A stretch of DNA of 32,180 nt from Candidatus Delongbacteria bacterium (lineage in GTDB: Bacteria; UBA4055), in the NCBI GenBank assembly GCA_016937995.1, contig JAFGVM010000007.1:1-32180 (forward strand), given 5' to 3'. Below are positions 1-32,180 of the stretch, one piece after another. The notes beneath the pieces are model-generated. The model saw nothing but the letters and a program-made list of their open reading frames with translations, did not search any database and had not been told where the DNA came from. The translations under genes and the position numbers were made by a program. How positions within the stretch are numbered: position 1 is the first letter of the stretch; each line of letters opens with the position of its first letter.

Positions 1-344
1 TCTATATTGATATTATTCCTTAATCTCCACTTATCATTAAGCTCATCGAGCATATCATCGATATCACTTTCCGACCATGAATTATCCCCACCTTCAGCGA
101 TATAATCATCATAAATATTTTTAGAAAATGAATTATCCGCAGAAAAACTTATCGGGAAAAAGTTTATAGATCCTTTATAGTTGTCCGTGAAACCAAGATT
201 TGCAGGGTTATATCTGACGGCATCAACTCCTCTTAAAAGAAGTCCGTTACTCCATGAAGAACCCATTGCAGTTGGATTATTTACACCTGCGTTAAGACTA
301 ATAAGCACTATCAGGCTTAAAATAATAAATAATTTTTTCTTCAT
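1..344 (-). CDS. Outer-membrane barrel-type protein, N-terminal part (runs off the window)
   Basis: An ATG at 344 opens a frame that stays open to base 1, giving 114 codons of a longer protein. It begins with MKKK and a hydrophobic stretch (residues 5-19) that reads as a Sec signal peptide. The mature part starts near residue 20 and has RGVDAVRYNPANLGF at 38-52. An NPAN(L) turn close to the N terminus is typical of FCB outer-membrane proteins of the PorV/FadL-like or DUF5723-like kind, where it precedes the first strands. The start lies 1 base after the stop of the upstream lipoprotein gene (TAA-T-ATG), so translation is probably coupled. The C-terminal barrel is not visible, so the exact family is an inference. 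An acidic stretch (DDYIAEGG to SESDIDDMLDE) follows. Confidence 0.65.
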   Translation of the reverse strand, partial: MKKKLFIILSLIVLISLNAGVNNPTAMGSSWSNGLLLRGVDAVRYNPANLGFTDNYKGSINFFPISFSADNSFSKNIYDDYIAEGGDNSWSESDIDDMLDELNDKWRLRNNINI

Positions 345-345
345 A

Positions 346-2481
346 TTATTCACCATCTCCTGTACTTATTTTAAACTCGCCGCTTAATTTTGTCTGTACC
401 TCAATAAAACCTGTGTCGTTCAAGTATACTTCTCCACCCGGAATTTCAGGTTTTATAGTGATTATTTCCTGCATATATGTATCTCTGTCCATCATCATTT
501 CTATAACATCCGGTGGTAAAGAAATTCCATCCTCGTCTATGTCAAGTCCCTGATTATCAATGAGATCATTTAGCATATAGCCGTTAGGAAAATCATCAGG
601 ATTTGCGGTAATGTACATACTGAATACATTTCTTACATTATCCCCTGCCAGAACTTGAACTGAATCAGCATCGAGTTCTACAGAATCTGCTATATTCACG
701 GTGAATTTAATAACAGCATTTCTATCAAGTGCATCTGGCGGATTGTTAATGAATGAATTTATTTTAAGGCTTAAAACTTCAGATCCTTCTCCTAGATCTA
801 GCTGGTTCATTTCGTGAACATCCAGCTCTTTTACCAATGAATCTGTGATCGTTATCTCAAGAGGTGTACTTACAAGAAGTTCCAGATTCAGCTTGTCATT
901 ATACATAAGCTTACCATCAAATGTCATTGTTGCATTAGCGCTGTATTCAATCGCATCAGGCTGATAGTTTATTATCGATTCAAACTGTGCCGGACTTGAA
1001 GGATCTTCAGTTATCAGCAAAGTATCACTGTTAAAATTGGTCAGTGTGTAGCCTTCCAGCAATACCCAGTCTGTCGGTAGAGTACCATCAGTTTTTGTAC
1101 CTCTCATTCTAAAATTTTCAAGAATTAGATTTTGCATCACAAGATCATCTCTTTCGAAGCTGGCAGCTATGTTTAAATTCATCGAGTTCAAAGTTATTCC
1201 GTTCCAGTCATCCCAATCAATATCTTCTGCAAAACCACTTGTTGTCTCAGAGATCTCAATGGTTTCATTTTCTACTAAACCATCAAATTCATAAAATGGT
1301 ACGTAATTCTGACTTGCATTGTTACTTTCTATCTCAAAATAAAAGCTTACACTGTCATTTTGGGTTAAAATAACATACGGGTCATCAGGTGATCCCGGTA
1401 AAGCCCTTCCCCAGGATGTATGAGTAACAGTAGCTGACTGATCTTCATAATTTACAGTAAATTTACAGCTGTCGATCGTATATGGACCTGTGATATCCTC
1501 AGTTACTGTTCGTGGATTTACCGCGAACTTATCCACATTGACCAAAGAGTCTTCGCCCATTCTGAGGTCGTAAAAGTTGTCTATTTGTCCATCTATCTCA
1601 ACAAATAGATCAGTTTCATTCCTGGCATCAACTGAAAGAATGGCATCCTTTAATATTATTGACCTGAGTTTGATATTTCCGTATTCTGTTATATCTCCTC
1701 TTGAATATCTCTCTGTCTCTTCTACAACCTGAGCATTAAAATTTGCAAATGCGGAATGGAAAGTACAATCGTCAAAATTTATATTAAAATACAGATTTTG
1801 ATTTGCATCTAAACCGGTTGTATTATTTGCCGGAGCTAATCTCTGGTTGTAAGCTGTTAGTCTTAAGGTCATATCGTCGGTTATCCAAGCTTGATCAAGC
1901 AGAAGAGAATCTATTTTTGTAGTTCCGGGTTGGAAATCAAAAAAAGTAGTGTCAATAATTTCCCTGTACCCGTCTAAGTATGCAGGCATTCCTAAGTCCG
2001 AGTAAACAGTATCCTTACGCAATATAACAATATTAAGCGAATCGAATATCAACTGATCATAGTTATTTTCTACACTAAAGCTAACTACCATACTGTCTGT
2101 ATTCGCCCAAATGAATTGAGCATTATCCGGTATGTTCACTATCGAATCCATGTAAGCTATCGCCGGAACATTCATACCGGGATTGTAGGTTGCTCCAGCA
2201 TCATACTGAACATACTTTGATTTTGCACCACCCTCGATCACAAAATCATTAAAATCCTGACTGGTAGAGTCCCTTATCGGTGCGACCTTTAAACTTTCCG
2301 GAAAAGCAATTGGATCCAATTTCACTTCCAGATTCAAGGTATCAAATTCAAATGTTTCCCTGTCGAAAACAATATTGATCTTGTAGTTCTCGAGCGTGAT
2401 CGTATCTGATGGATCTGACGGTATTGAGCACGAAATAAACCAGATCAGTATCAAGGCCCAGATAAATAACTTCACTTTCAT
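346..2481 (-). CDS. Large secreted lipoprotein, function unknown
   Basis: 711 residues. The N terminus has a short basic start, a hydrophobic core and a lipobox-like FISC at about 15-18, so Cys18 is probably lipidated and the protein is anchored in the outer membrane. The rest is acidic, rich in Asp, Asn, Ser and Thr, with alternating hydrophobic residues that suggest repeated beta-sandwich domains; I recognise no named domain or catalytic motif. CGGAGG at 2486-2491, 4 bases before the ATG, is a good ribosome-binding site and supports the start. It lies 27 bases after the protease gene and 1 base before the barrel-protein gene, so it may work with that barrel as a surface lipoprotein/porin-like pair. 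Function is not known. Confidence 0.8.
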   Translation of the reverse strand: MKVKLFIWALILIWFISCSIPSDPSDTITLENYKINIVFDRETFEFDTLNLEVKLDPIAFPESLKVAPIRDSTSQDFNDFVIEGGAKSKYVQYDAGATYNPGMNVPAIAYMDSIVNIPDNAQFIWANTDSMVVSFSVENNYDQLIFDSLNIVILRKDTVYSDLGMPAYLDGYREIIDTTFFDFQPGTTKIDSLLLDQAWITDDMTLRLTAYNQRLAPANNTTGLDANQNLYFNINFDDCTFHSAFANFNAQVVEETERYSRGDITEYGNIKLRSIILKDAILSVDARNETDLFVEIDGQIDNFYDLRMGEDSLVNVDKFAVNPRTVTEDITGPYTIDSCKFTVNYEDQSATVTHTSWGRALPGSPDDPYVILTQNDSVSFYFEIESNNASQNYVPFYEFDGLVENETIEISETTSGFAEDIDWDDWNGITLNSMNLNIAASFERDDLVMQNLILENFRMRGTKTDGTLPTDWVLLEGYTLTNFNSDTLLITEDPSSPAQFESIINYQPDAIEYSANATMTFDGKLMYNDKLNLELLVSTPLEITITDSLVKELDVHEMNQLDLGEGSEVLSLKINSFINNPPDALDRNAVIKFTVNIADSVELDADSVQVLAGDNVRNVFSMYITANPDDFPNGYMLNDLIDNQGLDIDEDGISLPPDVIEMMMDRDTYMQEIITIKPEIPGGEVYLNDTGFIEVQTKLSGEFKISTGDGE

Positions 2482-2508
2482 AAAACCTCCGAGTGCTGTT
2501 CACTCAAT

Positions 2509-4227
2509 TTATTTTAATAATAACATTTTAATTGATTCACTTATTTCTCCGCTGAAAATAGTACCAAAATAAACTCCCGCAGGTAAATTATCAGCATTGA
2601 ATTTTATTTTACCGGAACCCGATAAATTTGAATATTCTGAAATTAATTTTCCACCTATATTATAAACATTTATCTTAGAATTTTTCGCAAGGTCAGTGTA
2701 GTGTATTATCGTCACAGGATTGAATGGATTAGGGTAGTTATACAATTTTATTCCACTTACAATATTTTCAGTAGTCTCAATCCCGGTCGGCTCGTAATTT
2801 ACAGCAGCAAGTGCATCGATCAGCCCCCACCCGTATCTACCGTCTATATCAGGATTAATTGAACGGTCAGCAGTCATCATCATTGCTTCCCTGACCTGCA
2901 TATTTGTCCATTCAGGATGAGCCGATAAAACCAAACATGCCACTCCTGCTGTCAATGGTGTAGAGTATGAAGTTCCCGATCCTGTTCCATAAGAAGCTGT
3001 TGAAGTATATACTGCGTGATAGTTATTAACTCCCATTGCAACCACTTCGGGTTTAATTCTACCGTCGTAAGTCGGTCCAAATGAAGAAAACACTGCTATG
3101 TTACCTGACAGATCTACCGCACCTACAGAAATAATACTGTCAGCATCTGAAGGTGCCGTCATATACTTCCATGCGTCTCCACCTGAATTGCCCATGGAAT
3201 TACAGATTAATACTCCCAGATAAGCAGCTCTTTTTGCACCCAAAGTACATATCGTAGTTTCACCATCCATATCTTCGTAAGTATAATTTTCCAAAGGATC
3301 ATCAAATTCACTGTATCCCAGAGAACTTGAAACAACATCTGCACCTAAAGCTTCTCCCCATTCAAGAGCTTCGACCATGTAGTCTTCTTCAAGTGTACTT
3401 TCATTCAGATAATCTTCTGTTTTGGCTAAAAGAAAATCTGATCTGTACGCAGGTCCGACCAAAGTGTTTGGTTTATATCCTGCAGCTATCGACCAGCAAG
3501 CTGTTCCGTGGGTTTCCTGATAAGAAATTACATCATTGGAATCCAAAGAAACGTTATCATCATCAAAAATAAAATCGTGCTCAGCTATTACGTTCAAACT
3601 GTCAAAGACCTCATGACTCTTCTTAAATCCTGTATCTATGATCAACAAAGTTACACCTTCGCCATGATATCCCAGATCGTGAACTGCAGGTATATTGATC
3701 TGATTTACCTGATCATATGCATCACCGTAAAATCTGGGGTCTTTGGGTATTTCAACCGGTTCTGCTGATTCAGTGCTCTTCATCTTACCTTTTGGTGGAA
3801 GTATGTCAATATATCTCACAAATTCATGCTTTGAAATTTCCAAAGCTTTATCTGAATTTATCTCTGCAGAAATAAAATTGAACCATTTTGACTCTGATCT
3901 GATTTTTTTCAGCCCCAGCTTTTCAATGTAACCTTTGTAAACCGGTAGATCGGAAAAAAGAACTAAGTTATCTCCTCTTTTGAATGTTTTCGCTCTTCTT
4001 TTTAAAGCTTTTTCACTTATTTCAACTTTGGAGACAGCATTATTAAAACTTTCCTGGTCAAAAATATCTTTATCTGTAAAATAAATAACGAATACTTTGT
4101 CATTTTTTGAACTTGAATTTATGAAATTTTCAGCTCTGGATGAAAATTTATTCTCTTTTGGAGGCGTATAAAAGTCATTTGAAAACAGACTGAATGTCAG
4201 TATTAGTATAACAGGTAATATTTTCAA
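2509..4227 (-). CDS. Secreted subtilisin-like (S8) serine protease with C-terminal sorting domain
   Basis: 572 residues. A signal peptide (about 1-16) is followed by a propeptide-like region (45-140) and an S8 peptidase domain. The catalytic triad is visible: Asp198 in LLIIDTG, His240 in ETHGTACW, Ser420 in GSGTSYSTP, with oxyanion Asn347 in SMGNSGG. Residues 495-572 form a sorting domain (YNYPNPFNP at about 496-504, then INVYNIGGKLI, and LPAGVY near the end) of the type used by FCB bacteria for export by the type IX secretion system (por secretion system) and surface attachment. The start is TTG at 4227, supported by AAGGAG at 4233-4238, 5 bases upstream, and overlapping the preceding stop as TTGA. 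It is probably a cell-surface or secreted protease; its substrate is unknown. Confidence 0.93.
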   Translation of the reverse strand: MKILPVILILTFSLFSNDFYTPPKENKFSSRAENFINSSSKNDKVFVIYFTDKDIFDQESFNNAVSKVEISEKALKRRAKTFKRGDNLVLFSDLPVYKGYIEKLGLKKIRSESKWFNFISAEINSDKALEISKHEFVRYIDILPPKGKMKSTESAEPVEIPKDPRFYGDAYDQVNQINIPAVHDLGYHGEGVTLLIIDTGFKKSHEVFDSLNVIAEHDFIFDDDNVSLDSNDVISYQETHGTACWSIAAGYKPNTLVGPAYRSDFLLAKTEDYLNESTLEEDYMVEALEWGEALGADVVSSSLGYSEFDDPLENYTYEDMDGETTICTLGAKRAAYLGVLICNSMGNSGGDAWKYMTAPSDADSIISVGAVDLSGNIAVFSSFGPTYDGRIKPEVVAMGVNNYHAVYTSTASYGTGSGTSYSTPLTAGVACLVLSAHPEWTNMQVREAMMMTADRSINPDIDGRYGWGLIDALAAVNYEPTGIETTENIVSGIKLYNYPNPFNPVTIIHYTDLAKNSKINVYNIGGKLISEYSNLSGSGKIKFNADNLPAGVYFGTIFSGEISESIKMLLLK

Positions 4228-4619
4228 TTTTTCTCCTTCATATCCTTTAATTTTTTGTCCAGAATCTTCTTTTCCTGATTAGCAACTTTCTTCATCTTTT
4301 TCAGATTTTTCATATCCTGTCTAACTTGCTTATCATGTTTCTGCTTTTTGAATTCCTCTTCCTCAAGTATCGAAAGAAAATAATCGATCCCTTTTCTCTG
4401 CTCCAGTATCTGTTGAATGTCATTGTATGCATCCCTGGGAATAAAAAAAGTGAGAAATGGTTCCAGATAAGCCATTATCTGACTTCCGATAAAATTAAGA
4501 GGTTGAACTGATTCCAGAAAAAAGATCGTTGGAGCGGACATACCCTTTGATGCTATGGCTTTTGCAATTTTTTGCAACAGTATTTTTTGTTCTTCAGTTA
4601 CTTTTATTTTTGCACTCAT
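4224..4619 (-). CDS. Small conserved-looking protein with basic coiled-coil tail
   Basis: 131 residues. The N-terminal half has an amphipathic start and a hydrophobic segment with APTIFFLESVQPLNFIGSQ at 29-47, followed by AYLEPFLTFF (50-59). The C-terminal half (about 85-131) is very rich in Lys and Glu with heptad-like spacing and is probably a helix or coiled coil. There is no signal peptide in the usual position, so it could be a cytoplasmic or peripheral membrane protein. It is the first gene of the minus-strand operon and overlaps the protease start by 4 bases, which suggests co-translation. I do not recognise a function. Confidence 0.75.
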   Translation of the reverse strand: MSAKIKVTEEQKILLQKIAKAIASKGMSAPTIFFLESVQPLNFIGSQIMAYLEPFLTFFIPRDAYNDIQQILEQRKGIDYFLSILEEEEFKKQKHDKQVRQDMKNLKKMKKVANQEKKILDKKLKDMKEKN

Positions 4620-4680
4620 CGGATAATCTATTCCTCAAATTAAGTTAGTTCCATAGCACAACAGAGCACTATAACCTTAT

Positions 4681-4709
4681 AATATAATAATTAATTCCAA
4701 TTAAGGCAA
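4681..4709 (-). promoter_or_regulatory. Candidate promoter for the envelope operon
   Basis: On the minus strand, TTGCCT (4704-4709) is followed by 17 bases and TATATT (4681-4686). Transcription would start near 4674, about 55 bases before the ATG at 4619. It is the only well-spaced pair I found in the 146-base gap between the two minus-strand operons. Confidence 0.45.
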
Positions 4710-4765
4710 AAGGATTAAACTTATTTAATATTTGCGCGAGATTTTCAAGAGGAAAGAAAAAACAG

Positions 4766-5725
4766 TTATTTATCAAAATTGACAAGGTTCCTGATTATAT
4801 AGACCGGTTTGTTCTTGACTTCATCAAAAGTTTTACCAAGATAAAGCCCCAGGACACCTAACGTTAGAATTATTATCCCTGATAAAAACCATATTGAAAC
4901 TATAAGGCTTGGCCATCCGGCTATTAAATAGTCACCTGAAAGTGCCCTTATAAAAAGATATACCGCAAAAACAAATGAAGTTAACGATATGATCATTCCC
5001 AGACCTGTTACCAGCTTCAATGGTTTATTTGATGTTGATATCATTACGTTAAAAGCCAGATGGAGCAGTTTTTTCAGGTCGTAAGATGATCTTCTTGTGT
5101 TGTTCGCATTATGTTCTACCGCTATTGAAGTGGAATTATACCCTACCCATCTGATCAGAACCGGAAAATACCTCAGGTTCTCTTTTAGTTGTTTTACCGA
5201 ATCAATGGCTTTTCTGCTGTATATTCCAAAATTAGCTACAGTTTCGTCTTGTTTTACACCGGTAAGATAGCTCAGGGTTTTATAGAACAACTTTGAAGTT
5301 AATTTTTTTAAAAATCCGTCTTTTCTTAATTCCCTTTTAGCAAAGACTATATCATATCCCTCATGTGCTTTTTTGTACAGGTTCTCTATTTCCTCCGGTC
5401 TATCCTGAAGATCACAATCCATAACAACTATCCAGTCACCTGATGCATGGTTAAGTCCGGCAGAAATAGCATAATGCTGACCGAAATTTCTGGTAAGGTC
5501 GATTCCTTTGACCCGTTTATCTTCCTTTACGGTCTTTTCAATTATTTCCCAGTCATTGTCAGGACTGCCATCGTTTACAAAAATAATTTCAAAAGAATCC
5601 GTCAATTTTTCTATTTCAGCTACCAGTCTTTTATACAGCTCTTCAATACAGTTACTGCATTTATAAGTCGGAGTCACGATCGAAATTTTAATATTATTCA
5701 TATTATTGTCCATCATTTTGCCCAT
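4766..5725 (-). CDS. GT2 polyprenyl-phosphate glycosyltransferase (GtrB/ArnC/DPM1 type)
   Basis: 319 residues. The GT2 fold is clear: SIVTPTYK at 15-22, VNDGSPD at 50-56, and DCDLQDRPEE at 103-112 for the nucleotide-sugar and metal site. TRNFGQHYAISAG (78-90) is typical of the undecaprenyl-phosphate glycosyltransferases GtrB and ArnC. Two C-terminal transmembrane helices (about 240-262 and 272-298) match that subfamily. The expected reaction is transfer of a sugar from UDP-sugar to undecaprenyl phosphate at the inner face of the membrane. It is the last gene after two GT-C-like membrane proteins, which would use the product as donor. The start is uncertain: Met1, Met4, Met5 and Met9 are all possible. 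Confidence 0.88.
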   Translation of the reverse strand: MGKMMDNNMNNIKISIVTPTYKCSNCIEELYKRLVAEIEKLTDSFEIIFVNDGSPDNDWEIIEKTVKEDKRVKGIDLTRNFGQHYAISAGLNHASGDWIVVMDCDLQDRPEEIENLYKKAHEGYDIVFAKRELRKDGFLKKLTSKLFYKTLSYLTGVKQDETVANFGIYSRKAIDSVKQLKENLRYFPVLIRWVGYNSTSIAVEHNANNTRRSSYDLKKLLHLAFNVMISTSNKPLKLVTGLGMIISLTSFVFAVYLFIRALSGDYLIAGWPSLIVSIWFLSGIIILTLGVLGLYLGKTFDEVKNKPVYIIRNLVNFDK

Positions 5726-5740
5726 TACTTTTTTTGTAAT

Positions 5741-7753
5741 TTAACCATGAATAAAAACCTTAAACATATCGTTTTCGTATTTCAATTTATAATCATTTTT
5801 CTTTACAAAATAAGAAAAATAATCAATCCATTTTAGATGAAATATTTCAGTTGAATCACCTTTCTTTACTGTGGGCCAATATTCAGAACGACCACTTTTC
5901 TTGGCAATAATAACTAGTGAAGGAAAGTTTTCGTTTTTAAAATTTTCTGAAATTTCAAAAAATTTTACAAAATCTTCAATCTCTATCCAAGGAGTATTCA
6001 GAGCAAATTCCTTATCCAGAATGTAATACAACATTGGTATATGATTTACAAAAATTGCCTTATTATTTATCAATTCATATCCTGATAAAAACTTTACTAA
6101 TCCATCTACTGCTTCCACACGTTGAGAAGTACTGAAAATCCCGAAAAGGTTATTTGATTTGAACATCGTTGTCAAATATTTTTTTTCAGAATCTCTATGA
6201 ACTTCGAGAATTACTAGCTTCATGAGTGATATGATCATAACGAATGCAAGAAGAAGAATACTTACTTGAGAACTAGTGATACTTAAATTTTTAGATCGAT
6301 TTTTCTCACTTCGGCCTTCAAAAACTATAACATTCAAAAAGAAAAGCATCGCTCCACCGGACCTGAGTGATGTATTGAATGATAAATTTGAACCTGCAAA
6401 ACTTAATATCAGGACTAAAACAGATCCGATTAGTAAAAGTTTTTTTTGATTATCAATTTTTTTCGTAGTAAAAAGAGAATATGATATAACCGCAAATGCC
6501 AAGGCTATCATAAAATCACAATAAATCAGAATTGAAGTTATGTTATTCAATATCATAACATAGGATGTTAACAAAATAAAAATAAGTTTTAGCCACGGAG
6601 ATCTTATCACAGTTGTAATTTGATATAAGATCAACAAAATAACGCCGATAATAAGTGATACTTTTATAATATTCCAGAAATGTTCAGAATAGATTTTCAT
6701 TAAATAACCTACACCGCTTATATCTGGAGAATTTTTATAGTATTGTTCATTTTTTCTTATCGGTTCTGATCTCATACTATCTGTTAAGAATACATCAAAA
6801 ATGTCATTTTTAGGTTCAAAATTCATCTCAGTATTTTTTTCAAGGGCTGCATGACTGAATGTTTTCAAGTAATTCGTTGATTGTGATAATAAGGATAATA
6901 ATAAAAAGCCTGCAATCATTACGCATAAAACACTTGAATAAATATATTTTAAAGATTTTAACTTTCTTTTTTTAGGCTGATCGCTTTCATAGTATAAGAC
7001 TAGGGGTAAGATTAATGTTAAAATCATTGATATTTTGGCAAATATTGCTAATCCTATAAAACTCCCTGCTAAGATCAGATGTTTTTTACTTATAGACGAG
7101 AATCTTAAATCCTTCAAAATAAGATAAAGTGATCCAATAAGAATCATCGTTGGAAAATTATCATAATTCACAGTAAGGTAGTAATTAAAGTTGATAAAAA
7201 ATACCGAAGTAATAACAATGAACACTAACTTCCTAAAATTGATCTCACAATACAACATTACTGTTTTTACACTGAAGTAAATGATCAATGATACTACGAT
7301 TGAATAACCAACTCTTGCCCATAAGATTGATGGATGTCCAATAATCTTCATCCACAATCCGCTGATAAATGATGTAAGCCATATCATATCAATGTTATTT
7401 GCAATATCACCATTAACTAATGCCCAGGCTTTGGATAAATGATACCCCTGGTCCGTTACATCAAGACTATATTGCACTCTTGACAAAAGGTAAAAGAATG
7501 AATACAGCCATATGAAAAATGAAGATCTTTCTAAAAATCTCTTCCTGTTAAACCTGAAATAAACCACTAGAGAAACAATTATTACTACAAAAAAGTATAG
7601 TGATTTTAGATATAAGAAATTCTTCAAATTAGGATTGATCAAGATTTGCTCATCGAAAATTTGAAAATATGTGAACGGAGCAGTTAATAATAGAGCGATC
7701 AATGCCACAATCACCACAAAAATATCAAGATATTTCTTCCAGGAAGATTTCAT
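5741..7753 (-). CDS. Polytopic GT-C-like membrane protein, paralogue A
   Basis: 670 residues from the ATG at 7753. The longer open frame would start at 7831, inside the upstream gene; the chosen start lies 4 bases after that gene's stop and yields a clean N-terminal helix. Many transmembrane segments fill residues 1-530, and a soluble domain follows. Motifs shared with the two paralogues in this window: TDQG with Asp101 and LSKAW at 106-110 in the first large loop, then LWARVGY, NYDNFP, FAKI, FAGSN with a later RSGG, and GIFSTSQRVEAVD at the start of the C-terminal domain. An acidic residue in the first external loop of a polytopic protein is a hallmark of GT-C glycosyltransferases. The donor is probably the lipid-linked sugar made by the GT2 enzyme encoded downstream. 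The exact substrate is unknown. Confidence 0.75.
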   Translation of the reverse strand: MKSSWKKYLDIFVVIVALIALLLTAPFTYFQIFDEQILINPNLKNFLYLKSLYFFVVIIVSLVVYFRFNRKRFLERSSFFIWLYSFFYLLSRVQYSLDVTDQGYHLSKAWALVNGDIANNIDMIWLTSFISGLWMKIIGHPSILWARVGYSIVVSLIIYFSVKTVMLYCEINFRKLVFIVITSVFFINFNYYLTVNYDNFPTMILIGSLYLILKDLRFSSISKKHLILAGSFIGLAIFAKISMILTLILPLVLYYESDQPKKRKLKSLKYIYSSVLCVMIAGFLLLSLLSQSTNYLKTFSHAALEKNTEMNFEPKNDIFDVFLTDSMRSEPIRKNEQYYKNSPDISGVGYLMKIYSEHFWNIIKVSLIIGVILLILYQITTVIRSPWLKLIFILLTSYVMILNNITSILIYCDFMIALAFAVISYSLFTTKKIDNQKKLLLIGSVLVLILSFAGSNLSFNTSLRSGGAMLFFLNVIVFEGRSEKNRSKNLSITSSQVSILLLAFVMIISLMKLVILEVHRDSEKKYLTTMFKSNNLFGIFSTSQRVEAVDGLVKFLSGYELINNKAIFVNHIPMLYYILDKEFALNTPWIEIEDFVKFFEISENFKNENFPSLVIIAKKSGRSEYWPTVKKGDSTEIFHLKWIDYFSYFVKKNDYKLKYENDMFKVFIHG

Positions 7754-7757
7754 GAAT

Positions 7758-9704
7758 TTACCAGGATAAATTATTATTTTCTTGTTCCAACTTGTAAACA
7801 TAATAAAAAGAATTTGAGAAACACACAACATAATTATTTTCAGCCAGTATCATGTCGTACAGATCGTAATATTTTTGAGCTCGTGCTTCATATACATTAT
7901 TGTTGAACCAACTTTCAGAATAATCAGGCCAAAAAGGATTTCTCTGGGAATGAATCGGTTTTACAATATAATCAGGAGGATTATTCTGCAGATCATTTTG
8001 CAGTGTTTCAAAGTCATTTATCACATCCCATGGGTTATTTGCCGGATAAATCGTTGCTGTCAAATAATAGAATATCGCATTATGCATGGGGTAGAACACT
8101 TTTTTATCAGATATTTCTTCAATCGTTTTCAAATAAATCAAGAGAGAATCTACAACCTCACATCTTTTAGGATTTGATCTTATCCCAAGTAACTCTGTAG
8201 ATGAAAAGCTTCCGTTCAGCTGATGAAAATATAAATCCCTGTAAGGTCTGTAATCCTTCACTGAAAAGAATACTATGAATACTGCAATAGTTGCATAAAC
8301 AAGGTAGTCAAATTTCAGATCCATAAAAAACCTTTCTTCAAGCAGTACTAATAGAAGGAATGACAGAGAAAATATCCCTACACCTGCTCTATAAGCTGTA
8401 GTTATTCCAAGATCACTGCCAAGGAATGAAAAAACAAAAAGAAGGAAGAAAAACAGTATCCGCCAGAGAAAAGTTCCCCTTTTCGATCTACTTATCAATA
8501 CTGCGATAACTACAGTGAGTGATAGAAGATAAGAAGAAATTCCAAGATATAGGTTCGCCCTGTTACCATCAAAGCTGAATATTCTGAAATAGAGGATAAC
8601 TCCTAAAAGAATTGCTATAATATATTTAGCTCCCGGTATTTTTTTAAATTTGAGATTAATCACAGAAGCTAACACTATTGAAAGTACTGTTAAAATTGAG
8701 CCTATACCAATTGAAAATAGCTCTGATAAGTATTTTCTTGTCAAAGTTACAAACGAGTGATCTCTAAGCAGAGAATCAGTCGATTCTCTTCCTGAGTTCA
8801 TCATAAATTCCGATATGATCTTTTCGAAAAATGTATAATAATTTTGTAACCCACCTGAGATTATAAGCAAAGCAATAATAATCACTGTACCAGAAAAAAT
8901 ACCTATGAAATATTCTACAACACTTTTTCTACCTGCTTCTCTTTGATATAAAAAAATGAGAGGTAGGATCAAGACAGGCAGGAAAGTGATCTTGGCAAAA
9001 ATTGCTAAAGTATAGAATATTCCTGAAATGAATATCCTCCAATTCAATTTATCGTTTGAATTCAGATTTGCTACGAGAACCAAATAAACTGAGATCAGGG
9101 AAAGCAATACCGGCAGATTATCATAGTTTATAGTATGATAATACTGCATATAGGATGTTAAAAAAGTCATCAATACCACTATCACCAAAACAAAACTGTT
9201 TTTATAAAAAGTGTGTAATATCTTGTAAGAAAAAAAAACAATTAGAGATTGCACCAAAACAAACCCTACTCTTGCCCATAATAACATTGGTTCTCCGAAC
9301 ATTGCCAACCATAGACCACCTATTATATTCGTACCTGCAACAGCATCTAGATTTTCTTTCCAGAGTCCATGATACATAGCCCATTGCTTACTAAGACTAA
9401 AACCCGTATCTGTTGTTTCATATCCATACGGAATGAAGAATAAATACCAGACAGAAACGGATATGAAAAGGATTAAATCAGTGTATTTATGATAATTCGA
9501 CCTGTTGATAAAAAATAATAACCAGGTTGAAAATAAAGTTACAATAGACCAATATCCGAAAAAATAATAAACTGAAAACATTTCAGCTGGATTGAAATTT
9601 TCGTATACTGGATTGAAAGGTGATTTAATAAACAGCCAGATAACGATCATTCCAATAAATAACAATTTTACATAGTTTGTATATGTTCTTTCAGTGGTGC
9701 TCAT
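7758..9704 (-). CDS. Polytopic GT-C-like membrane protein, paralogue B
   Basis: 648 residues from the ATG at 9704 (MSTTERTY). The open frame extends to 9785, but a promoter lies inside that extension (9732-9760), CAGG at 9710-9713 fits as ribosome-binding site, and the N terminus then matches paralogue C in length (IKSPFNP here, LISPFNQ there). Asp99 in TTDTG and LSKQW at 104-108 form the conserved first-loop motif; LWARVGF, NYDNLP, FAKITF, FLGSD plus RAG, and GIRSNPKRCEVVD follow in the same order as in A. The multi-pass part is followed by a soluble periplasmic-looking C-terminal domain. The role is probably periplasmic sugar transfer from a polyprenyl-linked donor (inference). Confidence 0.75.
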   Translation of the reverse strand: MSTTERTYTNYVKLLFIGMIVIWLFIKSPFNPVYENFNPAEMFSVYYFFGYWSIVTLFSTWLLFFINRSNYHKYTDLILFISVSVWYLFFIPYGYETTDTGFSLSKQWAMYHGLWKENLDAVAGTNIIGGLWLAMFGEPMLLWARVGFVLVQSLIVFFSYKILHTFYKNSFVLVIVVLMTFLTSYMQYYHTINYDNLPVLLSLISVYLVLVANLNSNDKLNWRIFISGIFYTLAIFAKITFLPVLILPLIFLYQREAGRKSVVEYFIGIFSGTVIIIALLIISGGLQNYYTFFEKIISEFMMNSGRESTDSLLRDHSFVTLTRKYLSELFSIGIGSILTVLSIVLASVINLKFKKIPGAKYIIAILLGVILYFRIFSFDGNRANLYLGISSYLLSLTVVIAVLISRSKRGTFLWRILFFFLLFVFSFLGSDLGITTAYRAGVGIFSLSFLLLVLLEERFFMDLKFDYLVYATIAVFIVFFSVKDYRPYRDLYFHQLNGSFSSTELLGIRSNPKRCEVVDSLLIYLKTIEEISDKKVFYPMHNAIFYYLTATIYPANNPWDVINDFETLQNDLQNNPPDYIVKPIHSQRNPFWPDYSESWFNNNVYEARAQKYYDLYDMILAENNYVVCFSNSFYYVYKLEQENNNLSW

Positions 9705-9731
9705 TTTAACCTGATTTAATTCTGCAGTAAA

Positions 9732-9760
9732 ATTATACACCCGCAATAGCGGTTTTACAA
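9732..9760 (-). promoter_or_regulatory. Promoter of the GT-C/GT-C/GT2 operon
   Basis: On the minus strand, TTGTAA (9755-9760), a 17-base spacer and a perfect TATAAT (9732-9737). Transcription would begin near 9725, leaving a leader of about 20 bases before the ATG at 9704. The spacer contains the inverted repeat CCGC-AATA-GCGG (9741-9752), a possible operator. Confidence 0.65.
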
Positions 9761-9881
9761 GTTTATAATTTTTAAAGTACTGCATACCTATAAGAATTCC
9801 GTTTATGAAATTGTTTTCTATTTTATATTTGCATTTTTTGCCTTATACTTAACTGAAAGTAAAATTATAGAAGATCCCGAA

Positions 9882-11546
9882 ATGAAAAAAATTAAAATTA
9901 TCTACATCTTGATCGCAACACTAATTTTAACATGGTTCGTTTTTCTGGCCTTAACACCTATTATTTCAAGGGATGCATTAATTGTTCATATGGCATTCCC
10001 AAAAGTATGGATGAGAGAAAATTTCTTTTTTTATCAGGATTATAATCTTTCAACAGTCTCAATGATGAACCTTGATTACATATATATGTTACTGCTTAAA
10101 TTTTTCCATTGGGACCAGTTGCCAAAAATTTTTCATGCTTCCCTGCTTATCGGATCAGGTGTAATAATGTTCACTTTCCTGAAAAAGAGATTCGGTCTAA
10201 ATACTGCGTTCATATTTTCAGTTATCTTTGTTCTTATACCTATCAATCAGAGACTTGCATCGGAAGCATATGTCGATCTGGGAGTTCTGTTCTTTTCAAC
10301 GATATCTATCATTTATTTTATTAAATGGATCGATTCTGATCTCAACTCCGGAAAATACTTCTTTATATTGGCAGTAAGCTCAGGATTGTCTTTAGGTACT
10401 AAATACAGCAGTGTCATATTGTTGGTCGTAATGACTTTAATGATCGGATCGATCTATGCAAAGAACAAAAAAAAAGACCTGAAAGCATTAAACCACATGG
10501 CCCTTTATGGAATAATTATACTGATCGTAATTTCACCATGGCTTATCCGTAACTATGCTGCAGTAGGAAATCCTTTTTATCCCCTTTTAAATTCAGTATT
10601 CAAACCAGATGTAATAAAATTTGACAGTAATTTAAATATTCCGCCTAACGAGTTCGCGACAAGAAAACTTTTCGGAGAATCTCCGGTATCCATAATACTT
10701 ATCCCGTTCAGAATGTTCTTTTCCGGTAGTGACAGTGATCTTATAGGAGGTTTTGACGGGGTTCTGAATCCTATGCTGCTGTTGATGTTCATTCCTCTTT
10801 TATTCCCAAAATTCAGATCTAAGTCGAAAGACAGATCGATCATAGCATATTTATCCATCGTTTTCCTGATCACATATATTTTCTTTTTGATTCACGGACA
10901 TTTAAGGATCAGATACTTCATTTACAGCCTTCCTTTACTTATTATACTGAATGCTTACACTTTTGATATTTTTAAGAATTTATTATCCGCAAAAAAGTTG
11001 AGGTCCGGTAGTATCATTCTATCCATGATAGTAATACTTTTCATGTTCTTCAATTTAAAATATTCTCTACAACTTTTTAATAAACTGGATACATATAACT
11101 ATTTGAGCGGTAATGAATCAAAAGATGAATACCTCAGCCGAACTCTCTCTGAATATAATGTAGCTAAAAAGATCAATGAAAGAGCTCCTGAAGATGCTGT
11201 TATTTATGAAGTACTCTGCGGGCATAGAACTTACCATATAGACAGAACGGTGGTGTTCGATGACTATTTTCTTGATAGATATTTTTACAATATGATCGAC
11301 ACTGAAGCCACAGACTCTGTATATTTAGACCATTTGAGCCACCTTCCTTTCAAAGATCATAAAAAGGCAGGCTTATTAATGATCAAACCCCATGGCTTTG
11401 CCAATGTGTACAAACAGATATTTTCAGAACAAAGTGATTCTCTTACACAAGTTAAGATCGACAGATTCATTACTTTTCTGAATGGTCAGACTCTTCTTTT
11501 CGACAGTAATGGAACCTTCATATACAAACTGAATAATGACAACTGA
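9882..11546 (+). CDS. ArnT/GT39-like membrane glycosyltransferase
   Basis: 554 residues with about ten or more hydrophobic segments up to residue 400 and a short soluble tail. The first external loop has SRDALIVHMAFPK (29-41) with Asp31 and His36; the RDAL..H..FPK pattern is common in bacterial ArnT/PMT-like GT-C enzymes. LGTKYSS and SPWLIRNYAAVGNPFYP, found later in the protein, also recur in that group. It differs from the three TDxG paralogues and is not closely related to them. It is divergent from the minus-strand GT-C operon, separated by a 177-base region, and is followed 27 bases later by the SGNH esterase gene. The acceptor (lipid A, glycan or protein) cannot be told. I saw no convincing promoter directly upstream. 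Confidence 0.75.
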   Translation: MKKIKIIYILIATLILTWFVFLALTPIISRDALIVHMAFPKVWMRENFFFYQDYNLSTVSMMNLDYIYMLLLKFFHWDQLPKIFHASLLIGSGVIMFTFLKKRFGLNTAFIFSVIFVLIPINQRLASEAYVDLGVLFFSTISIIYFIKWIDSDLNSGKYFFILAVSSGLSLGTKYSSVILLVVMTLMIGSIYAKNKKKDLKALNHMALYGIIILIVISPWLIRNYAAVGNPFYPLLNSVFKPDVIKFDSNLNIPPNEFATRKLFGESPVSIILIPFRMFFSGSDSDLIGGFDGVLNPMLLLMFIPLLFPKFRSKSKDRSIIAYLSIVFLITYIFFLIHGHLRIRYFIYSLPLLIILNAYTFDIFKNLLSAKKLRSGSIILSMIVILFMFFNLKYSLQLFNKLDTYNYLSGNESKDEYLSRTLSEYNVAKKINERAPEDAVIYEVLCGHRTYHIDRTVVFDDYFLDRYFYNMIDTEATDSVYLDHLSHLPFKDHKKAGLLMIKPHGFANVYKQIFSEQSDSLTQVKIDRFITFLNGQTLLFDSNGTFIYKLNNDN

Positions 11547-11573
11547 AAACCAACTATATTAAACTGAAGTTCC

Positions 11574-12926
11574 ATGAAAAAGCTAAATAAAATACTTTTA
11601 GATGCTACGATTGTTACGATAATCTGTTCCGTTTTAATTTTTTTTGTTGTCTTTTTTGCCGGTATCCTGGATTCATTTTTTGGGATTTCTGTAGCAATTA
11701 TAACACTTTTTATTATTTATTTCACCTCTCTGGCTTTAACGTTATGGTTTTTTGGATTATTATACAGATCTGTCAGATCGATAAATGTGAAATATTCAGG
11801 AATAAAAAAAATCATATTTGTTATATTTTTTACAGTGGTGTGGTATGGTAATTCAAAGATCGTAAAATTTTATCTTTTCGTTAATTCTGAGATTGAGAAC
11901 TTTTATGATTATGTTGTTATAGGTGACGGTAAAAGAGATATAGAGGGTCTTGTTTATAAGTTTGACAGAGATCTGGGGTTTGAACCTGTTGAAGATTCTA
12001 AGGGATTTCATATTAAACCTATGAAAGACAAAATACCTGTCAGATACAACAAGTATGGATTTCGTATTCCAACAAAAGACAGATCAAAAGACGAGATCAA
12101 TACTGATCATAAATCTGTTTTATTTCTTGGCTGTTCTTTCACATTCGGTGACGGATGTCTGGCTGAGGAAACTTTCCCTTATGCAGTATGTGATTCAATG
12201 GATATGAACTGTTTAAATGCGGGAGTGTGTGGATACGGTCTTTCACAAATGCTGATAAGGGCTGAATATCTTATCCCGGAATTCAAACCTGATTATGTTG
12301 TAATTCAGTATTCACCTTGGTTGGTAAAAAGAAGCGTTGAACTTTATGCACCAAGCTATATCGGACTGATACCAAATCCTTTTTTTTCCTGTGACAGCAA
12401 CAAAAATGTATCACTTGTAAAACCGCTGTTTGAAACAAATTTATTCAGTTTCGATAAGTTTGAGATCAAAAATAAATACCAGAACGATTATTTATATTTT
12501 TATATGGACTTCGGGATACCTTATGCAATTGATCAATGGAAAGCTGAAAATATAATAGAGGGCAATACTATTCCTGTATGCCATGATATTGACAGGATCG
12601 AAAATTATGCCTATGGTAAAATTATTGAAACTGCTCTGGATAACGAATCAATACCGATCATTTTGAATCTGGGAAACCTCAATTACTCTAAACGATCTGT
12701 CAATTTTTTTTCAAAATTTGAAAAAGTTGAATTCGCTGATGCAGATTCTCTACTCGATTATGAATTAAAATTCTCGGGAACTCAGGACTTTTCCAGAGAG
12801 TATCATCATTGGGTTATGAAAAACGATACACTACACCTTGTTGACAAACATCCTAATCCTAAAGCCCACAAGATAATTGCTGCTTCCATTCTCAAAATAC
12901 TGGAAGATTTGCAAATCAGTAACTGA
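11574..12926 (+). CDS. Membrane-anchored SGNH/GDSL-type hydrolase
   Basis: 450 residues. Three hydrophobic helices lie at about 11-32, 36-64 and 78-92, and the rest is an SGNH domain. FLGCSFTFGDG (184-194) gives catalytic Ser188, NAGVCGYG (215-222) the block II Gly and its loop, and DKHPNPKAH (424-432) the Asp/His pair, with His426 most likely catalytic. This family removes or transfers acetyl and other acyl groups on sugars. Placement between glycosyltransferase genes suggests O-acyl editing of the glycan, probably on the periplasmic face. Two Cys close to the active site (187 and 193) and others (207, 213, 219) are notable but may be unpaired. Function beyond the fold is an inference. Confidence 0.8.
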   Translation: MKKLNKILLDATIVTIICSVLIFFVVFFAGILDSFFGISVAIITLFIIYFTSLALTLWFFGLLYRSVRSINVKYSGIKKIIFVIFFTVVWYGNSKIVKFYLFVNSEIENFYDYVVIGDGKRDIEGLVYKFDRDLGFEPVEDSKGFHIKPMKDKIPVRYNKYGFRIPTKDRSKDEINTDHKSVLFLGCSFTFGDGCLAEETFPYAVCDSMDMNCLNAGVCGYGLSQMLIRAEYLIPEFKPDYVVIQYSPWLVKRSVELYAPSYIGLIPNPFFSCDSNKNVSLVKPLFETNLFSFDKFEIKNKYQNDYLYFYMDFGIPYAIDQWKAENIIEGNTIPVCHDIDRIENYAYGKIIETALDNESIPIILNLGNLNYSKRSVNFFSKFEKVEFADADSLLDYELKFSGTQDFSREYHHWVMKNDTLHLVDKHPNPKAHKIIAASILKILEDLQISN

Positions 12927-12955
12927 TTGACTTGTTATGTCATTTAATTTATATT
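12927..12955 (+). promoter_or_regulatory. Promoter ahead of the GT2 gene at 12987
   Basis: TTGACT (12927-12932), 17 bases, TATATT (12950-12955). It starts directly after the TGA of the SGNH gene. The predicted start of transcription is near 12962, giving a leader of about 25 bases. This separates the GT2/GT2/YbhN genes from the upstream pair as an own transcription unit. Confidence 0.65.
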
Positions 12956-12986
12956 AAACAAAATTGAATTAACCGGTATATAAAAT

Positions 12987-13868
12987 ATGATAAACAGATC
13001 TGTATCTTTAATACTGCCATGCTATAACGAAGAAGAGAGCATAAAGGAAACTTTAGACAGAGTAATTGAGTTCATGCGGTCAAATTTCTCAGATTATGAA
13101 ATAATTGTAGTAAATGATGCTTCAAAGGATAAAACAAGATCTATTCTTGACGAATACAGTGGGATCACTGTTATTGATCATCCGTATAACAAAGGTAACG
13201 GTTCCGCAGTAAAAACAGGCATAAGAAACTCAAAGAAGGACCATGTGTTAATGATGGATTCTGACGGGCAGCATGACATCAATGACATCATACCAATGAT
13301 GGAGCTGCTTGATGTTTATGATTGTGTGGTCGGTTCCAGAACTAAAAGTTCAGAAGGTTCAGTTCATCGAAATCTGGCGAATATATTCTATAACTGGCTA
13401 GCATCCTATGTGACCAGCGTAAAGATTCATGACCTTACAAGTGGTTATAGAGGTTTTAGGACTAATGTGATAAAAAAATTTCTGTACCTATTCCCTAACG
13501 GTTTTTCATATCCTACAACTTCAACTCTGGCTATCATTAAAGCGGGATACAACCTTAAATATCATCCTATCGTAGTAAGTAAAAGAAAGGGAAAGAGTAA
13601 GATCAAGCTGTTCCGAGACGGATTCAGATTTTTGTTAATCATAGTAAAGATCACTATACTATTCTCTCCTTTAAAGGTATTTTTACCCATCAGTCTGGTG
13701 TTTGTCTTCTCAGGTCTTTTTCATATGCTTTATAAAATATTTGTGTTGAATTTGCGTTATACACAATTCACTACTTTTATGATTAGTGTAGGAGTAATTA
13801 TATTTTTAATAGGTCTGTTATCAGAGCAAATATCAACTCTTCGATACGATAAGCTTGAAGAAGATTAA
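12987..13868 (+). CDS. GT2 glycosyltransferase, DPM1-like (polyprenyl-phosphate sugar synthase)
   Basis: 293 residues. ILPCYNEEESI (9-19), VVNDASKD (41-48) and DSDGQH (91-96) are the GT2 motifs; HPYNKGNGSAVKTG (65-78) and DLTSGYRGF match the DPM1/polyprenyl-monophosphomannose synthase branch. Two C-terminal transmembrane helices (about 223-250 and 260-282) follow, as in membrane-bound members. The likely reaction is transfer of a hexose from a nucleotide sugar to a polyprenyl phosphate on the cytoplasmic side. It is the first gene behind the promoter at 12927 and is 20 bases upstream of another GT2 gene. Confidence 0.88.
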   Translation: MINRSVSLILPCYNEEESIKETLDRVIEFMRSNFSDYEIIVVNDASKDKTRSILDEYSGITVIDHPYNKGNGSAVKTGIRNSKKDHVLMMDSDGQHDINDIIPMMELLDVYDCVVGSRTKSSEGSVHRNLANIFYNWLASYVTSVKIHDLTSGYRGFRTNVIKKFLYLFPNGFSYPTTSTLAIIKAGYNLKYHPIVVSKRKGKSKIKLFRDGFRFLLIIVKITILFSPLKVFLPISLVFVFSGLFHMLYKIFVLNLRYTQFTTFMISVGVIIFLIGLLSEQISTLRYDKLEED

Positions 13869-13888
13869 TTTTATTTATTGAGCAAAAA

Positions 13889-14845
13889 ATGGATCATTTA
13901 AAAATATCAGTAATCGTTCCGGTCTATAACGGTGAAGAAACCTTAGAAAAATGCCTGAATGCAATTAGTAAAATCCAATACTCAAAAGATCTTTACGAAG
14001 TGATACTTGTTAATGATGGGTCAACTGATAATACAGAAAAAATAGCTGAAAAATTTGAATTTCTTAAAATTGTCGACTTCAAAGTCAATAAGGGAAGACT
14101 TATTGCAAGAAAGACCGGAGCCGAAAAAGCAAGTTTTAACGAACTGCTTTTTGTGGATTCCAGAATAGAGATCTATGAAGATATCCTTTTAAAAAGAAAT
14201 GAAATCGGGTATTCTCCTCTGATCGCAGGTGATCTGGGTGTGGAAAAGTATTCAAGCATATTCGATACACTTTTTTACCTTATCCGGAAAAAGATCTACA
14301 GCCCATACTTCCCCCAGGTAAATTATAAAGATGAGTTGTGGATCACTTCTGATAATTTTTTTAATGCACCAAAAGGCACAGGATGTTTTTTCATCGACAA
14401 AAATTTATTTCTTGATAATTTACCCGAGGATCTTTCAAAAGATTCGAATGATGATACGAAGATCATGAAGAATATAGTAAATGATAATGTAAAAATACTT
14501 AGACACACGGGTATCAGGTTGAAATATCATCAGAGAAAAGATAACAATATTTATTCCTGGATACACCACAGAGGGAAGATCTGGGCTGACCATTATCTAA
14601 CTTTCGTAAATATTTATTCGATACTTTATTGTCTGGTCTCAATAACTTTTCTGGTACTTTTATTTAACTGTATCGGATCGTTCTTATTTCTTTTTGTTTT
14701 ACTTCTTTTTCTGTTGGGAGTTTACTTAGCAGAGAATGTAAAAGATTTCTTTATTGTGATAAGGTCCCTTCCGGTTCTGGCGGTACTGTTCTACTTTGGA
14801 ACAATTAAAAAATTATCAAAAAACCTTATTAAAAAACTTACTTAA
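13889..14845 (+). CDS. GT2 glycosyltransferase with unusual DSR in place of DxD
   Basis: 318 residues. SVIVPVYNGEETL (7-19) and LVNDGSTDNTE (40-50) are standard GT2 sequences. Where the metal-binding DxD is expected there is FVDSR (88-92), so the third position is Arg92. Two hydrophobic helices near the C terminus (about 240-285) anchor it to the membrane. It probably extends a lipid-linked glycan in the cytoplasm. Its stop overlaps the ATG of the next gene by one base (TAATG). The DSR variant might mean a different donor mode or a weak enzyme; members of GT2 with altered motifs are known, so loss of function should not be assumed. Confidence 0.82.
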   Translation: MDHLKISVIVPVYNGEETLEKCLNAISKIQYSKDLYEVILVNDGSTDNTEKIAEKFEFLKIVDFKVNKGRLIARKTGAEKASFNELLFVDSRIEIYEDILLKRNEIGYSPLIAGDLGVEKYSSIFDTLFYLIRKKIYSPYFPQVNYKDELWITSDNFFNAPKGTGCFFIDKNLFLDNLPEDLSKDSNDDTKIMKNIVNDNVKILRHTGIRLKYHQRKDNNIYSWIHHRGKIWADHYLTFVNIYSILYCLVSITFLVLLFNCIGSFLFLFVLLLFLLGVYLAENVKDFFIVIRSLPVLAVLFYFGTIKKLSKNLIKKLT

Positions 14846-15768
14846 TGAAAAAAATTCTATTCTACATATTATTCACTATCATTTTGCTTTATTTCATTTT
14901 CAACACTAATATTGATTTTTCGGTACTTTCCCGTCTTTCGATTCTTGATTTTATTTATTACAGCCTGATCATACTATCTACTGTTTTACTAACCGCAATA
15001 TCGGTAAAACTGAATTTCTATTTGTACGGGATCAAAGAAAAATTTATTACACTTTATCATTTTACAACTGCCAGTATGTTACTTAATTACATGCCGGGAA
15101 AAGCAGGTATTATTTCTCTCGTTTCGTATTTGAAGATCAAGCATAAACTACCTATCAATAAATATATCTTTGTTTTCATTCTGAATTATACGATAGTCAC
15201 TATCGTCACTTTTATCATGTTCTTTGCTTTTTTATTTGATGATCGAATTTTTATGATATATGAAAAATTTGAATTTTTTAAACTGCTTACAATAGTGGCT
15301 ATTGTGATTATATTCGCTTTCACAGGAGTGTATTTTACCTCCAGATTTAAAGACATTAAAGTTCTGAATTATTTTCATATTTTTATAAGCCATATAAATC
15401 TGGTAAAATTACATTTCAGCAAAATATTGCAGCTTTCTTTCGTAATTTTCCTGGGTATCGTTTTATTCTCCGTAAGGATGTATTTTTCTTTTTCATATGC
15501 GGGTTTGAATATTACTTTTTTCGATAGTCTTATCGTAGGACTGATCGCTAATCTATCTTTCTTCTTATCATTTACTCCTGGCGGTCTGGGTATTAAAGAA
15601 AGCATGATAGGTGGAATATCATATGTTTTATTTGGAAATGCGGAAGTGGGCATACTTGCATCTTTGATCGATAGAGGAATGATGATATTATGGACTGTAG
15701 TTTTAGGATCTTTTTCCATTAAAAAACTTGATCAAAAAATTCGTAGAGAAGTTAAAAAAATTGATTAG
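14845..15768 (+). CDS. UPF0104/YbhN-type membrane protein (LPG-synthase transmembrane-like)
   Basis: 307 residues with about eight transmembrane segments. NYMPGKAGIISLVSYLK (about 85-101) and FTPGGLGIKES (about 246-256) are the paired signature loops of the lysylphosphatidylglycerol-synthase transmembrane family. The soluble aminoacyl-transferase domain of MprF is absent, so it should not be called an LPG synthase. Such stand-alone proteins often lie in glycan loci and are suspected to flip lipid-linked intermediates. It overlaps the preceding GT2 gene by one base and ends 10 bases from the convergent epimerase gene. No terminator hairpin is visible between them. Confidence 0.82.
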   Translation: MKKILFYILFTIILLYFIFNTNIDFSVLSRLSILDFIYYSLIILSTVLLTAISVKLNFYLYGIKEKFITLYHFTTASMLLNYMPGKAGIISLVSYLKIKHKLPINKYIFVFILNYTIVTIVTFIMFFAFLFDDRIFMIYEKFEFFKLLTIVAIVIIFAFTGVYFTSRFKDIKVLNYFHIFISHINLVKLHFSKILQLSFVIFLGIVLFSVRMYFSFSYAGLNITFFDSLIVGLIANLSFFLSFTPGGLGIKESMIGGISYVLFGNAEVGILASLIDRGMMILWTVVLGSFSIKKLDQKIRREVKKID

Positions 15769-15778
15769 CTGAACCCTA

Positions 15779-16864
15779 TCAATTTACAAAATCTTTGCAG
15801 GCGTCTATAACGATATCTGATGGACTCTTATCCAGCTTCAGGAAATCAAATTTGTAGCTATCGAGATCATTGATAAAATTATCGAGTATATTATCATCGA
15901 AATAACTCAGAACAGCATTTCTTCCCAGACCTTCCTGCCTCTCAGTCACATTTCGAAGCAGTATTACAGGTTTGCCGAGATAGTAACATTCTTCCTGATT
16001 ACTTCCTCCGTCACTTACGACAAATCTGGAATGAATTATTAATTTTATGAAATTAAAATAATCGTATCTGTTTCTTAATTCAATATTTGGATCATCCTTC
16101 AACTTTTGATATAGACCATATTTTTTCAGCTTGATCTCTGTCGGTTTGTGCAGAATAAAAATAAGTTTGTGCTTCTCGCTAATTCTTTTCACTGCATGAA
16201 CTATTTTATTGAATGACGAAATATTTCGTAAATTTTCAAACCTGTGGATCGTAACAATACCATATTCGTAGTCAGGTATTTGAATATCAGCTATTGAAGT
16301 TATCGCAGGAAGAGCAAACTTCAATGAGTCATACAGGGTATTTATTTCTGTATTGATCTTCAATCCTTTGTATTTTTTTAAATTTTCGATCGCCCAGTCT
16401 CCAGGGCAGAACATATAGTCTGAAAGTCTGAAAACAAGAACCCTTACCAATTCTTCAGGAAAAGGTTGAAATAGGTTAAAGGATCTCAGCCCGGATTCCA
16501 CGTGACCTACTTTTAGCCCGGATAGCTTAGCCATGATCGCACCTACCAGTGTTGAGACAGTATCTCCGTGAACCAACACAATACCGTTTTTATCATTTTT
16601 GAATATTTTCTTTTTGTTCAGAACGGTATAAAAAAGTAACTTTGCTGACCAGATCATCATCTGAAATACTGATGTAATATCCTTTCCGGAATATATCGTG
16701 TGATCCGGTTCCTTGATCTCAAAATTTTGCAATATGTCATTTATTGTTTCCTTATGCTGACCCGTAGAAATATAATTATATTCAGCACCTCTCATCTTTA
16801 ATATCTTCATGATCGGAGCCATTTTTATAAGCTGGGCTTTAGTCCCTATTACTATGTGTATCAT
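15779..16864 (-). CDS. Divergent non-hydrolysing UDP-GlcNAc 2-epimerase homologue
   Basis: 361 residues, the normal length for WecB. Active-site equivalents are visible: Asp101 in VHGDT, Glu123 in HVESGLRSF, Glu137 in PFPEE, His207 in TIHR, and SDGGSNQEE for UDP binding. The N-terminal loop, normally GTRPE, reads IGTKAQLIK (6-14), so the Arg that contacts the nucleotide is Lys. The insert in SFNLFQPFPEEL is also not canonical. The expected reaction interconverts UDP-GlcNAc and UDP-ManNAc, but the altered loop may mean another UDP-sugar. The gene overlaps the methyltransferase stop by one base, so the two are co-expressed and their products may act on the same sugar. Confidence 0.8.
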   Translation of the reverse strand: MIHIVIGTKAQLIKMAPIMKILKMRGAEYNYISTGQHKETINDILQNFEIKEPDHTIYSGKDITSVFQMMIWSAKLLFYTVLNKKKIFKNDKNGIVLVHGDTVSTLVGAIMAKLSGLKVGHVESGLRSFNLFQPFPEELVRVLVFRLSDYMFCPGDWAIENLKKYKGLKINTEINTLYDSLKFALPAITSIADIQIPDYEYGIVTIHRFENLRNISSFNKIVHAVKRISEKHKLIFILHKPTEIKLKKYGLYQKLKDDPNIELRNRYDYFNFIKLIIHSRFVVSDGGSNQEECYYLGKPVILLRNVTERQEGLGRNAVLSYFDDNILDNFINDLDSYKFDFLKLDKSPSDIVIDACKDFVN

Positions 16865-17709
16865 TATATTTCAACTTTCTTTGTTAATGTTAGGCAAAAA
16901 ACCGTTAAATTAGGCGGCCAGACCGCAAATTTTTCATTTTTGACAACTGATTTGATCTTATAAAATAATTTGGGTAATCTCCACGGTAATAATCTTTTGT
17001 CTATATCTCTTGCTCTGTAAGTCGTAAATACATCCAGTCCATCTATATTTGATCCAAGATCGAACTCTATGTCAGTCCTTTTGTTGAAATAATTCTTCAA
17101 ATAGTCAACAAGTATTTTTCCTTTTTCTACGCTAATATCCCTGGTCCCGTCAATAGAAACATCGAAGGTAACTATCAGGGTTCCCCCAGGTACAAGGACC
17201 CTATAAAATTCTTCAATTATCTTACCGTAATCATCTGTATGCTCTAAGACAGAAATACAGTAGATCAAATTGAACATATTATCATCATATGGAAGATCTC
17301 TAAGATCACCCTGTCTAAACTTGACACTAGATCCATTTTTTATATTGATCGCATTATATTTTCTTTCGAGACCTTTATCCTGATCACAACAATAAATTCT
17401 TACATCCGCATATACTTTATTGAGATAAAAAGAAAAAAATGTTATTCCTGATCCCGCATCAAGTATCGCATGATCAGTAGAGTTACCTATACTTTCTTTT
17501 ATTCTGCTCAAGACATACGGATATTCCCACTGCCTGCTCCATTGGTGTAGAGGATCGTTAACCCATTTTTTCATATAGTTACCCAATATTTTTTTATTGG
17601 ACACTACATAAGAATCGGAGAACTTTTCCATATCCTTATACATTTTGGATTCGAGCAGAGAAAGATAATCTTTAATTTGAGGAAAACCGTCATTTATTTC
17701 ATTTTTCAT
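16864..17709 (-). CDS. Class I SAM-dependent methyltransferase
   Basis: 281 residues. Motif I is ILDAGSG (82-88), followed by an acidic loop at CCDQD (107-111), QGDLRDLPY (133-141), CISVLEHTDD (151-160) and RVLVPGGTLIV (170-180), all typical of the Methyltransf_11 type. The N-terminal 75 residues contain WVNDPLHQWSRQWEYP (49-64), possibly the substrate-binding part. It is co-transcribed with the divergent 2-epimerase, so methylation of a sugar or glycan end is a reasonable guess. It is divergent from the pilin gene and has its own TTGACA promoter with a palindrome in the spacer. Confidence 0.82.
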   Translation of the reverse strand: MKNEINDGFPQIKDYLSLLESKMYKDMEKFSDSYVVSNKKILGNYMKKWVNDPLHQWSRQWEYPYVLSRIKESIGNSTDHAILDAGSGITFFSFYLNKVYADVRIYCCDQDKGLERKYNAINIKNGSSVKFRQGDLRDLPYDDNMFNLIYCISVLEHTDDYGKIIEEFYRVLVPGGTLIVTFDVSIDGTRDISVEKGKILVDYLKNYFNKRTDIEFDLGSNIDGLDVFTTYRARDIDKRLLPWRLPKLFYKIKSVVKNEKFAVWPPNLTVFCLTLTKKVEI

Positions 17710-17749
17710 TTATAACACATTCCTGTTCTGTATTTTGATACACGTTCAT

Positions 17750-17779
17750 AAGGTATTTTAAAATGCCTTTCTTTGTCAA
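17750..17779 (-). promoter_or_regulatory. Promoter with operator-like palindrome for methyltransferase/epimerase
   Basis: On the minus strand, TTGACA (17774-17779), 18 bases, TACCTT (17750-17755). A 20-base palindrome, AAGGTATTTTAAAATGCCTT (17750-17769, one mismatch), covers the -10 and most of the spacer. A dimeric repressor bound here would block RNA polymerase. The predicted leader is about 35 bases. Confidence 0.5.
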
Positions 17780-17847
17780 GAAGAAATGTAACTTACTTCA
17801 AGATTTCACTCAAACGTGTTTAATATGTTAATATTGTTATTTTTTAC

Positions 17848-17876
17848 TTGACAAACTCAAAGATTTTATGTAGTTT
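17848..17876 (+). promoter_or_regulatory. Pilin promoter
   Basis: TTGACA (17848-17853), 17 bases, TAGTTT (17871-17876). The -35 is perfect and the -10 is moderate. Transcription would start near 17883, leaving about 64 bases of leader that end in the strong ribosome-binding site. Confidence 0.6.
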
Positions 17877-17930
17877 GAAAACAAGTTCGCATTTCCATTT
17901 GACGGATTTGCATAAGGACTACTAAAAATA

Positions 17931-17941
17931 AAAGGAGGTGA
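17931..17941 (+). promoter_or_regulatory. Perfect Shine-Dalgarno sequence of the pilin gene
   Basis: AAAGGAGGTGA is fully complementary to the 3' end of 16S rRNA and lies 5 bases before the ATG at 17947. The GTG at 17938 is part of this site and is not the start codon. It is the strongest ribosome-binding site in the window and suggests very high expression. Confidence 0.85.
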
Positions 17942-17946
17942 CAAAA

Positions 17947-18291
17947 ATGAGAAAAGGTTTTACGCTAATTGAAGTATTAGTTGTAGCGGTGATCGTTGCT
18001 ATCTTAGCAGCTGTAGCTATTCCTGCATATAACGGATACATTCAAACTTCTAAGGAAAGAGTTGCAAAGAACACTGCTGGTACTGTAGCTGCTGCTTTAG
18101 CTGCATACTATTCAGACTGGCAAAATTCAAAAGCTACACTTAACGGTTTATCCGCTACTGTAGGTGGAGTAGTTTCGATCCCTGGCAACCCAGTTAAAAT
18201 GCCTGACGATTTCAGCTGTTCAGTAGGTGGTGGTGTTGTACTTTGTACACACGAAGATACTACAGCTTCTGATTCTGTAAGTTGGTACTAA
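17947..18291 (+). CDS. Type IV prepilin (major pilin-like)
   Basis: 114 residues. The class III signal is short: MRKG then FTLIEV, with cleavage after Gly4 and Glu at mature position 5, followed by a hydrophobic helix (5-24) ending in AIPAYNGYI. The helix continues amphipathically to about residue 58. Cys91 and Cys100 probably form the C-terminal disulfide loop, and a short Ser/Thr-rich tail (TTASDSVSWY) ends the protein. It is a compact pilin of the size of Geobacter or PulG-like pilins. The start was chosen because of the perfect Shine-Dalgarno sequence. Own promoter and terminator make it a single-gene unit. No pilus assembly genes occur in the window, so they must be elsewhere. Confidence 0.93.
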   Translation: MRKGFTLIEVLVVAVIVAILAAVAIPAYNGYIQTSKERVAKNTAGTVAAALAAYYSDWQNSKATLNGLSATVGGVVSIPGNPVKMPDDFSCSVGGGVVLCTHEDTTASDSVSWY

Positions 18292-18312
18292 TCATTTAAG
18301 ATTCAAATTTTT

Positions 18313-18339
18313 AAAGGTCGGTTATACCGACCTTTTTTT
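18313..18339 (+). terminator. Intrinsic terminator after the pilin gene
   Basis: A 9-base-pair stem (AAAGGTCGG 18313-18321 with CCGACCTTT 18327-18335) closes over TTATA and runs into seven T (18333-18339). It is 22 bases after the pilin stop and would end most pilin transcripts before the next gene. Confidence 0.92.
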
Positions 18340-18378
18340 GTTTGATCAATTGAATTCATCATAATAGTGAGTTAAGAA

Positions 18379-20283
18379 ATGTTATATAAAGCTTTGAGAA
18401 GATATGAGATCTTAATGATCTCAACCTTTCTTTTTATATGGTTATGCTTAATATCCCCTTTTAACCAGAAAATTATTGACCCGGAACTATCTGTTATAGA
18501 GCTTGAGTTTATATTCTCCAGGTTTCTGGTATTGGTTATATGGGTAATTATTTTTTTGACCGGATACATCCTTTTAAAAAAAAATAAAAAAGATACATTT
18601 TTTCCATTCGTTCTCTGGAACATTATCTTCTTTCTCCTGACATTCACTTTCAATATCGGATTTGATCTAACAGATGAAGGTTGGCAGTTATCCAAATCCT
18701 GGTGGTCCATTCATGGAAATACTACCGGAAACTTCGATCTTATATGGGGATCTTCTTTTATTAACGGGTTATGGATGTCTATTCCCTCCAGAGTATCGTT
18801 GATCTGGTCCCGGTTCGGGTTTCTGCTTTTTTTCCCTTTTTTTTCAACTGTGATCTATTACATTTTAAAAAGATATTATGCCGGAAAGTACGTTTTCTGG
18901 GGAGTAGTAATATCTTTTTTATTCTTCTATAGAAATTTTTTGATCTATCCATATATTAACTACTATTACCTTCCGGTTTTTTTTGTTTTGCTTTCGATCT
19001 TATTTCTCCTTAATTATGAAGATAACCTTAAGCTCAAACACCTGATCTTAAGCGGTTTATTTGCAGGTATTTCTATTCATATGAAATTCACCTTTATCCT
19101 TATCTTACCGGTCTATGGTATTTATCTTACCCTGTTTGAAGTTGATAATCCTAACAAAAAAAGATCGGTCATTATTTATTATTCAGCATTATTATCTGCT
19201 TTGATAACAGGATTTATTATTCTTACTTTCGCAGGATCAGATACATTTTTCGACAAAGACAGCAGGCTTTCTATCCTTACTATGTTCAACACATTCTTCG
19301 GCAGTAAAAAGATCAACAGTAGTTTAAACTATTCATTTATACACCTTACCTATGTATATTCAAAAGACCTTGGAGTAATGATACTGCATTTGATCGTACC
19401 TTTAATTCTGTTCATTTCCGGAGCTGTTTTATCCAAAAAATATATTTTCCTCAAATATTTTTCATGGCTCCTAATTGGCATATTGCTTATTGTGTATAAA
19501 GAACAGACTGATAATAACTTTTTGCTGGTAGTATCAATATTTTTTGCACTTGATATTATTCTGACCGCACTACACGGATCAAAAAACAGGGAGATCTTTA
19601 AACTGAACTATATGTTCCTGTACGTATTTTTTGTGTCATTTCTGGGATCAGGAATGAGTATTTATGCAGCTTTGATATCCGGTGGGCTATTCGGATTTTC
19701 TGCCTTCATCATAACTGCTTTGTTATCTGTAAGACCGGAGAAGCTGGATTTCAGGATACTAGTTTATTCGCTCATTGTTTTTATTCTGGTCATTCAGTTT
19801 AAAAAAGAGTTCGTCGCATACAGAGATATTGAATCCAGATATTTGAACGCTATGTTCAAAAGCCCCGAGCTTTCAGGTATTTATTCATTCAAAGAAAGAG
19901 TTGATGTCGTCGATGAATTTATTTCAAATGCTAAAAAGATAATTTCTAAGGATGATAAAGTATTTATTGTCGGGATGCCTATGTTTTATTATATTCTGAA
20001 TATTGAACCGGTCATTTCTGAACCTTACGACCTTATCCTGGGACTGGATCAATTGAAGGAAGAGATCAAAGAACAAGATCCTAGTGTAATTATTACTCCG
20101 GTCCAGTCTCCAAGAGGAGTATACTGGCCGCTTGAAAGGAACATCAGCTTCTCTTTGAAGGATAAGTTTGAGATATCAACAAGGAAATATCACGAATTTT
20201 ATGGTTCGTATATTTCTGAAAATGGACTTATCAAAGTATTTTCCAACTCAATGTTCCAGATCTACAAAAAGGAGAGCCAATAA
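18379..20283 (+). CDS. Polytopic GT-C-like membrane protein, paralogue C
   Basis: 634 residues. It shares the motif order of paralogues A and B: Asp99 in LTDEG, LSKSW at 104-108, NGLWMS and IWSRFGF, NYYYLP, MKFTF, FLGSG, then GIYSFKERVDVVD before a soluble C-terminal domain that ends with FSNSMFQIYK (B ends similarly with FSNSFYYVYK). The Asp of NYDN is replaced by Tyr here, and the Arg after the FLGS motif is Ile, so some family positions are not kept. It lies 39 bases after the pilin terminator and directly abuts the next gene. A role as a glycosyltransferase or an oligosaccharyltransferase acting on pilin is possible but unproven. Expression may depend on readthrough, since the only promoter-like pair nearby leaves almost no leader. 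Confidence 0.75.
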   Translation: MLYKALRRYEILMISTFLFIWLCLISPFNQKIIDPELSVIELEFIFSRFLVLVIWVIIFLTGYILLKKNKKDTFFPFVLWNIIFFLLTFTFNIGFDLTDEGWQLSKSWWSIHGNTTGNFDLIWGSSFINGLWMSIPSRVSLIWSRFGFLLFFPFFSTVIYYILKRYYAGKYVFWGVVISFLFFYRNFLIYPYINYYYLPVFFVLLSILFLLNYEDNLKLKHLILSGLFAGISIHMKFTFILILPVYGIYLTLFEVDNPNKKRSVIIYYSALLSALITGFIILTFAGSDTFFDKDSRLSILTMFNTFFGSKKINSSLNYSFIHLTYVYSKDLGVMILHLIVPLILFISGAVLSKKYIFLKYFSWLLIGILLIVYKEQTDNNFLLVVSIFFALDIILTALHGSKNREIFKLNYMFLYVFFVSFLGSGMSIYAALISGGLFGFSAFIITALLSVRPEKLDFRILVYSLIVFILVIQFKKEFVAYRDIESRYLNAMFKSPELSGIYSFKERVDVVDEFISNAKKIISKDDKVFIVGMPMFYYILNIEPVISEPYDLILGLDQLKEEIKEQDPSVIITPVQSPRGVYWPLERNISFSLKDKFEISTRKYHEFYGSYISENGLIKVFSNSMFQIYKKESQ

Positions 20284-21255
20284 ATGAAAATCATTATAAC
20301 AGGTGTAGCAGGATTCATCGGATCCAACCTTGCAAAAACCCTTCTGGACAGAGGTCATGAGATAATTGGTATTGATAATCTGAGCTATGGATTAGAAAGA
20401 AACATTCAAGATTTCAGGGACCATCCTAAATTTAAATTCGTTTTCGGTGACATCGCCAATCCACTGATATTAAAGGACTTTCATTCTGAAATAATAATTC
20501 ATCTGGCTTCACAAAAAATACCAAGATATACAAATGCTCTAAGAACTCTCGATGAAAATTATCTTATGCTAAGAAACATAATCCAGAAATGTATTCTGGA
20601 CAGATCTAAAATAATCTTTGCTTCAACTTCGGATGTTTACGGTAAGAACGAAAAAGTTCCTTTTCATGAGGAATCTGATCTGGTACTGGGTTCAACAACA
20701 ATAAAAAGGTGGGCATACGCATCATCAAAGATTTATGGAGAACAATATATCATTGCCAACAGTGAAGAATATGGATTAAAATATACCATCGGAAGATTTT
20801 TCGGCAGTTATGGTCCGAATCATAATTTAACATGGTGGGGCGGTCCTCAATCAGGATTTATCACAAAGGCGTTGGAAAATGAAGAGATCGAAATTCATGG
20901 GGACGGAAGTCAGACAAGAACGTTCACCTATGTTGATGATACTGTAGATGCTCTGGTAAAATTTGTAGAAAATAACAGCTCTGACAATGAGATCTTCAAT
21001 ACCGGCTCTAATCCGGACGAGGAAATTTCTATACTCGGTCTGGGAAAACTTATCTGGAAACTGGTTAACGGAGAAAATTCCGAACCTAAATTCAAATATA
21101 TACCTTACTCATCATTTGGTAAGTACGAAGATGTTATGAGACGGGTTCCTGACATATCCAAATTGAAACAATTTTTTAATTTTGATCCTCAATATTCTCT
21201 TGAAGAAGGATTGAAAAAAACGATCGAATGGCAAAGGAAATTACTTGGAAAATAA
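20284..21255 (+). CDS. NAD-dependent nucleotide-sugar epimerase/dehydratase (SDR, GalE-like)
   Basis: 323 residues. Rossmann motif GVAGFIG (7-13), Asp31 in GIDNLS for the NAD ribose, Ser/Thr at 114-116 (ASTSDVYG), and the catalytic Tyr145 and Lys149 in YASSK. GRFFGSYGPNH and GDGSQTRTFTYVDD are typical of UDP-sugar 4-epimerases, 4,6-dehydratases and UDP-glucuronate decarboxylases; no feature here decides which. It acts in the cytoplasm to make a nucleotide sugar for the locus. AAAGGAG at 20268-20274 lies 9 bases before the ATG, which follows the previous stop without a gap. The next gene starts inside its end. Confidence 0.88.
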   Translation: MKIIITGVAGFIGSNLAKTLLDRGHEIIGIDNLSYGLERNIQDFRDHPKFKFVFGDIANPLILKDFHSEIIIHLASQKIPRYTNALRTLDENYLMLRNIIQKCILDRSKIIFASTSDVYGKNEKVPFHEESDLVLGSTTIKRWAYASSKIYGEQYIIANSEEYGLKYTIGRFFGSYGPNHNLTWWGGPQSGFITKALENEEIEIHGDGSQTRTFTYVDDTVDALVKFVENNSSDNEIFNTGSNPDEEISILGLGKLIWKLVNGENSEPKFKYIPYSSFGKYEDVMRRVPDISKLKQFFNFDPQYSLEEGLKKTIEWQRKLLGK

Positions 21256-22339
21256 AATTAAAAAAAAAATAGTAACCATTATCGGTGCAAGACCTCAGTT
21301 CATTAAAGCTGCCGTGGTCAGTAGAGAATTAAGAAAAAGAACCGGGATCGAAGAGATCATTATCCATACCGGACAGCACTTTGATGAGAACATGAGTAAG
21401 ATCTTTTTTGATGAACTTGAAATAGCCGAACCTAAATACAACCTCGGGATATCTTCTCTGTCGCAGGGTGCAATGACAGGAAAAATGATCGAAAGTATTG
21501 AAAAAATCGTCATTGATGAAAGACCAGATCTTGTTCTGCTCTACGGTGACACTAATTCAACATTGGCCGGTGCGCTGGCTACGGTAAAACTTAACATACC
21601 TGTTGCACATGTTGAAGCCGGACTCAGATCATTTAACAATAAAATGCCCGAAGAAATTAACAGGATCCTGACTGACAGGATCAGTTCACTTCTATTCACT
21701 CCGACTGATAAAGCGACCGAGAATTTGACCGCTGAAGGATTTATAAATCTCGGTGCCAGGATAATCCCCTCGGGTGATGTTATGTATGACTCCGCGATCC
21801 TGTACAAAAATAATGAAAAGATTCCTGATATCGAAATTCCTGAGAAATTTATTCTCGCAACTATTCACAGACCTGAGACAACTGACAGTTACGAAAATCT
21901 TATCAACTGTATAAACGTATTAAAAAATAATGCACCATTTCCTGTCATTCTTTCTCTTCATCCCAGGACCAAAGATAAAATAAAAAAATATAAGATCGAC
22001 ACAGACTGCGGAAATCTTATGCTTATCGATCCGGTCAGTTACAGAGAAATGCAATATTTACTCGGCAGGTCTGAATTTGTCGCAACTGACAGCGGTGGAC
22101 TTCAGAAAGAATCATTTTTTAACGGAAAATATTGTTTGACCCTTCGGACTGAAACTGAATGGGTAGAATTAGTTGATAACGGGACCAACTATGTCTGCGG
22201 ATATGACCCGGTTAAGATAATTGAAGCTATGGACATCATTGTAAAAAAAGATAGATTTGACCCTGCTTCATATGATCTTTACGGAAATGGGAATGCTTCA
22301 AAAATAATTGTTGATACTATAATTGATTATTTAAACTGA
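21245..22339 (+). CDS. UDP-GlcNAc 2-epimerase family, WbpI-like
   Basis: 364 residues. GARPQFIKAA (14-23), YGDTNSTLAGA (100-110), HVEAGLRSFN (122-131), MPEEINR (134-140) and HRPE (208-211) contain the expected Asp102, Glu124, Glu137 and His208. CLTLRTETEWVEL near residues 297-309 is the signature of the WbpI branch, which acts on UDP-2,3-diacetamido-glucuronate, rather than the TTERPE of WecB. The assignment to that substrate is tentative, because wbpA, B, D and E are not in the window. The start is TTG, with AAAGGA (21233-21238) 6 bases upstream inside the end of the preceding gene, an 11-base overlap. Confidence 0.88.
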   Translation: MENKIKKKIVTIIGARPQFIKAAVVSRELRKRTGIEEIIIHTGQHFDENMSKIFFDELEIAEPKYNLGISSLSQGAMTGKMIESIEKIVIDERPDLVLLYGDTNSTLAGALATVKLNIPVAHVEAGLRSFNNKMPEEINRILTDRISSLLFTPTDKATENLTAEGFINLGARIIPSGDVMYDSAILYKNNEKIPDIEIPEKFILATIHRPETTDSYENLINCINVLKNNAPFPVILSLHPRTKDKIKKYKIDTDCGNLMLIDPVSYREMQYLLGRSEFVATDSGGLQKESFFNGKYCLTLRTETEWVELVDNGTNYVCGYDPVKIIEAMDIIVKKDRFDPASYDLYGNGNASKIIVDTIIDYLN

Positions 22340-22351
22340 AAGAAAACGAGC

Positions 22352-23074
22352 ATGATTTATTTTATTGTACCTGTATATAACGAAGAACTAAATATTGAAG
22401 AGCTCGCATCTTCACTGAAAAAAGTATTACCTGAAAGAGAAAAATTCTTTGTTTTTATTGATGATCATTCCACTGATAATACCTTAAAGAACATTGACCT
22501 TTATTTTGGCAGTATGAAATACCATATTATAACAAAAGAAAAAAATGCAGGACCGGGAGATTCTTTTAACATCGGTTTTGAATATCTGCTGGATAAAACA
22601 CTTAAAGAAGATCTGATAATAACTATTGAGGCTGATAATACATCCAGTCTGGAAATTCTTGATAAAATGGTAACTATCTCTGAACTCGGATACGGGATCG
22701 TTCTCGCGTCCCCTTATGCTCAGGGTGGTGGATTCGAAGAAACAACTCTAATAAGAAAAATTCTGTCATTTGTCGCAAATACAGCACTCAGATTCATTTT
22801 TGATATAAAAGTTCTTACTCTAAGCTCTTTTTACAGAGTATATAAACCTGAAGCTATTACGCAGATCAAAAATAAATATGGCGTTATCATTGAGGAGCCC
22901 GGATTTATTTGTATGGTGGAAGTACTGATCAAAGCTATCAGATGTAAGATAAGCATTATCGAAGTACCAATGGTCCTAAGCTCCAATAAGCGGAAAGGCA
23001 GGTCAAAAATGAAAATAATGAGAACAATGATCAATTATTCAGCTTTCTTACTAAAAAATATCTTTAAAAAATAG
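22352..23074 (+). CDS. GT2 glycosyltransferase, DPM1-like soluble form
   Basis: 240 residues. FIVPVYNEELNIEEL (4-18), FIDDHSTDNT (35-44) and NAGPGDSFNIGF (65-76) place it in the DPM1-like group. At the usual DxD there is IEADNTS (92-98), so the first acid is Glu93 and Asp95 is kept. FYRVYKPEAI and KGRSKMKIMRT near the end also match polyprenyl-phosphate sugar synthases. There are no clear C-terminal membrane helices, unlike the enzyme encoded at 12987. It lies 5 bases upstream of a GtrA-type gene, and such pairs make and move polyprenyl-phosphate sugars. Confidence 0.85.
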   Translation: MIYFIVPVYNEELNIEELASSLKKVLPEREKFFVFIDDHSTDNTLKNIDLYFGSMKYHIITKEKNAGPGDSFNIGFEYLLDKTLKEDLIITIEADNTSSLEILDKMVTISELGYGIVLASPYAQGGGFEETTLIRKILSFVANTALRFIFDIKVLTLSSFYRVYKPEAITQIKNKYGVIIEEPGFICMVEVLIKAIRCKISIIEVPMVLSSNKRKGRSKMKIMRTMINYSAFLLKNIFKK

Positions 23075-23079
23075 ATCTA

Positions 23080-23511
23080 ATGAGATTAGTCCAGATTTTA
23101 AAAAAATACTTAGATGTCAAACAAAATTCAGGATCAGTCAAAAGGCAGTACATTGCTTTTGTAGCTGTCGGTGCTGTATCTTTTGTGATCGGGATCCTTC
23201 TTCTCAAGCTTTTTTATAAAGAAATGGGACTCGGTTTGATAACATCAAACACTATTTCATTTATAATTGTTTCCGCTGTTAATTTTGTTCTGAGCATAAA
23301 ATTTGTTTTTATCCGGGGGAAAAATTCTGCAGCAAAAGAAATTACACTTTTTTACATTACTGCAATATTTACGCTTTTACTGGATAATTTTCTGTTGGAT
23401 ATTTTTGTGAGAACTCTTGAAATCTATTACGTTATGGCTAAAATACTTACTGTTTCAAGCGTTTCTATTGCTTCTTTTCTGCTGAGAAAATTTATAGTCT
23501 TCAAAAAATAA
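23080..23511 (+). CDS. GtrA family membrane protein (candidate lipid-linked sugar flippase)
   Basis: 143 residues with four transmembrane segments (about 26-45, 52-72, 85-108, 115-135). FVAVGAVSFVIGILL and the last part with SFLLRKFIVF match the GtrA domain, whose C terminus usually ends in a basic and aromatic F-x-F patch. In Shigella phages GtrA is thought to flip undecaprenyl-phosphate glucose made by GtrB for the GT-C enzyme Gtr. The same three functions are present in this locus. It ends 12 bases from the convergent methyltransferase gene. Confidence 0.85.
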   Translation: MRLVQILKKYLDVKQNSGSVKRQYIAFVAVGAVSFVIGILLLKLFYKEMGLGLITSNTISFIIVSAVNFVLSIKFVFIRGKNSAAKEITLFYITAIFTLLLDNFLLDIFVRTLEIYYVMAKILTVSSVSIASFLLRKFIVFKK

Positions 23512-23523
23512 TTTTCAATCAGA

Positions 23524-24258
23524 CTAATCCTCTTTTATCTCACCAACTATCAGGTATCTCCAGCAAAGGTATCTTCCCAAACCTGTCGGATTTACGATCT
23601 TCTCAAGTAAATTCTCCAATCCGATTATAAATTTATGCAGGGGTGGTAAATCCGGCACTAAATTTAAACCTACATATCCTCCGCTCAATGGAAGACTGAA
23701 CAGAGTATTAAATTTTTTATGTATTATTTTCAATCCTAACTCATCCTGAATTCTTAAAGCAGTTTCGTAGTCACATTCCGCATCATTATGTGAAGCCAGT
23801 TTTCTCATAGACTTAAGAATAAAATTAATGTTCGGATCAAAAAAAATAATTCTGGACTTATCTTTTGATACTCTGATCAATTCATTTTTAACTTTTTCAA
23901 AGTCAGCTTCCTGATAAAAATGATGTAATGCATCTCTTAAGATAATGGTATCAAATGAATTATTTTCAAAAGGGAGCTCTTCAGCATCTGCAACCATGAA
24001 ATCACAATCAGGATATGTTTCTTTACATAAAGAAATTACTTCCTCATCAAAATCTATACCTGTACAACTCAGGTTCAAATTATTTTTTATGTAGTTTGTA
24101 GTTGTACCAAATCCGCAACCGAGATCAAGGATTGAATTGCCAATTATATGTTTCGAGATCAGGCTTATATGCTTCCGGTCAACCTCTCCCCAGAATTTTT
24201 TTAGCCTTTTATGCGGTTCAAAAATTTTCATGACCATTGATTTTATTTTTACCAACAT
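23524..24258 (-). CDS. Class I SAM-dependent methyltransferase
   Basis: 244 residues. ILDLGCGFGTTT (43-54) is motif I, CTGIDFDEEV binds the ribose, DAEELPFENNSFDTIILRDALHHF forms motifs II and III. It belongs to the Methyltransf_11/25 group. The second half carries LFSLPLSGGYVGLNLVP, perhaps for a hydrophobic substrate. The N terminus is uncertain: Met1, Met8 and Met10 all lie in frame and none has a good ribosome-binding site. It faces the GtrA gene, so it may be part of the glycan locus or stand alone. The substrate is unknown. Confidence 0.8.
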   Translation of the reverse strand: MLVKIKSMVMKIFEPHKRLKKFWGEVDRKHISLISKHIIGNSILDLGCGFGTTTNYIKNNLNLSCTGIDFDEEVISLCKETYPDCDFMVADAEELPFENNSFDTIILRDALHHFYQEADFEKVKNELIRVSKDKSRIIFFDPNINFILKSMRKLASHNDAECDYETALRIQDELGLKIIHKKFNTLFSLPLSGGYVGLNLVPDLPPLHKFIIGLENLLEKIVNPTGLGRYLCWRYLIVGEIKED

Positions 24259-24281
24259 ATAAAATTAATGATTAACTGATG

Positions 24282-24293
24282 AACTTGCAAGTT
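24282..24293. repeat. 12-base perfect palindrome between divergent genes
   Basis: AACTTGCAAGTT lies in the 157-base gap between the minus-strand methyltransferase (start 24258) and the plus-strand operon (start 24416). It could be an operator for either side, but the gap has no clear promoter and short AT-rich palindromes arise by chance. Confidence 0.3.
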
Positions 24294-24415
24294 AATACAG
24301 CAGATGCATTCTATATATGGGTTTATCGTAAAATAATTATTCTGTAGCAAAAAGGATCAAATATTCATATCTTTGTAAATTAAAAGTCTTAAATTAAATA
24401 CAGAGTGAGGTGATC

Positions 24416-25669
24416 ATGCGTTATTTTCTGACAATTATTTTCCTTTTTTCTATAATTTTTCCCGTTCATGGCAAAACGGTCATTCTTTCGGGATTTAAAC
24501 CTGTTAAACAGGATAGATATGAATTTATCTCTTCTGCATTTAAAAAATATGTAGTTGAAAATTTTAAGAACTCTGAAATGACTATTTTAGATGAAAAATC
24601 AGAGGAACTTGAGTATTTATTATTAAAAAACAGAAATTTCTTTCTGGCATCAAAAGAATTTTTTGACAACTGGGAAAATTTTGAATTTGATAATACTGTT
24701 TTTTGCGAAACTACCGTAAGAGGTAAAAAAGTAGAATTTCATATTGAAGTATACTCCAAAGATAAGAAAAGACTAACACTTAAAGACGATTTTAAGGGCA
24801 GATCGAACCAGCTGCTCAGTTTATTCGATGCTGTTACAAGAAATATATTAATTTCAATGGACTCCAATAAATCTACGATCAATCCTTTCGGGGTTGATGA
24901 CAATGAAATGTTCTATGAATATCTTAGATTAGAATACTACACAGAAAAATTATGGGAATCAGATGATCCTGATAAATATTATCTTCTGCTTGATGAGCTT
25001 GAATCATATAAAAATGACTTTAATACTTACCCTCAATTTGAGAAACTTTACAATGAGGTTGCTGAGAGAAGTGATGATTTTATCCTTACCGGAGCATTGG
25101 ACCTGCCTGTAGAAAATACTTCTAAAGAAGTTTTCAGCGAAGACAATGAAGTTGAGGCCTTTTTTAGAAAGCTGATCGTTGACGGATACCATTTCAGGCA
25201 TTTATCGACCAGTAAAAATTATGATGAGGAAGATAAAAGTGTTGTCGGTTTGGTCGTAGCCTATGAAATTAATTTCAAAAAATTAATAAGAAAAGAGCTT
25301 CTGTCCGAGATCAGGAAAAGAAAAGGAAATCTTAAATTTGCCAACATGGGGATGTATTATTTCAGTTCAAATGAAAGTGAAAATAAAATGGTGATCGACT
25401 TTCTGTTGAGACAAAAAGTCATATTGAGGTTGTTTGACAAGGATAATACTCTTATTTCAGAATCAGAAGTAGGTGTCAAATATATGGATTACCAGGGTGG
25501 TGAATACAAGAATGCCAAAAAAGTTCCTTTCCCGCTAATGCCTAGAGGTTCGGCTAACACAGCTTTTGCTGTTGAAAAACTGGGAATATTGACTCTTGTT
25601 TTTGATGGGTTTACAGCTGTTGAACTAAAAAAAATAACACATAGTGAAATTGAAATCTCATTTGAATAA
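24416..25669 (+). CDS. Secreted protein of unknown function
   Basis: 417 residues from the ATG at 24416; the in-frame GTG at 24410 lies in the ribosome-binding region GAGGTGA and is not the start. A signal peptide is clear (hydrophobic 4-18, ending in VHG). The mature part is rich in Lys, Glu and Phe, with two or three mixed alpha/beta regions; the C-terminal third contains GMYYFSS and SANTAFAVEKLGILTLVF. I see no catalytic motif. It is the first gene of an operon with a TPR lipoprotein, an HlyD-type adaptor and acpS, and may share an envelope function with the lipoprotein and adaptor. Confidence 0.75.
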   Translation: MRYFLTIIFLFSIIFPVHGKTVILSGFKPVKQDRYEFISSAFKKYVVENFKNSEMTILDEKSEELEYLLLKNRNFFLASKEFFDNWENFEFDNTVFCETTVRGKKVEFHIEVYSKDKKRLTLKDDFKGRSNQLLSLFDAVTRNILISMDSNKSTINPFGVDDNEMFYEYLRLEYYTEKLWESDDPDKYYLLLDELESYKNDFNTYPQFEKLYNEVAERSDDFILTGALDLPVENTSKEVFSEDNEVEAFFRKLIVDGYHFRHLSTSKNYDEEDKSVVGLVVAYEINFKKLIRKELLSEIRKRKGNLKFANMGMYYFSSNESENKMVIDFLLRQKVILRLFDKDNTLISESEVGVKYMDYQGGEYKNAKKVPFPLMPRGSANTAFAVEKLGILTLVFDGFTAVELKKITHSEIEISFE

Positions 25670-25681
25670 ATCCCGAATATT

Positions 25682-26698
25682 ATGAAATTTTACCTAGTTG
25701 CTATAATGGTCATCTTCATTTCTGCCTGCAGTATCGATCCTGAAGAGCTGGAAAAAAGCGGCAAATATGAAAAGGCTTTGGAGCTTTACAGAGAAAAACT
25801 GACAGAGGATTATCAGAATATTGACCTAAGGGTAAAGTTCACTCTATGCTATTTTAAGAACGCAATGAAATACATTGAGCAAAATGATCTGGAAGAAGCT
25901 GAAAGGAATATAGAAAGAGGAACGATATATAACAAAGAAGACAATCCTCAAATAAAAAATCAATATGCCCAGGTAATTTTATCTCTTGGTAAAAAACTTG
26001 TTTCGATTGGTGATCTTGACGGTTCCGTGGAAATGAAAAAGAAATATCAGAAAGGTTATGACCTGATAGAAAAAGCTGTTTTTTTATCTGATGATAACAC
26101 TGAGGCAAAAGAAGTATTTAACCAGTTGAACAGTGATCTGTCCGAAAAATATTTACAAAAAGGAAAAGAATTATTTTTCCTTTGGAGAGAGAACAGTAAA
26201 AATTATAAAACTTTGACAGAAAGTTTGAAATTTGCAGAACAGTCACTGATTTTTTACCCAAATAACATAAATGCCAGAGAACTCCAGAACAATATACTTG
26301 AAAAATTATTGTATGAATCACCTAGAGAGCAGGATCTCAGTTTTAAAATAATGAAAATATTTCATAATACTCAGACCCGCATTTCAGCATTTAAAATTCG
26401 TTTCTACAATGACGACACTGATGATGTAATAATATCTCCTGATCAGTTCACTCTTTATGATGATAAAGACAATGCATATATTTTTGATAAGGAGTCTGCT
26501 TCGAACGGAAATTATACAGGTGTTATGAATAGAATAAGGGTCTCTCCAAGTCATTTTACCAGCGGATTACTAGTCTTCAATACCGGTGTGAAAAATCCTG
26601 TTATATCATCAATAGTTTGGCGAAACAGTGCGGGAGTATCTTATGAAAAAGAATTCCCGGGCAAGAAGTTAATGGACCTGATCGTGGAGCAGAGATAA
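25682..26698 (+). CDS. TPR-containing lipoprotein with C-terminal beta domain
   Basis: 338 residues. The lipobox ISAC ends at Cys16 (MKFYLVAIMVIFISAC). Residues 18-200 are helical with TPR-like features, such as SGKYEKALELYREKL (27-41) and DLEEAERNIERG (66-77). Residues 225-338 (SAFKIRFYNDDTDDVIISP onward) resemble the immunoglobulin-like DUF4352 domain found in bacterial surface proteins, which starts with a preserved N-D-T-D-like turn; this is a similarity by eye. The last base of its stop is the first base of the next start (TAATG), so the HlyD-type gene is coupled to it. Confidence 0.75.
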   Translation: MKFYLVAIMVIFISACSIDPEELEKSGKYEKALELYREKLTEDYQNIDLRVKFTLCYFKNAMKYIEQNDLEEAERNIERGTIYNKEDNPQIKNQYAQVILSLGKKLVSIGDLDGSVEMKKKYQKGYDLIEKAVFLSDDNTEAKEVFNQLNSDLSEKYLQKGKELFFLWRENSKNYKTLTESLKFAEQSLIFYPNNINARELQNNILEKLLYESPREQDLSFKIMKIFHNTQTRISAFKIRFYNDDTDDVIISPDQFTLYDDKDNAYIFDKESASNGNYTGVMNRIRVSPSHFTSGLLVFNTGVKNPVISSIVWRNSAGVSYEKEFPGKKLMDLIVEQR

Positions 26699-27918
26699 TG
26701 ATGAGATCGATATTTGCAAACATATTGAGGGTTTTGGCAGCACTTTTGATCATGGTAAGTTTTTTATCCTGTTCTAAAGTAAGTAATGACGGTGATCTTA
26801 TTACTTCAGTAAAAACAGGTCATTTCATTGTGAGTATCACTGAAACCGGTGAGATCAGAGCTAAAAACTCGGTTGTAGTTACCACACCCAATACATTAAG
26901 ATCAACAGCCAAAATACTTGAAATAATACCGGAAGGCTCTATCGTTAAAAAAGGTGACTTTCTTTTACAATTTGATGCCGAGAATGTACTGCAGGAAATT
27001 GAATCAATACAGACTGAACTTGATGGATTAAATTCCGACCTAGAAAAATCAGATGCCAACCACCAGTTTCTTATATTACAGGCTGAAATAGATCTTGAGA
27101 ATGCTGAAACAAGCTATAAATTAGCACAAATGAGATTAAAACAGATAGAGTTTGAATCCCAATCCAGACAGGAGGAGGAGAAGTTATCATTCAAAATATC
27201 TGAAAATAATTATACCGAGATCAAAGAAAGATTAAAACTGCAAAAAATAACAAATGCATCTGAAAGGTCTGCTTTGATGTCAAAATTTAAACGTGTGAAA
27301 CTTAAACTGGAACAGAAGCAGAAGGAGTTGGATAATCTTAGGATCACAGCTCCTGAAAATGGTCTTGTTGTATATTCTAAAGTTTGGAAAGGTTCCAGAT
27401 GGGGCAAACTTCAAGTCGGAGATACTCCATGGAGAGGTCAGGCTTTAATAGAATTACCGGATCTGTCTGAAATGGAGATAGAGACAAGTGTGAACGAGGT
27501 CGATATTTCAAAAATAAATTTAGGGATGAAGGTAAATATCCAGCTTGATGCATACCGTGAAAAGACTTATTCAGGTGAAATATCAGATATCGCCCGTCTT
27601 GCAAGAACTTCTGACCTTGATGAGGATATTAAGATATTCGATGTCACTATCAAAGTTATCGGAGCAGATGATAAAATGAAACCCGGAATGACATCAAAAT
27701 GCGATATCATCATAAAAGAATATGAGAATGTTGATTATTTACCTGTGGAAGCTCTTTTTACCGAAGATTCTTTGAGTTTTGTATATGTGAAAGATAAGAT
27801 CGGATATCATAAAGAGTATCTTGATATCATAGATAAAAATGATATAAACGTAGCTATAAAAAGCGGATTGAAAAATGAGGATATTTTTCTATACAATCCG
27901 GAAAATGGAAAAGAATAA
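26698..27918 (+). CDS. HlyD/RND-type periplasmic adaptor lipoprotein (MacA-like)
   Basis: 406 residues. A signal with FLSC at about 22-25 suggests a lipidated protein in the inner or outer membrane. Residues 45-95 form the first lipoyl half (EIIPEGSIVKKGDFLLQFD), 97-220 are a long coiled-coil hairpin, and the second lipoyl half follows (LRITAPENGLVVY), then a beta-barrel with VDISKINLGMKVNIQLDA. The family links an inner-membrane ABC or RND pump to an outer-membrane channel. No pump or channel gene is nearby, so it may serve a partner encoded elsewhere. A second ATG follows the first directly. Confidence 0.85.
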   Translation: MMRSIFANILRVLAALLIMVSFLSCSKVSNDGDLITSVKTGHFIVSITETGEIRAKNSVVVTTPNTLRSTAKILEIIPEGSIVKKGDFLLQFDAENVLQEIESIQTELDGLNSDLEKSDANHQFLILQAEIDLENAETSYKLAQMRLKQIEFESQSRQEEEKLSFKISENNYTEIKERLKLQKITNASERSALMSKFKRVKLKLEQKQKELDNLRITAPENGLVVYSKVWKGSRWGKLQVGDTPWRGQALIELPDLSEMEIETSVNEVDISKINLGMKVNIQLDAYREKTYSGEISDIARLARTSDLDEDIKIFDVTIKVIGADDKMKPGMTSKCDIIIKEYENVDYLPVEALFTEDSLSFVYVKDKIGYHKEYLDIIDKNDINVAIKSGLKNEDIFLYNPENGKE

Positions 27919-27921
27919 TTT

Positions 27922-28296
27922 ATGATATTTGGAATCGGCACAGATATAATCCAGATCCACAGAGTTCAAAAAAGTATTGAAACAATACCCGGTTTTACTG
28001 AAAAGATATTTTCTGCGACTGAGATAGAATATTGTCAGACCAAGAAAAACAAATATGAACATTTTGCAGCGCGTTTCGCTGCAAAAGAGGCTTTTTTTAA
28101 AGCAATTGGTACCGGATGGAGAGGCGGTTTGGCGTTTTCTGAGATCGAGATTAACAATGATGATCTCGGGAAACCGTTCATTAAACTTTACGGCAGATCA
28201 AAGATTTTTGCAGAAGAGAACAAATTTGAACGTATTCATTTGTCTATGACACATATACAAGAACTCGCTCAGGCATTCGTAATAATTGAGATATGA
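27922..28296 (+). CDS. acpS: Holo-[acyl-carrier-protein] synthase
   Basis: 124 residues, the normal AcpS length. GIGTDII (4-10) gives the Mg-binding Asp8, and RFAAKEAFFKAIGTG (51-65) gives Glu56 and the family signature. MTHIQELAQAFVIIE at the C terminus matches the SH-E.AAAFVV ending, with the usual Ser-His replaced by Thr-His. It transfers 4'-phosphopantetheine from CoA to ACP in the cytoplasm, needed for fatty-acid synthesis. It sits 3 bases after the adaptor gene, so it is co-transcribed with it, likely without a functional link. Confidence 0.95.
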   Translation: MIFGIGTDIIQIHRVQKSIETIPGFTEKIFSATEIEYCQTKKNKYEHFAARFAAKEAFFKAIGTGWRGGLAFSEIEINNDDLGKPFIKLYGRSKIFAEENKFERIHLSMTHIQELAQAFVIIEI

Positions 28297-28417
28297 TCTG
28301 TTCCCGAATTTATTTTTAACTAAATAACTCCTTTTTTACTCTTTCTATTTTGACAATATCTTTTTATATTCACTAGCCCGTAATTATCTATGAAACTAAA
28401 ACTTCCGAGGGGATCCA

Positions 28418-29528
28418 ATGCTCGATAATATTAAATCTTTACTGCCTGAAACTCTATCCAGATTTGATAATATCAGGAGGCATCTTTGATATTGAACAAT
28501 ACGAAGAAGCTATTTTAAAACTGGAACAAAAAACCCTGGAAGAAGGATTTTATTCAGACCGTGAAGGAACAGAAAAGGTTTTCAGCGAGATCACACAAAA
28601 AAAATACTGGGTGAACAGCATTAAAAATGCGTCACAGCTTAAAGATGATATAGAAGCTTTTTTTGAAATGCTTCAGGATGAAGAGGAAGGATCACATTCA
28701 GAAATAATTGAAGAGTTAAGTGAGAATTTTGAAAATTTCTTAAAACTTGTTGATGACATGGAATTAAAGGGAATGCTTTCCAATCCCGAAGATACTAAAA
28801 ATGTTATTTTCACTATTCATTCCGGTTCCGGAGGAACAGAAGCACAGGACTGGGCTAACATGATCCTGAGGATGTATACAAGATATTTTGATGCCAATGG
28901 TTTTAAATACAGTGAAATAGAATTTTTACCGGGTGATCTTATCGGGGTTAAAACAGTGACTCTGGAAGTTACAGGTGAATATGCCTATGGATTCTTAAAA
29001 TCAGAGACAGGTGTCCACAGGCTGATAAGAATATCTCCTTTCGATTCAGCACACAAAAGACATACTTCGTTCGCATCTGTATATGTTATGCCCGAAGTTG
29101 ATGATATCGAGATAGTTATTGATCAGAAAGACCTGAGAATAGATACTTACAGGGCATCAGGAGCCGGAGGGCAGCATGTTAATAAAACAGATTCTGCAGT
29201 CCGCATTACCCACGTACCATCAGGTTTGGTTGCCCAGTCTCAATCCCAAAGATCTCAGATGTTGAATAAAGAAGCAGCTATGAAAATGCTTAAAGCAAGA
29301 CTATATCAGGAAAAACTGGAAGAGGAAAAAGCAAAACTATCAGAGATAGAGGATAATAAAAAAGAAATATCCTGGGGCAGTCAGATAAGAACTTATACAT
29401 TTCATCCTTACAACCTTGTAAAAGATCACAGGACCAACCTTGAAGTGGGAAATGTTCAGGCGGTCATGGATGGTGATCTTGATAAATTTATAAAAACGTA
29501 TTTACTTAAATTCGGCTCGTTCGGATAA
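28418..29528 (+). CDS. prfB: Peptide chain release factor 2 with programmed +1 frameshift
   Basis: The ATG at 28418 (GAGGGG at 28407-28412) opens a 23-codon frame ending in CTT TGA at 28484-28489. Skipping one base (T28487) continues in the frame of GAT 28488 to the stop at 29528, giving 369 residues, the usual RF2 length. The site has AGGAGG (28475-28480) 3 bases before CTT, as in E. coli. SPF at 206-208 (recognises UGA and UAA) and GGQ at 250-252 (peptide release) are present. The longest single frame starts at an artefactual TTG at 28464. A TTGACA at 28350-28355 may be the -35 of its promoter, but I see no good -10. Confidence 0.96.
28475..28490 (+). promoter_or_regulatory. prfB programmed frameshift site
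   Basis: AGGAGG, a 3-base CAT, the slippery codon CTT, then TGA and T. When RF2 is scarce the ribosome pauses at TGA, the internal Shine-Dalgarno pairs with rRNA, and the CTT tRNA slips forward onto TTT. This makes RF2 regulate its own synthesis. The base after TGA is T, where E. coli has C. Confidence 0.93.
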
Positions 29529-29558
29529 AATTAAAATTTTAAAACAAAAGGAAAAAAA

Positions 29559-30032
29559 ATGATCAACGAACAATTCACAGGAATAATTACTTCTGTATCT
29601 GCAGGACTTAAAACAAAAAAACTGGAAGATGGTTCTAAGGTAAAGATCGGTGTTTACAAAGTAAAATTAGCTTCAAATGATATTGATTATGAGTCTATGG
29701 CCAAATTTAATGCTTCAATAAGCTCTACACTGCTCAATATTCAACCCGCACCTTTCCAATCGGTAAATTTTGGTGATCAGAGCGTTTATAATATGAATCT
29801 GCATCTTTCCGGTGAAACAGAAGAGGATGAATTTAACAGGACTGTAGCTGAAGAGATCGCTGATGAAGGTGATGCTTCTTTTGGTCATGTAATGATCAAA
29901 AACCTAACAGTAACTATGAAAGAAAATATACCGACATATATCTTCAGTCTTGAAATACCTATGGTCTCAGAAGCAAAGTTCTTGTTTACTCATTTGAGGA
30001 CCAACATACGTTTTGAGTTTTCAAAGGAATAA
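29559..30032 (+). CDS. Conserved-looking protein of unknown function
   Basis: 157 residues. AAAGGA six bases before the ATG is a clear ribosome-binding site. There is no signal peptide or membrane helix. The sequence has beta-strand-like stretches (FTGIITSVSAG, VYKVKLAS, VMIKNLTVTM, FSLEIPMV) and an acidic middle (ETEEDEFNRTVAEEIADEGD at about 87-106). It may be a small beta-fold cytoplasmic protein. It lies between prfB and the AmrS-type gene and is separated from the latter by 2 bases. I recognise no family. Confidence 0.75.
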   Translation: MINEQFTGIITSVSAGLKTKKLEDGSKVKIGVYKVKLASNDIDYESMAKFNASISSTLLNIQPAPFQSVNFGDQSVYNMNLHLSGETEEDEFNRTVAEEIADEGDASFGHVMIKNLTVTMKENIPTYIFSLEIPMVSEAKFLFTHLRTNIRFEFSKE

Positions 30033-30034
30033 AA

Positions 30035-30898
30035 TTGAAATTTTTCATAGAAAAAGAAAATAAAACTATCCAGTGTTCATTATGTGAACACAGATGTGTA
30101 TTAGCTGAAAATGCTACCGGTCGATGCAGGGTCAATAAGAATATTGACGGAAATCTGGAATGTCTTGTTTATGGTAAACCTGTTGCTGTTCATATCGACC
30201 CTATCGAAAAAAAGCCTTTATTTCATTTTGAAAAGGGCTCAAGAACCTATTCATTAGGCACCTACGGATGCAATTTTAAATGCCAGTGGTGTCAAAATTT
30301 TCAGATCAGTCAGTCAGAAGCTATTAATCTGGACGACCTTTTAATTTACACCCCTGAAGAGATCGTACATAATGCCTTAACCAATAATTGTAGCTCAATT
30401 TCATATACTTACAATGAACCTACAATTTTTTATCCCTATGCAAGAGATATTGGTGTATTGGCAAAAGAAAGGGGATTGAATAATATCTTCGTAAGTAACG
30501 GGTTCCAGACAGAAGAAGTCATTAAAGACATGATAACCTGGGTGGATGCCTGCAATATCGATCTGAAATGTTTTAATGTAAAACAGTGCAAGATATTTAC
30601 CGGTGGTGATCTTGATGTGGTCCTGAGAAATTTAAAACTCCTTGCAAAATCTGATATCCACCTTGAAATTACAACTCTGGTAATACCCGACTTCAATGAT
30701 TCTGAGGATGAGTTAAAACAAATCGCTGATTTCATAGTAAAATTCTTGGGTACCGATGTTCCATGGCATGTTTCAGCCTTCCATCCTGACTACAAGATGA
30801 CCGATAAAACAAGAACATCGAAAGATACGATTTTCCGTGCGATGGAGATAGGTTTAAAATGCGGTTTAAAATATGTTTATCCGGGTAATATTTGGTAG
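30035..30898 (+). CDS. amrS: AmmeMemoRadiSam-system radical SAM enzyme (AmrS)
   Basis: 287 residues. The N terminus has a Cys cluster (C14, C17, C21, C31) typical of this family, followed by GTYGCNFKCQWCQNFQ (75-90) with the radical-SAM C79-x3-C83-x2-C86 that binds a 4Fe-4S cluster. VAVHIDPIEKKPLFHFEKG and SYTYNEPTIFYPYARD are also characteristic. The protein acts with Memo and AMMECR1 domain proteins, here absent; the reaction of the system is not settled in my knowledge. The start is TTG at 30035 with AAAGGA (30023-30028) 6 bases upstream. Confidence 0.9.
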   Translation: MKFFIEKENKTIQCSLCEHRCVLAENATGRCRVNKNIDGNLECLVYGKPVAVHIDPIEKKPLFHFEKGSRTYSLGTYGCNFKCQWCQNFQISQSEAINLDDLLIYTPEEIVHNALTNNCSSISYTYNEPTIFYPYARDIGVLAKERGLNNIFVSNGFQTEEVIKDMITWVDACNIDLKCFNVKQCKIFTGGDLDVVLRNLKLLAKSDIHLEITTLVIPDFNDSEDELKQIADFIVKFLGTDVPWHVSAFHPDYKMTDKTRTSKDTIFRAMEIGLKCGLKYVYPGNIW

Positions 30899-30901
30899 TA
30901 T

Positions 30902-31885
30902 ATGAAATTGAACTTTAACAAACGAAATATCCTGATCCTGAAACTGATAATATCTGTTACGATAATAATTGTGATCTTTTATGATATTGATCCGGACAAA
31001 TTGAAGTTCATTTTCAATAATGCGAATAAAAATTTTATCTTTCTGGCTTTATTATTACTCCCTGTTAATATTTTTCTTCAATTCATAAAGTGGAAATATT
31101 TGATCGGAAAAGTATCTGAATCCAAAACTTCATCAAAATTAATTTTAACTTCTGTGTTTCTCGGTATAAGTTTCGGTTTTATTACTCCTGGAAAAGTTGG
31201 AGAACTTGGAAAACTATTCATCATTAGAAATGTGGATAAACTTAAACTTCTCAGTATGAGCATTCTTGAGAAGATATATGATGTTCTTCCTGTTGTGGTC
31301 TTTGGTGTCATTTCAATTCCATTTCTTCCACATCTATTTTTCACCGATTCATCTTTAATGCAGTTCAATCTTTTGATCGTTACTATGGTCTTTGCTGTTA
31401 TTTTGATTTTTATTTTACTGCATCCGGGTTTGATAAAATTAATTGTAGCATACATTAAAAATAATTTCTTCAAAACAAGTTCAAGATTTGAAAAATTTAA
31501 TGAAGGAATTCAAAATTTCAGTAAAACGAATGCTAGAACACTTTCTATATTTTCACTTGTTTTATTTCTGATTTATACAACACAGTTTGTTCTATTGATA
31601 TTTGCTTTCGGTGACATAGATATTCATTTAGCTTATATCGGTGTCTGGTCGGCTATGCTGATCAAAACATTTTTGCCTATCAGCCTTGGTGATATTGGAG
31701 TAAGAGAAGGTACTGCTGCATATATTTTCGGTTTGCTGAACTTTTCTAAAGAAGCTGCTGTTTCTGCCGGTTTTATGTTGTTCGTTATCAATATTTTGAT
31801 TCCTGCAGCAGTAGGAGTATTTTTAATCCCTTTCGCAAGATTTGTAAAGGGCTATTTGAAGAACGGGAAGGACAAAACTCTTTAA
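30902..31885 (+). CDS. UPF0104/YbhN-type membrane protein (LPG-synthase transmembrane-like)
   Basis: 327 residues with about eight transmembrane segments (first at about 10-28 and 44-64). GFITPGKVGELGKLFIIRN (near 96-114) and LPISLGDIGVREG (near 256-268) are the two paired signature loops. No soluble aminoacyl-transferase domain follows, so it is a stand-alone member, possibly moving a lipid or lipid-linked intermediate across the inner membrane. It is 3 bases after the amrS stop and ends the plus-strand run. Its pairing with AmrS is probably by location only. Confidence 0.85.
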   Translation: MKLNFNKRNILILKLIISVTIIIVIFYDIDPDKLKFIFNNANKNFIFLALLLLPVNIFLQFIKWKYLIGKVSESKTSSKLILTSVFLGISFGFITPGKVGELGKLFIIRNVDKLKLLSMSILEKIYDVLPVVVFGVISIPFLPHLFFTDSSLMQFNLLIVTMVFAVILIFILLHPGLIKLIVAYIKNNFFKTSSRFEKFNEGIQNFSKTNARTLSIFSLVLFLIYTTQFVLLIFAFGDIDIHLAYIGVWSAMLIKTFLPISLGDIGVREGTAAYIFGLLNFSKEAAVSAGFMLFVINILIPAAVGVFLIPFARFVKGYLKNGKDKTL

Positions 31886-31924
31886 CATCATCAAAAAGAA
31901 TTCTCATACTAGATATTATTCCAC

Positions 31925-31953
31925 TTGCAAAATTATAAGTAGTTGAATATATT
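31925..31953 (+). promoter_or_regulatory. Promoter of the terminal small-ORF unit
   Basis: TTGCAA (31925-31930), 17 bases, TATATT (31948-31953). Transcription would start near 31960, leaving about 26 bases before the ATG at 31986. It is the same pattern as the promoter at 12927. Confidence 0.6.
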
Positions 31954-31985
31954 AATATTTTTAGTAAATAATCTATTGTGATAAT

Positions 31986-32120
31986 ATGATCAACGAAGCG
32001 AAAGAAAAATATCTTAAAAAGTTGAATCTGAATAATTACAGCAATAAATACGCATATAACAAAAAAGGTATGGACAAAATAAAAAGTCCGCTTGACAATA
32101 TAAAATTCGATGAAGAATAG
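31986..32120 (+). CDS. Small 44-residue hydrophilic protein
   Basis: The reading frame is MINEAKEKYLKKLNLNN and continues to KFDEE, 44 residues, rich in Lys, Asn, Tyr and Asp, with no membrane helix or signal. It has its own promoter at the right distance (31925) but only a weak ribosome-binding site. The next start overlaps its last 11 bases, so the two could be coupled. I do not recognise it; it could be a small regulatory protein or a short leader. Confidence 0.5.
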   Translation: MINEAKEKYLKKLNLNNYSNKYAYNKKGMDKIKSPLDNIKFDEE

Positions 32121-32180
32121 CAAAACATACGCATATACCACCATTTTGGACGGCTATCCGCAATTAGAGACTATTTCTAA
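32110..32180 (+). CDS. Start of a gene that runs off the window
   Basis: The ATG at 32110 opens a frame (MKNSKTYAYTTILDGYPQ and on) that has no stop in its 23 visible codons. It overlaps the preceding small ORF by 11 bases, a common arrangement in this genome. Too little is seen to name it. Confidence 0.4.
   Translation, partial: MKNSKTYAYTTILDGYPQLETIS

Follow-up and report, generated by a model that had tools for sequence, protein, structure and literature searches.

Three genes in a 32,180-nt stretch of a Candidatus Delongbacteria genome (GenBank assembly GCA_016937995.1, contig JAFGVM010000007.1, positions 1 to 32,180; the whole stretch is hereafter called the window) encode polytopic membrane proteins, here designated A, B, and C (Table 1). 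The three open reading frames were recovered at 670, 648, and 634 aa, as a preliminary description of the sequence had reported, and an alternative start of A at position 7831 would give a 696-aa product overlapping B. In BLASTP comparisons, A-C and B-C aligned over their full length (E = 1e-46 and 8e-55, respectively; identities in the range of 27 to 30%), and A-B gave E = 8e-34 with the best local stretch at residues 2 to 287. These values show that the likeness reflects homology and not chance, and they bear out the earlier view that the proteins are paralogues. The genome of the window carries exactly these three family copies. A and B are separated by 4 bp, and B, A, and the GT2 gene that lies beyond A probably form one operon.

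Table 1. Features of the locus, with positions numbered along the window.
Feature	Position	Strand	Evidence and remarks
GT2, PgfS/ArnC type	4766..5725	-	15 bp downstream of A; NCBIfam PgfS 228 bits, ArnC 195 bits, both below cut-off; putative A/B donor-lipid synthase
Paralogue A	5741..7753	-	670 aa, polytopic; D101, NYDN, C-terminal soluble domain; clade A
Paralogue B	7758..9704	-	648 aa; clade B, orthologues in G005 and G011
Protein D, separate GT-C-like family	9882..11546	+	hhalign to PMT_2 98.8%
GT2, dolichyl/polyprenyl-phosphate sugar synthase type	12987..13868	+	Same island
LPG_synthase_TM flippase-like membrane protein	14845..15768	+	PF03706; same island
Short type IV pilin/pilin-like gene	17938..18291	+	PF07963 6.9e-9, prepilin motif; directly 5' of C; candidate acceptor
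Intrinsic terminator hairpin, pilin-C interval	18313..18335	+	10 bp stem and T run; fold z-score -4.6
Paralogue C	18379..20283	+	634 aa; clade C, orthologues in G003, G005, and G011
NAD-dependent sugar-nucleotide epimerase/dehydratase	20284..21255	+	PF01370; begins right after C
UDP-GlcNAc 2-epimerase, WecB-like	21245..22339	+	TIGR00236 288.9 bits, above cut-off
GT2, weakly similar to polyprenyl-phosphate sugar synthases	22352..23074	+	Probable donor-lipid synthase of the C cassette
GtrA/DPMS transmembrane protein	23080..23511	+	PF04138 1.9e-15; proposed lipid-sugar flippase

The motifs TD-x-G-x2-LSK-x-W, NYxxxP, SF-x-GS, and GI-x-S-x3-R...VD occur in the same order in all three proteins, and the signature Asp falls at D101 in A and at D99 in both B and C, in keeping with the reported range of residues 99 to 101. 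The last motif had been described with R-x4-VD spacing, which we correct to R-x3-VD. The signature proposed previously, TDxGxxLSKxW, holds for A, B, and C themselves, but orthologues may differ at the T of TD (AD, MD) and at the S of LSK (LAK, IAK). With orthologues added, the near-invariant residues (C numbering) are D99, G101, K106, W108, N118, D120, G130-L131-W132, W143, G147, Y190, N194, Y195, and P199.

A conserved Asp in the first external loop is the catalytic pattern of GT-C enzymes, and the preliminary description had suggested a profile search and a mapping of this Asp. No Pfam or NCBIfam model reached its cut-off for A, B, or C, with nothing meaningful among the NCBIfam models, and D99 was kept in every family member covering the site. 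C matched Pfam PMT_2 (PF13231) at 22.0 bits (E 2e-4), below the curated cut-off of 26.1 bits; A and B did not match this model, which was matched by 3 of 10 family rows (best E 5e-6). When the family was aligned by hhalign with PMT_2 proteins of other genomes, the probability was 95.4% (E 1.7e-8; columns 93 to 276), compared to 4.4% for the reversed profile and at most 0.3% for ten local shuffles. Single clades gave 96% (C), 96% (B), and 90% (A), and a smaller second PMT_2 set gave 92.6% over columns 128 to 278. A PDB sequence search with the family profiles returned no match, and the PMT_2 set, which matches ArnT (5ezm) at E 2.4e-54, served as the bridge from the family to ArnT. Across this bridge (C numbering; the 5ezm_A numbering in the alignment output is offset by 3), D99 aligns with the PMT_2 DE Asp and ArnT D55, the invariant K236 with K203, and the NYDN Asp with D158. 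A and B keep the whole D55/K203/D158 set, and C has a Tyr at the D158 equivalent. In published work the first Asp was found to be common to all GT-C transferases in the study, which also names D158 and K203 as sugar-contacting residues of ArnT (PMC7801869). Judged by these profile alignments, A, B, and C are related to PMT_2/ArnT within the GT-C superfamily. This agrees with the earlier description of GT-C-like proteins that could not be assigned to a named family and have their Asp placed like the GT-C catalytic Asp; the family carries no Pfam or NCBIfam name. The accompanying phrase "new branch" holds in the sense of a family that is confined to one phylum and belongs to the PMT_2-like part of the superfamily, but not in the sense of a separate kind of enzyme.

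The structure prediction that had also been suggested was too weak to display a GT-C fold. AlphaFold2 models led by C and by B (four rows each) both had a mean pLDDT of 48, and Foldseek searches of both against the PDB returned nothing significant; the second of these searches listed Stt3 and Pmt4 among the highest-probability matches, at TM about 0.25 and E above 0.05, which we do not take as evidence. Simple hydropathy yielded about 14 membrane segments and placed D99 after the third of these, in a 50-residue loop that would lie on the periplasmic side; the proteins thus appear to have an N-terminal extension relative to ArnT. The lack of a significant fold match, the sub-threshold curated models, and the precedent of pilin-adjacent accessory proteins that may be non-enzymes, such as TfpY (PMC11841053), are what one might expect if A, B, and C were polytopic proteins other than glycosyltransferases, i.e., a flippase, a TfpY-like pilus assembly accessory protein, or a polymerase. 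We regard this as improbable in view of the PMT_2 profile match, with its aligned catalytic Asp and Lys columns and strong controls, and of the tight linkage to GT2 and GtrA genes described below.

Full-length relatives were found in 5 of the 13 genomes of the window's small phylum, which represent one family and seven genera; in G003, one of the five, the family gene is cut by a contig end. The search covered 386 genomes, and none of the about 370 from outside the phylum had a full-length relative. About 18 weak partial-profile matches were obtained there (E 1e-3 to 1.6e-7), and the five that we inspected were GT-C-like proteins by eye. No relatives were found in the viral contigs searched. 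The family tree consists of three clades, C (G000, the genome of the window, with G003, G005, and G011; support 100/100), B (G000, G005, and G011; 100/99), and A (G000 and G001; 91/92), which indicates that the triplication predates the genera.

Paralogue C had been described as having lost both the NYDN Asp and a later Arg. The Asp is replaced by Tyr in all four clade C members (NYYY or NYYT) and, since the whole clade shares the change, this is a property of clade C and not decay. The later Arg (LRSGG/YRAGV versus LISGG in clade C) is gone from the three clade C members that cover the site, but it is no general family residue, being His in B orthologues. We therefore rejected decay of paralogue C, as the substitutions are clade-wide. 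The losses had been taken to mean that the copies may differ in acceptor; because the lost Asp corresponds to the sugar-contacting D158 of ArnT, an altered donor sugar is an equally good guess. With the Tyr standing in 4 of 4 C genes where D158 contacts the sugar in ArnT (PMC7801869), one could also propose that clade C has ceased to be a transferase and serves instead as a regulator or an acceptor-binding subunit. The retention of D99, D120, and K236 in clade C wherever the sequence covers them, and the fact that the most complete donor cassette belongs to C, make this highly improbable.

The genes 3' of C follow in a nearly gapless order, epimerase/dehydratase, WecB-type 2-epimerase, GT2, and GtrA, and a three-component set of C (18379), GT2 (22352), and GtrA (23080) is thus contained in one cluster. 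By analogy, the donor genes beside A, B, and C fit the polyprenyl-phosphate-sugar logic of the Gtr and GT136 systems (PMC11127046). In G001, the A gene is followed by a methyltransferase gene and then, at a distance of 1 kb, by a GT2 similar to the one beside A. The surrounding island also carries several other glycosyltransferases, methyltransferases, and a second 2-epimerase-like gene; B in G011 adjoins NeuB/NeuC/NeuA-like genes of nonulosonate type, and the contigs of G003, G010, and G011 end within the island. A direct kinship of the A-B-C family to protein D was unsupported (hhalign 23%). D lies directly upstream of the pilin gene in G005, G008, G010, and G011 and 6 kb away from it in the window. 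In G008, the chromosomal position of the pilin and D and their right-hand neighbours are as in the window, but the C cassette is missing. The cassette therefore seems to be an optional extra joined to a conserved unit of pilin and D.

The preliminary description had mentioned neither the pilin, nor the terminator, nor the lipid-sugar donor cassette around C, and these point to an acceptor. The pilin gene is located directly upstream of C, on the same strand, in the window, G003, G005, and G011, and a pilin gene is located in the same way upstream of A in G001; the C-pilin cases share synteny, and the A-pilin case is a separate arrangement. With 2 to 8 prepilin-motif genes in each of the five family genomes, and assuming roughly 2,300 genes per genome (our estimate), pilin adjacency by chance would be expected at about 0.1 to 0.4% per case. 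In the window, A and B lie 8 to 12 kb from the pilin. PilB/PilT-type ATPases are present. A locus pilin was found in 5 of 5 family genomes, and the family in 0 of 6 genomes without a locus pilin (one-sided p 0.016); A-B-C and/or D occurred in 7 of 7 genomes with a locus pilin versus 0 of 6 without (p 0.0006, calculated without regard to genome relatedness and for a pilin class defined after the loci had been seen). In G008, and in the stretch covered by the short contig of G010, a pilin that is 65 to 69% identical occurs with no A, B, or C, which means that these enzymes are not needed for the pilin. Pilin type does not follow the presence of C. We note that the pilin lies inside a glycan-rich island, so that the adjacency may reflect the island, and that the genomes are related and the counts not independent.

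A terminator was detected 19 to 25 nt past the pilin stop codon in all six locus pilins that could be read, with three different stem sequences whose pairing is preserved, and after none of seven control pilin-like genes. It is expected to attenuate, not abolish, C expression. In Pseudomonas aeruginosa, a terminator of this kind is present in the pilin-accessory cassettes, those of the pilin glycosyltransferases TfpO and TfpW included, and has been proposed, and partly shown, to hold the ratio of pilin to accessory protein (PMC11841053). In Streptococcus mutans, cnm-terminator-pgfS-pgfM1-pgfE is a proven target-plus-machinery operon, and cnm and the pgf genes are co-transcribed despite the terminator (PMC5856776).

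Taken together, these data lead us to favour, with some reserve, the hypothesis that the three paralogues are GT-C transferases with polyprenyl-phosphate sugars as donors, and that at least C probably adds sugar to the adjacent pilin. From the alignments and gene order we infer the activity, donor sugar, and acceptor as follows. The two sugar-nucleotide enzymes of the C cassette would make the sugar, the GT2 would load it onto a polyprenyl-phosphate lipid, and GtrA would flip the loaded lipid. C would then move one sugar, at the outer face of the inner membrane, to a periplasmic acceptor, most likely the pilin encoded directly upstream, and the active site of all three paralogues would be built around the invariant EL1-type Asp (D99 in C, D55 in ArnT). 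The terminator after the pilin gene would keep the pilin far more abundant than the enzyme. A and B may act likewise, supplied by the PgfS/ArnC-like GT2 beside them, and modify either this pilin or another surface glycan; their role is less certain than that of C.

It is also possible, although we consider it unlikely, that the enzymes, in the three-component manner of Gtr, attach sugars to a surface polysaccharide (side branches of O-antigen-like or exopolysaccharide type) and that the pilin is a bystander. The GT2 and GtrA genes beside C are in the classic gtr arrangement (PMC11127046), and the additional glycosyltransferase, methyltransferase, and 2-epimerase-like genes of the island, as well as the nonulosonate-type genes adjoining B in G011, would suit such a role. 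However, the island proteins that were scanned included no recognisable Wzx, Wzy, or O-antigen ligase, the spacing of the terminator is fixed in the six readable pilin loci, and a pilin adjoins a GT-C gene in seven genomes. This gene is C in four of them and A in G001; G008 and G010 have D beside the pilin, as do G005 and G011 in addition to C (the distant D of the window is excluded from this count). A more far-reaching version is a phylum-specific island for pilin glycosylation, in which a glycan of several sugars would be assembled directly on one pilin by as many as four GT-C enzymes (A, B, and C together with D, which is unrelated to them), served by dedicated genes for the lipid-sugar donors. 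In this version the family would found a new CAZy GT family and the sugar site of clade C would be altered; we regard it as speculative and rather doubtful.

Compared with known systems, the family resembles PMT_2/GT39-like GT-C enzymes and ArnT (5EZM/5F15) in profile-profile homology over residues 93 to 276 of C and in the equivalents of D55, K203, and, in A and B, D158. Unlike these, A, B, and C fall under the Pfam cut-off, are phylum-restricted, and have another C-terminal domain, and their Asp follows the third predicted membrane helix and not the first. TfpW is the arabinosyltransferase for the group IV pilin of P. aeruginosa. The TfpW and TfpO cassettes are similar in gene arrangement: an intrinsic terminator separates the pilin gene from a glycosyltransferase gene immediately 3' of it, as is the case for C in four genomes and for A in one. 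They differ from our loci, in which the donor-lipid genes belong to the cassette itself and D, a member of another GT-C family, borders the pilin in several genomes. The S. mutans Pgf system (PgfS, PgfM1, PgfE, and PgfM2) likewise brings together a target gene, a terminator, a GT2, a PMT_2-type membrane protein, and an epimerase, and the GT2 beside A scores best with PgfS; its targets are Gram-positive adhesins, whereas our loci have a pilin, GtrA, and a 2-epimerase. Gtr O-antigen glucosylation and GT136 systems share the logic of lipid-sugar synthase, flippase, and GT-C enzyme but act on a polysaccharide, whereas here sugar-nucleotide genes and a pilin are in the cassette. YfhO (PF09586) is comparable as a polytopic protein paired with a CsbB-type GT2, and Pfam scans of the A-B-C family gave no match to it at E 1.

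The type of system is already known and involves no new chemistry. Our literature search found no description of the family, of this phylum as its host, or of the combined pilin-enzyme-donor cassette. GT-C enzymes are hard to spot from sequence and seldom have a known acceptor; a family of them encoded beside its probable acceptor and donor genes constitutes a testable, self-contained protein glycosylation module in an uncultured phylum. The loci suggest that pilin glycosylation cassettes of the Pseudomonas type arose elsewhere too. Because the gene for one paralogue sits directly behind a pilin gene in four genomes, the work of these enzymes likely includes the sugar-coating of surface pili.

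The right flank of the island (24410-31885) comprises an ORF at 24410, AcpS, PrfB, a radical SAM gene and a flippase-like gene, in an order that is kept in a relative of the same phylum (G008). The site of the island is therefore fixed, and its left part is what varies.

Protein D matched NCBIfam LIC_10190 weakly, and in four other genomes its gene lies immediately 5′ of the locus pilin gene. In one relative, G003, the intact pilin gene is separated from the gene for paralogue C by a second, broken copy of the pilin (L015:2872-2979). The G011 orthologue of C (L012:2430-4367) contains an in-frame TAG, reflecting either a pseudogene or an assembly error. The orthologue of paralogue B in G011 is adjoined by NeuB-, NeuC- and NeuA-like genes (L013:1688-4546), a nonulosonic acid pathway.

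Additional genes of the window
Feature	Position	Strand	Note
Protein D	9882-11546	+	unnamed GT-C-like family
Subtilase	2509-4227	-	C-terminal sorting domain Por_Secre_tail
Membrane-anchored protein	11574-12926	+	450 aa

The membrane-anchored protein had no Pfam match; its FLGCSFTFGDG segment is suggestive of an esterase of the SGNH/GDSL type, which might act on acyl groups of a glycan. The sorting domain of the subtilase suggests that this phylum has a type IX secretion system.

Follow-up and report, generated by a model that had tools for sequence, protein, structure and literature searches.

A separate clade of probable WecB-like UDP-sugar 2-epimerases with two altered nucleotide loops and a recurrent polyprenyl-phosphate-type glycosyltransferase partner

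What does a WecB-type epimerase make when its nucleotide loop is altered, and with which partner does it work? The question is raised by a gene in the window, the whole 32,180-nucleotide stretch of DNA from Candidatus Delongbacteria bacterium (contig JAFGVM010000007.1, assembly GCA_016937995.1) that was analysed here. The protein lies in a glycan locus and reads GTKAQ where WecB reads GTRPE, as an initial annotation made from the letters of the window had correctly pointed out; we refer to it and its relatives as TKAQ proteins. That annotation also took the epimerase and the methyltransferase gene overlapping its start to be a possible dedicated pair that makes an unusual methylated sugar. The features of the locus are collected in Table 1.

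Table 1. Features of the epimerase locus, in positions of the window
Feature	Position	Strand	Details
Partner GT2, polyprenyl-phosphate glycosyltransferase type	12987..13868	+	nearest: AglJ, ArnC, GtrB, DPM synthase
Second GT2, C-terminal hydrophobic segments	13889..14845	+	between partner GT2 and epimerase
Flippase-like membrane protein (PF03706)	14845..15768	+	
TKAQ-type UDP-sugar 2-epimerase (PF02350)	15779..16864	-	361 aa; ORF runs 16864->15779
Second altered loop, DGGSNQEE	15989..16012	-	residues 285-292; WecB equivalent DSGGIQEE; ribose-binding Glu is E292, kept
Lengthened segment	16580..16687	-	residues 60-95
First altered loop, GTKAQLIK	16823..16846	-	residues 7-14; WecB equivalent GTRPEAIK
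Class I SAM methyltransferase	16864..17709	-	one-base overlap with epimerase start (TAATG)
Type IV prepilin, 117 aa	17938..18291	+	TIGR02532 33 bits, cut-off 16.3
Multi-membrane GT-C-like protein after prepilin	18379..20283	+	PMT_2 E 2.1e-4, 22 bits, cut-off 26.1
Second, ordinary Epimerase_2 (GARPQ, DSGG)	21245..22339	+	same contig

The protein is a member of the Epimerase_2 superfamily (PF02350, E 2.9e-53, 181.4 bits against a curated cut-off of 30.6). Its score against the WecB equivalog model TIGR00236, 206.1 bits, is just below that model's cut-off of 210.15, and against the NeuC (hydrolysing) model TIGR03568 it reaches 34.3 bits, with a cut-off of 235.9. None of the 25 solved chains found by search exceeds 135 bits, so no close TKAQ relative has a solved structure. 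An AlphaFold2 model (pLDDT 95.1) superposes on the M. jannaschii UDP-GlcNAc 2-epimerase (4nes) with Z 40.5 and an rmsd of 2.6 over 347 residues; the Z score is 30 for NeuC and about 22 for plant GT-B enzymes.

The active site is largely that of a non-hydrolysing enzyme. With E. coli WecB (from NC_000913.3) as the reference for residue mapping, the catalytic D95, E117, E131 and H213 correspond to D101, E123, E137 and H207 in 76/76 aligned clade members, which bears out the retention of the Asp, the two Glu and the His noted initially. For the T. thermophilus homologue, crystallography (PMC10622841) gives a conserved active site of R12, K17, D98, E120, S284, E290, R302 and E306 and a conserved allosteric pocket of Q40, H41, E132 and H240. 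Measured against these residues, the clade keeps six of eight in the active site (K14, D101, E123, E292, R304 and E308) and four of four in the allosteric pocket (Q36, H37, E137 and H239), all invariant in 49 members; the changed positions are the counterparts of R12 and S284. Because these residues are kept, the TKAQ protein is probably a non-hydrolysing UDP-HexNAc 2-epimerase, making UDP-ManNAc. A hydrolysing NeuC-like enzyme, or a GT-B glycosyltransferase with the epimerase fold, is very improbable: NeuC proteins also lack the Pro of TRPE (their loops read GTRADF and GNRAEY) and many neighbours of TKAQ genes encode glycosyltransferases, but the invariant catalytic and allosteric residues are those of non-hydrolysing enzymes, the profile scores favour WecB over NeuC (206.1 against 34.3 bits), and with an outgroup of four NeuC rows the TKAQ clade groups with WecB-like proteins, apart from NeuC, with a support of 100.

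In the first loop, R10, P11 and E12 of E. coli WecB have become K9, A10 and Q11. Across the 76 aligned members position 10 (E. coli numbering) is Lys in 70 and Arg in 6, and positions 11 and 12 are Ala and Gln without exception; related genomes supplied 22 other Epimerase_2 proteins for comparison, and these have Arg at position 10 throughout and Pro at position 11 in 21. The initial annotation did not notice that the second loop is changed as well, with S290 replaced by G286 in 76/76 members and G292 by S288 in 75/76. Judged by R10 and S290, the two positions of E. coli WecB that mark the UDP loops, the protein departs from the non-hydrolysing epimerases. The two loops are coupled: members with GTRAQ, which only the second search pattern could catch, carry DGGSNQE; conversely, GTKAQLIK is present in those that read DGGSLQE, DGGSIQE or DGGGNQE and that the first pattern alone could catch.

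The Arg whose loss had been emphasised does correspond to a UDP contact, since in the T. thermophilus homologue, according to PMC10622841, R12 stacks on the uracil near the pyrophosphate, while S284 binds the alpha-phosphate and E290 bridges the ribose hydroxyls. The residue is indeed replaced in the window's protein; because Lys takes its place and 6/76 members keep Arg, though, the change is conservative and inconstant. Exchange between Lys and Arg at position 10 needs three changes on a tree of 73 proteins, and, judged from the aligned sequences, Arg to Lys is the least stable part of the clade signature. Both changed loops touch UDP, a point against a plain UDP-HexNAc substrate; the Glu that bridges the ribose is retained as E292, which speaks in favour of a nucleotide sugar.

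The phylogeny with WecB-like and NeuC proteins that had been proposed initially places the TKAQ members in one clade. Two quick trees, one of 77 proteins and one of 73, put the clade on one side of a branch with SH-aLRT supports of 100 and 98, respectively, and the support is 99 after removal of the columns of both loops. Support for WecB-like proteins as a group apart from the clade is 85 with the loops and drops to 36 once these are removed, and the analysis flagged one long NeuC row; we therefore claim only the clade itself and not its deep placing. Members were mostly found through the patterns GTKAQLIK or SDGGSNQE, and the named loci are the best 80 of 122 relatives, chosen by loop patterns. 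Eight of these 80 are the same contigs as genomes of the window's family and were counted once, three rows without a readable first loop or longer than 420 aa were excluded from the 76-member alignment, and L111, L123 and L124, missed by gene finding, are absent from the counts. Neighbouring genes were called by a simple longest-ORF rule and grouped into single-linkage clusters, which are named from one to three scanned members.

Since the members had mostly been found by pattern, we added a pattern-free profile search of 321 genomes from the class of Pseudomonas delhiensis. It returned eight members (seed included) at 322-589 bits, separated by a score gap from the next best match at 209 bits. 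All eight read [KR]AQ together with DGGSNQEE, four of them with Arg. Of 26 lower-scoring proteins whose loops were read, 22 of them from this search and 4 from another, all have DSGG and 25 have RP.

The clade is apparently an old, widespread and unstudied branch of UDP-sugar 2-epimerases. Among the best 80 of 122 relatives 38 are from Gammaproteobacteria, and most are from metagenome bins; smaller numbers of the remaining loci belong to Thermodesulfobacteriota, Bdellovibrionota, Nitrospirota, Nitrospinota, Acidobacteriota, Chloroflexota and several candidate phyla. A text search of open-licence papers for both loop motifs found no paper, and a viral-contig collection contained no relative of the epimerase. 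Carriage on phages or plasmids was rejected, as every match there, in 34 plasmid and 19 phage records, is below 60% identity; the matches listed (10 each) are at 30-34%. Nor is there support for the window's copy having come recently from Halobeggiatoa (L045, 69% identity). In a quick tree the window's epimerase groups with those of seven other family genomes with a support of only 32-33, and a single clade of all ten epimerases of the window's family is rejected (p-AU 0.008). The two kinds can occur in a single cluster: in the Novimethylophilus locus L070 the TKAQ gene is followed, two genes on, by an ordinary 2-epimerase (GTRPEVIK, 8241-9392).

Given the proposal of a dedicated epimerase-methyltransferase pair, we asked how often the two genes go together. 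From the one-base TAATG overlap, co-translation is a fair guess in the window's genome, where this part of the initial annotation stands. Across the window's family the pairing breaks down: the methyltransferase was not found (E 1e-10) in the drafts G004 and G007, which have the epimerase, it is present without the epimerase in G006, and in all seven other family genomes with both genes, also drafts, the two lie on separate contigs. Close homologues of the methyltransferase occur near the epimerase in 2/78 other loci, namely L045, where the two genes are adjacent and convergent, and L094, where it is three genes away; weak ones occur in 6/78, and in 70/78 no neighbour has the window's methyltransferase as its best window match (E 1e-5). 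The methyltransferase was thus rejected as a general partner. Any methyltransferase at all directly adjoins the epimerase upstream in 3/71 clade loci (the window's included), against at most 1/44 for ordinary 2-epimerases, and downstream in 8/78, against at most 1/47. These frequencies, which the initial annotation had suggested checking, do not establish a dedicated pair; a mild tendency of methyltransferases to adjoin TKAQ genes is possible. A pair dedicated to a methylated sugar would draw on the overlap, the homologues in L045 and L094 and the adjoining-gene counts, but the separation of the genes within the family, the convergent arrangement in L045 and the 70/78 loci without this methyltransferase make it a doubtful proposition, to which we give little credence.

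The usual partner of the TKAQ epimerase seems instead to be a polyprenyl-phosphate-type GT2. The nearest solved chains to the window's partner GT2 are ArnC, GtrB and dolichol-phosphate mannose synthase, and the nearest NCBIfam model is AglJ, although the protein falls below the cut-off of every specific model listed; with its GT2 domain and three C-terminal hydrophobic segments, it is a putative polyprenyl-phosphate glycosyltransferase. A homologue (E 1e-10) stands directly upstream of the epimerase on the same strand in 29/71 loci, and 21 of these 29 are at least 40% identical to the window's GT2; no AglJ-type GT2 is directly upstream in the other 42/71. By domain, PF00535 is found in the next upstream gene in 30/71 clade loci (8 being family genomes) and in 2/44 ordinary 2-epimerase loci, the neighbour being the nearest ORF of at least 150 aa in the clade and, under a slightly unlike rule, the longest ORF within 900 bases in the comparison set, which had 1.5 kb flanks. 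In the pattern-free set this GT2 adjoins only 2/7 members (seed left out; 1.5 kb flanks).

Within the 13 genomes of the window's family, orthologs of the epimerase (at least 55% identity) and of the GT2 (at least 62%) are both present in 10 and both missing in 3, with the G003 GT2 counted from a contig-end fragment (81% over 42 residues). The three genomes in which neither was found, G001, G002 and G006, are drafts that are 79-91% complete; G001 and G002 belong to the same genus as the window's genome, and G006 to that of G010 and G012, where the two genes are present. In six other family genomes the gene immediately upstream of the epimerase shares 70-73% identity with the window's GT2, and in two more it shares 62%; in the window itself the GT2 lies on the opposite strand from the epimerase with two genes between. 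The second GT2 has a homologue on one strand with the epimerase and the partner GT2 in 9/78 other loci, and in 6/78 (L077, L091, L106, L108, L114 and L115) the flippase-like protein joins them. In three other family genomes (G005:C5, G009:C188 and G010:C161) a paralogous GT2 (35-36%) is found about 2 kb from the counterpart of the window's prepilin, away from the TKAQ gene.

A partner of a type that acts on polyprenyl phosphate also bears on a more radical reading of the loops, in which they reflect a changed or missing nucleotide and the sugar epimerised at C2 is lipid-linked or activated by something other than uridine nucleotide. Such an enzyme would have given up free UDP-HexNAc as its substrate and would work at the membrane, on or alongside the GT2 product, inverting C2 of an amino sugar that is polyprenyl-linked or activated in some other way; we consider this inversion improbable. 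Both changed loops are nucleotide/phosphate loops and are altered together, canonical 2-epimerases coexist in the window's genome, and the segment at residues 60-95 has a median of 36 residues in the clade against 29 in other Epimerase_2 proteins, forms a helix at residues 66-82 in the predicted model and, in the majority of members though not in every one, exceeds its counterpart in hydrophobicity; that this segment contacts the membrane is a guess. Set against this are the absence of any predicted membrane-spanning segment in the epimerase and the invariance of the ribose-bridging E292 and of the four allosteric residues, which bind UDP-GlcNAc in known enzymes. On this evidence a lipid-linked or non-uridine substrate is a long shot, and a UDP-sugar 2-epimerase remains the preferred reading.

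Which UDP-sugar is used can be approached from the neighbours. TarF-like clusters occur in 11/79 loci, glycerol-3-phosphate cytidylyltransferase-like clusters in 9/79 and both in 8/79 (L072, L073, L076, L079, L080, L083, L097 and L116), the scanned members (three and two, respectively) being below the cut-offs of specific models. ManNAc is the sugar that receives glycerol phosphate in teichoic acids, and these clusters are therefore a hint of ManNAc; they suggest that Gram-negative and candidate-phylum bacteria with TarF-like clusters may make a glycerol-phosphate-bearing glycan. Of 12 genomes chosen for the genes next to their epimerase, 8 gave no Epimerase_2 match at E 1e-10 besides the TKAQ gene, and none gave a WecC above its cut-off. 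A dehydrogenase cluster is present in 9/79 loci; its three scanned members pass the general NDP-sugar model, with UDP-ManNAc dehydrogenase as the best specific model, under its cut-off.

The window's genome carries two ordinary Epimerase_2 genes besides the TKAQ gene, one of them 4.4 kb off on the same contig, so that a plain supply of UDP-ManNAc looks redundant there. This redundancy is one reason to consider the same chemistry with a different UDP-sugar as substrate, such as UDP-GlcNAcA or UDP-2,3-diacetamido-glucuronic acid, along the lines of WbpI and the T. thermophilus homologue. Q11 of the TKAQ protein matches Q14 of the T. thermophilus enzyme, a sugar-ring contact in PMC10622841, and the dehydrogenase cluster of 9/79 loci, along with a DegT aminotransferase cluster in 11 loci, would fit such substrates. 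However, 70/79 loci are without the dehydrogenase cluster within the flanks examined, and a scan of window genes near the epimerase turned up no such dehydrogenase and no aminotransferase; we regard another UDP-sugar as rather unlikely, though worth keeping in view.

A possible acceptor comes from prepilin islands. In six proteobacterial loci (L062, L070, L087, L090, L096 and L109) a prepilin, a membrane protein of about 645 aa, a GT2 and the epimerase follow one another on one strand, with one short ORF intervening in L062, and the prepilin motif is found in 13/80 named loci. In a model of the L070 membrane protein the N-terminal ~430 residues match OST, PMT and ArnT with Z 15-19 over ~300-340 residues, and the C-terminus resembles TPR repeats; for this one modelled member, the membrane domain beside pilA in Proteobacteria thus has a predicted GT-C fold. 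Foldseek alone gave nothing for this protein at E 0.001. The window, too, has a prepilin, short and with a C-terminal Cys pair, which lies 87 bases before the GT-C-like gene and is one of five prepilin matches in the window's genome; the GT-C-like protein has 15 hydrophobic segments. A pilin target is not claimed for the window itself, as G001 keeps the prepilin (C261:1991-2203) and an ordinary epimerase (C261:5355-6353) at the window's spacing with no TKAQ gene found, so that this module can stand alone.

The GT-C-like protein of the window and the products of 5741-7831 and 7758-9785 (both minus strand) are three mutually homologous multi-membrane proteins (24-31% identity), two of them with no Pfam match at E 0.001. 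A GT2 (22352-23074) and a GtrA/DPMS membrane domain protein (PF04138, 23080-23511) on the plus strand form a gene pair (22352-23511) resembling the GtrB-GtrA part of a three-component glycosylation system, and 2509-4227 (minus strand) encodes a subtilase with a Por secretion tail (PF18962). Elsewhere, a possible deacetylase cluster lies near the epimerase in L046, L090, L096 and L118, in two of which, from Pseudomonas, it comes directly after it; the L118 member matches Polysacc_deac_1 and ArnD, and the L090 member matches no family.

Taking together the predicted fold, the kept residues, the coupled loops, the single clade and the recurrent GT2, we lean, by a modest degree, towards a separate-clade non-hydrolysing UDP-HexNAc 2-epimerase whose UDP-ManNAc-type sugar is passed by the GT2 to polyprenyl phosphate and then by a GT-C enzyme to an acceptor. 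Known 2-epimerases eliminate UDP to give 2-acetamidoglucal and re-add it on the other face, with UDP-GlcNAc as activator. By analogy, the TKAQ epimerase would remove UDP from UDP-GlcNAc or a close derivative to form the glycal (2-acetamidoglucal) intermediate, and UDP would be re-added on the other face so that the 2-N-acetyl group is inverted and a UDP-ManNAc-type sugar results, UDP-GlcNAc acting as activator. The partner GT2 would load this sugar onto polyprenyl phosphate, and a membrane GT-C enzyme would transfer it to an extracellular acceptor, which in some Proteobacteria may be pilin. As no characterised clade member was found in the literature, homology is the basis for both chemistry and substrate: we infer the chemistry from WecB/MnaA and the polyprenyl-phosphate loading from the GT2 partner, and the substrate, the products of epimerase and GT2 and the acceptor are likewise proposals.

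By homology TKAQ genes would be named wecB, and should the clade prove to be an enzyme apart, paired with a GT2 of its own, wecB names mislead in candidate-phylum bacteria and Proteobacteria. The pair of a 2-epimerase and a polyprenyl-phosphate GT2 predicts a lipid-carried ManNAc-type sugar, and in prepilin islands the pair would point to a sugar on pilin. In the titles and abstract openings of open-licence literature there was no clear precedent for a lipid-carried ManNAc-type sugar from such a pair, nor a clear match that links an epimerase of this sort to polyprenyl carriers or to the glycosylation of pilin. A 2-epimerase of lipid-linked sugars, if true, would be of a kind for which we know of no precedent. 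Judged on sequence, we take the clade to be a variant, so far uncharacterised, of an enzyme kind that is already known, and to have a possible role in lipid-linked sugars.

Comparison with known systems delimits this variant. The TKAQ protein shares with WecB/MnaA/RffE (TIGR00236) the fold (Z about 32-40), the D/E/E/H catalytic set, the ribose Glu, the Arg-Glu pair and the allosteric residues, and differs in reading [KR]AQ for TRPE and DGGS for DSGG, in the longer segment after residue 60, in scoring 206.1 bits against the cut-off of 210.15, and in its separate clade. The WbpI-type UDP-2,3-diacetamido-glucuronic acid 2-epimerase (8sxy) has the same fold (Z 39.5) and catalytic residues and also a Gln in the first loop (RPQ there, KAQ here), although both loops are otherwise different. 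NeuC/GNE (TIGR03568) shares the fold and a first loop without Pro, but the score to its model is only 34.3 bits, its second loop reads GNSS[SA]G, and NeuC lies outside the TKAQ clade. In P. aeruginosa, according to PMC11841053, TfpW is a GT-C enzyme encoded next to pilA that adds D-arabinofuranose to pilin. The TKAQ prepilin islands resemble this arrangement in associating a GT-C gene with pilA, and differ in that a GT-C/TPR protein is followed by a GT2 and the epimerase. Three-component extracytoplasmic glycosylation is exemplified by GtrB/GtcA/GT-C, by ArnC-ArnD-ArnT and by Francisella FlmF2-NaxD-FlmK. The TKAQ loci share with these systems a polyprenyl-phosphate-type GT2, a flippase-like membrane protein and a GT-C-like transferase, and four loci add a cluster of which one of two scanned members is ArnD/polysaccharide-deacetylase-like; unlike in these systems, here a sugar-nucleotide 2-epimerase travels with the GT2.
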